A stretch of DNA of 64,000 nt from Gemmatimonadota bacterium. Lineage in GTDB: Bacteria; Gemmatimonadota; Gemmatimonadetes; Gemmatimonadales; Gemmatimonadaceae. This document shows, piece by piece, positions 1 to 64,000 of the stretch (position 1 is the stretch's first letter; each line of letters starts with the position of its first letter). The DNA is taken from positions 1 through 64,000 of the forward strand of contig JAJPIS010000073.1 in assembly GCA_021324635.1 (NCBI GenBank). Reading direction: 5' to 3'. Under the pieces are notes generated by a model, which was not told where the DNA came from, searched no databases, and worked only from the letters and a program-made list of their open reading frames with translations. Both the position numbers and the translations under genes were made by a program.

Positions 1-48
1 ACGACCGGCGGGATGATGGTGCCGTCGTGGGCCCAGGGCGACGTGCGC

Positions 49-77
49 GCCCCGTAGGGGCGGCATTCATGCCGCCC
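49..77. repeat. REP-like palindrome
   Basis: Bases 58-66 and 69-77 form a perfect 9-bp inverted repeat (gggcggcat / atgccgccc) with a 2-base loop. It follows a 12-mer, gccccgtagggg, at 49-60, which occurs again at 25738-25749 just before ftsH. The compact palindrome in non-coding DNA resembles a REP element or a short transcription-end hairpin. The rest of 1-279 holds no coding signal that I can defend; short reading frames there look like high-GC artefacts. Confidence 0.35.
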
Positions 78-279
78 GCTCCTTGCATCCCGCACCGATG
101 CCTGGCCCGGCATTTCGCGCGGGCCCCGCGTCCCGCGGCCACCCGGGCAAACGTGGATACGGCGACGCCGGGAACGGCAACGGCGGCGGCGGGATCACGG
201 GCCGCCGTCGCCTGTGGGCGCCGGGAACGCCAATGGCCGGCGTGGTGACGGCCCGTCGTGGCCACACGAGTCCCTTTCG

Positions 280-729
280 TCAGATCGCGAGGTCGGGACG
301 GAGGACCTCGGCGGCGCCCAGGTAGACGTGCTCGATGCCGGCCCGCGAGCGCGACGACTCGACGTGGAGGAGCACGCGGATGCAGCGGCCGAGCGCGCCG
401 GGGACCGGAATCTCCATCGTGCAGAGGAGGGGGACATCGAGCCACCCCATCTGGCGGGCCGCCAGGGCTGGGAACGCGCTGGTCAGGTCCGGCGTGACGG
501 TGAAGATCACACTGATGATGTCATCGGCTTCGATCGCGTTACGCGACACGATCGTCGACAGGAGGTCGCGGGTCGCCCGGTAGATCGCCTCCGGCTCGTC
601 GTGGTCGACGGTGACGGCGCCACGAATCGCGCGCAGTTGTCGGGCGGCTGCCCCTCGATGGGGGGGCGGTGAAGTGCCCGCCGACGTGGCGGGCGGAGGC
701 GTTGGAGCCATGCACGCGGACCCAGGCAT
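280..729 (-). CDS. aroH: Monofunctional chorismate mutase, AroH type
   Basis: This gene probably converts chorismate to prephenate in the cytoplasm, the branch point to phenylalanine and tyrosine. The core begins at about residue 33 (LRAIRGAVTV) and carries the AroH-type residues: the early Arg in AIRGA, the Glu and Arg in TMEIPVPGALGRCIRV, and the Tyr in HVYLGAAEVLRPDL. AroH enzymes are usually about 120-127 residues. This frame gives 149 from the ATG at 729 or 143 from the ATG at 711, and neither has a clear ribosome-binding site. The N-terminal 30 residues are low-complexity and may not be translated; a CTG at 636 lies at the right place for a normal-length enzyme. It diverges from the htrA-like gene. 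The family is clear, the start is not. Confidence 0.85.
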   Translation of the reverse strand: MPGSACMAPTPPPATSAGTSPPPHRGAAARQLRAIRGAVTVDHDEPEAIYRATRDLLSTIVSRNAIEADDIISVIFTVTPDLTSAFPALAARQMGWLDVPLLCTMEIPVPGALGRCIRVLLHVESSRSRAGIEHVYLGAAEVLRPDLAI

Positions 730-1029
730 AGGAGAACGACCGGGAGCACCCCCCGGCCCGCGGTTGCGTGGGTCCCTGCCGCCGGCCGGCGGTGGGGCGC
801 AACGCGGTGCAACAAGTTACCGCGTCGCCGTGCGGCGGCCGAGCCCTCGGTCCCCCATTCGGCCAATGCCGTGGCGGACGCCCGGGGCATAGCCTGCGTC
901 CAGGCTCGCGACCGCACGCGCGCGCGGCGGGCGGAGACCCGGAACGCCGCGCCCGAAGGGGTGCGCCCGACGGGGCGCTGCCCCACGAGCACCCACGCCC
1001 CACGCCGGACCACGCGATCGGAGGAATCG
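730..1029. other. Divergent intergenic region, no gene seen
   Basis: This 300-base spacer separates the divergent chorismate mutase and HtrA-like genes, so both promoters should lie here. I could not find a convincing -35/-10 pair on either strand. A ribosome-binding site GGAGG at 1020-1024 serves the ATG at 1030. No RNA gene, repeat or small gene stands out. Confidence 0.4.
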
Positions 1030-2067
1030 ATGGACGAGCACTCGAAGGTCATCGGGGACCCGGTCGGAGGCGGTGACACTCCATCGGCCGTCGCCGCCGG
1101 CGAGCCGGACTCCGCGATTCTCGACGCCTACTCGAAGGCGGTGATCGCCGCCGCCGAGCGCGTGAGCCCGGCGGTCGTGAAAATCGACGTGCGTGGGCCG
1201 CGCGCCGGCGGCTCGGGCCGGCGCGGGCGGGGGATGGGGAGCGGTTCGGGGTTCCTGTTCACCCCGGACGGGTTGATCCTCACCAACAGCCACGTCGTGC
1301 ACGGCGCGACGCGGATCGACGTCGCGCTCTCGGACGGGCGCGAGGTCGACGCGACGCTCGTCGGCGATGATCCGCCGACCGACCTGGCGGTGATCCGCAT
1401 CGGCGCGCCCGGTCTCGCGGCCGCGGCGTTCGGCGACTCGGCCGCACTGCGGCCCGGACAGCTCGTGATCGCGATCGGCAACCCGTACGGGTTCCAGTAC
1501 ACGGTCACCGCCGGTGTCGTGAGCGCGCTCGGCCGCTCGTTGCGCTCGGCCTCGGGGCGCATCATCGACAACGTCATCCAGACCGACGCCGCGCTCAACC
1601 CCGGGAACTCCGGCGGACCCCTGGTCGACTCGCGTGGACGGGTCGTCGGCGTCAATAGCGCCGTCATCGTGCCCGCGCAGGGAATCTGCTTCGCCATTCC
1701 AGGGAACACGGCCCGCGAAGTGGCGGCGGGACTCATCCGCGACGGGCACATCGCGCGGAGCTATCTGGGCATCGGTGGTCAGACCGTCCGGCTCGGGCGG
1801 CGCACGGTGCACGATTTCCAGTTGACGGCGGCGAGCGGCGTCCTGGTCACCGCCGTCGAGCCGTCGAGCCCGGCGGAACAGGCAGGGCTCGGGAGTGGCG
1901 ACGTGATCGTCGCGATCGAGGACCTTCCGGTCGCCGACGTGGACGACCTGCATCGGGCGCTGACGGCCGAGCGCATCGGGACGGCGACGCGACTGGCGAT
2001 CATCCGGCGCGGCGCGAAGCGTACCGTTCCGGTCGTTCCCGCCGCGATGCCTCGCGAGCATAGCTGA
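1030..2067 (+). CDS. HtrA/Deg-like serine protease with PDZ domain
   Basis: This is an S1C-family protease of 345 residues. The trypsin-like domain spans about 35-250 and its triad is visible as H88 (TNSHVVHG), D118 (PTDLAVIRI) and S194 (NPGNSGGPL). A single PDZ domain follows at about 260-340 (SPAEQAGLGSGDVIVAI). Family members degrade or chaperone misfolded proteins, usually in the periplasm. The ATG at 1030 is chosen because GGAGG lies 5 bases upstream; a longer frame exists from 871 but has no site. With this start there is no signal peptide or membrane anchor, which is unusual for HtrA. It may act in the cytoplasm, or the export signal is not recognisable. It stands alone as a transcription unit. 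Confidence 0.88.
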   Translation: MDEHSKVIGDPVGGGDTPSAVAAGEPDSAILDAYSKAVIAAAERVSPAVVKIDVRGPRAGGSGRRGRGMGSGSGFLFTPDGLILTNSHVVHGATRIDVALSDGREVDATLVGDDPPTDLAVIRIGAPGLAAAAFGDSAALRPGQLVIAIGNPYGFQYTVTAGVVSALGRSLRSASGRIIDNVIQTDAALNPGNSGGPLVDSRGRVVGVNSAVIVPAQGICFAIPGNTAREVAAGLIRDGHIARSYLGIGGQTVRLGRRTVHDFQLTAASGVLVTAVEPSSPAEQAGLGSGDVIVAIEDLPVADVDDLHRALTAERIGTATRLAIIRRGAKRTVPVVPAAMPREHS

Positions 2068-2070
2068 CCC

Positions 2071-2105
2071 GGGCCGGCGACGGCTGGCTCACCGTCGACC
2101 GGCCC
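2071..2105 (+). terminator. Hairpin after the HtrA-like gene
   Basis: GGGCCGGCGACGG (2071-2083) pairs with CCGTCGACCGGCCC (2092-2105) with one bulge and an 8-base loop, 4 bases after the stop codon. There is no U-tract, so it may be a weak terminator or a 3-prime end stabiliser. The remaining 2106-2303 shows no gene. Confidence 0.3.
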
Positions 2106-2315
2106 CGTCTGGGGCGCAGATGTGACGCCCCGTCCCGGTCGTGCGCATGCCACGCACGACGTGTCGGCCGCCGCGCCCCGCATCGCCGGGCGGTATCCGA
2201 GCGTGGCCCTCCGCGCTCGGGCCCTTCGGACCCGGGTTGCGCGGCCGGCGGCCGTAGCAGGCCCCTCGCGCCATGTCAGGCACTCCGGCATGCGCGATGC
2301 TGAGTGCGCGCCGTC

Positions 2316-4286
2316 ATGAGCGGGCTCGAGCCGTGGGTCGGCGTTCGGCAGGCGACGTGGCGTGTCCCCGCGCTCCGCTGGCCGTACGCGGTCACCGTGC
2401 GCCTTCCGCACGTCGCGCTGGTCGCGGTGTCGATCATCGCCGCCGGAGTCACGGTCCGTGCGGCCGGGTACCTGTCGAACTGGTCGCTCTTCATCGACGA
2501 TGCGCGGCTTGGCATCAACATCGGCTGGCATTCCCTGGCCGAGCTCACGCGACCACTGGCGTTCGAGCAGACCGCGCCGGTGCCGCTGCTGTGGGCCGAC
2601 CGGGTGATCACGCGCGTGGCGGGGATGAGCGAGTACGCGCTGCGCGCCCTCCCCTTCGTCGCCGGTGTGCTGCTGCTCCCGGCGCTGTGGGTCGTCGCTC
2701 GGCGGCTGCTCGGCGCGCGTGAGGCACTCATCGCGGTGCTGCTCGCCGCCGCGTCACCACTGCTCATCCAGTACGCCGGATACTCCGCCAAACCGTACGG
2801 GATCGATGCGTTCGTCACCGTGCTCCTGATCGGAGTAGCCGGATCGTCGCTCGCGACGCGAGGCGATACGCCCGCACGGCGCGCGGTCGTCATCGCCGCC
2901 GGCGCCGGTGCACTCTGGCTTTCCCAGCCGGCGGCGTTCGTCGTTGGCGGGGTCGGCGTGGCGCTCCTCATTCGTCGCGGGGCGCGCGCCTGGGTCGGCG
3001 GGGCGGTGGCTGCCTGGTTGCTGGTCTTTGGCGCCCTGTATGTGACCTCGTACCACCCGGTCGCGGGCAATGCGTATCTCGGGTGGTTCTGGCAGGGAGG
3101 TTTCATCCGGCCGGGCGCACCCGGCTGGAAGTGGCACGCGGCGCGCGCCGTTCTGGAGACGTGGAGCGGTGTCCCGCTGGTCCCCGGGGGCAGAGCGACG
3201 CATGCGCTCCTGCTGATCGTCGCCGTGATACTCGTGGGCGGGCTCGCCGCGCTCTGGCATCGAGCGGGTCCGGCCACGGCGACGGCGATCGGGCTGCCGT
3301 ACGTCCTCCTCATCGGCGCCTCCTGCGCCGGTCTGTATCCGCTCGCCGGCCGGGTCGACCTGTTCGTGACGCCGCTCCTGATCCTCATCCTGGCCGCTGC
3401 CGCCGTTGCGTTGGTGGATCACATGCCCGTCAGGCGCCGGGGCCAGGCGCACGCGGCGCTGGTGGTCGCGGTTCTGCTCGCCGGCGCGCACAGCGCACGC
3501 GACTGGTTCGCTCGGGTGCAACCCGCATACGAGCCGACCCGGGATCTCGCGCGGGTCGTGACGGCCGCACCGCCCGAGGAGCCGGTGTACGTCTACGCCG
3601 CGGCGCTCCCGGCCTGGATCTATTACAGCACGGATTGGCGGGCGCCCGACACGGCTCGCCTCCGATGGTTGGCGGCCGTCGCCGGCGCGTCCGGTCCGGC
3701 GTTCGAGAATGCGCAGTCGCGCCCACGACTCCTCGGCCACGACGCCGACTCACTGATGTACGTCGAGCGCGGCCGGACGACGGTGATCGGGATCGGGAGC
3801 GGCGTTGCGTACGACTACTATGCCGACGCTCCCCGAGCGGCGGCGCCCGATCCCGGGTGGTCGGACGCCGAGATGCGGCGCCTCCGCGCAGCCTCACATC
3901 CCGCCGGCTGGCTGCTGGCGTCGCACTATGGATCTCGCGCGCCGGCGATCGCCGGGACCGAGATCGGCGCGCTCCTCTCGGCGGCGCGGGCGCTGGGGGG
4001 CGTCGTCACCTGTGCAACCGTGTTGCCGACCACCTCGCTCTTCCGCATCGAGTTTGTTGCGACCGGAGTCCGCGACCGCGCCGGCGCCGCAATACCGGGC
4101 TGTCGCGAGTCGGGCGCCGACGCCCCCTGGACAGCCAGCACCGCGACCGCCTCAGGAGGGGAGCGACAAGGGCAGACGACCCGTGTGGGTCATCTGCCCC
4201 CGTTTTCCGTCCGGTGCCGTAAGCGGCTATCGGATAGCGACGTGCCGGGCCCTCTCACGATAGCCCTTATCACCAGTTCGAGATAG
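2316..4286 (+). CDS. Polytopic membrane glycosyltransferase, GT39-like
   Basis: This is a 656-residue integral membrane protein. The N-terminal 400 residues carry roughly ten hydrophobic segments, starting at about residue 28 (VALVAVSIIAAGVTVRAAGY). An acidic DD pair in the first extracytoplasmic loop (WSLFIDDARLGIN) is typical of the catalytic aspartate of GT-C enzymes such as protein mannosyltransferases and ArnT. A soluble domain rich in Y/W follows (about 410-600). The likely role is transfer of a sugar from a polyprenyl-phosphate donor to protein or lipid outside the membrane; the acceptor cannot be told. ATG 2316 is preferred to GTG 2304, though neither has a strong ribosome site. The last 45 residues look unlike protein and overlap a terminator-like hairpin at 4170-4206. 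Confidence 0.75.
   Translation: MSGLEPWVGVRQATWRVPALRWPYAVTVRLPHVALVAVSIIAAGVTVRAAGYLSNWSLFIDDARLGINIGWHSLAELTRPLAFEQTAPVPLLWADRVITRVAGMSEYALRALPFVAGVLLLPALWVVARRLLGAREALIAVLLAAASPLLIQYAGYSAKPYGIDAFVTVLLIGVAGSSLATRGDTPARRAVVIAAGAGALWLSQPAAFVVGGVGVALLIRRGARAWVGGAVAAWLLVFGALYVTSYHPVAGNAYLGWFWQGGFIRPGAPGWKWHAARAVLETWSGVPLVPGGRATHALLLIVAVILVGGLAALWHRAGPATATAIGLPYVLLIGASCAGLYPLAGRVDLFVTPLLILILAAAAVALVDHMPVRRRGQAHAALVVAVLLAGAHSARDWFARVQPAYEPTRDLARVVTAAPPEEPVYVYAAALPAWIYYSTDWRAPDTARLRWLAAVAGASGPAFENAQSRPRLLGHDADSLMYVERGRTTVIGIGSGVAYDYYADAPRAAAPDPGWSDAEMRRLRAASHPAGWLLASHYGSRAPAIAGTEIGALLSAARALGGVVTCATVLPTTSLFRIEFVATGVRDRAGAAIPGCRESGADAPWTASTATASGGERQGQTTRVGHLPPFSVRCRKRLSDSDVPGPLTIALITSSR
4170..4206 (+). 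terminator. Terminator-like hairpin within the GT39-like gene tail
   Basis: GGGCAGACGACCC (4170-4182) pairs with GGGTCATCTGCCC (4187-4199) through 12 Watson-Crick pairs and one G-U, around a GTGT loop. It is followed by CCGTTTT (4200-4206). This is the most classic intrinsic-terminator shape in the window, yet it sits about 80 bases before the stop codon of the reading frame it lies in. Confidence 0.5.
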
Positions 4287-4360
4287 CAAGGGATCACCTC
4301 CTCGTCAGCGGGTTGGACATCGGCGCCAACGCCGGAAAGATAATCGGAGCGCGGCGGCGC

Positions 4361-4948
4361 TCAGCGGGGCGCGAGCACCCAGCGGACGGTGGCGGTGGCG
4401 ACCAGGTCGCCCGCGGGGTCGCGAACCGTGGCCGTGACCGGGTGCTCGATCCGGTCGACCACCTCGGGCACGACGCACTGGCATTCGGCCGTCAACGTCC
4501 CCCGTGCCTTCTTCGTGTACTCGATCGTGATGCCCACGACGATGCCCCGCACCGTGTGCGGCAGCGCGGCCGTGAGCGCGAGACCGCTCGTGACTTCGGC
4601 GAGGTTGGCGAGCGCAATCGCATGGACGGAGCCGAGGTGGTTCCTGACCCGGCGGCGGTCACGCATGCGGACCCGCGCGGCGCCGGGGTCGAGGGCGACG
4701 ACATAGGGGCGGATCGACCCGGTGTAGGGGATGCGCCGTCCGAGCAGCAGGCTGAAGAGAGTGCGGCCGCCCGGCCAGGGGCGCAGGATGCGCCACGCGC
4801 GCCGGATCGCCGCCGCCGGGTCGGGACGGGCACCGAGTCGGCGCCCCGGTGGCGGCCCGCCGAGCGGCGCCGACGGCGGACGCTGGGCCGTCGACGCCGC
4901 GGGCGCGACAGCGCCGGGGCCCTGAATTGACAACGAGTTACGTTGCAT
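4361..4948 (-). CDS. DUF4442-type hotdog thioesterase
   Basis: This gene codes for a protein of up to 195 residues with a hotdog-fold domain at about 45-195. Its core motifs are [20 protein letters not shown], where Asn-His and the following helix resemble the acyl-CoA thioesterase active site of the PaaI/DUF4442 group, and the strand [16 protein letters not shown]. It probably hydrolyses or binds acyl-CoA; the substrate is unknown. The first 40 residues from ATG 4948 are Pro/Ala rich and may be untranslated, since the family is usually about 150-160 residues. An internal TTG at 4933 is another candidate start. It is divergent from infA, and its 5-prime end abuts the infA promoter region. Confidence 0.7.
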
Positions 4949-4971
4949 GTGGCGACCGGATCGGTTAACCT
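4943..4971 (+). promoter_or_regulatory. Possible sigma-70 promoter for infA
   Basis: TTGCAT (4943-4948), a 17-base spacer and TAACCT (4966-4971) fit a housekeeping promoter, with the expected RNA start near 4978. This would give a leader of about 56 bases before the infA ATG at 5034. A better -35 match, TTGACA at 4927-4932, has no good -10 at the right distance. Confidence 0.35.
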
Positions 4972-5033
4972 TGGCTCCAACATATGTCCCCGCGGGCGTG
5001 CGCGCTCGCCGATCTCCCCTCACCAGTGTCTCT

Positions 5034-5255
5034 ATGGCGAAGCAAGAAGCAATTGAGCTCGAGGGCACGGTGGCCGAAGTGCTGCCGAATGCCACCTTCC
5101 GCGTCGTGATGGACAATGGACACGACGTGCTGACGACGCTCGGCGGGAACATGCGGCGGTTCCGCATCCGCGTGCTGGCCGGCGATCGTGTGAAGATCGA
5201 AGTCTCCCCGTACGATCTGACGCGGGGTCGCATCACCTACCGCCACAAGGCGTAG
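5034..5255 (+). CDS. infA: Translation initiation factor IF-1
   Basis: This 73-residue protein matches IF-1 in length and across its whole sequence ([20 protein letters not shown], then [17 protein letters not shown] and ending GRITYRHKA). It is a single S1/OB-fold domain that binds the ribosomal A site on the 30S subunit with IF-2 and IF-3 during initiation. In many phyla infA sits in the ribosomal protein operon next to rpmJ/rpsM; here it stands alone between a divergent thioesterase and a lytic transglycosylase. The ATG at 5034 gives the standard N-terminus. Confidence 0.96.
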
Positions 5256-5294
5256 CACACCATCAGGGGCGCTCCGCGCGACGGCCCTCACGCC

Positions 5295-7442
5295 GTGCGC
5301 CAGATCAGCGTCGGCGCCGCACTCTGGCTCGCCTGCGCGAGTGTTCCGCCCGCGCTGTGCGCGCAGGCATCATCGCTCGACCACCCACTCGACAGCGCCG
5401 CCGGCGCACTCGTGCTGCACGCGCGAGCGCTGGACCGGGCGAGTGCCCTCGACAGCGCGCGGTCCGCGTACGAGCTCGCCGCCCGGCGCATCCCCATCAT
5501 CGCCGATTGGTTGCGACTCCGCGCCGCCGGCGTGACGGCGGACAGCGCGGCCCGGCTGCATGACTACGCGGACGTCACCACGCCGGCGGCACGGGCACGG
5601 ATTCCCTGGACCGAGGCCCTCGCCCGCGAGCGAACGGGCGACCTCGCCGGTGCTGCGCGCGCTTATCTCGCCGTGGGTGCTCCGATCGACGCCCTGCGCG
5701 ATAGCGTGGCCGCGGCCGCCGCGAGCCGCGACACGGCCGGGCGCGCCGCGCTGCGCGAGGCTCTCGTTCGCCGAGTCACGGTCGATGCGGGAACTCCGGC
5801 CGCGCGCACCGCGGGCGAGCTGCTCGACCGGTTCTTCGCGCCCCTCACGATACCCGAGGAGCGCGCCGTCGCCCGAAGTGCTGCCCTGACCGGCCCGGCC
5901 GCTCGGGTCGCGAGCGCGTTCGATCGGATCGTGGCCGGAGGCGGCGCCGACTCGCTGACGCCGCCCGATCGGTTCGCCTACGGTCTGGCGCTGGTCCGAC
6001 TGCACCGGGACACCGAAGCCGCGCACCTCTTCGCGTCGGTCGTCGACGCCGGCGAACCCGCCACCGCGGCGCAGCGGGGTTCCGGCGCGCGGCTGCGACG
6101 TGGGGCGGTCGCGCGGACGAGCGATGCGACGCGGCGCCCCGCCGCATCCACCCTGCGACCCGCGACCGCCGAGCCCCTGCGATCGGCGCCCCCGGCGGCC
6201 GACCTCACGCGGGATGCTCTTTACGAGGAAGGGCGGGCGCTGGTCGCGGCCGGCGACAAGGCGGGCGGCCGCCGGGTGCTCCGGTCCCTCGTGCGGCGGG
6301 CGCGGCGCGACTCGGCCACTGCCAACGGCCTGATGCTGCTCGCGGACCTGGCGACCGACGACCGCAACGACGCGGCGGCGCGGCGGGCCTTCCTCCAGGC
6401 GGCCCGCGTCCTGCCCGCGAGCCCCCTCGCGTCGCGGGCGCGGTTTCGCGCGGCGCTCATCGCCTACATCGCCGGCGATCCGCGCGGCGCGGCGCGCGAG
6501 TGGGACGCGCTGGTCGCCCGCGCTCCCGGGGCCGACGACGCCAGCGCCGCGCGCTACTGGAGCGGCCGGGCCTGGGCGCGGGCCGGGAAGCATGCGAGCG
6601 CGGCCGCCCGGTGGCGCGCCGTGCTCGCCACGGACCCGCTCTCCTACTACGCGTCACTCAGCGCACGCCGGCTGCACCTGGCGCCGCCGCTCGCGGCCGC
6701 TGCCGGCGACCCGAGCACGGCGGCGCTGCCGCCCGCCGTCGACAGCGCCCTCCAGCGGATCGCCGCGCTGGAGCGTGTCGGGCTGGCGGTCGAAGCGCGC
6801 GACGAGGCCGAGTGGGTGGTGCGGGCCGTGGGCACGGCGCCGCGCATGTTGCTGGCGGCCGGGAGCGCGCTCACCGGCGTCGGGGCGGCGCCCCGGGCAG
6901 TGGCCCTCGGCTGGCACCTCGTCGCGCGAACGGACAGCGCCTGGCGCGACCCACAGGTGCTGCGGCTTGTCTACCCGCTCCTGTACGGCGACACGATCGT
7001 CGCCGCCGCGCGCCGGCACGCGCTCGACCCGGCGCTGGTCGCGGCCATCGTCCGGCAGGAATCGGCGTTCGACCCGCGCGCCACCTCCGCCGTGGGCGCC
7101 CGCGGCCTCATGCAGCTCATGCCCGGTGTCGCCCGCGGCCTGGTGGCCGCCCGCGGAGTGGCGCCGTGGGACGCCGGACTGCTCGACGAGCCGGCGCTCA
7201 ACATCGAGCTCGGGGTGACGCATTTCGCGACCTTTCTCGCCCAGCAGCACGGCGACATCATCCGCACGCTGGCCGCCTACAACGCCGGTCCGAGCCGTGT
7301 CGTCACCTGGTCGGCCAAACGGGGCGCGAGCGATCCGGAGGTGTTCATCGAGCGGATCCCGTTCGCCGAAACGCGCGACTATGTCCGGGCGATCGTCCAC
7401 GGCCGCGATGTCTACGCGGCGTTGTACCCGAGCCTGCGATAG
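5295..7442 (+). CDS. Secreted Slt-type lytic transglycosylase
   Basis: This 715-residue exported enzyme cleaves peptidoglycan glycan strands to leave 1,6-anhydro ends. The N-terminus is a signal peptide (GAALWLACASVPPALCAQAS). The next 530 residues are Ala/Arg-rich helical repeats like the superhelix of Slt70. The C-terminal SLT domain has the catalytic Glu at E589 in RQESAFDPRATSAVGARGLM, then GLMQLMP and AYNAGPSRV, the standard motifs of family 1. GTG 5295 is used because it starts the signal peptide directly. Its neighbour across a convergent 18-base gap is a PAP2 phosphatase, so both act at the envelope. Confidence 0.9.
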   Translation: MRQISVGAALWLACASVPPALCAQASSLDHPLDSAAGALVLHARALDRASALDSARSAYELAARRIPIIADWLRLRAAGVTADSAARLHDYADVTTPAARARIPWTEALARERTGDLAGAARAYLAVGAPIDALRDSVAAAAASRDTAGRAALREALVRRVTVDAGTPAARTAGELLDRFFAPLTIPEERAVARSAALTGPAARVASAFDRIVAGGGADSLTPPDRFAYGLALVRLHRDTEAAHLFASVVDAGEPATAAQRGSGARLRRGAVARTSDATRRPAASTLRPATAEPLRSAPPAADLTRDALYEEGRALVAAGDKAGGRRVLRSLVRRARRDSATANGLMLLADLATDDRNDAAARRAFLQAARVLPASPLASRARFRAALIAYIAGDPRGAAREWDALVARAPGADDASAARYWSGRAWARAGKHASAAARWRAVLATDPLSYYASLSARRLHLAPPLAAAAGDPSTAALPPAVDSALQRIAALERVGLAVEARDEAEWVVRAVGTAPRMLLAAGSALTGVGAAPRAVALGWHLVARTDSAWRDPQVLRLVYPLLYGDTIVAAARRHALDPALVAAIVRQESAFDPRATSAVGARGLMQLMPGVARGLVAARGVAPWDAGLLDEPALNIELGVTHFATFLAQQHGDIIRTLAAYNAGPSRVVTWSAKRGASDPEVFIERIPFAETRDYVRAIVHGRDVYAALYPSLR

Positions 7443-7460
7443 GCTCGACCGGACCGCGAG

Positions 7461-8141
7461 TCAGTCGGGTGCGATCGAGGGCTGAGCGCCGACACAGAGT
7501 GCGTTCCAGGCGAGACCCCCGAACGCCGCGCCGACGCAGTCGCTTGGCCAGTGGGCACCCAGGTAGACGCGCGAGAGCCCGACGAGCACGACGAACGCGG
7601 TGACGGCACTCAGCGCGACCGTGCGGGTGCGGGCCGACGATCGCCGCGTCAGGAACCAGGCGCCGAGCCCGAAGATGATCACGGCCAGCATCGTATGGCC
7701 GGACGGGAAGCTGTACCAGCCGGCGTCGGTCAACTTGGGTGAGATGCCGACCGGGCGCGGGTGGTGCACGAGCCGCTTCAGCGCGAGCATCAACACCTCA
7801 CCGCCGGCGCAGGCGCCGACGTACAGCGCCGCGAGCGCGGGCCGGGCCAGTCGGTAGAGGGCGGCCGCGGCGAGCAGGGCCAGCGGCACGGCGACCCACC
7901 CGTTGGCGACCGCCGATGCGGCCTGCATGATGGCGGTCAGGGCGGGAGAGGCGACACGGCGCACCGCGAGGATCTCCTGCGTATCGACGCGCCGCAGGTC
8001 GTCGAGGGAGACGAGGACGGCGACGAGCGCAAAGAGGGCTGCGGAGGCAGCCGCGAGGGCCAGCTCGGTCCGCCGACCCGCGGCTGGCGGGACCGGCCGG
8101 TCAGCAGCCGACGCGCTCCGCGTCGACGCGCTCGCGGTCAC
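7461..8141 (-). CDS. PAP2-family membrane phosphatase
   Basis: This 226-residue polytopic protein has five or six hydrophobic helices and the three-part PAP2 signature: KRLVHHPRP (about residue 119), PSGH (about 144) and SRVYLGAHWPSD (about 190). Family members remove phosphate from undecaprenyl pyrophosphate or phosphatidic acid at the membrane; which one cannot be told. GTG 8141 overlaps the stop of the upstream ABC transporter gene in a GTGA arrangement, so the two are probably coupled. Recycling of lipid carrier would fit with a neighbouring transglycosylase, but this is inference. Confidence 0.85.
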   Translation of the reverse strand: MTASASTRSASAADRPVPPAAGRRTELALAAASAALFALVAVLVSLDDLRRVDTQEILAVRRVASPALTAIMQAASAVANGWVAVPLALLAAAALYRLARPALAALYVGACAGGEVLMLALKRLVHHPRPVGISPKLTDAGWYSFPSGHTMLAVIIFGLGAWFLTRRSSARTRTVALSAVTAFVVLVGLSRVYLGAHWPSDCVGAAFGGLAWNALCVGAQPSIAPD

Positions 8142-10186
8142 CGGTAGCCGGCCGCCTGCATCTGGAAGAGCTCGGCGTAGAGCCCACCCCGCTCGATCAA
8201 CTGGTCGTGTGTGCCCTCTTCGACCACGTGACCGCCCTCCGGCCCGGCCAACAACACGATGATGCGATCGGCCATGCGCACGGTGGAGAACCGGTGCGAG
8301 ATCAGGACGGCCATCCGGCCGCTCACCAGCTCGGAGAACCGCAGGAACACTTCGTATTCGGCGCGCGCGTCGAGGGCCGCGGTGGGCTCGTCCAGGATGA
8401 GAACCTGCGCGTCCCGGAGGTACGCGCGGGCGAGCGCGATCTTCTGCCACTCTCCGCCGGAGAGATCGACCCCTCCCTGGAAGCGACGGCCGAGCATCTG
8501 ACGGTATCCGAGCGGGAGACGCGCGAGCAGGCTGGCGGCGAGCGACTGCTCGGCGGCGCGTGCGATCGGCGGGTAGGGCGGGACGGGGTTCGTGGGGCCG
8601 GTGCCGTCCGGTGCGGACGACGTGGCCGATGCGACCGCCGAGCCGTTGGCCCCGTGACGCCGCGATGCGCCCGACCTGCGCCCGACCGGGCCGGAGCCTC
8701 GCCCGTCGCGCGTCGGGCCGCCGATCGTCTCGCCGGCCCGGCGGTTCTCGTACGCGCTCATCGTCTCCTCGGCCTGGTCGAGGTAGGCCCGTGTGTCCTC
8801 GATCTGGCCGACGCCGATGTTCTCGTCGAACGGGAAGTCGTAGCGAACGAAGTCCTGGAAGATGACGGCGACATTCTGGCGCACCGACTCGAGCTCGTAG
8901 TCGCGGAGGTCGAGACCATCGAGCAGAATGCGCCCCTCGGTCGGGTCGTAGAGCCGCGCGAGCAGCTTCGTGAGTGTCGTCTTCCCTGCGCCGTTCTCGC
9001 CGACCAGCGCGACGCGTTCGCCGGGCCGCAGGGTCAGATTGATGTGGCGTACGGCCCACCGCTCGGATCCCGGGTAGCGGAACCCGACATCCTCGAACAC
9101 GAATCCGGTACGCACGGGCCGGGGGAAGGGCCGTGCGCCCGGTCGGGAGATCATCGTGGGCTTGATCTCGAAGAAGAGGAACAGGTCCCGCAGGTAGAGC
9201 GCCTGCTCGTAGACGTCACCCGCCTGGAGCAGCAATCGCTGCATCAGGTCCCGGCTCTGATAGAACGTCGCATTGAGGAACCCGAAGGTGCCGATCGTGA
9301 GCTTGCCCTTCGCGGCCTGGATGGTCACGAGCGCGTAGCCCGCGAAGTAGCCGAGCGTGCCGAGGAGCGAGAGCACCGCGCTGACAGCGGCTCGCCGCAC
9401 CGACAGCGCACGGTTCGCCTCGTAGAAGCGGTGGGCGAGCGTCCGGTACCGGTCGGTGAGCCAGGAGGCGAGCCCGAAGCTCTGAATCTCCTTGGCCGTC
9501 CGATCGCTGGCGGCGAGCAGCCGCAAGTAGTCGAGCAACCGACGCTCGGGGGTCCAGCGGAAGAGCAGGGAATACCCGAGCGCCGCGAAGTGCGTCTGCC
9601 CGAGGAAGCTGGGCACGATCGAAGCCGCCAGCAGGAGCACCAGCCACGGGTTGAAGACGACCAGGGCGCTGACCAGGGTGGCAAGGGTCAGCGCGTCCTG
9701 CGCCATGGACAGGATCTGGGTGAGGAGCCCGATGCGTCCGACCGTCTCCCGGCGCGCCCGCTCGAGCAGGTCGTAAAACGTGGGGTCCTCGAACTGAGCC
9801 AGGTCGAGCGTCGACGCGTGCTCCATGATGCGCACGCTGATCCGGTTCGAGAACAGGTCGCCGAGGAGGCTCTCGAGCAGGATCGACCCTCGCGCGATGA
9901 GATCCTGGAGTCCCACGACCACGAACTCCAGCGCCACCAGTTGCCAGATGAGAAGCCAGTTGGGCTTCCCGGTCCGGATCGCCTGCTCGACCGCGTCCGT
10001 GACGAGGCGGATGATCCACAGCGTGATCACGGGCGTGAACGCCCGCGCGAGCCGCAGGACCATGCTCGTCGCCGTGAACACGCGGCTGGTCGACCATACG
10101 AGCTTGATCAACGGCGGGACGTAGCGAAGCGCCGCCAAGCGCTCCGCCCACGTCGGCGACCGGTCACCGCTCTGGGTAGATGCCAT
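8138..10186 (-). CDS. ABC exporter, fused membrane and ATPase domains
   Basis: This 682-residue half-transporter has a six-helix membrane domain at about 20-330 and an ATPase domain at about 350-675. Walker A is GENGAGKTT (about 393-401), the signature is LSGGEWQKIALARA (about 576) and Walker B is VLILDEPTAALDA (about 595), so it should be active as a homodimer. The exported substrate is unknown. A stretch of about 75 residues rich in Gly, Arg, Ser and Pro (about 470-545) interrupts the helical subdomain between the Q-loop and the signature, which normal exporters lack. ATG 10186 has no strong ribosome site. It is followed by the coupled PAP2 gene. Confidence 0.9.
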   Translation of the reverse strand: MASTQSGDRSPTWAERLAALRYVPPLIKLVWSTSRVFTATSMVLRLARAFTPVITLWIIRLVTDAVEQAIRTGKPNWLLIWQLVALEFVVVGLQDLIARGSILLESLLGDLFSNRISVRIMEHASTLDLAQFEDPTFYDLLERARRETVGRIGLLTQILSMAQDALTLATLVSALVVFNPWLVLLLAASIVPSFLGQTHFAALGYSLLFRWTPERRLLDYLRLLAASDRTAKEIQSFGLASWLTDRYRTLAHRFYEANRALSVRRAAVSAVLSLLGTLGYFAGYALVTIQAAKGKLTIGTFGFLNATFYQSRDLMQRLLLQAGDVYEQALYLRDLFLFFEIKPTMISRPGARPFPRPVRTGFVFEDVGFRYPGSERWAVRHINLTLRPGERVALVGENGAGKTTLTKLLARLYDPTEGRILLDGLDLRDYELESVRQNVAVIFQDFVRYDFPFDENIGVGQIEDTRAYLDQAEETMSAYENRRAGETIGGPTRDGRGSGPVGRRSGASRRHGANGSAVASATSSAPDGTGPTNPVPPYPPIARAAEQSLAASLLARLPLGYRQMLGRRFQGGVDLSGGEWQKIALARAYLRDAQVLILDEPTAALDARAEYEVFLRFSELVSGRMAVLISHRFSTVRMADRIIVLLAGPEGGHVVEEGTHDQLIERGGLYAELFQMQAAGYR

Positions 10187-10286
10187 ATTGGATCGAGGGA
10201 GAAACTAAGCGTCCTCGTCCACAGTGGGCGACATCTTGCGTGCTGTCGTCCCTGATGCGGTCACGAGTACCCTACAGGAGGGGGCC

Positions 10287-10862
10287 ATGTCTGTCCGTCG
10301 TGCGCCGATCGTCTCAGTGCCAACCACGTGCCCGAGTCCGCGCCGTCTCGCCGACCTTGGCCGTCAGTGCAGGGCGCTCGCCACCGCCGTGACGTGCGTC
10401 CTCGGCATCGCCGGGATCCTCACCGTCACGATCGCGGGCCCGGCGTGGGCGCAAGGGGGCGGCGGGGCGGCCGGGCCGGGGCCGACGGGGAGCCAGGGCG
10501 CCGCCGGCACGGTCGTACGCGACGGCGGGGCGGGTGGGCCGCCGCGGGCGGGAGGAAGCGCCCAGACCGTGGAGACAATGAGAAGCGATCTCCGAAAGCT
10601 AGTGAGCGCCAACGAAGTCTTCCATGCGAAGTCCGGCCGGTACTCCAACAGCATCGGCCCGCTCAGCGGCTATCACCCCTCGCCGGGCGTGACCGTCTCG
10701 ATCACGAACGCGAGCGCGAACGGCTGGTCGGCCGAGGCCCGCGCAGAGTCGCTGGCAGGCAAGAGCTGCGTGATCTACGTGGGCTCGGTGCCGAGTATCC
10801 CGCGGACCGCGGCGGACGGGCGGCCGGCGTCCGAAGCGGTCGCCGTGTGCGATCATCCCTGA
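10287..10862 (+). CDS. Secreted pilin-like hypothetical protein
   Basis: This is a 191-residue protein of unknown function. A hydrophobic signal segment at about 33-55 ends in AGPAWAQ, followed by a Gly-rich linker (about 56-95). The C-terminal domain starts [20 protein letters not shown] and continues with KSGRYS. This pattern of a helix, then F/Y-x-G-R-Y-S, and a late cysteine pair (GKSCVIY and AVAVCDHP) resembles the globular head of type IV pilin or pseudopilin proteins, but the prepilin cleavage motif is missing. The start is firm: CAGGAGGGGG at 10275-10283 precedes the ATG. A perfect hairpin lies at the stop codon. Confidence 0.65.
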
Positions 10863-10878
10863 CGCCGGTCCCGGCGTC
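10861..10878 (+). terminator. Hairpin at the pilin-like gene stop codon
   Basis: GACGCCGG (10861-10868) and CCGGCGTC (10871-10878) are a perfect 8-bp inverted repeat with a 2-base loop, starting inside the stop codon. No U-tract follows, so termination is plausible but not certain. Confidence 0.3.
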
Positions 10879-11271
10879 GGTGCGGGCGTCGGCGGGCGTC
10901 GATGCCGGCGGTGTGGGGCGCTGGGCTTGCGCCCGCCGTCGGCGGCCACCTGTGGCGCCCGCCCAACGGTTCGCTGCGCTGAGTGCACCGGGGGATGGCG
11001 ACGGGGGGTAAACGGGCTCGTTGTGCCGCTCCCGAGGCGCCCGCGGCGCGCCGGAGGGCGGCGGCGGCCCAGGCGAGCGGCCGCGCGTGGAGGCCACAGG
11101 TGGCACAGGTCTCGCTCAGGCAGGTGCTCCGGATGCGGTCGGCGGGTGCAGCGACGCGTTGCACCGCTGGCCGCATCGACTTCCGTTGCCATCCAGCCAC
11201 CGCGTTCGGGCAGATTCGCCCGGCAGCGGCGGCACCGACGCGTTGACGACACACGAGCCGTGGAGATTCAG
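10863..11271. other. 409-base region without a gene
   Basis: The spacer before isocitrate lyase has no believable reading frame. It contains two 12-mers that are exact reverse complements, GCCACCTGTGGC (10945-10956) and GCCACAGGTGGC (11093-11104), which could pair over 136 bases or fold singly. A long leader with regulatory structure or a small RNA is possible. No known riboswitch core was recognised, and I found no clear promoter. Confidence 0.35.
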
Positions 11272-12684
11272 ATGACGGGTTCCGACTTCGAGGCGCAGGT
11301 CGCCGAGCTCACCCGCCAGTGGGGCGAAGAGGGGGGAAGAGGGGCGGCAGGCAAGGGCCAGGGGCGCTGGCGCGGCATTCGGCGTGACTACTCGGCGGCG
11401 GACGTGGTGCGGCTTCGGGGCTCGCTCCGGATCGAGCACACGCTCGCGCGGCGTGGCGCCGAGCGCCTGTGGGATCTGCTGACCTCGACCGACTACGTGC
11501 ACACCTTCGGCGCGCTCACCGGCGCCCAGGCGGTGCAGATGGTCAAGGCCGGGCTACAGGCGATCTATCTCAGCGGCTGGCAGGTGGCGGCCGACGCCAA
11601 CCTTTCGGCGCAGACCTATCCGGATCAGAGTCTCTATCCGTCGACGAGCGTGCCGGCGCTGGTGAAGCGGCTCAACAACGCGTTGCTGCGCGCGGACCAG
11701 ATCGAGTGGAGCGAGCGGGGACCCGCCGGCCGGGACCGCGGAGACGGGACACGGCCGCCGCGCGAGTGGATGGCGCCGATCGTCGCGGACGCCGAGGCGG
11801 GGTTCGGCGGGCCGATCCACGCGTTCGAGCTGATGAAAGGCATGATCGAGGCGGGAGCGGCGGGCGTGCACTTCGAGGACCAGCTCGCGTCGGAGAAGAA
11901 GTGCGGCCACATGGGCGGCAAGGTGCTCGTGCCGACGGCCCAGTTCATCCGCACCCTGACGGCCGCACGGCTGGCGGCCGACGTACTCGGCGTGCCGACG
12001 GTGCTGGTCGCCCGGACCGACGCGCTCGCGGCGACGCTGCTCACGAGTGACGTCGATCCGCGCGACCACGCGGCGATGACGGGCGAGCGCACGGCCGAGG
12101 GATACTTCGTGGTGCAGGGCTCGCTCGAGAGCGCGATCGCGCGCGCCAACGCGTATGCGCCCTACGCCGACGTGCTCTGGTGCGAGACCTCCCGGCCCGA
12201 TCTCGACGAGGCGCGGCGGTTCGCCCAGGGAGTGCACGCCGTGCACCCGGGGAAGTTGCTCGCGTACAACTGCTCGCCGTCGTTCAACTGGCAGCGCAAT
12301 CTCGATCGGGAGTCGATCGCGCGCTTTCAGCGCGAGCTCGCGGCTCTCGGGTACAAGTTTCAGTTCATCACGCTGGCCGGGTGGCACCTCATCAACCTCG
12401 AGACCTTCGAGCTGGCCGCGGCGTACCGGCAGGAGGGGATGCCGGCCTACGTGCGAGTACAGGAGCGCGAGTTCGCGCGTGAGCGCGACGGGTACACGGC
12501 GACCAAGCATCAGCGCGAAGCGGGCACCGGCTACTTCGACCAGGTGCTCCAGGTCGTCACCGGCGGCCAGGCATCGACCGGCGCGCTCGCCGGATCGACG
12601 GAGGAAGAGCAGTTCCACGGCGACGGGACCCCGCCCGCGAGCCCGCGCACGGCGGCGAGCGCCGGCGCCGGGGTCGGCGGGTAG
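11272..12684 (+). CDS. aceA: Isocitrate lyase
   Basis: This 470-residue enzyme splits isocitrate to glyoxylate and succinate, the first step of the glyoxylate bypass used for growth on acetate or fatty acids. The catalytic loop KKCGHMGGK is at 209-217, with C211 the active-site base. Other conserved stretches are [31 protein letters not shown] and [10 protein letters not shown]. The C-terminal 60 residues after TGYFD are Ala/Gly/Pro rich, longer than the family norm. ATG 11272 fits the family start; GTG 11260 in frame is the alternative. No malate synthase gene is nearby. Confidence 0.95.
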
Positions 12685-12700
12685 CGCTGGCCTGCCGCGT

Positions 12701-12733
12701 CCTCGCCGCCGCTAGACGCGAGCGGCGGCGAGG
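12701..12733. terminator. Bidirectional hairpin between convergent genes
   Basis: CCTCGCCGCCGCT (12701-12713) and AGCGGCGGCGAGG (12721-12733) form a perfect 13-bp stem with a 7-base loop. It lies between the convergent aceA and PfpI-like genes and overlaps the last codons of the latter. There is no U-run on either side. The position suits a shared terminator. Confidence 0.45.
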
Positions 12734-13281
12734 GGACGGGTCGCGTCGCGGACGTGGGGGCGCGGCACGGCGGCGCTGAGCGCGGCGACGATGGCGGCGC
12801 CGAAGGCCGGCAGGTCGGCGGGCACGCGGGCGCTGACCACATTGCCATCCACGACGACCGGAGCGTCGGTCCAGATGCCGCCGGCATTGACCACGTCATC
12901 GCGAATGCCCACCGTCGATGTGATCTGACGGCCGCGAACGATACCGGCGGAGATCAGAATCCAGGGCCCGTGACAGATCGTCGCCACGAGTTTCCCGGCG
13001 GCGTCGACATCGCGCACGAGCCGCAAGACATCACGGTCGCGGCGGAGCTTGTCGGGCGCCCACCCGCCCGGGGCGAGAACGCCGGCCAGGGCGCTGGCCT
13101 GGAAGTCCCGCACGTGCCCGTCGACGGCACACGGGTAGCCGTGCTTGCCCCGGTACGTCGGCTCGCCCATCCCCGCGAGCACGGTCGCGTACCCCGCCTC
13201 CTCGACGCGGAGCTTCGGGTACCAGACCTCGAGGTCCTCGTACTCGGGGCCGACCAGGATCAGGAATGTACCGCTTGGCAT
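12712..13281 (-). CDS. DJ-1/PfpI family protein
   Basis: This 189-residue protein is a single DJ-1/PfpI domain. The nucleophile elbow is visible as C103 in ATICHGPWILISAG, with the upstream acidic patch at EYEDLEVWYPK. Relatives include PfpI/YhbO-type proteins described as proteases, chaperones or deglycases; I cannot choose between these activities. ATG 13281 gives the usual start (MPSGTFLILVGPEYEDLE). It is convergent with aceA and divergent from the glucanase gene at 13384. Confidence 0.85.
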   Translation of the reverse strand: MPSGTFLILVGPEYEDLEVWYPKLRVEEAGYATVLAGMGEPTYRGKHGYPCAVDGHVRDFQASALAGVLAPGGWAPDKLRRDRDVLRLVRDVDAAGKLVATICHGPWILISAGIVRGRQITSTVGIRDDVVNAGGIWTDAPVVVDGNVVSARVPADLPAFGAAIVAALSAAVPRPHVRDATRPLAAARV

Positions 13282-13355
13282 GGTGGCCACCTGTGAGGGA
13301 CGTTTGGCGTGATCCCAGCCGCGGCAAGGCCTTGACGCCACGCGCCCCATCGCGT

Positions 13356-13364
13356 TGGTATACC
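13356..13364 (+). promoter_or_regulatory. Possible extended -10 promoter of the sugar locus
   Basis: TGGTATACC (13356-13364) reads as an extended -10 element (TGn followed by TATACC), with TTGACG 21 bases upstream at 13332-13337. The expected RNA start near 13371 is just before the GTG at 13384. GGTATACC is also an 8-bp palindrome and could bind a repressor. Confidence 0.3.
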
Positions 13365-13383
13365 ATACTCAACCTGTCACATC

Positions 13384-14952
13384 GTGCTCGCCGGCGCGAG
13401 CGGCGTGACTCCGCGGGCCGGCGCGTCGTACCCTTACGTGGTGTCGAAACCAAATCCCTCGTGGCCGCGCTCGTCCACACGGGCATCGACGCGGAACCGC
13501 TCAGCTCGGCATGCGCCGGTCGCTGTCCTGGTGGCGGTCGCCCTCACGGCGTGCGCACCCCGGGTGCTCGTCCAACGGCCCGCGAATCCGGGGCCACTGG
13601 TCGTCACCGACATCGCCTACCGGGGCGACCCGTTCCTGGCGGACGTCGAGACGCGAACGTTTGACTATTTCTGGCGCACGACCGACGCGCGCACGGGGCT
13701 GACGCCCGACCGGAGCCCGTCCCCCTCGTTCTCGAGTATCGCCGCCGTCGGCTTCGCCCTCACGGCGTATCCGGTCGGGGTGGCCGAGGGATACGTCTCG
13801 CGTGAACAGGCGGCCGAGCGCACGTACACCACGCTCCGGTACCTGTACCAACTGCCGCAGGGGCCCGGTGACACGGGCGTGGCGGGGTACAAGGGGTTCT
13901 TCTACCATTTCCTCGACATGGACAGCGGCCACCGGTTCGCGCGGGTGGAGCTGTCCACGATCGATACCTCGATCCTGCTGGCCGGCGCGCTCTTCTGTGC
14001 CGAATACTTCGACGGGCCGTCGAGAACCGAGGCGGGGATCCGGGCCTACGCCGACTCCCTGTACCGGCGCGTCGACTGGACGTGGGCGGCCCCGAACGCC
14101 CCCGCGGTCGCCCTCGGATGGACTCCGGACAGCGGGTTCATCCAGTACGACTGGCGCGGGTACAACGAGGGCATGCTCCTGTACGTCCTGGCGCTCGGGT
14201 CGCCGACCCATCCGCTGGGCGACAGCGCCTGGAGCGAGTACACGCGGACCTATCGGTGGGAGGAGTGGTTCGGGGAGCACTACCTCAATTTCGGCCCCGC
14301 GTTCGGGCACGCGTACTCGCAGATCTGGATCGATTTCCGCGGTATCCAGGACCCGTTCATGCGGGCGCACGGGATCGACTACTTCGAGAACTCGCGTCGC
14401 GCGGCGTACGCCCAGCGCGCGTATGCGATCTACAACCCGATGGGATGGCTGGGGTACGGGCCCGACGGGTGGGGCTTCAGCGCCTGTGACGGCCCGGCCG
14501 ATACCGGGATCGCCCTCAACGGCGTGTACCGGACCTTCCGCTCGTACTGGGCCCGGGGGACGGCGTTCACCCGGATCGCCGACGATGGGACGCTCACGCC
14601 GTCGGCGGCCGGCGGGATGATTCCGTTCGCCCCCGAGATCGCCGTGCCGGCGCTCAAATCGATGCGGGCGACCTACGGAAATCTCGTCTACTCCACGTAC
14701 GGCTTCGTCGATGCCTTCAACCCCACCTTCACCGTGCCGATCCGGACGCCACTCGGCCGCGTCGACGGCGCGCGCGGGTGGTTCGACACCGACTTCCTGG
14801 GGATCGACGAGGGGCCGATCCTGTCGATGATCGAGAACTACCGGACGGAGCTCATCTGGACGACCATGCGACGCAACCCGTACATCACGCGCGGCCTTCA
14901 ACGGGCGGGCTTCACCGGCGGCTGGCTCGATCATCTCCTCACCGCCCGGTGA
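13384..14952 (+). CDS. GH144-like (glycoamylase family) lipoprotein, likely beta-glucan hydrolase
   Basis: This exported protein of up to 522 residues starts with a basic segment and a lipoprotein signal ending VAVALTACAP, with C57 as the lipidated cysteine. The body matches the glycoamylase family (PF10091): TFDYFWRTTDARTGLTPDRS, YKGFFYHFLDMDSG, GYNEGMLLYVLALGS and SMIENYRTELIW. The characterised members in GH144 hydrolyse beta-1,2-glucan. The neighbouring uptake genes and a GH1 glucosidase support a role in cutting a glucan outside the cell. The start is uncertain: GTG 13384, 13438 and 13441 are all in frame. Substrate specificity is inferred. Confidence 0.75.
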   Translation: MLAGASGVTPRAGASYPYVVSKPNPSWPRSSTRASTRNRSARHAPVAVLVAVALTACAPRVLVQRPANPGPLVVTDIAYRGDPFLADVETRTFDYFWRTTDARTGLTPDRSPSPSFSSIAAVGFALTAYPVGVAEGYVSREQAAERTYTTLRYLYQLPQGPGDTGVAGYKGFFYHFLDMDSGHRFARVELSTIDTSILLAGALFCAEYFDGPSRTEAGIRAYADSLYRRVDWTWAAPNAPAVALGWTPDSGFIQYDWRGYNEGMLLYVLALGSPTHPLGDSAWSEYTRTYRWEEWFGEHYLNFGPAFGHAYSQIWIDFRGIQDPFMRAHGIDYFENSRRAAYAQRAYAIYNPMGWLGYGPDGWGFSACDGPADTGIALNGVYRTFRSYWARGTAFTRIADDGTLTPSAAGGMIPFAPEIAVPALKSMRATYGNLVYSTYGFVDAFNPTFTVPIRTPLGRVDGARGWFDTDFLGIDEGPILSMIENYRTELIWTTMRRNPYITRGLQRAGFTGGWLDHLLTAR

Positions 14953-14968
14953 CGCGCGGGGGTGCGCC

Positions 14969-16336
14969 GTGACGCGCCGGGAGGGCGTCCGCGGGTTGGC
15001 GGTCGGTCTCGCCGCCGCCCTGAGTGCGTGCGGCCACGGCGCCCGGCGACCGGCGGGGGCAGCGACGCCGATCACGCTCCGATTCTGGGCGTTCGGGCGC
15101 GAGGGAGAGGTCGTCCAGCAGCTCATCCCCGAGTTCGAGCGGACACACCCGGCGATCCGCGTCCGCCTCCAGCAGATCCCGTTCACGGCGGCGCACGAGA
15201 AGCTGCTGACGGCCGTGGTCGGGGAGGCGGCGCCCGATGTGGCGCAGCTCGGCAACACGTGGATTCCGGAGCTGGTGGCGCTGCGGGCACTGCTCCCCCT
15301 CGACTCGCTCGTGCGGCGCTCGCCGGTCGTCGTGCCGGAGGACTACTTCCCGGGCATCTGGGACACCAACCGGCTGGGTGATACGACGTACGGCGTGCCC
15401 TGGTACGTCGACACGCGGGTCCTGTTCTATCGCTCCGACATGCTGGCCGATGCCGGCTACCGGTCACCCCCCGCCACCTGGTCGACCTGGCGCGCCGCGA
15501 TGGCCCGGATCCGCGCCCGTAGCGGTGGCCGCACGTACGGCGTGCTGCTCCCCGTGAACGAGTGGGCGCAGCCGATCGCTCTCGGGCTGGCCGCCGGCGC
15601 GCCGCTCCTCCGCGATGGAGATCGCTACGGCGACTTCACGGAGCCCCGCTTCCGCGCCGCGTTCACGTTCTACATCGACCTGTATCGCGACAGCCTGAGC
15701 GCGCCGGTCAGCAACACCCAGGTGGCCAACCGCTACCAGGCGTTCGCGGCCGGCGAGTTCGCCATGTTCATCTCCGGTCCGTGGGACGTGGGGGAGTGCC
15801 TGCGGCGGCTGCCGGACTCGCTGCGTGGCCGCTGGATGACGGCGCCGATGCCCGCGGCCGACGCCGTGCCCGACGTACCGGCGACGCTGCCGCTGCGGGG
15901 GGCGACGGACACGACAGTGCCGGGCGCGTCCCTGGCCGGCGGCTCGAGCCTCGTCATCTTCCGCGACTCTCCGCATCCGGCCGCCGCCTGGGCGTTCCTG
16001 GAGTACCTCTCGGCGCCCGCCCAGCAGGCGGCCTTCTACCGGGTGAGCGAGGATCTGCCGGCGCGGCGGTCGGCGTGGGAGGATCCGTCGATCGCGCGGA
16101 ACCCCTACGTGCGGGCGTTCGGGCGCCAGCTCCAGTCCGTGCGCCCCACGCCACCGGTCCCGGAGTGGGAGCAGATCGCGACCCTCGTGGCCACGCACGG
16201 GGAGGCGGCGGCGCGGGGCGCCGTCACGCCGGACGCCGCCCTGTCGGCCCTCGACGCGGACGTCGACCGAGCGCTCGAGAAGCGACGCTGGCTCCTCGCG
16301 CGCCAGGGGGCCGGCGCCACCGGCACGGGCCGATGA
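14969..16336 (+). CDS. Sugar ABC transporter substrate-binding lipoprotein
   Basis: This 455-residue lipoprotein has its lipobox in LAAALSACGHG, with C21 modified. It has the two-lobed extracellular solute-binding fold of family 1 (LRFWAFGREGEVVQQLIPEF near residue 38, YGVPWYVDTRVLFYRSDML near 145, and FAAGEFAMFISGPWDV near 255). Such proteins capture oligosaccharides and deliver them to the two permeases that follow. Its gene begins 16 bases after the glucanase and overlaps the next gene by ATGA, so it belongs to the same operon. The ligand is probably the product of the glucanase. Confidence 0.9.
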   Translation: MTRREGVRGLAVGLAAALSACGHGARRPAGAATPITLRFWAFGREGEVVQQLIPEFERTHPAIRVRLQQIPFTAAHEKLLTAVVGEAAPDVAQLGNTWIPELVALRALLPLDSLVRRSPVVVPEDYFPGIWDTNRLGDTTYGVPWYVDTRVLFYRSDMLADAGYRSPPATWSTWRAAMARIRARSGGRTYGVLLPVNEWAQPIALGLAAGAPLLRDGDRYGDFTEPRFRAAFTFYIDLYRDSLSAPVSNTQVANRYQAFAAGEFAMFISGPWDVGECLRRLPDSLRGRWMTAPMPAADAVPDVPATLPLRGATDTTVPGASLAGGSSLVIFRDSPHPAAAWAFLEYLSAPAQQAAFYRVSEDLPARRSAWEDPSIARNPYVRAFGRQLQSVRPTPPVPEWEQIATLVATHGEAAARGAVTPDAALSALDADVDRALEKRRWLLARQGAGATGTGR

Positions 16337-17244
16337 CCACCGCCGGCCGCGGCGGCCCGGGCGCGCAGGCGGCTCGCCGGGCGGCCCTCCTCCTCCTTGC
16401 TCCCGGACTGCTGCTCATCACGGTCACGTTTCTGTTGCCGGCCGCCGCGTCGCTCCTGCTGAGTCTCAGCGACTTCGACCTCTACGCGGTCGCCGTGCCC
16501 GCCGACGCGCGCGTCGTCTGGCTGCGCAACTATGTGACGCTCGTCGAGAGTCCTCTCTTCTGGGCGGCCTTCCGCAACACGCTGTACTTCGTGCTCGTGG
16601 GAGGGCCGCTCTCGGTCCTCGTGTCGCTCGGCGCCGCGCTGATGCTGAGTGCCGACGGAGTCCGACTCCGAACCCTCTTCCGAACCGTCTACTTTGCGCC
16701 GGTCGTCACGACGCTGGTCGCGGTGGCAGTCGTCTGGAAATACATCTACGCCCCGCAGATCGGGTTGCTCGACACGGGCCTCCGCTGGCTTGGCGTGGCA
16801 CCCGTCGATTGGCTGGGGTCGGCGGCGTGGGCGATGCCGTCACTCATCGTGATGAACGTCTGGAAGAATTTCGGCTACAACATGATCATCTTCGTCGCCG
16901 GGCTCCAGGCCGTCCCGACGGAGCTGTACGACGCCGCGCGGGTCGACGGGGCCGGCGCCTGGCAACGCTTCTGGCACGTCACGCTGCCATCCCTCGCCCC
17001 GACGTTTCTCTTCGTCAGCATCACGACCATGATCGGCGCGCTCCAACTGTTCGCCGAGCCGTACGTGATGACGCAGGGCGGGCCCCTGCACGCCACCCTG
17101 AGCCTCGTCCTGTACATGTTCGATCAGGGGTTCGCCTTCTGGCACATCGGCTACGCCGCCGGGATCGCCGTGGTGCTGTTTCTGCTCACGCTGGCCGGCG
17201 CGGCGGTGCAGCTTCGCGCGCGCCGAGCGCCGGCCGCGATCTGA
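16333..17244 (+). CDS. Sugar ABC transporter permease, MalF/UgpA type
   Basis: This 303-residue protein has six predicted membrane helices beginning at about residue 16 (AALLLLAPGLLLITVTFLLP). The coupling EAA loop is seen as YDAARVDGAGAWQRFWHVTL near residue 198, which contacts the ATPase. It is one of a pair that forms the transport channel with the following permease. ATG 16333 overlaps the upstream stop (ATGA), and its own stop overlaps the next ATG (TGATG). Confidence 0.93.
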   Translation: MTTAGRGGPGAQAARRAALLLLAPGLLLITVTFLLPAAASLLLSLSDFDLYAVAVPADARVVWLRNYVTLVESPLFWAAFRNTLYFVLVGGPLSVLVSLGAALMLSADGVRLRTLFRTVYFAPVVTTLVAVAVVWKYIYAPQIGLLDTGLRWLGVAPVDWLGSAAWAMPSLIVMNVWKNFGYNMIIFVAGLQAVPTELYDAARVDGAGAWQRFWHVTLPSLAPTFLFVSITTMIGALQLFAEPYVMTQGGPLHATLSLVLYMFDQGFAFWHIGYAAGIAVVLFLLTLAGAAVQLRARRAPAAI

Positions 17245-18074
17245 TGCCGCGCCTGGCGGTGCGGCCCGCGACCCTGGTCCTGCACGCCGCGCTCGTGGCG
17301 GTCGCGGGACTCACCGTCGCGCCGCTCGCCTGGATGGTCTCGGCGTCGCTCATGCCGACCGGCAGCGCCACGACCTACCCGCCCGCGCTGCTGCCGCATC
17401 CGGTGACGCTCGTCCACTATCGCGAGCTGTTCACGCGGCTCGACGTGGCCCGCGAGCTGGCAAACAGCACGCTGATTGCGGGGCTGATCACGGCATCGTC
17501 GCTGCTCATCAACTCGATGGCGGGGTACGCGTTCGCGAAGCTGCGCTTCCCCGGGCGCGATCGGCTGTTCGGGTTCATCCTGCTCGGCCTCTTCATTCCC
17601 CCGCAGGTCGCGATGCTTCCGCTCTTCGTCATGATGCGCGAGGCGCACCTCGTGAACAGCTACGCGGCCGTGATCCTGCCGAGCATGGCGAGCGTCTTCG
17701 GCATCTTCCTCGTACGGCAGTATGTGCTCGGGATCCCCGACGAGCTGCTCGACGCGGCGCGGGTCGACGGGGCCGGGGAGCTGCGGATCTACTGGTCGAT
17801 CATCGTTCCGCTCTGCGCGCCGGTGCTCGTGACGCTCGCCGTGTTCGTCTTCATGAGCGCCTGGAACGACTTCATGTGGCCCCTGATCGTCCTCACCGAC
17901 GGCGCGAAGTATACCCTGCCGGTCGGGCTGGCGAACCTGGCGCGGGAGCACGTGCAGGATGCGGAGCTCATGATGGCCGCGTCGGTCGTGACGCTGCTGC
18001 CGGTGCTGGCGCTCTTCGTCGCGCTCCAGCGCTACTACGTCCGCGGCATCACCGCCGGCGCCGTCAAGGGGTGA
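17244..18074 (+). CDS. Sugar ABC transporter permease, MalG/UgpE type
   Basis: This 276-residue protein has six predicted membrane helices and the EAA loop LLDAARVDGAGELRIYWSII at about 169-188. It is the partner of the preceding permease. The 3-prime end overlaps the convergent GH1 glucosidase gene by 11 bases. The ATG at 17244 follows the upstream stop in a TGATG overlap. Confidence 0.93.
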   Translation: MPRLAVRPATLVLHAALVAVAGLTVAPLAWMVSASLMPTGSATTYPPALLPHPVTLVHYRELFTRLDVARELANSTLIAGLITASSLLINSMAGYAFAKLRFPGRDRLFGFILLGLFIPPQVAMLPLFVMMREAHLVNSYAAVILPSMASVFGIFLVRQYVLGIPDELLDAARVDGAGELRIYWSIIVPLCAPVLVTLAVFVFMSAWNDFMWPLIVLTDGAKYTLPVGLANLAREHVQDAELMMAASVVTLLPVLALFVALQRYYVRGITAGAVKG

Positions 18075-19461
18075 GGCAGCGCCCGTTCGTTCGCGCGATG
18101 TCGGCGTAGAGGGCGCCGCTGGCCTTGACCGTGCGCCGCTGGGTGGCGAAGTCGACGTGGACCAGACCGAAGCGTTTGCTGTACCCGTGGCTCCACTCGA
18201 AGTTGTCGAGAAGCGACCAGGCGAAGTACCCGCGAACGTCGACGCCGGACGCGATCGCATCGAGCGTGGCGCCGACGTGAGCCCTGAGGTAGGCGACGCG
18301 AAGGGGATCCTCGACCCGGTCCCCGACGGCGGTCGGTGGATCGTAGAACGCCGCCCCGTTCTCGGTGACGTAGATCGGGATCGCGCCGTAGCGCGCGCGC
18401 ACCCAGCGGAGAACGTCCGTGAGCCCGGCCGGGTAGACCTCCCATCCGGTTTCCGTTCGCGTCTGTCGCGGCGACCGCACCGTCCGCGCGCGCAGCGGGG
18501 CGTGGCGTCGGTCCGCGCGGGTGACGCCCCGGGTGTAGTAATTGACGCCGAGAAAGTCGATCGGGCGCGAGATCGCCTCCAGCTCGGCGGCCGCGTGATC
18601 CGGCCAGGCGGCTCCGAAGATCGTCCGCAGCTCGGTCGGGTAGGTCCCGAGCAGCACCGGGTCGAGGTACTGGCGGTTCATGTACGCGTCGGCACGCGTC
18701 GTCGCCTCGACGTCGGCGGGCCGATCGGACGCCGGGTACTTGGGCTCGAGGTTGACCACGAGGCCGATCCGATGACGTCCCAGCGCCCGATACACGTCGA
18801 CCGCGGCGCCGTGGGCGCGGAGCAGGTTGTGAGTCACGAGCGGCGGCTCGTAGAGGCTCCGATGGCCGGGCGCCAGCGTGCCGTGCAGGTAGCCGCCGTC
18901 GGCCACGACCCACGGCTCGTTGAGCGTGGTCCACATCGCCACCCGGTCGTCGAGGGCTCGGACGACCGCCTGCGCGTAGTCGGCGAACCATCCCGCGCTG
19001 TCGGGGTTGAGCCATCCGCCGCGGTCGTCCAGCGCGGCCGGGAGATCCCAGTGGAACAGGGTCACCACCGGCTGTATGTTAGACCGGAGCAGTCCATCGA
19101 CGAGCCGGTCGTAGAACGCCAGCCCGGCCGGATTGAGGCGGCCCACTCCGGCGGGGAAGATGCGGCCCCACGCGATGCTGAAGCGGTACGCGTTGAGTCC
19201 GAGCGTGTGCAGGAGCCGGACGTCCTGCTCGGCGCGGTGGTAGTGGTCGCATGCAACGTCGCCGGTGTCGCCGCCACGCACCATCCCCGGCGTGTGCGCG
19301 AAGCGGTGCCACGTGCTGGGTCCCGCTCCATCGGCGAGCGGAGAGCCTTCGATCTGATATGCCGATGTCGCGGCACCCCAGAGGAAGCCGTCGGGAAATC
19401 GGCGCGCGACCGGAGCGCTCAATGAGTCGGACGCGGTGGACGGCGGAGACGGGACGGTCAT
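18064..19461 (-). CDS. GH1 beta-glucosidase
   Basis: This 465-residue cytoplasmic enzyme is a full-length (beta/alpha)8 glycoside hydrolase of family 1. The acid/base residue is E182 in TTLNEPWVV and the nucleophile is E367 in VTENGAAFYD; FPDGFLWGAATSAYQIEG near the N-terminus and FAWSLLDNFEW near the C-terminus are also diagnostic. It releases glucose from beta-linked di- and oligosaccharides. It is placed between the permeases and the ATPase gene but on the opposite strand, as if inserted or inverted in the locus. It should finish degradation of imported oligosaccharides. Confidence 0.94.
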   Translation of the reverse strand: MTVPSPPSTASDSLSAPVARRFPDGFLWGAATSAYQIEGSPLADGAGPSTWHRFAHTPGMVRGGDTGDVACDHYHRAEQDVRLLHTLGLNAYRFSIAWGRIFPAGVGRLNPAGLAFYDRLVDGLLRSNIQPVVTLFHWDLPAALDDRGGWLNPDSAGWFADYAQAVVRALDDRVAMWTTLNEPWVVADGGYLHGTLAPGHRSLYEPPLVTHNLLRAHGAAVDVYRALGRHRIGLVVNLEPKYPASDRPADVEATTRADAYMNRQYLDPVLLGTYPTELRTIFGAAWPDHAAAELEAISRPIDFLGVNYYTRGVTRADRRHAPLRARTVRSPRQTRTETGWEVYPAGLTDVLRWVRARYGAIPIYVTENGAAFYDPPTAVGDRVEDPLRVAYLRAHVGATLDAIASGVDVRGYFAWSLLDNFEWSHGYSKRFGLVHVDFATQRRTVKASGALYADIARTNGRCLTP

Positions 19462-19529
19462 GCGACGCCAGGTGAGCGCCGCCCGGCGGCTGGCTGCGGC
19501 CGGCGGCGCGCGCTGAGGCTCCGCGACGA

Positions 19530-20735
19530 GTGGCGCGCGTCACACTCGATCGGGTACGGAAGGTGTACGAGGACTCGGGACTCGTCGCCGTTCACGACAT
19601 CGACCTCGACGTCGCGGATGGCGAGCTGGTCGTCCTGGTCGGGCCGTCCGGGTGCGGCAAGTCGACGACGCTGCGGATGATTGCCGGGCTGGAGTCCATC
19701 TCGTCGGGCCGGCTGGCCATCGGCGATCGCGTGGTCAACGATCTGCCGCCCAAGGAGCGCGACATCGCCATGGTCTTCCAGGGTTACGCGCTCTACCCGC
19801 ACATGACGGTGTACGAGAATATGGCTTTCGCCCTGACCCTGCGCAACCGACCGCGCAGCGAGATCGCCGCGCGCGTGCACCGCGCGGCCGACATGCTCGG
19901 CCTGCGCGATGTGCTCGCGCGCCGCCCGCGCCATCTCTCGGGCGGGCAACGGCAACGGGTCGCGATCGGACGCGCGATCGTCCGCGAGCCGCAGCTCTTC
20001 CTCTTCGATGAGCCGCTCTCGAATCTCGATGCGCAGCTCAGGGGGGAGATGCGTCGCGAGATCGGCGCGCTCCAGCGCGCGCTGCGGACGACGACCATCT
20101 ACGTGACGCATGACCAGATCGAGGCGATGACACTCGGCGATCGGATCGTGGTGCTGGACGCGGGCCGCGTGCAGCAGATCGACGCACCGCTCGTCCTCTA
20201 CCGATCCCCGCGCAACGTGTTCGTCGCGTCGTTCATCGGCAGCCCGCCGATGAATCTCATCCCGGGACACCTGGGGCCGGCCGCCCAGGCCGATGGCGGG
20301 CCATCGTTCCGATCGACCGACGGCGCCATCACGCTCGCGCTCCCGGCCACCTTCCTCCGCGACCGCGACCCGACGGGATGGCGCGATCGCCCGGTCACGC
20401 TCGGGATCCGGCCAGAGCATCTGAGCGTGACCGTCGCCGGGACTCAGGCGGGCGAGCAGGGACTCGTCCGCGCCCATGTCGAGGGGATCGAGCCGCTCGG
20501 ATACGACGCGATCGTCCACCTTGGGGTCGGGAGCACGCGGCTCGTCGCCCGGACCACCGCGTTGCCGAAGACGGCCATCGGCGCGATGGTGGATGTGCGC
20601 GCGGACATCGCGGGGCTGCACCTCTTCGACGCGGCGAGTGGCGAGGCGATCGGCGATCCGCGATCTCCCACACGCGTGCCAAGCGAGCACTCCCACGGAG
20701 ATGGCCGTCAGGGCGTGTACCGCACGGCGAGATAG
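19530..20735 (+). CDS. Sugar ABC transporter ATPase, MalK/UgpC type
   Basis: This 401-residue ATPase has the order Walker [10 protein letters not shown] (about 40-48), Q-loop FQGYALYPH, signature [14 protein letters not shown], Walker [15 protein letters not shown] and the switch His in [10 protein letters not shown]. The C-terminal 160 residues form the TOBE/OB regulatory domain typical of MalK, MsmK and UgpC (IRPEHLSV). It powers the permease pair at 16333-18074. GTG 19530 has only a weak ribosome site. The 3-prime end overlaps the convergent gene at 20708 by 28 bases. Confidence 0.93.
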
Positions 20736-23605
20736 CCCCGGAGCTTGTACTTGAAGGGAGCGCTGGCCGAGTAGCCGGCGCCGGCCAGGGCCGACACCGA
20801 CGGGACGGCCAGAAAGGGCACCGCCGGCAACCCGGCGCGCAGCTCGGCGCCGTACACATCGTGGTGGGCGCTCCGATCGGCGGGGCTCGTGAGGCGCTCG
20901 TAATAGAGCGTGAACGGGCCGGTATCGTCCTCGAGCCGCTGGTCCGTGAGCTCCCGGCCGGCGACGACGCCGAGCGGGAGCGCCGGCACCGCGATGCGCT
21001 GAGAGAGGAGGGCCGTGTCGGTCAGGGGCGGCGTCTCACCCCCGGCGATCGGCCGCTCGAACACGGGGGCGCCTCGGTCGACCGTCGCGTACCCCACCGT
21101 GTATCGGATCCTGGCGCCGCCCGTTCCGACGATGAGGCCCCCGCGCGCGAGGAGCCGCCGCCAGGGGGTCCCGTCGGTACGACCCGCCGTTCCCATCGCC
21201 GCGACGCCGGCCAGGAGGGCGATCGGGCCGCGCGAGAAGTCTCCCGTTCCCGCGTACGACGCGAAGAGAAGCTCGCGGCCGTGCCCCGGCCGGCCGGCGA
21301 CGGCGAGTCGGCCGGCGGACCCGCCGACGCGCGCGGTGCTCGACCAGAAGCTCCCGTAGCGCCTGCCGCCGGCCGACAGGACCGCGCCGCGATATCCCAC
21401 GTCGAGCGAGGGGCTCACGAAGCTGCCGACGCCCTCGCGCGAGGGGTACTGGGTCAGAGCGAACGCGCTCGCGGTCACGGCGACCGGCAGTCGACGCCAG
21501 ATCGCGGCCGCCGCTCCGCCTCGCCACGCGCCGGGGTCGCCGAGGGCGCCCTGGAGCGTCCATCCGAGCCGGCCGACCGGGTCGCTGCTCCCCACCAGCA
21601 GCGTGGCGTACCGTCCCGCCGGCCCGAACGCTCCGCCCGGCAGATATCGATACTCGCGGGGGCCGACCAGGTACCTGGTGGGCGGCTGGACGGCCACCGG
21701 CGGGAACGAGTCGAACTGTGCCGCCGGCCCGGGAACGGCCGCCGGGGCGAGCGCCGGCGGGAGGACCGGCGGCGCGATCGGGCGTGCCGCGGCGAGGTGG
21801 ACCATGTGCAGGTCGCGGCCGCGCGCGGACTGACTCAGGAACAGGACCGTCGAGTCGCTGGTCCCCGCATCGGGTGCGAGCAGGCTTCCGGTCGTGAGCG
21901 CGAGTGGCCGGGTCCCGCCCGACGCGAGGTCCACGACCTCCAGATGCCGCGTCCCACCCAGCTCCGACACGGTGACGAGGGCCGTCCCGGCGGCCACGTA
22001 CGTCGCACCGTAACGGCTCGCCCCATCGGGCGGACCGACCGCGTGCGGCTCGCCCGCCCGTCCGTCGGCGAGAGGGAGGACCTCGAGGTGCCACCGATCG
22101 TCGCCGTGCACCGCCACGACGAGCGATCCTCCGTCGGGCGCGATGCGGGGACGGTAGAACTGGCGTGTCGGCGACCCGGCCAGGAGCGTCCGAACGGTCC
22201 CGCTCGGGATGTCGATCCGGACGAGATCGCAGATGCCGCTCAGGCAGCGGACGCCGGCGGCCCAATGCCCATCGGGCGCAGGATCGGCGCTGCGCACCGC
22301 CGCGTGCCGGGTGAGGCGCGTCACGCGCCCGGTTCGCAGGTGCCAGATGTAGAGATCGGGCCGGAACGCGCCGTCGGGGAGCGGCTCGTCGTGGGTGACG
22401 AGCACGCGATCGCCTCGGGCAAAGAACCGCGGCGCATCGTACCCGAGCCGACGCGACGCCTCGAGCACGGCGACCGGGCGGCGCGGTGGGGGATAGATCG
22501 CCACCGCCGGGACGTCCTCGGGGTCGGCCGCCACGAGGCGCGCCCGCGCGGCGGCGATCGCCGAGTCGACCCCGGGCTGCGGCTCCGTCGACCAGACGAC
22601 GATCCGGGCCGGCCGGACGGGCGAGCGCACGGGGACGGCGACCAGCCGGCCGTCGCGCGAGACGGCGGGGTCACCCGTGTACCAGGTGAGATGTTGAAAG
22701 GTCGTGCCCGTATCGAGTCCCGCGGCAGCGATGCTGTCGGCCGCGTCCCGTGCCTTGACCGTGAGATCGGCCACGAACCGCCCGTACAGCGCCGCGGGCA
22801 CGTCACCGAAGACGCCGAGGAAGGCACCCGCGAAGTCGCGGTTCCGGCGCGCGGTCATCCGGCGCCAGAGGTGCGGCAGGCTCGACTCACCGGAGCGGGC
22901 GACGAGCCACTCGAGGAACGCCGAGCCCACGAGGTACGGCATGTCGCCGCCGAGAAATCGCCCGCTTCCGTTCAGCTCTGCGTAGCTCGGCATCTGCCCT
23001 TCGATGGCGAGCTCGCGCAGGATCGCGGCGCGCGCGACGCCGTGCGGTCGCCCACTGCCGGTCAGCAAGCCCTCGACGTAGGTCGCGTAGCCCTCGATGA
23101 CCCACCGCGGCGCCCGCCAGGCGATCGGGCTCAGATCGACCGGGAGGATGCTCCAGAGCGTGCGCTCGACGGGGTTGCGCGTCGGGCGCGTGAGGTGGGC
23201 GATGTGCGTGAACTCGTGGACCGTCAGGACCTCGGCCCAGTCGGGGGCCGGCCCGACGTCCTCGGTGGGGTCGGGCGGCGTCGGCCAGAGCACGATGGTC
23301 GGGGCGTGGAGCACGGGGAGCGCCGCCCCGTTGGACACGTTGTACGGGTCGTCGATGACCACCGTCACGCGGTGCGCCGGTGCGCTCCCGACGGCGTGGA
23401 TGACCGCTCCGCGCACCGCCTCGAGCCGGCCCGCCACATCGATGGCCCACGGCCGCATCGCACGCGGGAAGTGGACATCGAAGTTGGGGGTGTGAATCGT
23501 CTCCCAGGGCTGCGCCGGCAGCGTGAAGAGCTGTGCCAGGGCCGGGGAGGGGGGCGCCGCGATCGTGATCGCCAGGAAGACGAGGCCACGCCGAGCGGCG
23601 CGCAT
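20708..23605 (-). CDS. Large secreted HEFTH metalloprotease-like protein with propeller and barrel regions
   Basis: This 965-residue protein has a signal peptide ending PSPALAQ. The zinc-site motif is HEFTH (H130, E131, H134) with a candidate third ligand E171 in WVIEGYATYVEG, a gluzincin-like arrangement with a long spacer. Residues about 330-640 contain TolB/PD40-type repeats such as PAVSRDGRLVAVPV and PRIAPDGGSLVVAV, likely a beta-propeller. The last 300 residues are strand-rich with alternating Gly/aromatic positions and end in YLAVRYTP, like an outer-membrane barrel. It may be a surface-anchored peptidase; substrate unknown. The start at 23605 begins the signal peptide. Confidence 0.75.
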   Translation of the reverse strand: MRAARRGLVFLAITIAAPPSPALAQLFTLPAQPWETIHTPNFDVHFPRAMRPWAIDVAGRLEAVRGAVIHAVGSAPAHRVTVVIDDPYNVSNGAALPVLHAPTIVLWPTPPDPTEDVGPAPDWAEVLTVHEFTHIAHLTRPTRNPVERTLWSILPVDLSPIAWRAPRWVIEGYATYVEGLLTGSGRPHGVARAAILRELAIEGQMPSYAELNGSGRFLGGDMPYLVGSAFLEWLVARSGESSLPHLWRRMTARRNRDFAGAFLGVFGDVPAALYGRFVADLTVKARDAADSIAAAGLDTGTTFQHLTWYTGDPAVSRDGRLVAVPVRSPVRPARIVVWSTEPQPGVDSAIAAARARLVAADPEDVPAVAIYPPPRRPVAVLEASRRLGYDAPRFFARGDRVLVTHDEPLPDGAFRPDLYIWHLRTGRVTRLTRHAAVRSADPAPDGHWAAGVRCLSGICDLVRIDIPSGTVRTLLAGSPTRQFYRPRIAPDGGSLVVAVHGDDRWHLEVLPLADGRAGEPHAVGPPDGASRYGATYVAAGTALVTVSELGGTRHLEVVDLASGGTRPLALTTGSLLAPDAGTSDSTVLFLSQSARGRDLHMVHLAAARPIAPPVLPPALAPAAVPGPAAQFDSFPPVAVQPPTRYLVGPREYRYLPGGAFGPAGRYATLLVGSSDPVGRLGWTLQGALGDPGAWRGGAAAAIWRRLPVAVTASAFALTQYPSREGVGSFVSPSLDVGYRGAVLSAGGRRYGSFWSSTARVGGSAGRLAVAGRPGHGRELLFASYAGTGDFSRGPIALLAGVAAMGTAGRTDGTPWRRLLARGGLIVGTGGARIRYTVGYATVDRGAPVFERPIAGGETPPLTDTALLSQRIAVPALPLGVVAGRELTDQRLEDDTGPFTLYYERLTSPADRSAHHDVYGAELRAGLPAVPFLAVPSVSALAGAGYSASAPFKYKLRGYLAVRYTP

Positions 23606-23625
23606 GCTGTCCCCCCGATGGATCG

Positions 23626-23796
23626 CTACTCGCGCGGCTTGCCGATCCCGAGCTTCTCGAGGAGCCAGGTTACAGGGATCACGAAGAGGGGGGTCAGGAA
23701 CATCGGCAGCAGCGTGTTGAGCCAGATGAGCGCCGTGAAGAACGCTCCGATCGCCACCCCTACCCAGAGCACCGCCAGCGGACCTTCGGAGTTCAC
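23626..23796 (-). CDS. Small membrane protein of unknown function
   Basis: This short gene codes for 56 residues from a GTG at 23796 (VNSEGPLAVLWVGVAIGAFF). Two hydrophobic helices, about 7-27 and 30-46, are followed by a charged tail EKLGIGKPRE. It lies 20 bases upstream of the large metalloprotease gene on the same strand and probably shares its transcript. Codon pattern and hydrophobic layout support a real protein; I recognise no family. Confidence 0.55.
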   Translation of the reverse strand: MNSEGPLAVLWVGVAIGAFFTALIWLNTLLPMFLTPLFVIPVTWLLEKLGIGKPRE

Positions 23797-23891
23797 AACT
23801 CGCCTCGTGTTCGGAGTCCGTCGATCGGCGCGCGCCCCGCCGATCCGAGCGCGACCGCCCGGGGGCGCCGGGATCGCTCGCGCGCGATAGC

Positions 23892-23900
23892 TGGTACAAT
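23892..23900 (+). promoter_or_regulatory. Extended -10 promoter of tilS
   Basis: TGGTACAAT (23892-23900) is an extended -10 (TGn plus TACAAT, five of six consensus bases). No -35 is visible, which is usual for extended -10 promoters. RNA should start near 23907, only about 5 bases before the ATG at 23912, giving an almost leaderless mRNA. Confidence 0.45.
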
Positions 23901-23911
23901 GTCCTAACGAT

Positions 23912-24931
23912 ATGCGACCCGCGGGAGATACACCAGCCGCGCCCATGGGCGCCGAGGCGGCGGCGGCGATCGAGGCGGCGGCGATCGAGGCCGCGGTCAG
24001 CCGCACGCTCCGAGCGCGGGGGCCGGTGGTGCTCGCGGTGTCGGGTGGGCGCGACTCGATGGCACTGCTCCACGCCGCGGGGCGGTGCGACCCTGCGTCG
24101 GTCGCGGTCGTGGCGACCTTCGATCATCGCACCGGGCCGCACGCGTGCCGAGCGCTGGCGCTCGCCGCGCAGTCGGCGGCGCGGGTCGGGGTGCGATTCG
24201 CCGCCGGCCGAGCCGGTCCGCATGTGCCGCCGACGGAAGCGGGGTGGCGCGAGGCGCGGTGGAGGTTCCTGCGAGAGGCCGCCGCGGCCGCGGGCGCGAC
24301 GGTCGTCGTGACCGCCCACACGCGTGACGACCAGGTGGAGACGGTCGCCATGCGCATCCTGCGCCGCGCGGGCGCCCGCGGGCTTGCGGGGCTCGACGTC
24401 GACGGGGACATCGCTCGACCCTGGCTGTCGTTCGCCCGGAGCGCCGTCGCGCGGTACGGCGACCGGCACGGGGTCGAGTACGTCGAGGACCCGACGAACC
24501 AGTCGCGCGCGCATCTGCGGAACCGCGTGCGCCTCGATCTGCTCCCGGCGCTCCGGCGGGTGCAGCCTGCCATCGACGACTGCTTGCTGGCCATCGGCGC
24601 CGACGCCGCGGCGTGGCGGCGGCGGGTGGAGCGAGTGGTGCGCGACGCGCACCCCGTGCGGCGTGAGGGCGACGGCTGCTCGATTGCGGTCAGTGCCCTG
24701 GCCGTCTATGATGCGCCATCGCTCGCCGTCGTGTGGCCGGTGCTGGCGGCGGAGATCGGCATCACGCTCGACCGTCGCGGCGTGACGCGCCTGGCGCAGT
24801 TCACCCGGGCCGCGCGCACCGGAAGCCGGATGCAACTCTCGGGAGGGGTCGAGGTGCTGCGCTCGCGATTCAGCTTCGTGCTCCAGTGCGGGCCTGCGGC
24901 GGGCTCCGCGGTCCGCAGCAGGACGCCGTGA
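23912..24931 (+). CDS. tilS: tRNA(Ile)-lysidine synthase
   Basis: This 339-residue enzyme attaches lysine to C34 of the CAU-anticodon tRNA-Ile, switching it to read AUA. The ATP-pyrophosphatase loop is SGGRDS (44-49), followed by FDHRTG and the HTRDDQVET motif, and EDPTNQSRAHLRNRVR near residue 192 is also typical. It is short compared with E. coli TilS (432 residues), with only a reduced C-terminal domain. ATG 23912 is nearly at the predicted RNA start; ATG 23945 is an alternative. The following order tilS-hpt-ftsH-folP is widely conserved. Confidence 0.93.
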   Translation: MRPAGDTPAAPMGAEAAAAIEAAAIEAAVSRTLRARGPVVLAVSGGRDSMALLHAAGRCDPASVAVVATFDHRTGPHACRALALAAQSAARVGVRFAAGRAGPHVPPTEAGWREARWRFLREAAAAAGATVVVTAHTRDDQVETVAMRILRRAGARGLAGLDVDGDIARPWLSFARSAVARYGDRHGVEYVEDPTNQSRAHLRNRVRLDLLPALRRVQPAIDDCLLAIGADAAAWRRRVERVVRDAHPVRREGDGCSIAVSALAVYDAPSLAVVWPVLAAEIGITLDRRGVTRLAQFTRAARTGSRMQLSGGVEVLRSRFSFVLQCGPAAGSAVRSRTP

Positions 24932-25551
24932 GCGCGGCGGGCCGCGACGCCGAGTCACCGCGGAGCGCGTCCACCCCCGGGCCCGCCGCAGCGCCCGCGG
25001 CAGCGCCCGGGACGGGGCCTGACCCCCGGCTCGGGGGGCGCGCGCTGCGACGCGTCGTCTACACCGCCGACGTGATCGCCCGGCGGGTCCGCGAACTCGG
25101 GGCGGAGATCACGGATTGCTACCCGGACGGCGAGTTGTTGGTGTTCGGGTTGCTGAAGGGGAGCGTCATCTTCGTCAGCGACCTCGTGCGGGCGATCGAG
25201 CGGCCGCTGCAGGTCGATTTCGTCGTGGCATCGAGCTACGGCATGGGGACCGAGTCCAGCGGTACGGTCCACCTCGCCTACGACGCCGCGACCCGCCTGG
25301 AGGGCCGGCACATTCTGGTCGTCGAGGACATCGTCGACTCGGGCAGAACGCTCGCTCGCCTCTCGAGTGTGCTGCGGGGACGGCAGCCGCGGTCGCTGGA
25401 AGTCTGCGCGTTGCTGCACAAGCGGATCGCCACCGCGTTGCTGGAGCCGGTCCGATTCGTCGGGTTTGACGCGCCATCGGAGTTCCTGGTCGGGTACGGT
25501 CTGGACCACGCCGAGAACTACCGCCACCTCCCCTACATCGGATCGATCTGA
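24928..25551 (+). CDS. hpt: Hypoxanthine phosphoribosyltransferase
   Basis: This 207-residue purine salvage enzyme makes IMP or GMP from the base and PRPP. The PRPP-binding loop is VVEDIVDSGRTL, with acidic pair E133-D134. The flexible-loop region SSYGMGTESSGTV and the base-binding end VRFVGFDAPSEFLVGYGLDH also match the family. The first 35 residues are an Ala/Pro-rich extension absent from typical members. GTG 24928 overlaps the tilS stop (GTGA), so the two are coupled. Confidence 0.93.
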   Translation: MSAAGRDAESPRSASTPGPAAAPAAAPGTGPDPRLGGRALRRVVYTADVIARRVRELGAEITDCYPDGELLVFGLLKGSVIFVSDLVRAIERPLQVDFVVASSYGMGTESSGTVHLAYDAATRLEGRHILVVEDIVDSGRTLARLSSVLRGRQPRSLEVCALLHKRIATALLEPVRFVGFDAPSEFLVGYGLDHAENYRHLPYIGSI

Positions 25552-25623
25552 GCCGGGAGGCGCGGAGCGGGGCACAGGTCGGTACATTTCAGGCACCGGC
25601 GAGGGGCGCCGCGGCGGGACGTC

Positions 25624-25679
25624 GGGAGGGTGGGGATCGGAGGGCCGGGAGGGAAGCGGGTACGGAAGGGGAGGCCGGG
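25624..25679 (+). other. G-quadruplex-prone tract in the ftsH leader
   Basis: Nine runs of three or four G lie within 56 bases (25624-26, 28-30, 32-35, 42-44, 47-49, 51-53, 58-60, 68-71 and 77-79). The first four, separated by 1, 1 and 6 bases, meet the usual rule for a G-quadruplex. The tract is on the coding strand of the 203-base spacer between hpt and ftsH, so it would be present in the RNA if transcription reads through or begins upstream. Confidence 0.5.
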
Positions 25680-25754
25680 CGCCGGGTCGGGTGACCTGGC
25701 GCCGTCCGAGTCACGTGTAGGGCTGGCCACGGAGCCGGCCCCGTAGGGGTTGCA

Positions 25755-27746
<1,992 letters not shown>

Positions 27747-27753
27747 TGCCCGC

Positions 27754-28653
27754 GTGAGCTGGCGGGTGCGTGGCGGTCGAGTGCCCCTCGACCGGCCCGT
27801 GGTTCTCGGGATCGTCAACGTCACCCCCGACAGCTTCAGCGACGGGGGTGACTTTTTTTTGCCGGCCGACGCGCTCGCGCACGCCGAGCAGCTCGTTGCC
27901 GCCGGTGCGGACGTGCTCGACGTGGGAGGCGAGTCCACTCGGCCGCAGGGGGCGTCCGCCGTGCCAGCCGCCGAGGAGCTGCGTCGCGTGCTCCCGGTCG
28001 TCCGGGCGTTGCGCGAGCGATTCCCGGCGCTCCCCATCTCCGTCGACACGGTGAAGGCCGACGTCGCCGCGGCGGCGATCGACGCCGGCGCCTCCATCGT
28101 CAACGACGTGTCCGGCCTGCGCCTGGATCCCGGGATCGGAGATGTCTGCGCCGCGTCCGGGGCAGGGCTCATCCTGATGCACTCACGCGGTACCGTGCGC
28201 GACATGGCGACCTACGCGCACGCCGAGTACGGCTCCGACGTCACCGGCGCGGTGGTCTCGGAGCTGGCCGCCCAGGTGGCGACCGCCCGGTCGGCCGGCG
28301 TCGACCCGTCAGCGATCGTGCTGGACCCCGGGGTCGGGTTCAGCAAGCGGACGGAGCATTCGCTGACCGTGCTGGCGGAGTTGCCTCGCATCGTGGCGCT
28401 CGGTTATCCGGTGCTCGTGGGTGTATCGCGAAAGCGTTTCATTGGAGAGATTACCGGCGTGCGGGTCGCCGCGGATCGAGTGCTTGGAACGGTGGGGGCG
28501 AGCGTCGCGGCCCTCGCGCGCGGCGCGCGGCTCTTCCGGGTCCACGACGTCCGTCCGGCGCGCGAGGGGCTCGACGCGGCGTGGGCCGTCCTCTCGCGTG
28601 TGCCGGAGCTGGCGGCGGGACCGCGCGGCGCCGCACCCGGCGGGTCGCGCTGA
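27754..28653 (+). CDS. folP: Dihydropteroate synthase
   Basis: This 299-residue enzyme condenses p-aminobenzoate with dihydropterin pyrophosphate in folate synthesis and is the sulfonamide target. The two signature regions are present: GIVNVTPDSFSDGG (about 19-32) and DVGGESTRPQG (about 54-64), plus ISVDT, NDVSG, LMHSRG and the final GVSRKRFIG. A run of eight T at 27853-27860, within codons 34-36 (FFL), is a possible slippage site. GTG 27754 follows ftsH by 7 bases, consistent with the same operon. Confidence 0.95.
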   Translation: MSWRVRGGRVPLDRPVVLGIVNVTPDSFSDGGDFFLPADALAHAEQLVAAGADVLDVGGESTRPQGASAVPAAEELRRVLPVVRALRERFPALPISVDTVKADVAAAAIDAGASIVNDVSGLRLDPGIGDVCAASGAGLILMHSRGTVRDMATYAHAEYGSDVTGAVVSELAAQVATARSAGVDPSAIVLDPGVGFSKRTEHSLTVLAELPRIVALGYPVLVGVSRKRFIGEITGVRVAADRVLGTVGASVAALARGARLFRVHDVRPAREGLDAAWAVLSRVPELAAGPRGAAPGGSR

Positions 28654-28654
28654 G

Positions 28655-29464
28655 ATGCCGGTGCCGCAGGCGATCCGGGAGCTGAGATTCGGGCTGCGCG
28701 ATGCGCTTCAGATCGCGCTCGTCGCCTACGTTCTGTATCGGGCGCTCCTGCTCATCCGCGGCACGCGCGCCGTTCAGATGCTGACCGGCATCGTCGTGCT
28801 GGTCATCGTCTACGGCATCGCGCTCGCGGCGCAGCTCACGATGATCACGGACCTGCTGCGGGTCCTCTTCACCTACGGTGCGTTGGCCGGCGTCATCATC
28901 TTCCAGCCCGAGCTGCGCCAGGCGCTCGCCCATCTGGGCCAGTCGCGCGTCACCCGGCTGCTGCGCCGGATGGGCGAGAGCGAGGTGGCCGAGGAGATCG
29001 TGGAAGCGGTGGAGCGGCTGAGCCAGTCGGGAATCGGCGCCATCGTTGCCGTCGAGCGCGAGATGGCACTGGGGGAGTATGTGCAGTCAGGATCCCCGCT
29101 CCAGGCCAAGGTCTCGGCCGATCTCCTCACGACGATCTTCACCCCCTACTCCCCCCTCCACGACGGCGCGGTCATCATCCGGGGCGACACCGTGATCGGC
29201 GCGGGGTGCATCCTGCCGCTCTCACAGGCCCAGATCAGCGACCGCTCACTCGGGACGCGGCATCGCGCGGCGTTGGGGTTGGCCGAGGAGACGGACGCGA
29301 TCGTGCTGGTCGTCTCCGAGGAGACCGCGACCGTCTCCCTGGCCACCGACGGGCGGTTGACGCGCGCGGCGACGCCGGCGCTGATCCGCAACGTCCTCTC
29401 CGGCCGCTCCCCGCGACCATCGGCGGAGGTCGAGATGCGGGTGGCGGGCGCTGACGCCGGCTAG
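28655..29464 (+). CDS. cdaA: Membrane-bound diadenylate cyclase
   Basis: This 269-residue protein makes cyclic di-AMP from two ATP. Three membrane helices fill the first 95 residues. The DAC domain carries both catalytic motifs: DGA at 170-172 (LHDGAVIIRGD) and RHR at 202-204 (GTRHRAALGLAEE). Cyclic di-AMP commonly controls potassium uptake, osmotic balance and cell-wall homeostasis. It starts 2 bases after the folP stop. The folP-cdaA pairing is common in several phyla, with cdaR often following; no cdaR is present here. Confidence 0.94.
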   Translation: MPVPQAIRELRFGLRDALQIALVAYVLYRALLLIRGTRAVQMLTGIVVLVIVYGIALAAQLTMITDLLRVLFTYGALAGVIIFQPELRQALAHLGQSRVTRLLRRMGESEVAEEIVEAVERLSQSGIGAIVAVEREMALGEYVQSGSPLQAKVSADLLTTIFTPYSPLHDGAVIIRGDTVIGAGCILPLSQAQISDRSLGTRHRAALGLAEETDAIVLVVSEETATVSLATDGRLTRAATPALIRNVLSGRSPRPSAEVEMRVAGADAG

Positions 29465-29492
29465 GGATGCCGGCCGGGCATGCGTCCGGTCC

Positions 29493-29521
29493 TTGCGACC
29501 GGCTGTAACTCTCGATATTTT
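29493..29521 (+). promoter_or_regulatory. Sigma-70 promoter of the yggS-divIVA run
   Basis: TTGCGA (29493-29498), a 17-base spacer and TATTTT (29516-29521) form a strong promoter match. RNA should start near 29528, 2 bases before the yggS ATG at 29530, so the message would be leaderless or nearly so. A 6-bp inverted repeat, CCGGTC / GACCGG (29486-29491 and 29497-29502), spans the -35 and could be a protein site. Confidence 0.55.
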
Positions 29522-29529
29522 CGCGTGTT

Positions 29530-30237
29530 ATGCATTTTCCCGAGCTGCCCGACCGGGTGGCGGAGGTGCGTCAACGGATCGCGGCGGCGGTGGCGCGCGG
29601 GGGGCACGGACAGCGGGTGACGCTGATCGCCGTGACCAAGACGTTCGGCGTCGAGGCAGTGCAGGCCGCGTGGGATGTAGGCATCCACGACGTCGGGGAG
29701 AATCGCGTGCAGGAAGCCCTGCCCAAGATCGACGCGGCGAGCGTGCCCGTCCGGTGGCACCTGATCGGCCACTTGCAACGGAACAAGGCCAGGGCGGCCG
29801 ACTCGTTCGAGTTGGTGCACTCGATGGACAGCGCCCGCCTCGCCGACGCGCTCCACGCCCGCGGACTGGCCAGGGGGCGCGCGATCGATGTGCTCCTTCA
29901 GGTCAACGTCGTGGGTGAGGCGTCAAAGGCCGGATGGGCGCCGGAGTCGGTACCGGCGGAGGCGGAGCGGTTGACCGGCCTGGCTGGTGTGCGGGTGCGG
30001 GGGGTGATGGCGATGGCGCCGCTCGACGCATCGGAGGCCGTCCTGCGGACGACCTTTCACGGGGCGCGCGCCGCGAGGACGGTGCTGGAGGCGGCGGGGC
30101 ATCCGGCGGCGGAATTGTCGATGGGCATGTCGAGCGACTACGAGATTGCCGTCGAGGAGGGGGCGACCATGGTTCGACTGGGGACCGTGCTCTTCGGCAG
30201 CCGGGCGGCCACGGCCGCGGGACACGCGCATGATTGA
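29530..30237 (+). CDS. yggS: PLP homeostasis protein, YggS/PLPBP family
   Basis: This 235-residue protein is a single alanine-racemase-like barrel that binds pyridoxal phosphate but has no known catalytic activity; loss in other bacteria disturbs B6 and amino-acid pools. K37 in LIAVTKTFGV is the PLP-lysine. Other family stretches are VGENRVQEALPKI, WHLIGHLQRNKA, LLQVNVVGEASKAGW and ELSMGMSSDYEIAVEEGATM. It usually lies near cell-division genes, and here is followed by divIVA with an 8-base overlap. Confidence 0.93.
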   Translation: MHFPELPDRVAEVRQRIAAAVARGGHGQRVTLIAVTKTFGVEAVQAAWDVGIHDVGENRVQEALPKIDAASVPVRWHLIGHLQRNKARAADSFELVHSMDSARLADALHARGLARGRAIDVLLQVNVVGEASKAGWAPESVPAEAERLTGLAGVRVRGVMAMAPLDASEAVLRTTFHGARAARTVLEAAGHPAAELSMGMSSDYEIAVEEGATMVRLGTVLFGSRAATAAGHAHD

Positions 30238-30970
30238 CGAATCGTTCCATCTCACGCCGCTCGACGTGCGGCGCACCGAGTTTCCCGCGGCGCTTCGTGG
30301 GTACGACAAGGCCCGGGTCGACGAGTTCCGCGAGCGGGTCGCGAACGAGCTGGAGCGACTGACCCGTCTCAACCAGGATCTCGACGCCAAGGCCAAGGGC
30401 TTCCACGAGCAGTTGCGCGCCTTCCGCGAGCGGGACAAGGCCCTCAACGAAGCCCTCGTGTCGGCGCAGCAGCTTCGGGCGGAGGTGCGGATGCAGGCCG
30501 AGCGCGAGGCGGAGCTGCTGCGCCGCGAGGCGCGGGCGGAGGGGGAGCGCGTCATCGACGGCGCACGGGCGGACATGCGGCGCCTGGCGGGAGAGATCGA
30601 GGCGCTGGAACGCTCCCGCCGCGCCTACCTCGCGCAACTCCGGGCGATGGTCGCCCGACAACTCGCCGAGCTGGAGGCGATTCCCGAGGTTCTTGCGCCG
30701 CGGCCCGAGCCATCGCTCCGCGACGCCGGTGCCGGCGCGGGACCCGACGGTGCCGGCGCATCCTCGGCGCCCGCCACCTCGCCGGCGCCTGCGCGGCCCC
30801 CGGATCCCTCGCCGGACGAGGCGGCGGCGAGTGGACCGGTGCGCGCCGAGGCGCGGACGGTGCTCCCGCCCGCGCCGGCACCGCCGGTGCTTCCGCCCAC
30901 CGGGACTCCCGACGGCACTCGGCACCCAGCCCCGACGCCTGCCTGGCTGAAAACCGTCCCCGCGGAATGA
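30230..30970 (+). CDS. divIVA: DivIVA domain protein
   Basis: This 246-residue protein starts with the membrane-binding DivIVA segment (LTPLDVRRTEFPAALRGYDK) and continues in a long coiled coil rich in Glu, Arg and Ala to about residue 145. The remaining 100 residues are Pro/Ala rich and disordered, ending in TPAWLKTVPAE. DivIVA proteins recognise curved membrane at poles and septa and recruit partners for growth or division. Its placement after yggS is typical. A link with the MglA polarity system further on is possible but not shown. Confidence 0.88.
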   Translation: MIDESFHLTPLDVRRTEFPAALRGYDKARVDEFRERVANELERLTRLNQDLDAKAKGFHEQLRAFRERDKALNEALVSAQQLRAEVRMQAEREAELLRREARAEGERVIDGARADMRRLAGEIEALERSRRAYLAQLRAMVARQLAELEAIPEVLAPRPEPSLRDAGAGAGPDGAGASSAPATSPAPARPPDPSPDEAAASGPVRAEARTVLPPAPAPPVLPPTGTPDGTRHPAPTPAWLKTVPAE

Positions 30971-31848
30971 CGGTCGTCGATTCCGGCGCTCACCCCGCGG
31001 CCGTCTCGGCGCGGGAGTCCGGCGCCGGGCTGCACACGCACCCGCGCATTGCGGCGGCGGCGCGGGCGGTCCAGGCCAGGTTCGAGACGCGGCCGCGAGT
31101 CGCACTGATCCTGGGCTCGGGGCTCGGTGGGCTCGCCGACGCCATGCGGGTCGACGTCGCGATCGAGTATGGCGAGATCCCGGGGTTTCCCCTGTCGACT
31201 GTCGAGTCGCACAGCGGGCGGCTCCTCTGCGGAAGCCTGGCGGGTCGGCCCACCGTCGCCATGCAGGGGCGCTTCCACCGCTACGAAGGCTACTCGCTCC
31301 AGCAGGTGACATTCCCGGTGCGCGTCCTGCGCGCCCTGGGCGCCGATACGCTGATCGTGTCGAACGCCTGCGGCGGCATGCGACCGGACTGGTCGCCCGG
31401 GGATCTGATGCTGATCGCCGACCACATCAACCTGCTCGGTGACAATCCGCTCGTCGGGCCCAACGACGAGGGACTCGGGCCGCGCTTCCCCGACATGTCG
31501 GCTCCGTATGACGAGGAGCTGCGGCAACTCGCGCGGCGGGTGGCGGTCGAGCGCGGCCTGACGCTGCGAGAGGGAGTCTACGTGGCCGTCACCGGGCCCA
31601 ACCTCGAGACGCGCGCCGAGTACCGGTTCCTGCGCGCGATGGGGGCGGATGTCGTGGGCATGTCGACCGTCCCCGAAGTGATCGTCGCCGTGCATGGCGG
31701 CTTTCGGGTGCTGGGCATCTCGGTCATCACGGACCAGTGCGTGCCGGAGACGCTCGAGCCGGCGACGCTGGAGCGCATCCTCGCCGTCGCGGCTCGCGCC
31801 GAGCCGGCGCTGACCGCGATCGTCACCGGAGTCGTGGGCCGGCTGTGA
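30967..31848 (+). CDS. Purine nucleoside phosphorylase
   Basis: This 293-residue enzyme splits purine nucleosides with phosphate. It is of the trimeric type, shown by LILGSGLGGLA for phosphate binding, ESHSGRL, the His in MQGRFHRYEGYS, NACGGM, and the base-binding VAVTGPNLETRAEYRFLR and STVPEVIVAVHGG. It pairs functionally with hpt for purine salvage. ATG 30967 overlaps the divIVA stop (ATGA) and the stop overlaps the ileS GTG. Confidence 0.93.
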   Translation: MTVVDSGAHPAAVSARESGAGLHTHPRIAAAARAVQARFETRPRVALILGSGLGGLADAMRVDVAIEYGEIPGFPLSTVESHSGRLLCGSLAGRPTVAMQGRFHRYEGYSLQQVTFPVRVLRALGADTLIVSNACGGMRPDWSPGDLMLIADHINLLGDNPLVGPNDEGLGPRFPDMSAPYDEELRQLARRVAVERGLTLREGVYVAVTGPNLETRAEYRFLRAMGADVVGMSTVPEVIVAVHGGFRVLGISVITDQCVPETLEPATLERILAVAARAEPALTAIVTGVVGRL

Positions 31849-34800
31849 GCGAGGTGGCGCAGGCCGTGCCGGTGAGTCGACCCGACCGGCGGTACCGATT
31901 GTTGCCCGCGAGCCGAGTCACGCTCGAGGAGGAGATGCTGACGCAGTGGGAGACCGAGCATCTCTTCCGGCAGACGCTCGCCGCCTCGGCCGGGCGGCCC
32001 CCGTTTGTCTTCTATGAGGGGCCGCCGACGGCGAACGGCCGGCCCGGCATTCACCACGTCTTTTCGCGAACGCTCAAGGATCTCATCTGCCGGCACCGGT
32101 CGATGCGGGGACGACATGTGGCCCGCAAGGCCGGATGGGACACGCACGGCCTCCCCGTCGAGATCGAAGTCGAGAAGACGTTGGGCATTACCGCCAAGGC
32201 GCAGATCGAGGCCCTCGGCGTCGATCGCTTCAACACGCTCTGCCGGGAGAGCGTCTGGCAGTACCGGGCGGAGTGGGAGCGCCTCAGTCATCGCATCGGC
32301 TACTGGCTCGACTACAGCGACCCCTACGTCACCTACGAGCCACGGTACGTGGAGAGCGTGTGGTGGGCCCTGGCGACGCTGTGGCGGCGCGGGCTCCTCT
32401 ACTCCGGGCACAAGGTGCTGCCGTACTGCCCGCGCTGCGAGACCGCGCTCTCGAGCCACGAGCTGTCGCTCGGGTATCGTGACGTGCAGGACCCGAGCGT
32501 GTACGTGGCCTTCGAGCTCGCGGGCGCCGAGCGGCGCATCCTGGTCTGGACGACGACTCCGTGGACGCTCGTCTCGAACGTCGCGCTCGCCGTGCATCCG
32601 GATCTGGAGTACGTGGAGCTCCGGCCGCGGGCGGGCGCGGATCGGCGGACGCTGATCCTCGCGGCCAGCCGGGCGGCCGCCGTGCTGGGGCCCGACTACG
32701 AGGAGAGCTGGGAGCTGGTGCGGCGGACGCCGGGGTCGGCGCTGGTCGGCCTCCGATACCGGCGCCCGCTGGACTGGGTTGCGTATCCGCCGGACGCCGG
32801 CCCGCACGAGCTGATCATTGCCGAGCCGTTCGTGACGGCCGAGGACGGGAGCGGCGTGGTCCACATGGCTCCTGCCTTCGGGGCCGATGACTATGCGGCC
32901 GGGCAGCGACACGGCCTCGCGTTCCTTCAGCCGGTCACGAGTCGGGGCGAGTTCGCGAGCGGCATCCCGGTCGTGGGAGGACACTTCGTCAAAGAAGCCG
33001 ACCCGGCGATCGTGGCGCACCTGCGGGAGGCCGGGTCGCTCTGGCGCGCCGAGCGCGTGCAGCACTCCTACCCACACTGCTGGCGGTGTGGGACGCCGCT
33101 CCTGTACTACGCTCGGTCGTCGTGGTTCGTGCGCACCACCGCCGTGCGCGACGACATGGTTCGCCGGAACGCGCGGATCGACTGGCACCCGCCCGAGGTC
33201 GGCGCCGGGCGCTTCGGGGAATGGCTCGCCGGCAACATCGACTGGGCGATCTCACGGGATCGGTACTGGGGAACGCCGCTCCCGGTATGGATCTGCGACG
33301 CCGACGCCAGCCATGTGGACGTGGTCGACAGCTTCCGGACGCTGGAATCGCGTATTGGGAGCCCGCTGAGCGCGGAGTTCGACCCCCACAAGCCACACGT
33401 CGACCGACTGCACTGGCCGTGCATCGCGTGCACCGCGGCTGGCCGCACGCCTCCGGGGACGATGCGCCGCGTGCCGGAGGTGATCGACACCTGGTTCGAC
33501 TCGGGCTCGATGCCGTTCGCGCAGTGGCACTATCCCTTCGAGGGGCGGGATCGCGTCGATCATCTGTACCCGGCCGATTTCATCTGCGAGGGCATCGATC
33601 AGACGCGTGGCTGGTTCTACTCGCTCCTGGCGATCGCCACGGCGCTGGGCGACACGCTTCCGCACAACGCCCCGAGCGCCGCCGCGCCCTATCGGAGCGT
33701 GATCGTGAACGACCTCGTGCTCGACGCGAGCGGCCAGAAGATGTCGAAGAGCCGGGGCAACGCCGTCGACCCGTGGGCCGTGATCGGCCGGCACGGCGTC
33801 GACGCCGTTCGGATGTTCCTGATCGAGGCCAGCCAGGTCTGGGTGCCGCGCCGGTTTGACGAGCAGGCCATCCGGGAATCGGCGGGGCAGTTCCTGGTGA
33901 CACTCCAGAACACCTACGACGGCATCTTCGCGACCTACGCGAATTTCGGGTGGTCGCCGTCGTCGCGTGATCCGGCGCCGGCCGACCGGGCGCCGCTCGA
34001 CCGGTGGATCCTGTCGCGACTGGCGCGCGTGGAACGCGATGCGGACGAACTGCTCGAGCGCTATGAGCCGACCCTCGCGGTCCGCGCGGTCCGGCAGTTC
34101 GTCGTCGACGACGTCTCCAAGTGGTACGTCCGCCTCTCGCGGGCGCGATTCTACGACGTGGACACCTCGGACAGTCGAGCGGCGTTCGCGACGCTGCACC
34201 AGGTCCTGACGGTCACCGCACGGCTCCTCGCGCCCGTCATGCCCTTCGTGACCGACTGGCTCCATCGCGAGCTGACCGGGACATCGGTGCATCTCGCGCC
34301 GTATCGCCGGCCGGACGCCGGCGCCGACCTGGACGATGCGCTCGAGGCTGCCATGGCGGACATCCGGCGGCTCGCCGCCCTCGCCCGCGCGGCGCGCGAG
34401 GATGCGGCGATCAGGACTCGGCAGCCACTGGCGAGGCTCGTCTGCGTCGTCCCGGGAGACCGGGGCGGGGGCGGGGCGGGGGACGCGATGGGCGCCGGGG
34501 CGGCGGGTGCGCGCGGGCGGCTGCTCGACGCGCTGGCCCCGCTGCTCCAGGCGGAGCTCAACGTCAAGTCGGTCGAGTGGCTGACGTCGGGGGACTCGTT
34601 GGTCACGCTCACGGCCAAGGCTAACTTTCGGACGCTCGGGAAAAAGTTCGGCAAGCTGACCCCGAAAGTGGCGGATGCCGTGACACGGATCCCGGGAGAC
34701 GCACTCCGCGCCTTCGAGCGGGGTGGGGGGGGCGAGCTCGCCGTGGTGGTCGACGGCGAGCGGCGATTGCTGGAGCGCGAGGACGTCGTCATCACGCATG

Positions 34801-35213
34801 CGCGCGCGGGCGACCTGGTGGTGCAGGAAGACTCGGGCTACCTGGCCGCGATCGACCCGCAGTTGACGCCCGAGCTCCTGTCGGAGGGGGTGGCGCGGGA
34901 GCTGATCAGTGCCGTGCAGCGGGCGCGGAAGGAAGCGGGGTTGGCCGTGAGCGACCGGATCCGACTCGTCCTCGTCGCCGATCCGGCCGTCGAGGCGGCG
35001 GCCCGGGCGCATCGCGACTGGATTGCCCGCGAGGTGCTCGCCCGCGAGGTGACCGTTGGTGGCCCGCGCGCGCCGCTCCCTGCGGACACGCTCGGAGGGG
35101 AGCACCCGGCGGCGGGAACGCCGGGCGGTCCGAACGGATTTGACGCGGTGCGCACGTTCGACCTCGACGGCCGGACTGTGCGCGTCGCCCTCACCAGGGA
35201 AGTGGACCCATGA
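31845..35213 (+). CDS. ileS: Isoleucyl-tRNA synthetase, IleRS2 type with GIHH signature
   Basis: This 1122-residue class I synthetase charges tRNA-Ile and edits valine. Sequence style (PPTANGRPG, then RKAGWDTHGLPVEIEVEK) places it in the eukaryote-like IleRS2 clade, not the common bacterial IleRS1. The first signature, normally HxGH, is G68-I69-H70-H71, a swapped GxHH form. The KMSKS loop is intact (K632). The CP1 editing domain fills about 190-400, and a tRNA-binding C-terminus follows. A Gly/Ala-rich insert at about 872-888 is coded by a very G-rich tract at 34462-34482. GTG 31845 overlaps the PNP stop (GTGA). Confidence 0.95.
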   Translation: MSEVAQAVPVSRPDRRYRLLPASRVTLEEEMLTQWETEHLFRQTLAASAGRPPFVFYEGPPTANGRPGIHHVFSRTLKDLICRHRSMRGRHVARKAGWDTHGLPVEIEVEKTLGITAKAQIEALGVDRFNTLCRESVWQYRAEWERLSHRIGYWLDYSDPYVTYEPRYVESVWWALATLWRRGLLYSGHKVLPYCPRCETALSSHELSLGYRDVQDPSVYVAFELAGAERRILVWTTTPWTLVSNVALAVHPDLEYVELRPRAGADRRTLILAASRAAAVLGPDYEESWELVRRTPGSALVGLRYRRPLDWVAYPPDAGPHELIIAEPFVTAEDGSGVVHMAPAFGADDYAAGQRHGLAFLQPVTSRGEFASGIPVVGGHFVKEADPAIVAHLREAGSLWRAERVQHSYPHCWRCGTPLLYYARSSWFVRTTAVRDDMVRRNARIDWHPPEVGAGRFGEWLAGNIDWAISRDRYWGTPLPVWICDADASHVDVVDSFRTLESRIGSPLSAEFDPHKPHVDRLHWPCIACTAAGRTPPGTMRRVPEVIDTWFDSGSMPFAQWHYPFEGRDRVDHLYPADFICEGIDQTRGWFYSLLAIATALGDTLPHNAPSAAAPYRSVIVNDLVLDASGQKMSKSRGNAVDPWAVIGRHGVDAVRMFLIEASQVWVPRRFDEQAIRESAGQFLVTLQNTYDGIFATYANFGWSPSSRDPAPADRAPLDRWILSRLARVERDADELLERYEPTLAVRAVRQFVVDDVSKWYVRLSRARFYDVDTSDSRAAFATLHQVLTVTARLLAPVMPFVTDWLHRELTGTSVHLAPYRRPDAGADLDDALEAAMADIRRLAALARAAREDAAIRTRQPLARLVCVVPGDRGGGGAGDAMGAGAAGARGRLLDALAPLLQAELNVKSVEWLTSGDSLVTLTAKANFRTLGKKFGKLTPKVADAVTRIPGDALRAFERGGGGELAVVVDGERRLLEREDVVITHARAGDLVVQEDSGYLAAIDPQLTPELLSEGVARELISAVQRARKEAGLAVSDRIRLVLVADPAVEAAARAHRDWIAREVLAREVTVGGPRAPLPADTLGGEHPAAGTPGGPNGFDAVRTFDLDGRTVRVALTREVDP
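34462..34482 (+). other. G-quadruplex-prone tract inside ileS
   Basis: Four G-runs of 4-5 bases separated by single C bases occur on the coding strand (34462-34482). They encode a Gly-rich insert in the C-terminal part of IleRS. Such loops of one base favour very stable quadruplexes, which could slow the ribosome or polymerase. Confidence 0.45.
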
Positions 35214-35635
35214 TGTCACCGACCGACGTGAACACCGGCGCGAAGTTCAAGCCGATGTCGAAGAAGATGCTGACGCACTTCGAGAAGCGTCTGCTCGAAG
35301 AGCGGAAGCGGGTGCTGAAGGAGCTCGGGAACTACACCGAGACCTTCGGCGCGACCCCGCAGAACGCCGACGGTGACCTCAGCTCGTACTCGTTCCACAT
35401 GGCGGACCAGGGGACCGACGCCATGGAGCGTGAAAAAGCCTTCCTGTTCGCCAGCCAGGAGGGACGGTTCCTCTGGCACATCGACGAGGCGTTGCGGCGG
35501 CTGTACCGCGCTCCGGAGACCTTCGGCCGGTGTCACAACTGCGGGCAGGAGATCGCCTTCGAACGACTCGACGCCCTGCCGCACGCCCGCTACTGCATCG
35601 CCTGCAAGCAGCGCGAAGAGGATGGCAAGCGGTGA
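35210..35635 (+). CDS. DksA/TraR zinc-finger family regulator
   Basis: This 141-residue protein has an N-terminal coiled coil (about 20-75) and a C4 zinc finger with C108, C111, C129 and C132 (CHNCGQ and CIACKQ). DksA-family proteins enter the secondary channel of RNA polymerase and adjust promoter output with ppGpp. It lies between ileS and lspA, where TraR/DksA-like proteins are often found in several phyla. ATG 35210 overlaps the ileS stop; the ATG at 35213 is an equal choice. Confidence 0.88.
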   Translation: MMSPTDVNTGAKFKPMSKKMLTHFEKRLLEERKRVLKELGNYTETFGATPQNADGDLSSYSFHMADQGTDAMEREKAFLFASQEGRFLWHIDEALRRLYRAPETFGRCHNCGQEIAFERLDALPHARYCIACKQREEDGKR

Positions 35636-36192
35636 CCATGGCCGACGGCGCGCGCGCGGTCCCGGGCCCGATGGACGAGACGCGAGGGTCCATGCGGGGC
35701 CGCGTCTTCTGGACGACGGCGGCCACCGTCGTGGCGTGTGATATCGCGACCAAAGCGGCCGCCGTCGCGTCGTTGACACTCGGCGTGCCCCGCGACGTCG
35801 TCGGCGGGGCCGTCCGGCTGGCGCTGGTGTACAATCCCGGCGCGGCGTTCGGGATCAATTTCGGCCCCCTCTCGCGGTGGATCTTTCTCGCGCTCACCGT
35901 CGGCGCGCTGGCGATCCTCGGCCGCCTGTACCTGGCGACGCGAGCCGGTGACCTGGCGCGCACGATGGCGATCGGCCTGGTCGCGGGCGGCGCCGTCGGC
36001 AACCTGATCGACCGGGTCCGGTCTTCGGTGGGCGTGGTCGACTTCATCGACGTCGGCTTCGGGTTCCATCGCTGGCCGACCTTCAACGTCGCCGACATGG
36101 CGGTCACGACGGGCGCGTGTCTGCTCGCGTGGGTCTTGTGGGAGGAGGACCGGGCGCGCGATCGGCACGCGGCGCCAGTCCCCGAGATGTAG
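35632..36192 (+). CDS. lspA: Lipoprotein signal peptidase
   Basis: This 186-residue membrane protease removes signal peptides from lipoproteins, which this region encodes in the sugar locus. Four hydrophobic helices are visible. The two catalytic aspartates are D127 (GNLIDRVRSS) and D155 (FNVADMAV), with VYNPGAAFGI also conserved. The GTG at 35632 overlaps the upstream stop (GTGA); ATG 35638 is the alternative. The N-terminal 20 residues are a little longer than usual. Confidence 0.93.
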   Translation: MTMADGARAVPGPMDETRGSMRGRVFWTTAATVVACDIATKAAAVASLTLGVPRDVVGGAVRLALVYNPGAAFGINFGPLSRWIFLALTVGALAILGRLYLATRAGDLARTMAIGLVAGGAVGNLIDRVRSSVGVVDFIDVGFGFHRWPTFNVADMAVTTGACLLAWVLWEEDRARDRHAAPVPEM

Positions 36193-37202
36193 CCACGCCA
36201 GACGGATCCGGCGGCCGGCGCTTCGAGTTCGACAGTCCGGCTGACGCCCAGCGACTCGACACACTGGTCGCCCAGGAGGGTGGCCTGTCGCGGACGCAGG
36301 CGGCAACGCTGATCGCCACCGGTGCGGTGACGGTCGAGGGACGCCGGGAGCGGGCGAGCTACCGCCCCCGCCGGGGCGAACGGGTGGCCGTTCAGGTCCC
36401 GCCGCCGGTGGGCCGTGACATCGTCCCGGAGTCGGTCCCACTTCGGATCGCGTACGAGGACGCGTGGCTGCTCGTGGTCGACAAGCCGGCGGGGATGGTC
36501 GTGCACCCGGCTCCCGGCCACTGGAGCGGCACGCTGGTGAACGCGCTCATGGGACGTGCGGGCGGGGCTGGGCGTCCAGGGGAGGCGGATCGGGCCGGCC
36601 TCGTGCACCGGCTCGACAAGGAGACCTCCGGGTTACTGCTCGTTGCCAAGACGGACGAATCCCATCGCCGTCTGACGGCGGCCCTCGCGCAGCGGCGGAT
36701 CCGGCGCCGATACGTCGCCCTCGCGTGGGGTCACCTCGACGAGGACCACCTCACGGTCGACCGACCGATCGGCCGCGATCCGCGAGACCGAAAGCGGATG
36801 GCGATCGTCAGTAATGGCCGGCCCGCACGGACGGACTTCGTGCGGCTGGCGCGCTTTGACTCGGTGGACCTGCTCGCGGCACGGCTGCTCACGGGACGGA
36901 CGCACCAGATTCGGGTGCATCTGGCCTCGGTGGGCCACCCGGTCGTCGGGGACGACACCTATGGAGGTGGGGGCGGGCGTCGGCTGGTTGCACTGCCGCC
37001 GCACCGACACTTCCTCCATGCGGCGTGGTTGAGACTGGAACATCCGATGACCGATCAGTTGCTGGACGTGCGATCCCCGCTGCCGGCCGAGCTGCGGGCG
37101 TCGCTCGCGGCAGTGTCGGACGACGGAGGCTCGTGGAGCTCGGGACCGGACCTGACGGGAGACGCGCTGGACGATGTGGGCTTCTACCGGATCGACGATT
37201 GA
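36117..37202 (+). CDS. Ribosomal large subunit pseudouridine synthase, RluD family
   Basis: This protein of up to 361 residues has an S4 RNA-binding domain (about 35-95) and an RluA/RluD-type catalytic domain, with the catalytic Asp in HRLDKETSGLLLVAKT (D167 from the first start). KPAGMVVHPAPGHW and LLTGRTHQIRVHL are also typical. It converts uridine to pseudouridine in 23S rRNA, probably in helix 69 if it is a true RluD. The start is unclear: GTG 36117, 36129 and 36138 all lie within lspA, and no start codon lies between the lspA stop and the S4 domain. Confidence 0.88.
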   Translation: MSARVGLVGGGPGARSARGASPRDVATPDGSGGRRFEFDSPADAQRLDTLVAQEGGLSRTQAATLIATGAVTVEGRRERASYRPRRGERVAVQVPPPVGRDIVPESVPLRIAYEDAWLLVVDKPAGMVVHPAPGHWSGTLVNALMGRAGGAGRPGEADRAGLVHRLDKETSGLLLVAKTDESHRRLTAALAQRRIRRRYVALAWGHLDEDHLTVDRPIGRDPRDRKRMAIVSNGRPARTDFVRLARFDSVDLLAARLLTGRTHQIRVHLASVGHPVVGDDTYGGGGGRRLVALPPHRHFLHAAWLRLEHPMTDQLLDVRSPLPAELRASLAAVSDDGGSWSSGPDLTGDALDDVGFYRIDD

Positions 37203-37704
37203 GGGTGCGTCACCAGATGTGTCACCGGGTGCGTCGCGGGATAGCGATGCGGCCGACGCGCTGCGTGCGCTCGACAGCTCGCCCGACGCCCCGCGCCTGC
37301 TCGTGTTCACGGCGGCTGGCCGCACCTGCGCCTGCGAGCTGACCGCGATCCGCGAGATCATCCCCTGTCGTCGCGCGACGCGGCTGCCCGGAGCACCGCC
37401 GTTCGTCACGGGCCTCATCAACCTGCGCGGCTCGATCGTCACGGTGCTCGACCTCGGCGCGCGGCTCGGTGGAACGCCGGTGGACCCGGAGCGCGGGTCG
37501 ATCATCCTGGCCGAGAGCGGACCGAAGGTCGTGGGCCTCGCGGTCGACGAGCTCCGGGACGTCCAACGCGTGGTGCGGGAGGCGATCGAACCGGCGGAGG
37601 CCGAGACCGGGCCCGACGGGCTGGTCGCGGGAGTCCTGCATATCGGGGCCGAGGTTGCCGTGCTGCTCGACGTCGGCCGCATCATCACGCTGGCGCTCGT
37701 CTAG
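37174..37704 (+). CDS. cheW: CheW-like adaptor protein (first of three)
   Basis: This 176-residue protein has a CheW domain at about 40-176 (RLLVFTAAGRTCACELTAIR, then INLRGSIVTVLDLGARLGG). CheW joins the kinase CheA to receptors. The N-terminal 38 residues are polar and variable. ATG 37174 overlaps the preceding rluD-family gene by 29 bases; downstream GTG codons could also serve. It opens the long chemosensory gene cluster, with a 119-base gap before cheY. Confidence 0.85.
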   Translation: MWASTGSTIEGASPDVSPGASRDSDAADALRALDSSPDAPRLLVFTAAGRTCACELTAIREIIPCRRATRLPGAPPFVTGLINLRGSIVTVLDLGARLGGTPVDPERGSIILAESGPKVVGLAVDELRDVQRVVREAIEPAEAETGPDGLVAGVLHIGAEVAVLLDVGRIITLALV

Positions 37705-37734
37705 TCCGCCCGGATGCGCCCCACACGGGAGCCG

Positions 37735-37764
37735 CCCACGCGGCTGCGGCCCACGCGGCTGCGG
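37735..37764 (+). repeat. Two tandem copies of a 15-base repeat
   Basis: CCCACGCGGCTGCGG occurs twice head to tail at 37735-37749 and 37750-37764, with degenerate partial copies on both sides. It fills the middle of the 119-base gap between cheW and cheY. It could be a protein-binding array or simply a slipped repeat. I saw no promoter in this gap. Confidence 0.7.
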
Positions 37765-37823
37765 CCCACCGGACAGCCGGCCGCACAGCGCAGTTCGCCC
37801 ACGGAATCCAGCCTGGAGCCACG

Positions 37824-38186
37824 GTGAGTCACACGGTTCTGATTTGCGACGACGCGATCTTCATGCGCACGATGGTCGGCGACATCCTCCAGCAAGCCGG
37901 ATTCGATATCGTCGGTGAGGCCGAGACCGGCGTGCAGGCGGTCGAGAAGTACCGGCAACTGCGCCCGGATCTGGTGACGATGGATATCGTCATGCCCGAC
38001 ATGGGCGGCATCGACGCCGTGCGTGAGATCACGAAGTTCGATCCGCAGGCCAAGATCCTCATGTGCAGCGCGATGGGACAGCAGGCGCTGGTCGTCGAGG
38101 CGATTCAGGCCGGCGCGCGGGACTTCGTCGTCAAGCCGTTTCAGCCGAGCCGCGTGCTGGAAGCCGTCCAGCGCGTGCTCGGGTAG
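37824..38186 (+). CDS. cheY: CheY-like single-domain response regulator
   Basis: This 120-residue protein is a receiver domain only. The acidic pocket is CDDA near the N-terminus, the phosphorylated residue is D54 in VTMDIVMPDMGG, the switch Ser is in MCSAMGQ, and the conserved Lys is in FVVKPF. CheA phosphorylates it and CheC or autolysis dephosphorylates it. In this cluster its target may be the motility or MglA machinery and not only a flagellar switch. GTG 37824 has CTGGAG 7 bases upstream. Confidence 0.95.
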   Translation: MSHTVLICDDAIFMRTMVGDILQQAGFDIVGEAETGVQAVEKYRQLRPDLVTMDIVMPDMGGIDAVREITKFDPQAKILMCSAMGQQALVVEAIQAGARDFVVKPFQPSRVLEAVQRVLG

Positions 38187-38241
38187 CCCGGGCCTCACCG
38201 CCGCGACGCCCGCGGCCTCCGAGCGCCCCGGCGCCGCCCCC

Positions 38242-40425
38242 GTGGACCCTGCGCGGTACGCCGAGCTGTTCCTGACGGAGAGTCGGGAGCATCTGTCGGC
38301 CATCAATCAAGCCCTCCTCGAGCTCGAGCGGGCCGCGCGCGCGGGCGCGAAGGGGGGGCGGACCGGAGCACGGGCGGCGGGTGGGGACACCGACGTGCAG
38401 GCGGCGGTGGGATCGCTGTTCCGCGCCGTGCACACCGTCAAGGGGATGAGCGCCACCATGGGGTACTCGGCCGTGGCGGCGCTCTCGCACGAGATGGAAG
38501 CACTTCTGGACGGCGTGCGGTCCGCCGGCCGTGACGTCGACGCGCCGCTCATGGACCTGCTGTTCGAGGCGGCCGACGCGCTCGAATCCTCGATCGAGCG
38601 GGCCGTCTCGGATGAGGAGAGCGACCCCCGGGCCGCCGATGTGACGCAACGGCTCCGCGATCTCCTGACGCCGGCCCACCCCCCCGCGGCGCCCGCACCC
38701 GAGTCCTCGGGCGATCGGCCGACGCGTCGCCGCAAGACCGCCACGGGTCGGACGCGTCGGAGCCGCGCCCACCCGGAGCCGGACGCGCCGCACGGTGGTC
38801 GGGCGGAGGCGAATCGGCCGGAGATGAGTCGCCCGCCCGCCGCCCCGGGAACCGCGATCCGGATCCTCTTCGACCCCGACGCCCCCCTCCGGGGGGCGCG
38901 GGCGGCGATGGCGGTGGCCCGGGCGCACGAGCTGGGCGAGGTGACGGCTGTCCAGCCTGCGCCCGAGCGCTTCGCGGATCCCGAGTTCGGGCACGAGCTC
39001 TGGCTTCGCGTGGTGACGACCGCGCCGACGCCGGAGATCGAGCGCCGGCTCGGCGGCGTGGGGGACGTGACCCGCGTCGACGTCGAGCGAGATGAGACCA
39101 CGCCTGCCGCCCGCGAGTCGAGCGCGCCCCGCGAGCCCAGCGCGACCCGCGGGTCCAACGGGCAGCCGGCGGCCCCCGGCGGGTCGGCATCGCTCCAGGT
39201 CGATCATGGCCCGAAGGCGCGGCACGTCCGCATCGACCTGCGGCGGCTGGACGCGCTCATGAACCTGATCGGCGAGCTGGTGATCGCCCGCGGACGCCTG
39301 GTCGAGCTGACGGCCGGGAGCGACGATGCGGCGCTGGTCGAGACGATGGATCTCGCGTCTCGCCTGATCGGCGACCTGCAAGATGAGATCATGACCTGCC
39401 GGATGGTCCCGGTCTGGCAGGTCTTCGATCGATTCCCGCGCCTCGTGCGCGATGCCGCCCGGGCCCTGGGCAAGCAGGTTGAGCTCGAGGTGGAGGGGAA
39501 GGAGATCGAGCTCGATCGGTCGATGCTCGACGAGATCGGCGATCCGATCGTGCACCTGCTCCGCAACGCCCTGGATCACGGGATCGAGAGCCCGGAGGAA
39601 CGAGCGGCGTCCGGGAAGCCGCCCGAAGGCCGGCTGACGCTGAGCGCGATGCGGGACCGGTCGGCCGTCCTCATCCGCGTCGCCGACGACGGCCGGGGGA
39701 TCGACCGCGGCAAAGTGCTCGCGCGGGCGCTCGACGCCGGGCTCGTCGATGCCGGCACGACGGCGCTCACGGACGAGGAAGTCATCCACCTCATCGCCCG
39801 GCCCGGCTTCACGACCGCCGAGCGCGTGACCAGTCTCTCCGGCCGGGGCGTCGGGATCGACGCCGTCCAGGCGCGCGTCCGGGCCCTGGGCGGCGCGGTC
39901 GACATCAGGAGCGTACCGGGCCAGGGCACGACGGTCACGGCGCGCCTCCCCCTCACGCTCGCGATCATGCGCGCCCTGCTGGCCCGCGTCGCGGGTGAGA
40001 CCTACGCCTTCCCGATGGCCCACATCGACGAGACGGTGGCGGTCACGGGGGCGTCGTTCGCCGCTGTCCGCGGCCAGCCGGTCCTGCTCCTTCGGGGGGA
40101 GGCGGTCCCGTACGTCCAGCTCCGAAGTCTGATCGGGCTGGGATCCGCGGCCGCCCCGGACGGCAGCGGGGGTAACGGCGCGGCTTACGGCACCGGACCC
40201 GGGTCGGGGGCCGGCGGGCCGGCCGCTGACCCGGAGCAGCACATCCTGGTCGTCGAATCGGCGGGCCGGCGCGCCGCGATCGCCGTCGACGAGCTCACCG
40301 GCCAGCAGGACATCGTGGTCAAACAGTTCGATGCCGCCCGGGGCGGGGCGGCGCTGTTCAGCGGCGCGACGATCCTCGGGGACGGAGCGCCCGCCTTGAT
40401 CGTCGATGTAAGCACCCTCTGTTGA
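38242..40425 (+). CDS. cheA: Chemotaxis histidine kinase CheA
   Basis: This 727-residue kinase has the standard domain order. P1 carries the phosphorylated H64 in AVHTVKGMSATMGY. A Pro/Arg-rich linker leads to a P2-like domain (about 205-290) and the P3 dimerisation helices (LMNLIGELVIARGRL). The P4 ATPase has HLLRNALDHGIE and DDGRGID, and the P5 CheW-like end finishes VDELTGQQDIVVKQF. GTG 38242 is chosen because the P1 domain begins at once; the longer frame runs antiphase through cheY. It starts 55 bases after cheY. Confidence 0.95.
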   Translation: MDPARYAELFLTESREHLSAINQALLELERAARAGAKGGRTGARAAGGDTDVQAAVGSLFRAVHTVKGMSATMGYSAVAALSHEMEALLDGVRSAGRDVDAPLMDLLFEAADALESSIERAVSDEESDPRAADVTQRLRDLLTPAHPPAAPAPESSGDRPTRRRKTATGRTRRSRAHPEPDAPHGGRAEANRPEMSRPPAAPGTAIRILFDPDAPLRGARAAMAVARAHELGEVTAVQPAPERFADPEFGHELWLRVVTTAPTPEIERRLGGVGDVTRVDVERDETTPAARESSAPREPSATRGSNGQPAAPGGSASLQVDHGPKARHVRIDLRRLDALMNLIGELVIARGRLVELTAGSDDAALVETMDLASRLIGDLQDEIMTCRMVPVWQVFDRFPRLVRDAARALGKQVELEVEGKEIELDRSMLDEIGDPIVHLLRNALDHGIESPEERAASGKPPEGRLTLSAMRDRSAVLIRVADDGRGIDRGKVLARALDAGLVDAGTTALTDEEVIHLIARPGFTTAERVTSLSGRGVGIDAVQARVRALGGAVDIRSVPGQGTTVTARLPLTLAIMRALLARVAGETYAFPMAHIDETVAVTGASFAAVRGQPVLLLRGEAVPYVQLRSLIGLGSAAAPDGSGGNGAAYGTGPGSGAGGPAADPEQHILVVESAGRRAAIAVDELTGQQDIVVKQFDAARGGAALFSGATILGDGAPALIVDVSTLC

Positions 40426-40454
40426 TCCCGACGAACCGGCCCAACCACCCAGCC

Positions 40455-41075
40455 ATGGAAGACATCCGCTCGCTCAAGGCGAACCAGCTCGATGCGCTTC
40501 GCGAGGTGGCCAACATCGGTGCCGGCCACGCGGCGACCGCCCTGTCCCAGATGATCGGCGGGACGATCATGATCAGCGTGCCGACGATCAACATCGCCCG
40601 GCTGGAGGACGTGCCGCCGCAGGTCTCGGCGCCGGAGGAGCCGGTGGCCGCCGTGCTCATGAACATGCTGGGTGATCTGACCGGTCGGACACTCCTGGTG
40701 CTCCCACGGCAGACGGCCGTGAAGCTGGCGGGCATCATGTTGCGGCGGCAGATGGGCTCGGACTCCGAGCTCGGCCAGGTCGAGCAATCGGCCATCAAGG
40801 AAGCCGGGAACATCCTGAGCGGCGCCTACCTCAATGCGCTCAGTGACTTCATGGGACTGATGCTCCTTCCCTCGCCGCCGAGCCTCGCCGTCGACATGTC
40901 GAGCGCCGTCCTGACGACGGCCTACCTCCAGTTCGGCACCGACCGGGATTACGTCTTCTGCGTCGAGACCGAGTTCTTCATGCAGGAAGTCGGCGAGCAT
41001 CTGCGCGGCTTCTTCCTGCTCCTGCCGGACGTCGCCTCGCTCCACGCGATCCTGCGCGCGGTGCGCGTCGCCTAG
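40455..41075 (+). CDS. cheC: CheC-family CheY-P phosphatase
   Basis: This 206-residue protein has two copies of the CheC active-site helix: LREVANIGAGHAATALSQ near residue 15 and SAIKEAGNILSGAYLNALSD near 115, each with the Glu and Asn that attack phospho-CheY. In Bacillus and Thermotoga, CheC works with CheD, which is also present in this cluster. ATG 40455 gives the normal N-terminus; a TTG at 40422 overlapping the cheA stop is an alternative that would add 11 residues. Confidence 0.92.
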   Translation: MEDIRSLKANQLDALREVANIGAGHAATALSQMIGGTIMISVPTINIARLEDVPPQVSAPEEPVAAVLMNMLGDLTGRTLLVLPRQTAVKLAGIMLRRQMGSDSELGQVEQSAIKEAGNILSGAYLNALSDFMGLMLLPSPPSLAVDMSSAVLTTAYLQFGTDRDYVFCVETEFFMQEVGEHLRGFFLLLPDVASLHAILRAVRVA

Positions 41076-41090
41076 CGGCGGAGCGGCACG

Positions 41091-43940
41091 GTGGGCGACG
41101 GGACGGCACCCAGCGCGACCAGTCTCGTCTCGGAGCGGGACCGGGAGGTCTTGCGCTCCTTCACGCGACGAATCGACCCCTCGGACGCGGGCGCCCACAA
41201 CAACCTCGGCGTCCTCTACTACCACAAGGGACTCTACGAGGAGGCGGTCGGGGCATTCACGCGTGCCCTCGAGCTGGACCCGAAGATGCAGGTCGCACAA
41301 CGCAACCTCGAGGTCGCGTACTTCGGGACGGGATACTACGACCGGCGCGTCGCCCTGCTCCACGATCAGCTCCGCACGTCTCCGGGCGATCGCGAGGCAC
41401 GCTGGGAGCTCGGCCGGGCCTACAGCCTGCTCGGGCGCAACGCCGAGGCGGTCGCCGAGTTCACGGCGCTGCTCGAGCATCACCCAGACGATGTCGGGGC
41501 GCTGGTGCAGCTCGGGCTGGCGGAAAAGGCGTCCGGGGACCTGGAAGAGGCCCAACGGTGGTTCGAGCGGGCGCTCGCGCTCGATCCGCAGAGCCCGATC
41601 GTCCAGTTCTACATCGGGGAGGTCCTGTACAACCGCGGCCTGAACGAGCAGGCGCTGGCGGCGCTGGAGCGGGCGATCGCCCTGCATCCCGACCACCCGG
41701 ACGCCCATTACCTGATGGGGTTCGTCCTGGGCGACATGGGCCGGCACGAAGAGGCGCAGCAGGCGACGAAGCGGGCCGTGCACCTGAATCCCACGCTGTC
41801 GCGGGCGCAGACGAACCTCTCGCTCGACCAATCCCCGCTGGGCCGTGCCGGCCTCGCCGCGACGCCACCCCTCTCCGCGCCCGCGCCCGTGCCGGAGCGA
41901 CACGCATCGGGGATCATGGGCGTCGCCGACGAGGGAGCGCTCGCGCACTTCAACCTGGGTCTCGCCTTCCGCCAGAAGGGGTACTACGCCGAGGCCCTCC
42001 GCGAGTACGCGCTCGCCCTCGAGCGTGGGGAGGAACGGAGCCTCGTCCAGCAGGCGATCGCCGAAGTCCACCTGCTCCGCAAGGATGTCGCCGGTGCGGT
42101 CGCGGCCTACGACGCCCTGCTCGCCGAGCAGCCGGCCAGCCCGAAGCTCTGGAACGAGCGTGGCGTCGCGCTCCACCAGGACGGGCGCTACTCCGACGCG
42201 GCCGCGAGCTATCGGCGTGCGATCGACGCCGACCCGAACTACGCCCTGGCGCACAACAACGTGGGGGTCGCGCAGTACCACGCGGGCGACATCCCGGCGG
42301 CGAACGCCGCGTTCGAGCGCGCGCTCGACCTGGCGCCCACGTTCGTGCAGGCCCGGCTCAACCTCGCGCTGCTCCACTTCAAGTCGAAGCGACTCCAGTC
42401 GAGCCTCGAGGCGTACCGTCGCGTGCTCACCGACGCGCCCGAGCACCCCGGCGCCTGGAACGGCGTCGGCCTCGTCCTCACCGAGCTCCGGCGATTCGAA
42501 GAAGCGCGCAACGCCTTCGCCCGCGCGGTGCAGGGCCGGCCGGACTATGCCGAAGCCCACTACAATCTGAGCTTCGCGCTCTCCAACCTGGGCGACTTCG
42601 AGGGCGCGCTGCGCGAGACCAAGCGGGCGCTCGAGCTCGATCCGTACTACGTCCCGCAGAAGTTCGAGCTCGCGATCGACTTCCAGTACGAGCACCCCGA
42701 GCTCTCGATCGTCCCCGATCTCGTCGGGAGCGCGCAGCCGACCGATGCCGGCGTGACCGAGTTCGCGTTCGATACGGCGCTCCTCGACTCGCTGTTCAGC
42801 GAGTTGTCGCCCGGCGGGGGAGCGGCACCTGGCGCCGCCGAGCCGCCGCCGGCCGCCGATCCGGATCCGTACGGCATCGCGGTCGACTATCTCGCCAAGG
42901 GGCTGTACGAGCGGGCCGCGGCCGAGGCGAGTCGCTCGCTCCAGCGCGGCGCCGATCGGGCCCAGGGCCTCACGTTGCTGGGCGACATCTTCGCGCGCCA
43001 GGGGCTGCACGGCGAGGCCCTCGAGCGGTACCGCGACGCGCGGCGGACCGACGGGCGACCGTTGCGCGCGCTCATCGGAGAAGTGCGGGCCCTCGTGGCC
43101 CTCGGCCAATCGGCGGACGCGCAGCCGGCCGCGGAGACCCTGCTCGCCGAGGGAGCGACCGATGCCGACGCGCTGGTCGTGGTTGCCTCCGCCCGGACAT
43201 CGGCCGGAGACCCGGCCGGCGCACTGGCGGTGCTCGAGCATGCCCGCGCCATTGCCCCCGGCCGGGCGGACGTCCTGCACGCGATCGGCGACGTGAACCG
43301 CCGGATGGGCGACGACGCGCGGGCGCTCGAGGCCTACCGGGACGCCCTGGCGATCGACCCCGACCGCGCCGTCGTCCGGTACGAGCTGGCGACGCTGTTG
43401 GTCGGCGCCGGGCGCGCGGCGGAAGCCGAAGCCGAGTTGCTCGAGGCGCTCGATCGGGTGCCGACCTATGCCGCCGCGACGCTCGCGCTCGCGCGGCTCT
43501 GGCGCACCCTCGGCCGCACGCAGGCGGCCATGGGGCTGCTCATCGACCTGCTCGAGCGCGACGTCTCGCACGTGCCGGCGTTGCTCGCGCTCGGCGAGCT
43601 GCTCTTCGACGACGGCCGGCGCCGCGACGCGGCGCGCGTCTTCGCACGACTCCTGATCGTCCAGCCGGGGCATCCGGGCGCGCTGTACTACGAGGGGGCG
43701 GCGCTCGCCGAGCAGCACCGGTACCGAGACGCGATCGAGCGGTGGGAGGCGGTGATTGCGGCCGATCCCGAGGGGCCCTTTGGCGGTCGCGCCCGCCGCG
43801 ATTGTCGGACGGCTCGCGATCTCGCGGCGATCTTCGTCCGCCGCGCCGCGGCCGCCCCGGTGCCGTTCGGGTCGGCGGCCCTCCGCGCGGCCACCGCGCC
43901 CGCGGCGCCGTCGCACGCCGGGTTGCGGAGGGCCGGCTGA
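41091..43940 (+). CDS. Giant TPR protein of the chemosensory cluster
   Basis: This 949-residue protein is almost wholly tetratricopeptide repeats, in two blocks (about 30-250 and 280-530) and a third block (about 600-900), divided by Pro/Ala-rich linkers. Typical repeats are AHNNLGVLYYHKGLYEEAVG and AHYNLSFALSNLGDFEGALR. There is no signal peptide or membrane segment, so it is cytoplasmic. TPR arrays hold protein complexes together; here the likely partners are products of the same operon. The start is GTG 41091, 15 bases after cheC, and the stop overlaps the next ATG. Confidence 0.85.
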   Translation: MGDGTAPSATSLVSERDREVLRSFTRRIDPSDAGAHNNLGVLYYHKGLYEEAVGAFTRALELDPKMQVAQRNLEVAYFGTGYYDRRVALLHDQLRTSPGDREARWELGRAYSLLGRNAEAVAEFTALLEHHPDDVGALVQLGLAEKASGDLEEAQRWFERALALDPQSPIVQFYIGEVLYNRGLNEQALAALERAIALHPDHPDAHYLMGFVLGDMGRHEEAQQATKRAVHLNPTLSRAQTNLSLDQSPLGRAGLAATPPLSAPAPVPERHASGIMGVADEGALAHFNLGLAFRQKGYYAEALREYALALERGEERSLVQQAIAEVHLLRKDVAGAVAAYDALLAEQPASPKLWNERGVALHQDGRYSDAAASYRRAIDADPNYALAHNNVGVAQYHAGDIPAANAAFERALDLAPTFVQARLNLALLHFKSKRLQSSLEAYRRVLTDAPEHPGAWNGVGLVLTELRRFEEARNAFARAVQGRPDYAEAHYNLSFALSNLGDFEGALRETKRALELDPYYVPQKFELAIDFQYEHPELSIVPDLVGSAQPTDAGVTEFAFDTALLDSLFSELSPGGGAAPGAAEPPPAADPDPYGIAVDYLAKGLYERAAAEASRSLQRGADRAQGLTLLGDIFARQGLHGEALERYRDARRTDGRPLRALIGEVRALVALGQSADAQPAAETLLAEGATDADALVVVASARTSAGDPAGALAVLEHARAIAPGRADVLHAIGDVNRRMGDDARALEAYRDALAIDPDRAVVRYELATLLVGAGRAAEAEAELLEALDRVPTYAAATLALARLWRTLGRTQAAMGLLIDLLERDVSHVPALLALGELLFDDGRRRDAARVFARLLIVQPGHPGALYYEGAALAEQHRYRDAIERWEAVIAADPEGPFGGRARRDCRTARDLAAIFVRRAAAAPVPFGSAALRAATAPAAPSHAGLRRAG

Positions 43941-45094
43941 TGCCGATCGAGGGGGCCCTCCGCGAGCTCGGGATCCACGACGTCTTCCAGATGCTGGACC
44001 TCAGCCGGAAGACCGGCGCCCTCCGGGTCACGTCGGAGCTGCGCGACAACGAGGGAACGGTGCTCTTCGACCACGGCCGGGTCGTGTCCGCGAGCGTCCG
44101 GACCAACCCCGCGCCGCTCGGTACGCTCCTCGTGCGCGCGGGTCGCGTGACCGAGGCCGAGCTGGCCGAGGCGCGCGCGCGGCAGGGCGGCCCGGACCGG
44201 CGGCGGCTGGGGGATATCCTCCTGTCAATGGGTGTGCTCGGCTCGCGAGAGCTCGAGCATCACGTTCGGCTGCAAATCGAGACCGTCGTCTTCGAGCTCA
44301 TGTCGTGGCGCGACGGATTCTTCTCCTTCCAGGAATGCGACATCGACCCGACCGTGCTGGAAGCGGCGGTCTCCGTGTCGACCGAATCGCTCCTCATGGA
44401 GGGCGCGCGCCGCATCGATGAATGGTCGCGCATCGGCCACAAGGTCCCGAGCCTCGATGTCGTCCCGGTGCTGGCCACCGTGGCCGACGACCACGCCACG
44501 CTGCTCGACCTGCTCCCCAGCGAATGGGAAGTGCTGGCCCGCATCGATGGGGACACCGACCTGCGCGGGATCGCGACCTCCCTCGGGCGCAGCGAGTTCG
44601 ATGTGGCGAAGGTCGTCTACGGGCTGCTGACCACGGGTGTGGTGCAACTGCGCGACGCGGGGGCCCGGAACGGCAGTCGCTCTCCGGGAGCGGCGGACGC
44701 GGACCCGCGGCGGTTGCTCGACACGGCGCGGGCGGCGCTGGCCGCGGGGCGGCTCGACGACGCCCTGACGGCGGCGCGCCTCGCCATCGGCGCGGAGCCC
44801 GGCGGGATCGACGCGCGGCTGACGGCGGCCCGTGCCCTGCGCCGGCTCGGGCGCTTCGGCGATGCCGCCGAGGAGCTCCGTCGGGCCGCCGAGATCGCGC
44901 CGGAGCACCCGGGGATCGCCCTGGAGCTCGGGTTCACCGCCCTCAGCAAGGGCGACCTGGACTCGACCGTCGCGAGCTGGAAACGCTACCTCGGCATCGC
45001 GCCGTCCACGGCCCCCGAGGCCCAGACCGTCCGCGATGCGCTGGCGTCCGCCTGCCACCTGCGTGGGCTCCTCGAGGCGGTGCCCGTTGGCTGA
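43940..45094 (+). CDS. PATAN (DUF4388) domain protein with C-terminal TPR repeats
   Basis: This 384-residue protein begins with a PATAN/DUF4388 domain (about 1-110: GALRELGIHDVFQMLDLSRK, then GTVLFDHGRVVSAS). A second helical region about 110-245 (LGDILLSMGVL, FELMSWRDGFFSFQE) is shared with the protein at 48663. Two or three TPR repeats end it (about 255-365). In other bacteria PATAN domains occur in response regulators tied to surface motility and pili. Here it may couple CheA output to MglA. It overlaps both neighbours by a few bases. Confidence 0.82.
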   Translation: MPIEGALRELGIHDVFQMLDLSRKTGALRVTSELRDNEGTVLFDHGRVVSASVRTNPAPLGTLLVRAGRVTEAELAEARARQGGPDRRRLGDILLSMGVLGSRELEHHVRLQIETVVFELMSWRDGFFSFQECDIDPTVLEAAVSVSTESLLMEGARRIDEWSRIGHKVPSLDVVPVLATVADDHATLLDLLPSEWEVLARIDGDTDLRGIATSLGRSEFDVAKVVYGLLTTGVVQLRDAGARNGSRSPGAADADPRRLLDTARAALAAGRLDDALTAARLAIGAEPGGIDARLTAARALRRLGRFGDAAEELRRAAEIAPEHPGIALELGFTALSKGDLDSTVASWKRYLGIAPSTAPEAQTVRDALASACHLRGLLEAVPVG

Positions 45095-46070
45095 CGACAT
45101 CGAGCGCTGGAGCGGCGAGCTCGCGCGGGATCCGGCGAGCATGGTCTTCATCCCGCTGGCCGACACGCTCCGCCGGCGGGGGCAGCTCGACCTCGCGCTC
45201 AGAGTGGCGACGCGTGGACTCGCGCGGCATCCCTACGATGGCGATGCGCACGATCTGCTCGCCCGCATCTGGATCGATCGCGACGACCCGCAGCGCGCGA
45301 TGGACGAATGGGCGATGGCGTTGCGCTGCGCGCCCGGCCACCCGGGGGCCCTCAAGGGGATGGGCTTCGCGGCGTTCCGGGCGGGCCGGACGGCCGAGGC
45401 GGTGGAGTACCTCGAGCAGGCCGCGGCCGCCGATCCGGGCGATCGGTCGATTCGCGTCGCTCTCGACCGCGTCCGCGAGGCGGCGGCGACGACGGCGCAC
45501 GCCCCCGAGGACCGGGCCCTCGCCTCGCCGCCACCCGGGGCGGTGACCGACGACGAGCCCGCGGAGGCCGGGCACACCGGAACCGGGGATGCGGCGTCCA
45601 CCGCCGGCGACGCGGGCATCGAGGGCAACGGGTCGGACGAGGATCCGTCGCCGGCGGCCGATCGCGTGCTGGCCGGGGAAGATCCGCGCGCGCTGTTCAC
45701 CGATCTACTCACGGAGCCCGAGCTGGCGGCGCTCCTGCTCGACGTCGGGGGGCTCGTGCTCGCAGGCCACTACGTGCTGGCGGACGGCCGCGACGTGGCC
45801 CAGGACGTTGGCGGCGCCCTCACCGGCGTGAGCGACGAGGCCCGACGGGCGATGCGGCACCTGGGACTGGGGGCCTGGTCGTCGCTCATCTTCGAGACCG
45901 ATATCGCGGCCATGGCGCTCGCACCGCTGGGGGCGGGGGAGGCGGACCAGGGGACCGCGCTTGTCGCCGCCGGTCGGTCGGTGCCGCTCGGGCTCGTGCG
46001 CCGGCTCGTCCGTCGGGTCGCGGCGCGCGGCGCGGCGTGGCTCGCCGCCTCGGACGGAGCGGGGCCGTGA
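45087..46070 (+). CDS. TPR plus roadblock/LC7-like domain protein
   Basis: This 327-residue protein has TPR repeats at about 10-135 (DTLRRRGQLDLALRVATRGL), an acidic disordered linker (about 140-200), and a C-terminal roadblock/LC7-like domain (about 205-325: LLLDVGGLVLAGHYVLADGR). It is the first of three successive genes with this fold just before mglA. Roadblock proteins regulate small GTPases, for example MglB on MglA. TTG 45087 is used because it overlaps the upstream stop codon and no ATG or GTG lies nearby; this rare start deserves care. Confidence 0.72.
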   Translation: MADDIERWSGELARDPASMVFIPLADTLRRRGQLDLALRVATRGLARHPYDGDAHDLLARIWIDRDDPQRAMDEWAMALRCAPGHPGALKGMGFAAFRAGRTAEAVEYLEQAAAADPGDRSIRVALDRVREAAATTAHAPEDRALASPPPGAVTDDEPAEAGHTGTGDAASTAGDAGIEGNGSDEDPSPAADRVLAGEDPRALFTDLLTEPELAALLLDVGGLVLAGHYVLADGRDVAQDVGGALTGVSDEARRAMRHLGLGAWSSLIFETDIAAMALAPLGAGEADQGTALVAAGRSVPLGLVRRLVRRVAARGAAWLAASDGAGP

Positions 46071-46414
46071 GCACGCCGTTCGATGACGTGCTGGAGGGGC
46101 TCGTCCGCCAGCGCGGCGTGCGAGGCGGGCTGATCGTGAGCGAGCGTGACGGCATCCTCGTGGACGCGCACGTGCAGATCGGCGTGCGCGGGCCGGTCAT
46201 TGCCGCGCTCGCGGCGTCGATGTACCGGAAGGCGCGCCTGTCGGCCGGTGCGGCGGGGCTCGGGGATGTCGTCTACGTCGAGCTGGTGGCGGCGCGTGGG
46301 CGGCTGTGCATGGCGGGGCGCGAAGACCTGCTGATCGTTCTCGTGACCGACGCGCGAGCGAGCGTCGCCCTCCTGCGCGCGGCCGTGCTGCGGGCGACCG
46401 AGGTGTTGCAATGA
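46067..46414 (+). CDS. Roadblock/LC7 domain protein
   Basis: This 115-residue protein is a lone roadblock/LC7 domain (FDDVLEGLVRQRGVRGGLIV, SERDGILVDAHVQIG, then EDLLIVLVTDARASVALLR). Such proteins dimerise and act as GTPase regulators or scaffolds. GTG 46067 overlaps the previous stop (GTGA) and its stop overlaps the next ATG. It might be part of an MglB-like complex with its neighbours. Confidence 0.78.
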   Translation: MSTPFDDVLEGLVRQRGVRGGLIVSERDGILVDAHVQIGVRGPVIAALAASMYRKARLSAGAAGLGDVVYVELVAARGRLCMAGREDLLIVLVTDARASVALLRAAVLRATEVLQ

Positions 46415-46881
46415 CCCTCGCCGTCGTGGAGCACTGGATCGAGGAGCCGTTGCGTCACTTCCTCGATGACGCGCAGGTGCTGCTCGCGCTGGTGCTGACG
46501 CCGAGCGGCCAGGTGCTGGCGCAGCACGGCTTCACCCGGGCGGTCGACGTCATGTCGGCCTGCGCGCTCGCGGCTGCCATCCAGGCTTCATCGGCGGAGC
46601 TCGGTCGGCAACTTCAGGACCGGCCGTTCGGGGCCCTGCATCACGCCGGGTGCGCGCGTCAGCTCTTTCTCGCGAGCGCCGACACGCCGCGGGGCCCGCT
46701 GCTCGTCGTCAGCGTGTTCGACGACGCGACCTCGATCGGGCTCGTCCAACTGTACTTCGAGGAGTTGCGGGGCCGCCTCGCGGCGAGCGCACCGCCGGCC
46801 CATGCCACGCCGCCCGCCCCTCTCGCCGACACGTTCGAGCGGGACCTCGATCGCAACCTCGCGCTTCTTTTCCGCAGGTAG
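46411..46881 (+). CDS. Roadblock/LC7 protein, MglB-like candidate
   Basis: This 156-residue protein lies 5 bases before mglA, the place where mglB sits in Myxococcus. Its fold is roadblock-like (LLALVLTPSGQVLAQHGFTR, then GPLLVVSVFDDATSIGLVQL), followed by a Pro-rich linker and a C-terminal helix (FERDLDRNLALLFRR). MglB is the GTPase-activating partner of MglA and is of similar length. The identity is supported by position and fold, not by close sequence that I can verify. Confidence 0.72.
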   Translation: MTLAVVEHWIEEPLRHFLDDAQVLLALVLTPSGQVLAQHGFTRAVDVMSACALAAAIQASSAELGRQLQDRPFGALHHAGCARQLFLASADTPRGPLLVVSVFDDATSIGLVQLYFEELRGRLAASAPPAHATPPAPLADTFERDLDRNLALLFRR

Positions 46882-46886
46882 CCGCC

Positions 46887-47519
46887 GTGCCGCTCGTCAA
46901 CTACGCCACGCGTGAGATCACGTGCAAGATCGTCTACTACGGGCCGGGGCGGTCCGGCAAGACGACGAACCTGCACTACATCTACGGTCAGGTCCCGAGC
47001 GATCGGAAGGGGCGCATGGTGTCGTTGGCGACCCAGACGGACCGGACGCTCTTCTTCGACTTCCTGCCGCTCGATCTCGGGACGATCTCCGGGTTCACGA
47101 CGAAGATGCAGCTCTACACGGTGCCCGGGCAGGTGTACTACCAGGCCACGCGTCGCCTCGTGCTCCAGGGCGCGGACGGCGTCGTGTTCGTGGCCGACAG
47201 TCAGCGGCGTCAGCTCGACGAGAACGTGGAAAGCCTCCAGGATCTGCACAGCAACCTGGCGGAGCACGGCATCGATGCCCGGACGGTGCCGGTCGTCTTG
47301 CAGTACAACAAGCAGAATCTTCCGCCGGAGCTCATTCTCGATGTGCCGACGCTCGAGGACGTGCTCAACTTCCGCAACGTGCCCTCCTACGCGGCCGACG
47401 CCCTGCACGGGGACGGCGTGTTCGAGACACTGCGGGGCATCTCGGAGCTCGTGCTCCGGCGGTTGAGCGGATCGGGTGTGGCTGCGGCCGCCGGGGCTGG
47501 CGGCCAGCATCCGCGCTGA
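46887..47519 (+). CDS. mglA: MglA polarity GTPase
   Basis: This 210-residue Ras-like GTPase closely follows Myxococcus MglA from its first residues (LVNYATREITCKIVYYGPG). The P-loop is GPGRSGKT (19-26), switch regions follow (QTDRTLFFDFLPLDLG, YTVPGQVYYQATRR), and QYNKQNLP is the base-recognition motif. MglA-GTP marks the leading cell pole and controls gliding and type IV pili, and its direction is set by a chemosensory pathway (Frz) in Myxococcus. Finding it inside a che operon suggests the same logic. GTG 46887 fits. Confidence 0.94.
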   Translation: MPLVNYATREITCKIVYYGPGRSGKTTNLHYIYGQVPSDRKGRMVSLATQTDRTLFFDFLPLDLGTISGFTTKMQLYTVPGQVYYQATRRLVLQGADGVVFVADSQRRQLDENVESLQDLHSNLAEHGIDARTVPVVLQYNKQNLPPELILDVPTLEDVLNFRNVPSYAADALHGDGVFETLRGISELVLRRLSGSGVAAAAGAGGQHPR

Positions 47520-47532
47520 GACGGGGCGCCCG

Positions 47533-48663
47533 GTGCCCGCGGACGGCCGGTACCGCTTCGAGACGTACGTCGTCGGCCCCACGAACCGCGGCGCGACCGA
47601 GATGGCGCGCGCGGTCGCCGAGGCGCCCGGCGCGTCGAGCAACCCCCTCGTGATCTGCGGAGCCCCCGGCGTCGGCAAGACCCACCTGCTCGGCGCCATC
47701 GCCGCCCACGCGCTCGCCATCCATCCGACGCTGGCCGTCGTGTCGGTCGCTGCCGAGGCGCTCGCCCGGCCGGCGCTGGCCAGCCCTGACGGTGCCCGCC
47801 ATGCGTTCACCGCCCGGTGCCTGGGCGCCGACCTCCTCATCGTCGACGACCTTCAGGCGCTGGCGGGGCGACCCGAGGCACAGGCCGACCTGCTGCGAAT
47901 CTGTCGCGGACTGCACCAGGCCGGGCGCCAGATCGTGGTCGCATGCGATCGGCCACTCGCGGCTCTCCCGGGGATGGACCCGTCCCTCGTGGAGTGCCTG
48001 TCCAGCGGAACGACGGCGACCATCGGGGCACCGGAGATCGCTCCCCTGGCCGGTGCACGGCCGCGCGTGAGCGCGCCCGCGGCGGCGAGCGCGGCGAGCG
48101 CGGCGAGCGCGGCCACCGCGGCCAGCGCGGCCACCGGACCGGGTGTGGCGGCGCCCGGCGCGCCGCGACGTGGCCGGCAGCCAGGCCGGAACGGGATGGG
48201 ATACCAGGATTTCGTCTCCGACGTCGCCGATGCCGTGGCGCGCCATGTCGAGCCGTGGCGAAGCCGGCTCGCGGAAGCCGTCGCGGTATGGGCCGCGAAC
48301 GGGTACGAAGTCCGCGTGCTCGAGCGCGGACTCCGATGCCAGACCGACCCTGGCACCGATGCGCTCCTTCGCGCCTACGGGGCCGCGGTCGAGCACCTGC
48401 GCGCGCTGGAGGCGCAAGCCGAGGCCGACGGAACGCGAGTCGACGATCCCGCCGTGTTTCGAGATCCGGAGCGGGTGCAGGAAGCCGAGGCGGCCGTGGC
48501 TCGGACGGCCCGGCCGCCGGCCGCCCGGCCCGCGGCATCCCCGACGGGCGCGGCTGGCGTGAAGCCGCCCGCGCCCGACCTCGACCGGTACTTCCTCGAT
48601 CCCGAGAAGGTCGTGCTGGACTGGCCTGATCCGGCCGGCCGCCTGATCGAGGAGTGGCGCTGA
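47533..48663 (+). CDS. DnaA-like AAA+ ATPase without DNA-binding domain
   Basis: This 376-residue protein begins with a domain close to DnaA domain III: YRFETYVVGPTNRGATEMAR, Walker A GAPGVGKTH (43-51) and Walker B LLIVDDLQAL (D105-D106). The sensor region (QIVVACDRPLAALPGM) follows DnaA, but the helix-turn-helix domain IV is absent. In its place are an Ala/Ser-rich linker (about 175-200), a helical domain (about 215-295: DFVSDVADAVARHVEPW) and a conserved-looking C-terminus (LDRYFLDPEKVVLDW). GTG 47533 starts the domain directly; GTG 47476 would overlap mglA. The role in this cluster is unknown. Confidence 0.8.
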   Translation: MPADGRYRFETYVVGPTNRGATEMARAVAEAPGASSNPLVICGAPGVGKTHLLGAIAAHALAIHPTLAVVSVAAEALARPALASPDGARHAFTARCLGADLLIVDDLQALAGRPEAQADLLRICRGLHQAGRQIVVACDRPLAALPGMDPSLVECLSSGTTATIGAPEIAPLAGARPRVSAPAAASAASAASAATAASAATGPGVAAPGAPRRGRQPGRNGMGYQDFVSDVADAVARHVEPWRSRLAEAVAVWAANGYEVRVLERGLRCQTDPGTDALLRAYGAAVEHLRALEAQAEADGTRVDDPAVFRDPERVQEAEAAVARTARPPAARPAASPTGAAGVKPPAPDLDRYFLDPEKVVLDWPDPAGRLIEEWR

Positions 48664-50288
48664 TGGCGATCCGCGGCAGTCTTCGGGAGGCGAGCCTTCC
48701 CGACGTGCTCCAGTTGCTGGCGATGGGCAAGAAGACGGGGTGCCTGAGCGTCACCCACCGGAGCAACTTCGGCTACATCTACTTCGAGCGTGGCCGCATC
48801 GCATATGCATCGATCGTCAATCGTCGGGACCGGTTGGGGGATCTGCTCGTCAACGCCGGGCTGGTCACGCGGGAGCAGCTGGAGATGGCCATCGAGGCGC
48901 AGCGGACGGAGCCCAATCGGCGGCTGGGCGATCTGCTCATCAGCCGGGGCATCGTGACGCGCGAGGCACTGCACGAGCAAGTGCGCGTCCAGATCGAGGA
49001 GGCGGTCTTCTCCCTCTTCACCTGGTCGCAGGGGACCTTCAACTTCGAGCCGGACATTCGGCCCGAGGACCAGGCCTTCATCGTCTCGATCAGCCCGGAG
49101 TCCTTGCTGCTGGAGGGGGCGCGGCGGGTCGACGAATGGGGCGTGATCGAGGAGACGATCCCGAGCTTCGACATCGTCTTCGAGGTCGACGCCGAGCGCG
49201 TCCGGCAGCACGGGGCGGCGCTCACGCCGGCCCAGGACCTGATCCTCGGCCTGCTCGACGGACGCCGCGACGTGCGGGCGCTCATCGACGAGTCGGGGCT
49301 CAGCGAGTTCGATGCCGGGAAGGCGCTCTGCGCGCTGGCCGCGGCCGGGATCGCGCGCCGCGTGGGTCGCACGCGGACCGAGCCGGAGGTCTCGGACGCC
49401 CGCGTCGAGGAGCACCGCAACCTCGGCGTCGCGTTCTACAAGACCGGGATGTTCGACGAGGCGCTCCGCGAGTTCCGGCGAGTGATGGAGCTGCGTCCCG
49501 CCGACGCCGCCGCGCCGTTCTACCTCGGGCTGGTGCTGATCCGCCAGGGGCAGTGGGCGGGGGCCGTCGAGGCCTACACGGCCGCGGCGGCATCGCCGGG
49601 CGCACACGCCGTCGTGCTGCACAACCTCGCCTTTGCCCTCGAGCGACTGGGACGCCTGGACGACGCGGCGGCCGTTCTGGACCAGGCGGCGGCGCGGGCC
49701 GGCGACGACCCGCGGGTCCGGACCTCGTTGGGGGCACTGGCCCTCCGTCGCGGCGAGGTACGGGATGCCGATGCCCTGCTGACCGCCGCCCGGCCGCTCT
49801 GGGGCACCCGCGCGCCCGCGCCGGCCTGGTTTCATTTCGCCGGGCTCGCGGCCGCGCTACTCGGCGACCTCGACCGGGCAGCGGCGATCCTCACGGAAGG
49901 CACGGCACGCCACCCGCGGGCCGCGGCGCTGCACAACAACCTCGCCGTGGTGCAGGAGCGCGTCGGCAGCTTCGGGGACGCCGCGGCGTCCCTGGAGCGT
50001 GCCCTCCAGGAAGACGCGACGGTCCCACAGGTGCACAAGAACACCGGTGACCTGGCGTACCGGACCGCGCGGTATGATGAGGCGCTGGACGCCTATGCGC
50101 GCGCGACGCGCATCAACCCGACACTCGGACCGGATGCGTTCCTGAGGATGGGCAACATTCGCTACCGCCGCGGAGAGGCCACGGAAGCGATCACCTGCTG
50201 GCAGTCGGCGCTCGCGCTCGATCCGACCAACGGGATCGCGCGCAGCAACATCGAGGCGGCGGAGCGCGCCGCACGGGCGCGGCCATGA
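48663..50288 (+). CDS. PATAN (DUF4388) domain protein with long TPR region
   Basis: This 541-residue protein repeats the design of the protein at 43940: a PATAN domain (about 1-105: GSLREASLPDVLQLLAMGKK), a shared middle region (RRLGDLLISRGIVTR, FSLFTWSQGTFNFEP, LLLEGARRVDEW), then about eight TPR repeats (245-535). The two are probably paralogues that assemble with different partners. It is cytoplasmic, with no signal peptide. ATG 48663 overlaps the upstream stop (TGATG); its stop overlaps cheR. Confidence 0.84.
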   Translation: MAIRGSLREASLPDVLQLLAMGKKTGCLSVTHRSNFGYIYFERGRIAYASIVNRRDRLGDLLVNAGLVTREQLEMAIEAQRTEPNRRLGDLLISRGIVTREALHEQVRVQIEEAVFSLFTWSQGTFNFEPDIRPEDQAFIVSISPESLLLEGARRVDEWGVIEETIPSFDIVFEVDAERVRQHGAALTPAQDLILGLLDGRRDVRALIDESGLSEFDAGKALCALAAAGIARRVGRTRTEPEVSDARVEEHRNLGVAFYKTGMFDEALREFRRVMELRPADAAAPFYLGLVLIRQGQWAGAVEAYTAAAASPGAHAVVLHNLAFALERLGRLDDAAAVLDQAAARAGDDPRVRTSLGALALRRGEVRDADALLTAARPLWGTRAPAPAWFHFAGLAAALLGDLDRAAAILTEGTARHPRAAALHNNLAVVQERVGSFGDAAASLERALQEDATVPQVHKNTGDLAYRTARYDEALDAYARATRINPTLGPDAFLRMGNIRYRRGEATEAITCWQSALALDPTNGIARSNIEAAERAARARP

Positions 50289-51112
50289 GCGGAACGCCGA
50301 GCGATGCGCTGGGCGACCAGGCGTTCGCCGATCTGCTCGCCAAGATCGCGCGCGACCGGCAGTTCCAATGCCGGAGCTACAAGGAGAAGTGCCTCCGCCG
50401 GCGCATCGCCGTCCGGCTCCGTGCGCGCGGCGTCGCGACCTACGGCGAGTATGCCGATCTACTCGACCGGGATGCGCGCGAGTACGACAAGCTGCTCGAC
50501 GCGCTCACCATCAACGTCACCAAGCTGTTCCGCAACTGGGAGACCTACGCCGCCATTCAGCGCCTCGTGGTACCGACCCTGTGGACGCTGCCGGCTCCGG
50601 CGCTGCACGTCTGGAGCGCGGGATGTGCCTCGGGCGAGGAGGCCTACTCACTCGCGATCCTCTTTCACCGCCACGCGACGGCCGCCGGCCAGGCGTCGAG
50701 CGTCAGTCGGGTGCGTGTCCTCGGCACCGACATCGACCGGGAAAGCCTCCTCGCCGCGGACCGCGCGAGCTACGGCGAGGCGGCCTTCGCCGACACCCCC
50801 GCCGAGATCCGTGACCGCTATTTCTCGCCGGGGCTGCCGGCGCAGCTCGATCCGTCGGTGCGGAGCCTCGTCCGCTTCGCGCGGCAGGACCTCATCCGGA
50901 CGGCGCCGCCGCCGGGGCAGCACCTGATCGCCTGCCGCAACGTGATCATCTATTTCGACCGCGAGACGCAGGAGGAGCTCTTCCAGCGCTTCCACGCGGC
51001 ACTCGTCCCGCGCGGGTTCCTCGTCCTCGGGAAAGTGGAGACGCTCCTGGGCGAGGCCCGCAATCGCTTCATCCCGGTCGATGCGCGCGAGCGCATCTTC
51101 CAGCGCGCATGA
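50285..51112 (+). CDS. cheR: CheR protein-glutamate methyltransferase
   Basis: This 275-residue enzyme methylates glutamates of chemoreceptors with S-adenosylmethionine. The N-terminal helical domain (FQCRSYKEKCLRRRIAVRLR) is followed by the SAM fold with WSAGCASGEEAYSLAI, LGTDIDRESL and HLIACRNVIIYFD. No receptor is coded in the window, so the substrate must be elsewhere in the genome, or could be a soluble protein. Start and stop overlap both neighbours by 4 bases. Confidence 0.94.
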   Translation: MSGTPSDALGDQAFADLLAKIARDRQFQCRSYKEKCLRRRIAVRLRARGVATYGEYADLLDRDAREYDKLLDALTINVTKLFRNWETYAAIQRLVVPTLWTLPAPALHVWSAGCASGEEAYSLAILFHRHATAAGQASSVSRVRVLGTDIDRESLLAADRASYGEAAFADTPAEIRDRYFSPGLPAQLDPSVRSLVRFARQDLIRTAPPPGQHLIACRNVIIYFDRETQEELFQRFHAALVPRGFLVLGKVETLLGEARNRFIPVDARERIFQRA

Positions 51113-51591
51113 GCGACCAGATCCGCGTCCGGGTCGCGGACTACGCGGTCGCCCGCGGCTCGACCGTCATCGCGACGTTGGGGCTCGGCTCCTGTGTCGC
51201 GATCGCCCTCTACGACGCGGGGGCGCGCGTGGGCGGGTTGGCGCACGTGCTGCTGCCGAGCGAGAGCATGTCGCGTGACCGCGGCAATCGCGCGAAGTTC
51301 CCGTCGACTGCCGTGCCGCTGCTGCTCGAGGAGATGGAGAAGCTCGGCGCCCAGGGGCCGTTCACGGCCAAGCTCGCCGGCGGGGCCAGCATGTTCGGCG
51401 CCCTGCTCCCCGCCGGCGGGATCAACATGGGACTCCGCAACGTCGAGTCGGCGCGGCGCGCGTTGACCCAGGCCGGGGTTGCGATCGTCGCGCAGGACAT
51501 CGGCGGCGGCTACGGCCGCAGCGTCTTTCTGCACGTCGCCGACGGTCGGGTCGTCATCAAATCCTTGGCGAATGGCGAGCACGTTCTCTGA
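51109..51591 (+). CDS. cheD: CheD receptor glutamine deamidase
   Basis: This 160-residue enzyme deamidates receptor glutamines and binds CheC, whose phosphatase activity it increases. The catalytic pair is C29 (LGLGSCVAIAL) and H46 (GLAHVLLPS), and the family motifs AKLAGGASMF and NVESARRAL follow. Its presence with cheC, cheB and cheR gives the full Bacillus/Thermotoga-type adaptation set. Confidence 0.95.
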   Translation: MSDQIRVRVADYAVARGSTVIATLGLGSCVAIALYDAGARVGGLAHVLLPSESMSRDRGNRAKFPSTAVPLLLEEMEKLGAQGPFTAKLAGGASMFGALLPAGGINMGLRNVESARRALTQAGVAIVAQDIGGGYGRSVFLHVADGRVVIKSLANGEHVL

Positions 51592-52717
51592 CCCCGGGGG
51601 TCGCCGCCGCGCCCCACGCACGGTGCTGGTGGTCGACGACAGCGCCTTCATGCGGCGCGTGGTGAGCGACATCGTGATGTCGGTCCCGGAGGAATTTCGC
51701 GTCGTCGGCACGGCCCGGGACGGCCTCGATGCGCTGCGGCAGATCCACGCCCTGGCGCCCGACATCGTCACGCTCGACATCGAGATGCCCGAGCTCGACG
51801 GGCTCCAGGCACTCGGCTACATCATGTCGGAGATGCCGCGGCCGGTCGTGATGTTGAGTGCCGCCGGCGGGCCCGACGCGGCCACCCTCACGCTCCGCGC
51901 GCTGGAGCTCGGGGCGGTGGATTTCGTCCGCAAGCCGACGGGGCCGGTGCAGGCGGATTTTTCGCCGGTGCGCGACCGGTTGCTCTCCGCGCTCCGCGGC
52001 GCCGCGGTCATGAACCTGGGTGGCGTGCGCGTCCTCGCCCGGCCGTCGCTCGCCGGGGGTGCGCACGGGCGGGATGGCCCGATCGAGGGGCGCGAGGAGC
52101 CGCTCCACAGCGGCGCGCACTGGGCAGTGGTGATCGCGGCGTCCACCGGCGGACCGCGCGCGCTGACGGAGATCATCCCGCACCTGCCGGTCGATCTCGG
52201 GGCGGCGGTGCTCGTCGTGCAGCACATGCCCGGCGGGTTCACCGCTAGCCTGGCCCAGCGCCTGGATCAGATGAGCGTCCTCCGGGTCACCGAGGCCGTC
52301 GACCAGGAGCCGGTGCTCGACAACCGCGTCTATATCGCACGCGGGGGCGCCCACATGCGCGTCCACTCGAGCGGCGGCCGGGTTCGACTGGCGTTGGACG
52401 GCAGTCCTGCGATCTGGGGCGTCCGTCCGGCTGCCGACCCACTGTTTCGATCCGCCGCCCAGACCTTCGGCGAGCGTCTGGTCGGCGTCGTCCTGACGGG
52501 GATGGGGCGCGACGGGGCCGAGGGCCTCCGGGCCGTCCGAGACGCCGGGGGGCAGGGGGTCGTCCAAGATCAGATGACCTCGATCATTTATGGGATGCCC
52601 CATGCGGCGCTCACGACTGCCGGGGCGGATCGGGTTGCTGCCCTCCCCGCGGTCGCCACCGCCATCGTGGAACTGCTCGAGCTGGGGCGCCGACAGACCG
52701 CCGGGGCGGGGCGCTGA
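51572..52717 (+). CDS. cheB: CheB receptor methylesterase with receiver domain
   Basis: This 381-residue enzyme has a receiver domain (D69 in VTLDIEMPELDG) and a C-terminal methylesterase domain with the triad S191 (AASTGGPRAL), H218 (VVQHMPGGF) and D314 (TGMGRDGAEGL). Phosphorylation by CheA activates it to remove methyl groups added by CheR. ATG 51572 lies 20 bases inside cheD, an unusually large overlap in this cluster. Confidence 0.95.
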   Translation: MASTFSDPGGRRRAPRTVLVVDDSAFMRRVVSDIVMSVPEEFRVVGTARDGLDALRQIHALAPDIVTLDIEMPELDGLQALGYIMSEMPRPVVMLSAAGGPDAATLTLRALELGAVDFVRKPTGPVQADFSPVRDRLLSALRGAAVMNLGGVRVLARPSLAGGAHGRDGPIEGREEPLHSGAHWAVVIAASTGGPRALTEIIPHLPVDLGAAVLVVQHMPGGFTASLAQRLDQMSVLRVTEAVDQEPVLDNRVYIARGGAHMRVHSSGGRVRLALDGSPAIWGVRPAADPLFRSAAQTFGERLVGVVLTGMGRDGAEGLRAVRDAGGQGVVQDQMTSIIYGMPHAALTTAGADRVAALPAVATAIVELLELGRRQTAGAGR

Positions 52718-52724
52718 GGCTCCA

Positions 52725-53321
52725 ATGGCCGGCGTCCCCCACGTGAGCCCGTCGAGCGACGAGTGCGGCTCGGGCGTCGCCGCGCCCGTCTCGGCCTCCG
52801 CCGGCGTGCCGGCGCCTGGCGAGGACGTGCTCGTCTTCCGGGCCGGCGCCGAATCGTTCGCCATCGCGGCGAGCGCGGTCGAGGCGATCGTCGAATTGCC
52901 GTCCCTTCAGCCGCTCCCCGGGATGCCGGCCAGGATGCTCGGGATCGCGAAACTCCGAGGTCGACTCGTGCCCGTGTACTCGCCCGCCAGCGTGCTCAAT
53001 GTCTCGCTCGTCGATCCCGGGGCCGCCCTGATCGCGCGGGTGCGGGCCCGGCGAGGCGGGAGCGCGGTCGCCGTCGGCGCCGCCGATGACCCGGCGGCGG
53101 ATCCGGCCGGGGATCTCGGCCGGCGCGTCGCCGTCGCGATCGCCGGGGCGACCGGCGTCGTGACCTACGATCCGATGGCGTGGAGCGGCGTGGGCGGGGC
53201 GGCGCCGCGGAGCGGACTCGTGCGGGGTGTCGCGACGATCGAGCGGTCGTTGACCACGCTGCTCGACGCGGGGGTCTTCCTGTCCGAGTGCACGACCTCC
53301 GGGAACCCGGAACCGGCCTGA
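52725..53321 (+). CDS. CheW-like protein (second of three)
   Basis: This 198-residue protein has a divergent CheW domain (VLVFRAGAESFAIAASAVEA, then MLGIAKLRGRLVPVYSPASV), with an Ala/Asp-rich insert at about 110-135 (VGAADDPAADPAGDLGRR) not seen in ordinary CheW. It might be an adaptor for a different receptor or scaffold. ATG 52725 is 7 bases after cheB, and its stop overlaps the next ATG. Confidence 0.8.
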   Translation: MAGVPHVSPSSDECGSGVAAPVSASAGVPAPGEDVLVFRAGAESFAIAASAVEAIVELPSLQPLPGMPARMLGIAKLRGRLVPVYSPASVLNVSLVDPGAALIARVRARRGGSAVAVGAADDPAADPAGDLGRRVAVAIAGATGVVTYDPMAWSGVGGAAPRSGLVRGVATIERSLTTLLDAGVFLSECTTSGNPEPA

Positions 53322-53866
53322 TGTCACCGACCGCGCGGACTGCACCGGCGGCCGCCTTCGTGCCAGGCGCCGCCCCCCCGGCGCCGGCCGACCGGGGCAC
53401 GATCCAGATCGTCACCTTTCGGTTGGGTGACGACCTGTTCGCCGCCGACGTGCGGGCGGTCGAGCGGGTGCTCCGCTATCGGGAGCCGAGGCCAGTCCCC
53501 GACGTTCCGCCATGGATCAGCGGAGTCATCGAGTACCAGAAGCGCGTCGTGCCGGTGATCGATCTGCGGCTGCGCTTCGAGCTGGCGGCGGCCGCTCCCA
53601 CCGGCGAGGCGCGGATCCTGGTGTTCAACGCTGCCGCCGGATGGGTGGCCGGCGTCGTGGACGCCGTGCTGGATGTGAGCGCGCATGCGCAGGCGCAGGT
53701 CGAGGCAGCGCCGGCGCTCTTCAGGGGTCTGGCGGCGGAGTATCTCCACGGCATCGTCCGGCGGGACGGCGGCCTGGTGCTGGTCGTCGACGCCGAGCGC
53801 CTCGTGCAGGCGACCGATCGCGTGCTGGTCCAACGCGTGGCCGCGGCCGGAGCGCCTCGTGGCTGA
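53321..53866 (+). CDS. CheW-like protein (third of three)
   Basis: This 181-residue protein has a complete CheW domain (IQIVTFRLGDDLFAADVRAV, then ISGVIEYQKRVVPVIDLRLR) after a 28-residue Pro/Ala leader. Having three CheW-type proteins in one cluster suggests more than one coupling partner for the single CheA. The ATG overlaps the upstream stop (TGATG) and the stop overlaps the next GTG by 8 bases. Confidence 0.88.
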   Translation: MSPTARTAPAAAFVPGAAPPAPADRGTIQIVTFRLGDDLFAADVRAVERVLRYREPRPVPDVPPWISGVIEYQKRVVPVIDLRLRFELAAAAPTGEARILVFNAAAGWVAGVVDAVLDVSAHAQAQVEAAPALFRGLAAEYLHGIVRRDGGLVLVVDAERLVQATDRVLVQRVAAAGAPRG

Positions 53867-54743
53867 CGCCGTGGCGGCAGGCGCACGACATGCCGAGCTC
53901 CGCGCGCGCTATGCCGCGATCGACGAGCAGCTCGACGCCGTCGGCGCGGACGGTGCCGCGCGGGCCCGCATCAAAGCCGAGATCATCGCCCTCTACCGGA
54001 CGGTGGACCAGCAGCTGACCGACCTCGCCGCCCTCAAGGAGGACGTCCGGCGTCTGGTCGACAAGTGGAAGGCCGCGCAGCCCGCCGACGTCGCCACCAA
54101 CGCGCCGCAGTTCAGTGGCGAGCGCCCGATGGTCCGCGCGGATCATATCGGCGCCTCGACCTTTGTCGAGAAGGGGTGGAGCCGCATCTCCCTCGGCGAC
54201 TACGAGGGGGCCGAGGCGTCCCTCAAGAAGGCCCTGGAGCTCTCACCCAATGATCCCCAGTCCGAGTCGCTGCTCGGGTGGGCCCAGATGCTCCAGGAGA
54301 AGTACGACGACGCACTGCTGAACTTTCAGCGGGTGTTGATGCGGCAGCCGGCGAACGCGCTGGCCCGGATCAATGTCGGCTACATCTGTCTCAAGAAGCG
54401 GATCTTCGGCGAAGCGATCGAGCACCTGTCCAAGGCCATCCGGCTCGACAACGACCGGAAGGCGACGCTGTACGCGCACTTCTACCTGGGCCTCGTGTAC
54501 CTCGAGCGCGAGATGTTCGAGGACGCACAGACCTTCTTCGAGAAGACGATCGCTCTCGGACCGAACCTGATCGAGGCGTACTACGAGCTGGGCCGCGCCC
54601 GCTGGTTCGGCGGCAATCGGGACGGCGCCGTCGAGACGTGGCGTGCCGGCTACGCGGCGAACAAGTTCAATCCATGGGGGAAGCGCTGCGCCGATGCGCT
54701 GGAGCTCGTGGCTGCTGGAGGCGAGCCCCCCCGGGCCGCCTGA
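53859..54743 (+). CDS. TPR protein ending the chemosensory cluster
   Basis: This 294-residue cytoplasmic protein starts with a coiled-coil segment (about 1-75) and continues with six or so TPR repeats (ADHIGASTFVEKGWSRISLG, then SLLGWAQMLQEKYDDALLNF). Unlike most of the window it has fairly few low-complexity stretches. It may scaffold the CheW proteins encoded just before it. GTG 53859 overlaps the upstream gene by 8 bases. A possible CTG start of the next gene overlaps its stop. Confidence 0.82.
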   Translation: MADAVAAGARHAELRARYAAIDEQLDAVGADGAARARIKAEIIALYRTVDQQLTDLAALKEDVRRLVDKWKAAQPADVATNAPQFSGERPMVRADHIGASTFVEKGWSRISLGDYEGAEASLKKALELSPNDPQSESLLGWAQMLQEKYDDALLNFQRVLMRQPANALARINVGYICLKKRIFGEAIEHLSKAIRLDNDRKATLYAHFYLGLVYLEREMFEDAQTFFEKTIALGPNLIEAYYELGRARWFGGNRDGAVETWRAGYAANKFNPWGKRCADALELVAAGGEPPRAA

Positions 54744-55753
54744 CCGCGCGCGTCGGGCGCGCGCCCGGCGTGCTGGCGCTCGTCGCGCTGGCGGCGGGTG
54801 GGGCCGCGGCGCAGCCAGAGCAGTCCGATCTGCTGCGGATCGACGCGGGGCGCTTCTCGGTCCTCGCGGCCCCTCAGGACACCCGCCTGGCACGCGGACT
54901 CCTTCGTGTCGCGGCCGCGGACGACAGCTTCCCCGGCTTGCCGCGACCCGTCTCCCACGTGACGATTCGGATCGCCCCGGACGCCGCCCGCTTTCACGCC
55001 TGGATCGGCCGCTCCGCACCGGAATGGGGCGCGGCGGTCGCCATCCCCGAGTCGCAGGAGCTGATCGTCCAGGGGTCGGGGGCCGGATCGCAAGCCGGCG
55101 ACCCCGCGGCCACCCTGCGCCACGAGCTTGCGCACCTCGCGCTGCACGAGTACCTGGACGACCTGCCTCCGCGTTGGTTCGATGAGGGGTATGCGAGCTA
55201 CGCCGCCCATGAGTCCGGCCGGGACGAGGTGCTGGCCGCCAACGTGGCGCTGGCCCTCCGCGGGGTCCCGACGCTCGACGCGCTGGACACGGGCCTCGTC
55301 GGGCACGAGGGGGAGGCCGCGGTGAGCTACGCGCTGGCGCGCCGGGCCGTCGCCGACCTCGCGGGGCTCGACCGGAGTCACGGGTTGACCCTCCTGTTTC
55401 GGTACTGGAAGGAGTCGGGGTCGCTCGACGTCGCGGTTCGGCGGGCGTACGGGGAGCCGCTCGACGTCTTCGAGCAGCACTGGCGGTCGCGCACCCGGCG
55501 GCGGTACGGCGCGCTCGCGCTGGTCTCCGATCTGGCGTTCGCCACGGTCGTGTTTCTCGCGATCCTGGCACCGCTGTACGCCGCGCGACGCCGTCGGGAC
55601 CGCGCGCGACTCGCCGCGCTCCGGGCTCGGGAGGCCGCGGAAGATGCGCTCGTGACCGCACAGGTGATGGCGATCCTCGGCGAGACGGCGCCCGACGACC
55701 CGCTCGACCGCCGCGCCGACCCGGGCGGAAACGTCCGGGGTCAGAGCGCCTGA
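54674..55753 (+). CDS. Secreted HELAH metallopeptidase-like protein
   Basis: This protein is exported through a signal peptide ending ALAAGGAAAQ. The zinc motif is RHELAHLALHEY with a further Glu in WFDEGYASYAAHE, the gluzincin pattern of the peptidase MA-like family. A membrane helix near the C-terminus (VSDLAFATVVFLAILAPLYA) anchors it with a charged tail inside. The start is in doubt: ATG 54674 gives 359 residues with a long non-hydrophobic leader, while CTG 54740, overlapping the upstream stop, would give a clean signal peptide. Confidence 0.78.
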   Translation: MGEALRRCAGARGCWRRAPPGRLTARVGRAPGVLALVALAAGGAAAQPEQSDLLRIDAGRFSVLAAPQDTRLARGLLRVAAADDSFPGLPRPVSHVTIRIAPDAARFHAWIGRSAPEWGAAVAIPESQELIVQGSGAGSQAGDPAATLRHELAHLALHEYLDDLPPRWFDEGYASYAAHESGRDEVLAANVALALRGVPTLDALDTGLVGHEGEAAVSYALARRAVADLAGLDRSHGLTLLFRYWKESGSLDVAVRRAYGEPLDVFEQHWRSRTRRRYGALALVSDLAFATVVFLAILAPLYAARRRRDRARLAALRAREAAEDALVTAQVMAILGETAPDDPLDRRADPGGNVRGQSA

Positions 55754-55769
55754 GCGCTGTCACAGTCGC

Positions 55770-55798
55770 TTGACACCGTTTTGCGGGCGGCCTAGTCT
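55770..55798 (+). promoter_or_regulatory. Consensus sigma-70 promoter giving a leaderless mRNA
   Basis: TTGACA (55770-55775), a perfect -35, is followed by a 17-base spacer and TAGTCT (55793-55798). The predicted RNA start, 7 bases after the -10, falls on or next to the GTG start codon at 55805. This is the best promoter match in the window. Confidence 0.65.
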
Positions 55799-55804
55799 AA
55801 CTGC

Positions 55805-56005
55805 GTGCCAGAACGGAATAATTATTCAGCAGCGCAGACGCCGCCGGTGCGGCCGCGTTGGTCGCGCTCGCTCGGATGGTGGGCGGTCGCGGCCGCAGCT
55901 ATCATTCTCGGATACGTCGATTTGGCCAGGGGCGGCGAGACGCTGGCGCCCATCCTGCTCATAGCAGGCTATTGCGTTTTCGTACCCATCGCGATCCTCT
56001 GGTAA
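55805..56005 (+). CDS. Small DUF3098-like membrane protein
   Basis: This 66-residue protein has two hydrophobic helices (about 24-41 and 47-65). The pattern GYVDLARGGETLAPILLIAG resembles DUF3098 proteins, which are short two-helix membrane proteins of unknown function. GTG 55805 is at the predicted transcription start, so translation would be leaderless. It lies 73 bases before a tRNA-Val gene, in which stretch I see nothing else. Confidence 0.65.
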   Translation: MPERNNYSAAQTPPVRPRWSRSLGWWAVAAAAIILGYVDLARGGETLAPILLIAGYCVFVPIAILW

Positions 56006-56078
56006 CGCTCGACCCGACGGCCGGCTCGCGCGGCGGCGCGGGCGGGCGGCGCGTGTCGTTTCGTCACCAGGGGCGGAT

Positions 56079-56152
56079 GGGCGAATAGCTCAGTTGGTCA
56101 GAGCGCCTGCCTTACACGCAGGAAGTCGGGGGTTCGAGTCCCTCTTCGCCCA
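56079..56152 (+). tRNA. tRNA-Val (anticodon TAC)
   Basis: This 74-base gene folds into a full cloverleaf. The acceptor stem is GGGCGAA (56079-56085) with TTCGCCC (56145-56151). The anticodon stem is CCTGC/GCAGG with loop CTTACAC, placing the anticodon TAC at 56113-56115. The T-loop is GGTTCGAGTC. The discriminator is A at 56152, and the CCA end is not encoded. It reads valine codons GUA and, with modification, others. Confidence 0.97.
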
Positions 56153-56214
56153 TCGCGAAGTTGGCAGAGATGCTGATGCAGGTGCCCGACCGAACAGATG
56201 CTCACCGCTGGGGT

Positions 56215-56230
56215 ATTGTGATCACACAAT
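56215..56230. promoter_or_regulatory. Palindrome upstream of the secreted TPR gene
   Basis: ATTGTGATCACACAAT (56215-56230) has 6-base arms ATTGTG/CACAAT and contains the perfect 10-bp palindrome TGTGATCACA. It ends 15 bases before the GTG at 56246, with the ribosome site CTGGAGG between. It could be an operator. It has the half-sites of CRP-like regulators but lacks their 6-base spacer. Confidence 0.3.
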
Positions 56231-56245
56231 CTGGAGGCTCGATCT

Positions 56246-57964
56246 GTGAAGGGTAGTTCTCGTCTCGCGTCCCCGTCCGCCTGGGGTGCGCGGGCGGTTG
56301 CCGCGCTTGCCCTCTGCGTCGGCCCGGCCCTCGGTGCCCAGACGACACAGGTCGCCAAAGGTCCCGAGCCCGGCGCCACGGAGCTCCTGGTCGTCCCGGC
56401 GTTCTCGAGTCAGGACAAGAAACTGGGCTGCGATGCCGCCAACGAGGTTCGAGACCGGCTCGACGGCGATGCGAATACCAAGCAGTTGTACGTCATCCCG
56501 GGCCACAACATCGAGGAGACGCTCAAGGCGTCGGGGTTCCCGGTCTGTCAGCCGATCTCCTCGACCGATGACAAGCAACTGACCCAGCAACTGCGCGGCG
56601 ATGCCTATCTCGACGGCACCGCGTCCAAGACGCCGACCGGCATCCGGCTGGATGCGAAGCTCGTGCTCGCCCGCGATGCCTCGGCGGCGCAGCCGCTGCC
56701 CCCCGCCGAGGGCGCCAAGCTGGGCGACGTTGCCAAGCAGGTGTCGCACGACGTCCAGGCGGCGATCAAGCAGTTGTCCGGCGAGCGCGCGTGCTTCGAC
56801 TCGGCGCGGGCCGGCAAGTACCCGAGCGCGATCGCGGCCGCCCAGAAGGCCATCGCCGCCTACCCCCAGGCCGCCCTCGCCCGGCTCTGCATCGCGAACA
56901 CCCTCGTGGCGATGAAGGCGCCGCCGGACTCGATCATTCAGGTGGCGAACCAGATCCTCGCCAACGACCCACACAACCATCGGGCGCTCGAGCTCGCGTC
57001 GCAGGCGTACTACGACAGGAAGGACTACGACAACGCGGTGAAGGACTGGAGTCAGTTGATCGCCTCCGATCCCTCCAATACCGTGCTGGTCGAGGACGTC
57101 GTGACCAAGATCGTGCAGAGTGGCCACGCGGACGCGGCCCTTCCGATCGTCGCCCAGGCCGTCAAGGACAATCCCGAGGACCCGAAGCTCAAGGCGATTC
57201 AGTACCGGCTGCTCTTCCTGACGAAGCACTACAAGGACGCGGCCGCCGCCGGCGAGGAGGCCGTCAAGGCCGACACGGCGTTCGCCGACACGTTGTTCTT
57301 CCAGCGGCAGACGATCTCGTACCTGGCCGACAGTCAACCGCAAAAGGCGGCCGAAACGGCTGCCAAGGGACTCGCGAAGTTCGCCAGCAACGGGACGCTC
57401 CAGCAGCTCCAGGTCCAGGCGTTCCTCGCAGCCGGTCAGACGCAGCAGGCGGTCGAGGCGCTGCGGAAGATCCTGGCGGCGAACCCCAAGGCACCGGCCG
57501 CCTGGGAGCAACTCTATGCGGCCGACGTCTCGCTGAACCAACCCGACAGTGCGCTCGCGGCGTTGCACGGCGCGGTGGCGAACGGCGACTCGGCGAACAA
57601 GGTCGCGCCCTTCGCGCTGTCGCAGGCGAACACGTACTTCAAGAAGGGCCAGGCGAGCAAGAACGCCGACACGCTCGGCCTCGCGATCCGCTTCGCCAAG
57701 TACGCGGACTCGCTCGCGGCCAACCCCGCCGCGAAGTTCATCGCCGGGGCCTCGGAGTTCCAGATCGGTGCCGCTGCCGAGCAGGCGGCAGCCAAGACCA
57801 AGGACTGCCCGGGCGTGAAGGTCGCCGACGCGAACTGGAGCGCCGCGAACATCGACCTCCACGGCGGAGGATCGACGGCGCCGGCGGCGGCAGCGCAGAT
57901 GCTCCAGTACGTCACGCAGTACCTCCCCTCGATCGAGAAGCAAGTCAAGCTCTGGTGTAAGTAG
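56246..57964 (+). CDS. Secreted TPR protein of unknown function
   Basis: This 572-residue protein has a signal peptide ending GPALGAQ. Residues 35-180 form an alpha/beta region (TELLVVPAFSSQDKKLGCDA, then DAYLDGTASKTPTGIRLDAK) like the small domain that precedes TPRs in envelope proteins. The rest holds about nine TPR-like repeats (ALELASQAYYDRKDYDNAVK). It is notably Lys/Asp/Gln rich compared with neighbours, and uses fewer Arg. A scaffold role in the periplasm is likely. CTGGAGG at 56231-56237 supports GTG 56246. It precedes the division genes by 17 bases. Confidence 0.78.
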   Translation: MKGSSRLASPSAWGARAVAALALCVGPALGAQTTQVAKGPEPGATELLVVPAFSSQDKKLGCDAANEVRDRLDGDANTKQLYVIPGHNIEETLKASGFPVCQPISSTDDKQLTQQLRGDAYLDGTASKTPTGIRLDAKLVLARDASAAQPLPPAEGAKLGDVAKQVSHDVQAAIKQLSGERACFDSARAGKYPSAIAAAQKAIAAYPQAALARLCIANTLVAMKAPPDSIIQVANQILANDPHNHRALELASQAYYDRKDYDNAVKDWSQLIASDPSNTVLVEDVVTKIVQSGHADAALPIVAQAVKDNPEDPKLKAIQYRLLFLTKHYKDAAAAGEEAVKADTAFADTLFFQRQTISYLADSQPQKAAETAAKGLAKFASNGTLQQLQVQAFLAAGQTQQAVEALRKILAANPKAPAAWEQLYAADVSLNQPDSALAALHGAVANGDSANKVAPFALSQANTYFKKGQASKNADTLGLAIRFAKYADSLAANPAAKFIAGASEFQIGAAAEQAAAKTKDCPGVKVADANWSAANIDLHGGGSTAPAAAAQMLQYVTQYLPSIEKQVKLWCK

Positions 57965-57981
57965 TCGAGGGTCGAGCGAGC

Positions 57982-58917
57982 GTGGTGGAGCCGGCCGGGG
58001 CGTGGGACAGTGCGTACCACGCCCCGGTGCTCGTTGGGGATATCCTGGCGGCGCTCGCGGCCGCGCCGGTCGTGCTCGACGGCACGCTCGGTGGCGGGGG
58101 ACACAGCGCCGCCCTGCTGGCCGAGGGCCACCGCGTCTACGCGGTCGATCGCGACCCGGACGCGGTCGCCGCCGCTGGCGAGCGCCTCGCCGAGGAGGCG
58201 GGGACTGGACGGTTCCGGGCCTTCGTCGCCAACTTCGCTGCGCTCGACGCCGTGCCCGAGCTTCGCGCGGTCCGCTTCGATGGCATACTGCTCGACCTTG
58301 GAGTCTCGTCACATCAGCTGGATGATCTCGCCCGCGGCTTCTCCTTCCGTCCTGGTGCCCCGCTCGACATGCGAATGGGCGGCGGTGAGGACGCGGCGGG
58401 GCTCCTCGCCGAGGCTCAGGAGGCCGAGCTCGCCGCGGTCTTTCGTGAGTACGGCGACGAGCCCCGCGCTGCGCGGGTCGCGCGCGAGATCGTCCGGCGG
58501 CGTGCACGGCGGCCGTTCGTCACCAGCGATGACCTCGTGGCCGCCATCCGCGGTGCACTGGGGCCGCGGAGCGGCCCGGGGGACTTTGCGCGACTCTTTC
58601 AGGCGGTTCGCATCGCCGTCAACGATGAGCTTCGCGGGCTCGACGCCGCGCTCCCTGACCTCCGGGAGCGGCTGTCGCCGGGTGGGCGGCTGGCGATCGT
58701 CGCGTATCACTCGGGGGAGGATCGCATCGTCAAGCGGGCGTTTCGTGACTGGAGCCTCGCCTGCCGCTGTCCGCCGCGCCAGCCGCTGTGCTCGTGTGGC
58801 GGCCGCGCCCTCGGGACGCTGGTGACGCGGAGGCCCGTCGTGCCGGACGGGGCCGAGGTGGCCCGCAACCCGCGGGCGCGGAGCGCGAAGCTTCGCGTGT
58901 GGCAGAGGGCAGCGTGA
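57982..58917 (+). CDS. rsmH: 16S rRNA m4C1402 methyltransferase
   Basis: This 311-residue enzyme (also called MraW) methylates N4 of C1402 in 16S rRNA. It has YHAPVLVGDILAAL at the N-terminus, the SAM site VLDGTLGGGGHS, LDLGVSSHQLDD, RGFSFRPGAPLDMRM, FQAVRIAVNDEL and the final NPRARSAKLRV. It opens the classic division and cell-wall cluster. In most bacteria mraZ precedes it, but here the upstream gene is a secreted TPR protein. GTG 57982 is 17 bases after it. Confidence 0.96.
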   Translation: MVEPAGAWDSAYHAPVLVGDILAALAAAPVVLDGTLGGGGHSAALLAEGHRVYAVDRDPDAVAAAGERLAEEAGTGRFRAFVANFAALDAVPELRAVRFDGILLDLGVSSHQLDDLARGFSFRPGAPLDMRMGGGEDAAGLLAEAQEAELAAVFREYGDEPRAARVAREIVRRRARRPFVTSDDLVAAIRGALGPRSGPGDFARLFQAVRIAVNDELRGLDAALPDLRERLSPGGRLAIVAYHSGEDRIVKRAFRDWSLACRCPPRQPLCSCGGRALGTLVTRRPVVPDGAEVARNPRARSAKLRVWQRAA

Positions 58918-59291
58918 GGGCGCGGCAGGCCCGCTCGCCGCGCTCGCCCTCGCGGCCGCGTCGGGGGCGATCGGTCGTCGCGCTCGTGCTCGTCGGCTTT
59001 GTGCTCGTGGCGGCAGCCGTCATCTGGCGACGCGGGTACGGGATGGCCCGTGGCATGGAGCTGCGGGAGCTCGACCGCCATCGCGTGCAGCTGGTCGCCC
59101 AGCGCGCGTCGCTCGAGCGCGAGCTGGAAGAGTTGACCGGGCGGGCGCGGTTGGGCGCGATCGCCGAGCAGCAGCTCGGGATGCACGTGCCCGCCGACAG
59201 CCAGATGATCGTCCTCCCCGCGCCGCCCGTCGACCCGGCGCCGCCCGGCTCGGCTCCCCCGCCGCCGCCAACCGCCCATGGTGCGCCCTAG
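58914..59291 (+). CDS. ftsL: FtsL-like cell division protein
   Basis: This 125-residue protein has a short basic inner tail (RSPRSPSRPRRGRS), one membrane helix (about 20-38, VVALVLVGFVLVAAAVIW) and an outer coiled coil (HRVQLVAQRASLERELEELT) with a Pro-rich end. The size, topology and position between rsmH and ftsI match FtsL, which joins FtsB and FtsQ at the septum; sequence alone is too variable to prove it. GTG 58914 overlaps the rsmH stop (GTGA) and the stop lies 14 bases inside ftsI. Confidence 0.8.
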   Translation: MRARQARSPRSPSRPRRGRSVVALVLVGFVLVAAAVIWRRGYGMARGMELRELDRHRVQLVAQRASLERELEELTGRARLGAIAEQQLGMHVPADSQMIVLPAPPVDPAPPGSAPPPPPTAHGAP

Positions 59292-61287
59292 TCGCTCCGG
59301 GCTCGTTCACGTGGCGCTGATCGCGTTCGCTGCCACGCTGGTCGGGCGTGCCGCGTTCGTCGAGCTCTGGCAGGGACGGGTGTGGGCGGCGCGCGCCGCG
59401 CGCCAGCACATGGCCCCGGCGCCGGTCGCTGCCTCACGCGGGCCCATCCTCGACGCCGCGGGAACGCCACTGATCGTCAGCCGGGACGTGGTCGAGCTGA
59501 GCGTGGCCCCGCGCGAGGTGCGGGACCGTCCGGCACTCGCGCGGGCGCTGCTCCGGGCCGGGGTCCCGGCTGGGTGGGTGCAGCGAGCAACCGACCCGAC
59601 CCGTGCCTGGGTTCCGATCCCGACCCGCCTCATGCCCGGTCCGGCGGCGTCAGCCAGCGCGATCCGCGGCGTCTACTCCGACCAGACACCGGAACGGGTG
59701 GGCCTCGGCGCATCGGGGCTTTCGGCCGTCCTGGGCCACGTCGGCGCCAATGGCCGAGGGCTCGACGGACTCGAGGCCGCGCTGGACACGCTCCTCCGCG
59801 GCGACGGCCGCGCGGGGTCGGTCATGCACGACGCCTTGGGGCGGGTGATCGAATCCCCGGCGGCGCCGGAGGCGTCCGGCCACGCCGGGGACGTGGTCGT
59901 GCTGACGATCAATCGGAGCCTTCAGGAGATCTGCGCGCGCGCACTCGACGAGGCGGTCGACCGCATGGGCGCGACCGGAGGTGACATCGTCGTTCTCGAT
60001 CCGCACGATGGCTCCATCCTCGCGCTGGCGAGTCGGCGGGCCGGCGTCGGCGATGCTGCGGCGACGACGTTGACCGAGCCGTTCGAGCCCGGCTCGACGC
60101 TCAAGCCGTTCATTGCCGCCGCCCTCCTGTCGCGGCACCGGGTCCAGCCGACCGACGTCGTGGACACGCGCGCCGGGCGGATCGAGATCAACGGTCGCAT
60201 CCTCACCGACACGCACCGGGCGCCGGAGATGACCCTGCGCGACGTCGTCCGGTGGTCGAGCAACGTGGGGATCGCGCAGTTCGTGCAGCGCCTCTCGACG
60301 CCAGAGGAGTTCCAGGCCCTGCGGGATGCGGGGTTCGGCTCACCGACGGGACTCCCGTTCCCTGGCGAGGCGTCGGGAACCCTGCGGGATCCCGCTCGCT
60401 GGTCGAAACAGTCGCCGGTCTCGCTGGCCATTGGCTACGAGCTGGCCGTGACCCCCATCCAGCTGGCGCTGGCGTACGGCGCGATCGCCAACGGCGGCGA
60501 GCTGCTCGAGCCCGCCCTCGTCCGCGAGATCCGCACGGCGGACGGCGCCGTCGTGTATCGGGGCGCGCGGCGTGTGGTACGCCGGATCATGTCGCCCGAG
60601 ATCGCGGCCCAGCTCCGGGACATTCTGATCGAGACCGTGGCGCGGGGGACGGCAAGCGAGGCGAGCATGCCGTCCTTTGCCGTGGCGGGCAAGACCGGCA
60701 CGGCCCGGCGGGTCCAGTACGGCGCCGGCTATGGCCGCAACGAATACACCGCCTCGTTCGTCGGATTGTTCCCGGGACGTGATCCTCAATACGTGATTCT
60801 CGTGAAGATGGACAACCCGAAGGGCAGCTACTTCGGCGGCAAGACGGCGGCGCCGGTGTCCAGGAGCATCCTCGAAGCCGCGGTTGCGGCGAGAGATGCG
60901 GCGCTGGATCGCGGTGCCCTCGCCTCCGACCGTCTGGTGGCGTTGGTCGACACGGCGGTCGACCGACCGGCCGTGACGGGCCCGATCGACTCGGACGCCG
61001 CCGGGACCGGTGGCGCCGGTGGCGCGGGCGGGGACGCGACGGTGACGCTGGCGGCGCTGGCCAGCGGCCCGGGCCGACAGGTCGCCGCGGCCGGTCATGG
61101 GCACGGGGGGCGGGAAGTGGTCACCGTGCCGGACGTCCGCGGGCTGCCGCTCCGGGCCGCGGTCCGCGCGCTGCACCGGGCCGGCCTGCGGGTCGAGGTC
61201 GTGACGGGCAGTGGGTCGAGCATGGCGCCCGCCCCGGGCACGCCGGTCACCACCGGGACGCTCGTTCGCCTCGGTGACGGAACGTGA
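59278..61287 (+). CDS. ftsI: Septal transpeptidase FtsI (PBP3) with PASTA domain
   Basis: This 669-residue class B penicillin-binding protein crosslinks septal peptidoglycan. It has one membrane helix (about 8-30), a dimerisation domain (RGPILDAAGTPLIVSRDVVE) and the transpeptidase domain with S273 and K276 (EPGSTLKPF), SSN at 327-329 and KTG at 472-474. The C-terminus carries one PASTA domain (about 615-669: VTVPDVRGLPLRAAVRALHR) after a Gly/Ala linker. PASTA-bearing FtsI proteins are found outside Proteobacteria. It overlaps murE by GTGA. Confidence 0.96.
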   Translation: MVRPSRSGLVHVALIAFAATLVGRAAFVELWQGRVWAARAARQHMAPAPVAASRGPILDAAGTPLIVSRDVVELSVAPREVRDRPALARALLRAGVPAGWVQRATDPTRAWVPIPTRLMPGPAASASAIRGVYSDQTPERVGLGASGLSAVLGHVGANGRGLDGLEAALDTLLRGDGRAGSVMHDALGRVIESPAAPEASGHAGDVVVLTINRSLQEICARALDEAVDRMGATGGDIVVLDPHDGSILALASRRAGVGDAAATTLTEPFEPGSTLKPFIAAALLSRHRVQPTDVVDTRAGRIEINGRILTDTHRAPEMTLRDVVRWSSNVGIAQFVQRLSTPEEFQALRDAGFGSPTGLPFPGEASGTLRDPARWSKQSPVSLAIGYELAVTPIQLALAYGAIANGGELLEPALVREIRTADGAVVYRGARRVVRRIMSPEIAAQLRDILIETVARGTASEASMPSFAVAGKTGTARRVQYGAGYGRNEYTASFVGLFPGRDPQYVILVKMDNPKGSYFGGKTAAPVSRSILEAAVAARDAALDRGALASDRLVALVDTAVDRPAVTGPIDSDAAGTGGAGGAGGDATVTLAALASGPGRQVAAAGHGHGGREVVTVPDVRGLPLRAAVRALHRAGLRVEVVTGSGSSMAPAPGTPVTTGTLVRLGDGT

Positions 61288-62819
61288 CGCAGCGCACGCC
61301 GGACCCGCATCCCGATGCCCCCGACGTTGGCCTGCGGCCCGGCGGGACCTTCCCCGCCTGGGTCGTCGCCGACGCGCTGGCGGAGGCAGGGCTCCTGGCC
61401 GCGGAGCACGGGCCAATGCCGGCCCACTTCTCTGGGATCGCCGACGACAGCCGGCACGTCGCACCCGGGACGCTCTTCGTCGCCGTCCGCGGGACCGCAC
61501 GCGACGGGCACGAGTTCCTTGGCGCGGCGGCTCGCGCCGGCGCGACTGCGGCCGTCGTCGAGACGCCGGACGTCACGGCGCTGCCATCGTTCATCGTCCG
61601 CGACGGACGGGCCGCCGTGGCGGTCGCTGCCGCCGCTGCCTACGGTCACCCGGCCCGGTCGCTCGACCGCGCCGTCGCCGTCACGGGGACGAACGGAAAG
61701 AGCACGACCGTCGGCATCCTGCGCCACCTCCTCGACGACGCGGCGGCGCCCGCCGGGTCCATCGGAACGATCGGCGTCTTCGTAGGGTCGGCGGGAGAGC
61801 CCCTCGCCGACGCCGCGGTGTCGGGCGGGTTGACGACACCCGGTCCGATCGAGTTGCAGCGCATCCTCCGGACACTGGTCGACCGAGGCGTGCGCACCGT
61901 GGCGCTCGAGGCCTCCTCGCACAGCCTCGACCAGCGCCGGATCGGCGAGCTGTCGTTCGACGCGGTCATCTTCACCAATCTGACCCGCGACCACCTCGAC
62001 TATCACGGCACGACCGAGGCGTACTTCGAGGCCAAGGCGCGCCTCCTGACCTATCTCCGCCCGGGTGGCGTGAGCGTCATCAATGCGGATGACCCCGCAT
62101 GGCGACGGCTGCCGCCGGGGGCGCACACCGTCCGGTTCTCGGCCACTGGGAACCCGGCCGACGTCCGCGCCGTCAACGTCCGGTACGGGGCGCGCGGCAG
62201 CGATTGGGAGCTGGCCGTTCGCGACCAGGGCTGCTTCCCGGTCCACCTGCCACTGATCGGAGACTTCAACGTCGCCAATGCCCTTGGCGGCGCGGCGGCG
62301 GCCTGGGCGCTGGGGGTGGCGCCGGCCCGGCTGGCCGAGCGACTGGCGTCGCTCCCGCAGGTGCCGGGGCGACTCGAGGTGATTCACGAGCATCCGACCG
62401 TCCTGCGTGACTACGCGCACACCCCCGACGCGCTCGATCGCGCCCTACGTGCAGTCCGCCCATTCACCGCCGGCCGGCTCATCGTCGTCTTCGGCGCCGG
62501 CGGCGATCGCGATCGGGGTAAGCGGCCGCAGATGGGCGCGATCGCCGACCAGCTCGCCGACATTACGATCCTGACGAGTGACAATCCCCGCACGGAGGAT
62601 CCGGAGCGCATCCTGGACGATATCGAGCAGGGGATGACGCGCCCACGGGAACGCATCGAGGATCGGGAGCAGGCGGTACGACGGGCGCTGGCGCTGGCCG
62701 GCCCTCGCGATCTCGTGTTGCTCGCCGGGAAGGGTCACGAGACGTACCAGGTCCGCGGCACCACGAACCAGCCGTTCGACGAGCGGGAGATCGTGCTGCG
62801 GGCGCTCGCGAGCCGGTGA
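61284..62819 (+). CDS. murE: UDP-MurNAc-tripeptide ligase MurE
   Basis: This 511-residue Mur ligase adds the third amino acid to UDP-MurNAc-L-Ala-D-Glu. The ATP loop is GTNGKST (from 135), followed by EASSHSLDQRR, FTNLTRDHLDYHGT and HEHPTVLRDYAHTPD. The DNPR motif (433-436) is the known mark of meso-diaminopimelate selection, so this organism should have DAP-type peptidoglycan. The N-terminal 20 residues are an extension. GTG 61284 overlaps ftsI and the stop overlaps murF. Confidence 0.96.
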   Translation: MTQRTPDPHPDAPDVGLRPGGTFPAWVVADALAEAGLLAAEHGPMPAHFSGIADDSRHVAPGTLFVAVRGTARDGHEFLGAAARAGATAAVVETPDVTALPSFIVRDGRAAVAVAAAAAYGHPARSLDRAVAVTGTNGKSTTVGILRHLLDDAAAPAGSIGTIGVFVGSAGEPLADAAVSGGLTTPGPIELQRILRTLVDRGVRTVALEASSHSLDQRRIGELSFDAVIFTNLTRDHLDYHGTTEAYFEAKARLLTYLRPGGVSVINADDPAWRRLPPGAHTVRFSATGNPADVRAVNVRYGARGSDWELAVRDQGCFPVHLPLIGDFNVANALGGAAAAWALGVAPARLAERLASLPQVPGRLEVIHEHPTVLRDYAHTPDALDRALRAVRPFTAGRLIVVFGAGGDRDRGKRPQMGAIADQLADITILTSDNPRTEDPERILDDIEQGMTRPRERIEDREQAVRRALALAGPRDLVLLAGKGHETYQVRGTTNQPFDEREIVLRALASR

Positions 62820-64000
62820 CCGACGAGCTGCTTCGCCCGGCGGGCAGCCCCGGGTTCTGGACCCTCGAACGGGTCGCGAGCGCGCTCGCCGGCGGCCCCT
62901 CGGGCGCGCACGGCGCGCGCGCGACCGCGCGGAGCGGGCTGGGCCTCGTCGGTGTCGGCGATGTGAGTGGGCGGGCCGCCATCCGCGGCGTCGCGACCGA
63001 TAGTCGCACCGTGGGCCCGGGGGACCTGTTCGTCGCCCTCACCGGCGATCGGTTCGACGGCCATGACTTTCTCCTGGCTTCGGTCGGTCGAGGCGCGGCC
63101 GCGGTCGTCGTCTCACGAGCGGAGCGCGCGGGCGGTCTCGGGGTACCCGTCTTCGTGGTGCCGGATACCCTCGACGCGCTGTCGGCCCTGGCTCGATACC
63201 GCCGCCGCGCCTGGGGCGGAGGGAAGCCCATCGTTGCGGTCGCCGGGTCGAACGGGAAGACGAGCACGAAGGAGCTGCTGCGCGCGGCGCTGGGGTCGAT
63301 GTTGGAGGTGCACGCGACGGAAGGGAATTACAACAACCAGATCGGCGTCCCCCTGACCCTCCTGGCAACGCCCGACGCCGCCGACATCGCCGTCGTCGAG
63401 TTGGGGACGAACGCGCCGGGGGAGATCGCGCGGTTGCGGGCGGTGGCGGAGCCGGACGTGGCGGTCGTGACCTCGATCGGTGAAGAGCACCTGGAAGGCT
63501 TCGGCTCGTTGGCCGGCGTGCTCGCCGAGGAGGCCGCCGTGTTCGCCGACGTGGGACTGGCGGTCGTGCCGGCGTCGGAACCGGCCCTCGTCGAGGCCGC
63601 GCGGGCCCGGGCGCAGCGGGTCGTGACCGCGGGACTCGGGGCGGGAGATGTCCACGCCACGAGCTGGTGCCTGGGGCCGGACGGGCGCGGTGAGGTCGTG
63701 GTCGAGGGCGTGGCCATCTCGGTGCCCCTGCTCGGGACGCACAACCTGCGCAACGCGCTCCTGGCGCTGGCGGTGGCGCGGGCGTGCGGCATCCCGATCG
63801 CGGCGGCCGCGGCAGGAGTCGAAGCGGCGGCTCCTCCCCCGATGCGGTCGGCGAGAGTCACACTCGGCCGGGCGACGCTCCTCAACGACGCCTACAACGC
63901 CAACCCGGCCTCCGTGCGGGCGGCGCTCGATCTGCTCGACGCCGTGGGTGCGGGACGCCAGCGGGTCGCGGTCCTGGGGACGATGCGCGAGCTCGGCGCC
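62816..64000 (+). CDS. murF: UDP-MurNAc-tripeptide D-Ala-D-Ala ligase MurF (cut by the window end)
   Basis: At least 395 codons are visible before the window ends. MurF adds D-Ala-D-Ala to complete the muropeptide stem. The sequence shows the domain 1 motif GVATDSRTVGPGDLFVALTG, the ATP loop GSNGKTSTK (from about 144), VELGTNAPGEIARL, and DAYNANPASVRAALD, ending in GTMRELGA. GTG 62816 overlaps the murE stop (GTGA), consistent with translational coupling. The N-terminal 60 residues contain a Gly/Ala/Arg insert (about 27-45). Confidence 0.95.
   Translation, partial: MTDELLRPAGSPGFWTLERVASALAGGPSGAHGARATARSGLGLVGVGDVSGRAAIRGVATDSRTVGPGDLFVALTGDRFDGHDFLLASVGRGAAAVVVSRAERAGGLGVPVFVVPDTLDALSALARYRRRAWGGGKPIVAVAGSNGKTSTKELLRAALGSMLEVHATEGNYNNQIGVPLTLLATPDAADIAVVELGTNAPGEIARLRAVAEPDVAVVTSIGEEHLEGFGSLAGVLAEEAAVFADVGLAVVPASEPALVEAARARAQRVVTAGLGAGDVHATSWCLGPDGRGEVVVEGVAISVPLLGTHNLRNALLALAVARACGIPIAAAAAGVEAAAPPPMRSARVTLGRATLLNDAYNANPASVRAALDLLDAVGAGRQRVAVLGTMRELGA

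Follow-up and report, generated by a model that had tools for sequence, protein, structure and literature searches.

Three different roadblock/LC7 proteins, here called A, B and C, one of them fused to TPR repeats, are encoded directly before a single mglA gene inside a chemosensory gene cluster of a Gemmatimonadota bacterium. The stretch of 64,000 nt that we analysed (the window) belongs to one contig of a Gemmatimonadota MAG of 4.09 Mb, and the cluster runs on a single strand from about 37.8 to 54.7 kb, starting with a CheY-like gene and ending with a gene for a TPR protein:

37824..38186, +, CheY-like receiver protein that opens the cluster (ORF, named by inspection)
38239..40425, +, CheA with Hpt, P2, H-kinase_dim, HATPase and CheW domains (Pfam; start chosen by us)
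40422..41075, +, CheC (Pfam CheC, 2.1e-22)
41091..43940, +, TPR protein of 949 aa (Pfam TPR)
43940..45094, +, DUF4388 (PATAN)-TPR protein 1 (Pfam PF14332, 3.6e-30)
45087..46070, +, A: TPR repeats and a C-terminal roadblock/LC7 domain, 327 aa (family profiles, AlphaFold model)
46067..46414, +, B: single roadblock/LC7 domain, 115 aa (Pfam on the family, AlphaFold, Foldseek)
46411..46881, +, C: MglB-like roadblock protein, 156 aa (family profile; conserved C-terminal FE.[DE]L...L..LF motif)
46887..47519, +, MglA-family small GTPase, 210 aa (phmmer against Myxococcus MglA, 2.9e-71)
47476..48663, +, protein with a DnaA-type AAA+ ATPase domain (Pfam Bac_DnaA, 8.6e-32; real start probably 3' of 47476)
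48654..50288, +, DUF4388 (PATAN)-TPR protein 2 (Pfam PF14332, 2.1e-40)
50285..51112, +, CheR-like (ORF, named by inspection; position conserved in relatives)
51109..51591, +, CheD-like (ORF, named by inspection; position conserved in relatives)
51590..52717, +, CheB-like (ORF, named by inspection, start by frame; position conserved in relatives)
52590..53321, +, CheW domain protein 1 (Pfam, 3.9e-16; ORF as listed, real start probably downstream)
53180..53866, +, CheW domain protein 2 (Pfam, 3.8e-29; ORF as listed, real start probably downstream)
53685..54743, +, TPR protein, last of the run (Pfam TPR; ORF as listed, real start probably downstream)

A, B and C each overlap the preceding gene by 4 to 8 bases; A starts with TTG within the 3' end of its upstream neighbour, the overlap of B with A reads GTGA and that of C with B reads ATGA, and 5 bases separate C from mglA. 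We take DUF4388 to be the PATAN domain. The Pfam matches of the AAA+ product of 47476-48663, which is conserved beside mglA, do not include a DnaA DNA-binding domain.

Roadblock folds of A, B and C

Single sequences compared with Pfam proved too weak an arbiter, and family alignments decided the roadblock identity of the three proteins. The B and C sequences of the window score 21.4 and 17.5 bits against PF03259, both below the 23-bit cut-off; the full sequence of A has no PF03259 match, and the sole Pfam match of its excised C-terminus is to Acetyltransf_6 (E 0.99). Pfam marks only three roadblock sites in the entire genome, with A and C escaping the model, a scarcity that speaks against a chance array. 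At the level of families, PF03259 (E<=1) matches 35 of the 36 A C-termini (best E 7e-13), 35 of 37 B members (best E 1e-12) and 39 of 41 C members (best E 5.7e-9). Against the PDB, the profile of the A C-terminus matches solved roadblock proteins (2.8e-5) and MglB (8e-4), that of B matches roadblock proteins (4.3e-11) as well as dynein roadblock chains, and that of C matches Myxococcus MglB (6izw, 4.4e-18), its best eight matches all being MglB; C scores 22.5 bits against the NCBIfam model of Thermus MglB, far below the cut-off of 200 set for that model. Compared with one another, the profiles link the roadblock domain of A to B (hhalign, 1.3e-5) and B to C (8.9e-6), and A to C weakly (0.0022).

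The AlphaFold model of B (pLDDT 94.4) has the order a-b-b-a-b-b-b-a, and its best Foldseek match is the solved roadblock structure 7yh1 (E 1.1e-8); the matches listed are roadblock-type structures, with TM (query) values of 0.76-0.87. In the model of A, TPR helices (2-137) are followed by a linker of low confidence (151-194) and then, at about 214-324, by a b-b-a-b-b-b-a domain with pLDDT mostly near 90 or more. Searches with the whole A model (Foldseek and VIA-align) gave TPR proteins only among the matches listed, and because these filled the listed matches the searches are silent on the roadblock part. The first-pass annotation had proposed three distinct roadblock proteins directly before one mglA and had singled out the 45087 and 46067 products for a check of their fold; family-level PF03259 matches and the AlphaFold models of A and B place both in the roadblock class, and the proposal holds.

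Conservation of the array and the lineage of MglA

Comparison of the domain set across relatives, also suggested in the first pass, revealed that the A-B-C triad recurs in 54 of 121 Gemmatimonadota genomes drawn for the purpose, with the threshold set at 1e-5 for A and B and at 1e-12 for C. Since some of these genomes had supplied rows of the alignments, finding them again was built into the design, which does not apply to their gene order. A is present in 56 genomes, with no A match in 65; B adjoins A in 56 of 56 and C adjoins both in 54 of 56, on the same strand, with 0-39 bases between the matches as measured from profile-match ends, not gene ends. The C match is broken in two in G140 and incomplete in G171. 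In G027 and G157 (loci L120 and L121, from one genus), A, B and mglA occur without C, mglA lying directly after B, and in G122 a C-like gene is present with neither A nor B. Judged by this co-occurrence, A and B behave as a unit. Relatives fetched by way of MglA or C, close ones of window MglA being in Gemmatimonadota and Gemmatimonadaceae MAGs, repeat the order A, B, C, mglA and its neighbours; because order and neighbourhood are conserved in this manner, a chance clustering of roadblock genes is ruled out. An apparent A-C-B order at L040 and L042 is an artefact of longest-ORF starts, the true order being A-B-C. Elsewhere in the source genome, an unlinked B-like roadblock gene (L118 8497-8850, minus strand, G000:C81) overlaps a receiver-domain gene, and many genomes of the phylum have orphan genes of the B family.

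A wider sample comprised the best 80 loci by similarity to window MglA, and hence is biased; 79 were kept with an MglA frame, L077 having fallen out of the tree set. Among the 79, A, B and C lie upstream of mglA in 18, B lies upstream and C downstream in nine (one Nitrospinota, one Sumerlaeota/BRC1 and seven Planctomycetota), one MglB-like gene is present in 38, and none is within reach in 14, a label that is unsafe in that several loci stop near mglA and the search used our own four profiles. Across the nine loci with B and C on opposite sides and L053, the product encoded ahead of B carries TPR repeats in 9 of 10 cases and matches a Pfam roadblock model at E<0.05 in 4 of 10; by these sequence matches the three-domain set is firm in L053, L054 and L078, weak in L070 and unproven in the remaining six. 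Looser variants (TPR protein, B, mglA, C) are found in Planctomycetota and Nitrospinota. Three consecutive roadblock matches at G060:C8:225602-226626 most probably represent the L053 cluster. Another three in succession occur at G080:C13:104997-105994, in the WOR-3 bacterium genome of L079, as seen in a search that took in 44 of the 63 loci L053-L115 and covered 43 of them.

In an unrooted MglA tree of 81 rows, the 19 A-B-C rows fall on one side of a branch with support of 89/84, and the 18 such rows without L053 on one with 99/96. MglA proteins of mglBA pairs, including that of Myxococcus and the second MglA of the source genome, form a clade of 42 rows (99/97) that leaves window MglA outside; on this tree, window MglA is of a lineage distinct from the Myxococcus-type MglA of mglBA pairs. 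An ordinary mglBA pair lies in the same genome after ybaB and recR (L119 5937-7256, G000:C52); LVRLK and an acidic tail, DDEIDRLF, are retained in the MglB of this pair, and the MglA carries an insert of about 30 residues.

The MglA proteins of six Planctomycetota loci (L054, L055, L070, L081, L106 and L113), in which mglA sits at about 4.3-7.1 kb, have a long C-terminal linker that ends in a hydrophobic stretch. Such a tail is present in six of the nine long MglA proteins tested, with a 19-residue Kyte-Doolittle mean of 2.1-3.3 near the C-terminal end, as if it were a membrane tail anchor.

Candidate roles of C, B and A

The first pass had started from the premise that Myxococcus relies on one MglB as the GAP of MglA. 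The premise is incomplete, since Myxococcus has two roadblock proteins, MglB and MglC, and loci with MglA and MglB in a 1:2 ratio were reported in 2014 (PMC4316618). MglC, the second roadblock protein, is described as docking to the GAP MglB (PMC10329633, PMC7949163). An MglB dimer clamps the MglA switches, and its C-terminal helix, resting on beta2-beta3/alpha5, aids nucleotide exchange (PMC6785124, PMC6876712, PMC11016934), such that by these accounts a single Myxococcus MglB does both the GAP and the GEF jobs via this helix (PMC6785124, PMC11016934). A division of the two activities between separate proteins, as the earlier annotation suggested, is unsupported as stated, given that a C-terminal motif of comparable kind is conserved in C.

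Of A, B and C, C is on sequence grounds the closest to MglB. In its C-terminal motif E143, L146 and F154 are present in 41 of 41 members and F142 in 40 of 41, and on the side of MglA the catalytic R53 and Q82 and the pocket residues L64 and I67 (roles as given in PMC6785124) are found in 42 of 42, as is a basic residue at 183, which our alignment places at Myxococcus K181. The second pocket lysine, K185, is not kept (E187 in 34 of 42 MglA). Of the two MglB residues that contact the MglA switches, N37 corresponds to position 32 of C, where 39 of 41 members have S or A and two have N, and R98 to position 96, which is R in 6 of 41 and P in the window, both residue roles being those given in PMC11016934; the KRK patch with which MglB docks MglC is not kept (position 113 is Q in 24 of 41 and R in 13 of 41), nor is the charge of K120 in the MglC-binding patch (E118 in 27 of 41). 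Because the motif and the pocket are kept and the equivalents of N37, R98, K120 and the second lysine are not, we consider C the likely GAP/GEF of window MglA with moderate confidence only; with N37, R98 and K120 equivalents missing, neither its predicted GAP activity nor an MglC-style dock is assured. Myxococcus MglB A64 and G68 are reportedly sites of binding mutants, and we kept residue A59 of C out of the evidence.

B, with 115 aa, invites comparison with MglC, a short roadblock protein free of N- and C-terminal extensions. Set against the FDI patch of MglC, B has D28 in 36 of 37 members and I or L at position 30 in 35 of 37, and the F is not kept; the placement (on D26/I28) is our own reading. 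The B profile matched no PDB entry named MglC at E<=1. We do not claim that B is MglC, with MglC unmatched and the docking patch of C not kept.

How the three proteins pair is a point on which several readings can be weighed. An obligate A-B heterodimer, stacked on C and MglA as in Ragulator with a separate function for every layer of dimers, we regard as possible though on the unlikely side. It would fit the adjacency of A and B in all 56 genomes, also where C is lost, the occurrence in other phyla of a TPR protein and B before mglA with C on the opposite side, the mutual match of the A roadblock and B profiles, and the acidic character of the A domain beside a more basic B (median pI 4.9 against 7.9). 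Homodimers, however, are the rule for MglB and MglC as described in PMC10329633, and no frame with two roadblock domains occurs among the 330 match frames of the loci then in the set; three of the 330 have two matches, and all three are the interrupted second MglA of the source genome. Mirror-tree partial correlations over 31 loci are higher for A-C (0.47) than for A-B (0.40) or B-C (0.27), with overlapping intervals that favour no pair.

It seems improbable that A, B and C are instead three independent homodimeric regulators, one a GAP, one GEF-like and one a localisation factor. Each does have conserved residues of its own, and Myxococcus has separate MglB, MglC and RomRX parts (PMC10329633); yet the frames overlap and the order is constant, which suggests a stoichiometric complex, and C alone already bears a motif comparable to the GEF-active helix.

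A proposed chemosensory route to MglA and its relation to known systems

The reading that we prefer, and regard as evenly poised between right and wrong, is that of a dedicated chemosensory-to-GTPase operon in which C would be an MglB-type regulator, A and B together an adaptor, and type IV pili the output. The sequences themselves establish that the roadblock proteins are three different ones, in what order they come and that they are conserved, and that this MglA is of a separate lineage. The CheA/CheY/CheC/CheR/CheD/CheB/CheW system would feed a divergent MglA paralogue with its own roadblock set. C may clamp the MglA switch regions and insert its C-terminal helix into the beta2-beta3/alpha5 pocket, acting as a GAP with GEF aid, and B, as the small roadblock subunit, would join A, with its flexible TPR arm, in a shared adaptor between the GTPase/C unit and partners of the Che, PATAN or TPR type, comparable to the docking of MglB by MglC and RomR in Myxococcus. 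The pili would be controlled by way of the PATAN-TPR and TPR proteins.

Pili are the likeliest output, through an indirect link, because PATAN regulators have been tied to PilB1 in cyanobacteria (PMC7690835), SgmX, a TPR protein, is described as an MglA partner for pili (PMC11580455), and the genome has a PilT-family ATPase above its NCBIfam cut-off, PilB-like pieces and no match to FliG_N. The part of the window annotated with Pfam holds no pilus genes, and of the five MCP domains in the genome none is on the window's contig.

Against the preferred reading it counts that G027 and G157 have A, B and mglA but no C, so that A/B or the other MglB may regulate MglA there, and that the mirror-tree correlations do not favour A-B over A-C. 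The clusters of G027 and G157 fit badly with a scheme in which A and B are adaptors with no MglA contact, C is the only regulator and the ordinary mglBA pair does the main work. We likewise think this scheme improbable, even with clear MglB similarity confined to C and an ordinary pair present at C52.

An extended form of the preferred operon would have an obligate A-B heterodimer adaptor with a TPR arm and MglB-like C make up a layered platform resembling Ragulator, by which a chemosensory array would control the state of a dedicated Ras-like GTPase, with the TPR/B/C sets of Planctomycetota acting on a membrane-tethered MglA; we judge this rather unlikely as a whole. Roadblock heterodimers may occur in the cassette; the best-known hetero-oligomeric platforms built of this domain serve the control of small GTPases in eukaryotes. 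The conserved set of three suggests a control of the switch more elaborate than the textbook case, and the operon would make testable both the route from a chemosensory kinase to an MglA-type GTPase and the existence of roadblock heterodimers in bacteria; the A-B-mglA clusters of G027 and G157 are a naturally occurring case in which to ask if A-B can regulate MglA.

Among the papers listed by searches of open-licence PMC literature there was none on a set of three roadblock domains, one fused to TPR repeats, within a Che cluster, and nothing on DUF4388 together with MglA. For Gemmatimonadetes and MglA they gave nothing on the cassette, the phylum being listed among holders of Group 1 loci; for Planctomycetes roadblock/MglA/TPR sets they gave nothing on it as judged by title and abstract, and for tail-anchored MglA nothing relevant as judged by title.

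Among known systems, the MglA/MglB/MglC/RomR module of Myxococcus xanthus with Frz is alike in having an MglA-type GTPase, more than one roadblock protein and a chemosensory system upstream (PMC10329633), whereas here all parts form one cluster, the third roadblock domain is TPR-fused, C lacks the R98 and K120 equivalents and MglA falls outside the Myxococcus-type clade. Ragulator/Rag (LAMTOR1-5) also gathers several roadblock domains around a small GTPase, a parallel drawn by the authors of PMC10329633 themselves, and LAMTOR/Ragulator chains are among the Foldseek matches of B; that system, however, is eukaryotic with proven heterodimers, while the present cassette is known from sequence and the predicted A and B models, and its GTPase has no roadblock domain. 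The actinobacterial conservons likewise combine a kinase, a roadblock protein (CvnB) and an MglA-family GTPase (CvnD) in one locus (PMC4316618), with one roadblock protein and a sensor kinase where the window has a full Che system, three roadblock domains and PATAN and TPR proteins. The Group 1 loci of Wuichet and Sogaard-Andersen (PMC4316618), in which MglA is coupled to two MglB, share the pattern of one MglA with several roadblock genes, and differ from the locus here in that it has three domains, one of them hidden in a TPR protein and missed by Pfam in the window. Multi-roadblock MglA loci are thus already known in principle, in the 1:2 form; what is new, as far as the open-licence literature shows, is the three domains, the TPR fusion and the Che cluster.

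Follow-up and report, generated by a model that had tools for sequence, protein, structure and literature searches.

The window considered here, that is, the entire stretch of 64,000 nucleotides that was analysed, carries a block of chemosensory and motility genes on the forward strand. It begins with cheW and continues with cheA (38023..40425), cheC (40422..41075), a gene for the large TPR protein of the cluster (41091..43940), a gene for a second PATAN (DUF4388)-TPR protein (43937..45094; PF14332, E 3.6e-30), a gene for a protein with a C-terminal Roadblock/LC7-like, MglB-like region (45308..46414; PF03259, E 0.0015, under the Pfam cut-off) and the cluster-type Ras-like GTPase gene mglA (46881..47519; phmmer E 4.8e-71 to Myxococcus xanthus MglA structures). 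These are followed by the ATPase gene that is the subject of this report, a gene for a PATAN (DUF4388)-MshEN-TPR protein (48663..50288; PF14332, E 2e-40; NF053729, 54.6 bits, cut-off 38), cheR (50285..51112), cheD (51109..51591), cheB (51479..52717 as its longest ORF), a cheW-like gene (52590..53321) and a TPR gene. The assignment of the two flanking genes as mglA and PATAN-TPR in a previous sequence-only reading of this DNA is confirmed by these matches. The C-terminus of the Roadblock-like protein is kept in many relatives, its long N-terminal part being poorly conserved.

The MshEN-type c-di-GMP-binding motif in the PATAN-TPR neighbour (48663-50288) scores over the curated cut-off and suggests that c-di-GMP may provide an input to the MglA cluster. 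Among the four genomes with a minimal form of the ATPase gene described below, an MshEN pattern was present in the PATAN-TPR protein of one (L205) and found nothing in L203, L204 and L206 (the last ending at a contig edge), an absence that serves as a lead, as the regular expression is too strict for counts and misses the motif in many tandem genomes. A second mglA lies after a Roadblock/MglB-like gene elsewhere in the same genome (L207, about 8437-9753, contig C52); the two are probably the canonical mglBA pair of the phylum.

The ATPase gene (47533-48663, forward strand), classified here as a reduced DnaA-type ATPase/adaptor gene, encodes a product of 376 aa. Its GTG start lies 14 nt past the mglA stop, and its own stop shares the sequence TGATG with the start codon (ATG) of the PATAN-TPR gene. 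The GTG at 47533 was favoured over a longer ORF from 47476 because relatives begin equally relative to an RFxxxVVG motif, and the ORF is not a chance one, since all inspected clusters of relatives carry this gene at the corresponding place.

The N-terminal part of the protein is an AAA1 core corresponding to DnaA domain IIIa (residues 1-165; 47533..48027; AF2 pLDDT about 90), which was recognized by PF00308 (Bac_DnaA) with an E of 8.6e-32 and 111 bits versus a Pfam cut-off of 23; in the numbering of the longer ORF, the match covers residues 24-179. Walker A (residues 43-50, 47659..47682, GAPGVGKT in the context GAPGVGKTH), Walker B (LIVDD, residues 102-106, 47836..47850, in the context LLIVDDLQ) and the Asp-Arg of the sensor 1 region (residues 139-140, 47947..47952) are all intact. 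It had been proposed that this part follows DnaA domain III, including both Walker motifs, which holds for the core but not for the remainder of the domain: the lid (IIIb) and sensor 2 are missing, and box VII (47983..48009) is degenerate, with Ser and Cys at the positions of DnaA Arg281 and Arg285, the latter being the arginine finger. A low-complexity Ala/Ser linker (residues 169-221; 48037..48195; pLDDT under 50), visible as an alignment gap, occupies the place of the AAA1 lid and sensor 2 of relatives. It is followed by a helical middle domain (residues 224-325; 48202..48507; pLDDT about 90), defined by alignment A2 and a hallmark of the family, and by the conserved C-terminal tail YFLDPEKVVLDWPDPAGRLIEEWR (48589..48660). 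The tail, which had been singled out as distinctive, is conserved across the family and is the sole such motif in the window.

The AlphaFold2 model shows an AAA+ core, disorder in the linker (169-221), helices again at 224-325, which form a domain, and no order in the tail. The core superimposes on DnaA domain III with a VIA-align Z of 25.9 and an rmsd of 1.7 A over 168 residues, and the AAA domain filled the structural match list of a fold search with the whole model. No Pfam model for domain IV matched the window protein, whose corresponding region is a different helical bundle in the AF2 model plus the tail, in agreement with the earlier view that the DNA-binding domain is absent. The middle domain matched profile A2 of the family with an E of 1.3e-36 (the window sequence being among the members of that profile), whereas searches of the same region against Pfam gave only weak coiled-coil-like matches (ABC_tran_CTD, best E 7e-4), and its profile gave chance-level matches only against PDB sequences.

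Comparison with family models for DnaA, Hda and the helicase loaders placed the protein closest to DnaA and gave no sign of a cryptic domain IV. The best NCBIfam model was TIGR00362 DnaA (129 bits, below its curated cut-off of 343.9). Hda uses its arginine finger to trigger hydrolysis of DnaA-bound ATP, and it shares with the window protein a DnaA-type AAA+ core and the lack of a DNA-binding domain; however, the likeness to Hda suggested previously fails on family score (TIGR03420, 49.9 bits, cut-off 194.8; 84 bits for AAA1 of an intact relative), and the gene context differs and the window protein has no arginine finger. Membership in the DnaC/DnaI/IstB group was likewise excluded, its scores being far under those for DnaA: the top loader-type match in NCBIfam was IstB (37.6 bits, cut-off 200), and PF01695 IstB_IS21 reached 27.4 bits in Pfam, barely over its cut-off of 24.1.

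The window protein belongs, in reduced form, to a Gemmatimonadota family that extends across the phylum. Most of its relatives have about 650 aa (range about 600-690) and carry two DnaA-type ATPase domains, AAA1 and AAA2, each with its lid; a helical middle domain of about 100 aa separates the two, and the tail stands at the C-terminus. The helical region once thought to replace domain IV is therefore real, but it is a family hallmark that lies between two ATPase domains in most relatives. For a tandem relative, the NCBIfam DnaA model gave 266 bits for AAA1 and 241 bits for AAA2 versus 84 and 73 bits with the Hda model, and the middle domain received no NCBIfam score. The top PDB match of the family profile was Bacillus subtilis DnaA domain III (E 1.8e-82), so that DnaA is the closest match by profile, PDB sequence and structure. 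AAA2 is absent from the window protein and both genus mates, and the AAA1 lid is absent from the window protein and one of the mates (G002). An assembly artefact or frameshift as the origin of the short form was rejected, since separate assemblies of the two genus mates also lack AAA2 and one of them lacks the lid.

The middle domain was detected in 176/298 sampled genomes of the phylum, representing 86/119 genera. Outside the order, one family group (f5) has the tandem form with a degenerate AAA2, another (f4) the tandem form, and two more (f6 and f9) AAA1 only. A profile scan with the middle domain plus AAA2 found family members in Gemmatimonadota only, other loci being single-domain, ordinary DnaAs. 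With a loose prefilter, the phylum reached via an acidobacterial locus gave no member in 199 genomes, and the one reached via a deltaproteobacterial locus gave one weak partial match in 198 genomes.

Reduction of the protein has occurred in several lineages, giving a series of forms with two ATPase domains, one, one without lid, none and tail only. G018 has a degenerate AAA1 followed by middle domain and tail, and G017 has middle domain and tail only. Four further genomes (G006, G008, G009 and G114) possess cluster-type mglA and lack AAA and middle domains; in each of them, an ORF of about 70-80 codons between mglA and the PATAN-TPR gene encodes the first middle-domain helix and the tail. When the 1085 six-frame fragments of those loci were ranked with HMMs of the head and of the tail, both put these four core ORFs at the top and well apart from the rest (E at most 0.0016 vs 1.8 for the next fragment with the head HMM, and at most 4e-4 vs 0.36 with the tail HMM). 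The core consensus comprises an amphipathic helix, EFxxFLxDV, and a tail, EKVVWxWPDxxxRLIEELR. In a set of 41 genomes, cluster-type mglA was present in 19/20 genomes with the middle domain and 4/21 without it, and those four all encode the helix-plus-tail core in the slot. In G008 and G114, mglA, core and PATAN-TPR gene occur together and che genes were not found at the locus; the Roadblock-like protein was not detected in any of the four minimal-core genomes. The existence of the core alone in four genomes and the reduced forms in G017 and G018 indicate that the tail is the constant part and the ATPase the removable one. In all groups the tail closes the protein or nearly does so, and within the genus it has diverged less than the other parts (71% vs 46-49%).

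The gene order cheA-cheC-TPR-PATAN-mglA-[ATPase gene]-PATAN/TPR-cheR-cheD-cheB is common to relatives across the order, with losses at the edges. At all cluster loci inspected, the ATPase gene directly precedes the PATAN-TPR gene, and with one exception it also follows mglA. That exception, G005 (L038), retains a tandem ATPase gene without cluster-type mglA and has one of the most divergent tails; as a single case, it fits the adaptor account given below. The block occurs in genomes with pilT but without flagellar FlhA. The genome of the window likewise has pilT-family ATPases over cut-off and no match to FlhA, on which ground a flagellar system as the output was rejected. This combination makes type IV pili or another form of surface motility a likelier output than flagella.

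Taking these data together, we propose that the family is a Gemmatimonadota-specific adaptor of the MglA/chemosensory operon with a DnaA-derived, ATP-controlled switch, and that the window member is a reduced form of it, with a probability of about 0.55. The earlier idea that a DnaA-type AAA+ had been recruited to signalling or polar assembly gains support from the conserved gene block and from the evolution of the family. In this proposal, helix and tail, the constant part, probably bind the products of the neighbouring genes, that is, MglA and/or the PATAN-TPR protein. The latter is an attractive predicted partner for the tail, given the terminal or near-terminal position of the tail and the overlap between the two genes; co-occurrence and operon position imply a shared function in the broad sense only. 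In most species, the middle domain and one or two DnaA-derived ATPase modules would form an ATP-controlled oligomerisation switch that assembles in a manner similar to head-to-tail DnaA, but without DNA. Presentation of the tail would then depend on the ATP or oligomer state, and so would an MglA-dependent polar type IV pilus or surface-motility output. The family itself, its architecture, the gene order, the lost residues and the repeated reduction are observed, and from them we infer the binding partners, the ATP switch and the motility output.

A residue audit of AAA1 and AAA2 by alignment, with residue roles taken from PMC5742627, bears on how such a switch may work. Since the sequences come from one phylum and partly related genomes, none of the following counts represent independent events. 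The Walker A Lys of AAA1 is present in 39/39 and 26/26 sequences, and Walker A and B of this domain are kept nearly everywhere. The filament residues of AAA2 are also well preserved (Arg227 in 37/39, Arg281 and Arg285 in 39/39). In the other (divergent) families, Walker A and B of AAA2 are lost in most members, the Walker A Lys remaining in just 3/18, while Arg281, the finger Arg285 and both H/B residues are found in 18/18. The simplest reading of these patterns is a division of labour, in which AAA1 would hold ATP and the arginine finger of AAA2, from the same or the next molecule, would sense it or trigger its hydrolysis. The roles may not be strictly divided, given that ATP-site residues are still present in AAA2 of most order members. 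As the AF2 pTM of about 0.5 does not fix how the two AAA domains lie relative to each other, an intramolecular finger contact between them is a guess. The arginine finger and sensor 2 (Arg334) are present in most relatives, the window protein having a Cys and a gap, respectively. Because both box VII arginines are replaced (by Ser and Cys) and sensor 2 is missing, the window protein is predicted not to hydrolyse ATP in the usual manner; it should bind ATP but not undergo canonical polymerisation. In this species, the protein may thus be a nucleotide-binding remnant that acts mainly via its middle domain and tail.

A more specific version, which we regard as less likely than not and advance tentatively, is that the family as a whole is a DNA-free, DnaA-derived tandem ATPase serving as an ATP switch or polymer in MglA polarity throughout the phylum, with AAA1 as the putative holder of ATP and AAA2 as the finger donor.

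The tree of the AAA+ domains resolved AAA1 as a clade of its own (100/100) and AAA2 as another (100/99), both apart from DnaA sequences, and leaves the root position and the order of duplication unsettled. The full DnaA of the same genome is on another contig (C94). A second DnaA-like gene of this genome (L002, 1489-2571; C31:16556-17035 region) encodes 360 aa with box VII and a domain IV-like C-terminus but no N-terminal domain I, and the tree places it with Gemmatimonadota DnaA; in both of these proteins, the C-terminal region is recognisable by eye as domain IV. Window AAA1 lies inside the AAA1 clade, where it groups with the genus mates (85/85); its branch is long, measuring 1.67 vs 0.13 and 0.40 for them. 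Such divergence, together with the loss of lid, finger, sensor 2 and AAA2 and the complete loss of the ATPase in other lineages, would be expected if the ATPase of the window lineage were a decaying relic with no present function and the middle domain and tail alone did the work. Omega-like ratios for pairs involving the window, of which only the ranking is usable because synonymous changes are near saturation, point the same way, AAA1 having the highest values (0.39-0.47) followed by the PATAN-TPR protein (0.19-0.25) and MglA (0.11-0.13). However, Walker A and B are intact in the window protein and the ratio is still below 1, so that the core is under selection, and the genus mate G002 retains both Walker motifs after loss of the lid. 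The AAA1 core is constrained, albeit less than its neighbours, and a functionless relic seems rather unlikely.

A third possibility is that the protein couples replication to polarity, by contacting DnaA in a mixed filament or as an Hda-like trigger, or by contacting ssDNA, and relays the replication state to MglA. The domain is close to that of DnaA, with B. subtilis DnaA domain III as its top PDB match, and AAA2 of relatives retains the filament residues of DnaA along with those for ssDNA. The latter are the H/B-motif positions Val211 and Arg245 of DnaA, which are involved in ssDNA binding (PMC5742627) and are kept in AAA2 (Ile/Val in 38/39, Arg in 36/39), whereas they are mostly replaced in AAA1 (His in 33/39, Glu in 36/39). 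Against this, domains I and IV are absent, the window protein has neither AAA2 nor a finger and cannot act like Hda, several lineages have dropped the ATPase yet retain the tail, and the gene context is motility and chemosensory. The link between replication state and cell polarity that had been raised from the sequence is therefore unsupported, and we consider such a coupler quite improbable. Finally, a DnaC/IstB-like loader that remodels or places a partner (e.g., a pilus ATPase or a part of the chemoreceptor array) rather than acting as a switchable scaffold is very improbable. Helicase loaders do belong to the initiator-clade AAA+ proteins, and weak DnaC/DnaI/IstB matches exist, but the DnaA scores are much higher, the scan of the cluster proteins reported no model of a pilus ATPase, and the missing finger argues against active remodelling by the window type.

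The adaptor with an ATP-controlled switch, which remains our preferred reading, may be compared with several known systems. DnaA domain III shares the AAA+ fold, Walker A/B and sensor 1 with the window protein and, in addition, the lid, box VII, arginine finger and sensor 2 with the relatives. Unlike DnaA, the family lacks domains I, II and IV, often has two ATPase domains per chain, lacks ssDNA-contact residues in AAA1 and is encoded in an mglA/che operon. Two AAA+ domains per chain are also found in type II AAA+ proteins such as p97/Cdc48, which Foldseek lists after DnaA for the tandem model; however, both domains of the family are of DnaA type, AAA2 is a pseudo-ATPase in one family group, and the whole-chain rmsd of about 20 A indicates that single domains match only. 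With regard to the pathway, the MglA module of Myxococcus (MglA, MglB, RomR/RomX, Frz and SgmX) resembles the present cluster in combining MglA with Roadblock-like and chemosensory proteins, and MglA-GTP works there via the TPR protein SgmX (PMC7519303). In contrast to the ATPase gene inside the mglA operon described here, the papers searched showed no component of AAA+ or DnaA-like type. PATAN genes near mglA and group 1 MglA in Gemmatimonadetes were reported in 2014, with no mention of DnaA (PMC4316618).

No published report linking a DnaA-like AAA+ to MglA or to Gemmatimonadota motility was found in the open-access literature, and what is new is the architecture and the pathway in which this known family of ATPases is found. 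The established tasks of DnaA-type ATPases are to initiate replication or to regulate DnaA. In the present family, by contrast, the ATPase of DnaA has been doubled without its DNA-binding part, fixed in a polarity operon phylum-wide and then trimmed stepwise in several lineages. Tail, mglA and PATAN-TPR gene make up a minimal module for polarity in Gemmatimonadota, whose surface motility seems to have received little study, and the proteins of the natural reduction series lend themselves to the question of what MglA signalling gains from the ATPase. If the more specific, tandem-ATPase version is true in a stronger form, the protein would also sense the state of DnaA or ssDNA and couple replication to polarity; if true as stated, it would give DnaA-type initiator AAA+ proteins a role outside replication.
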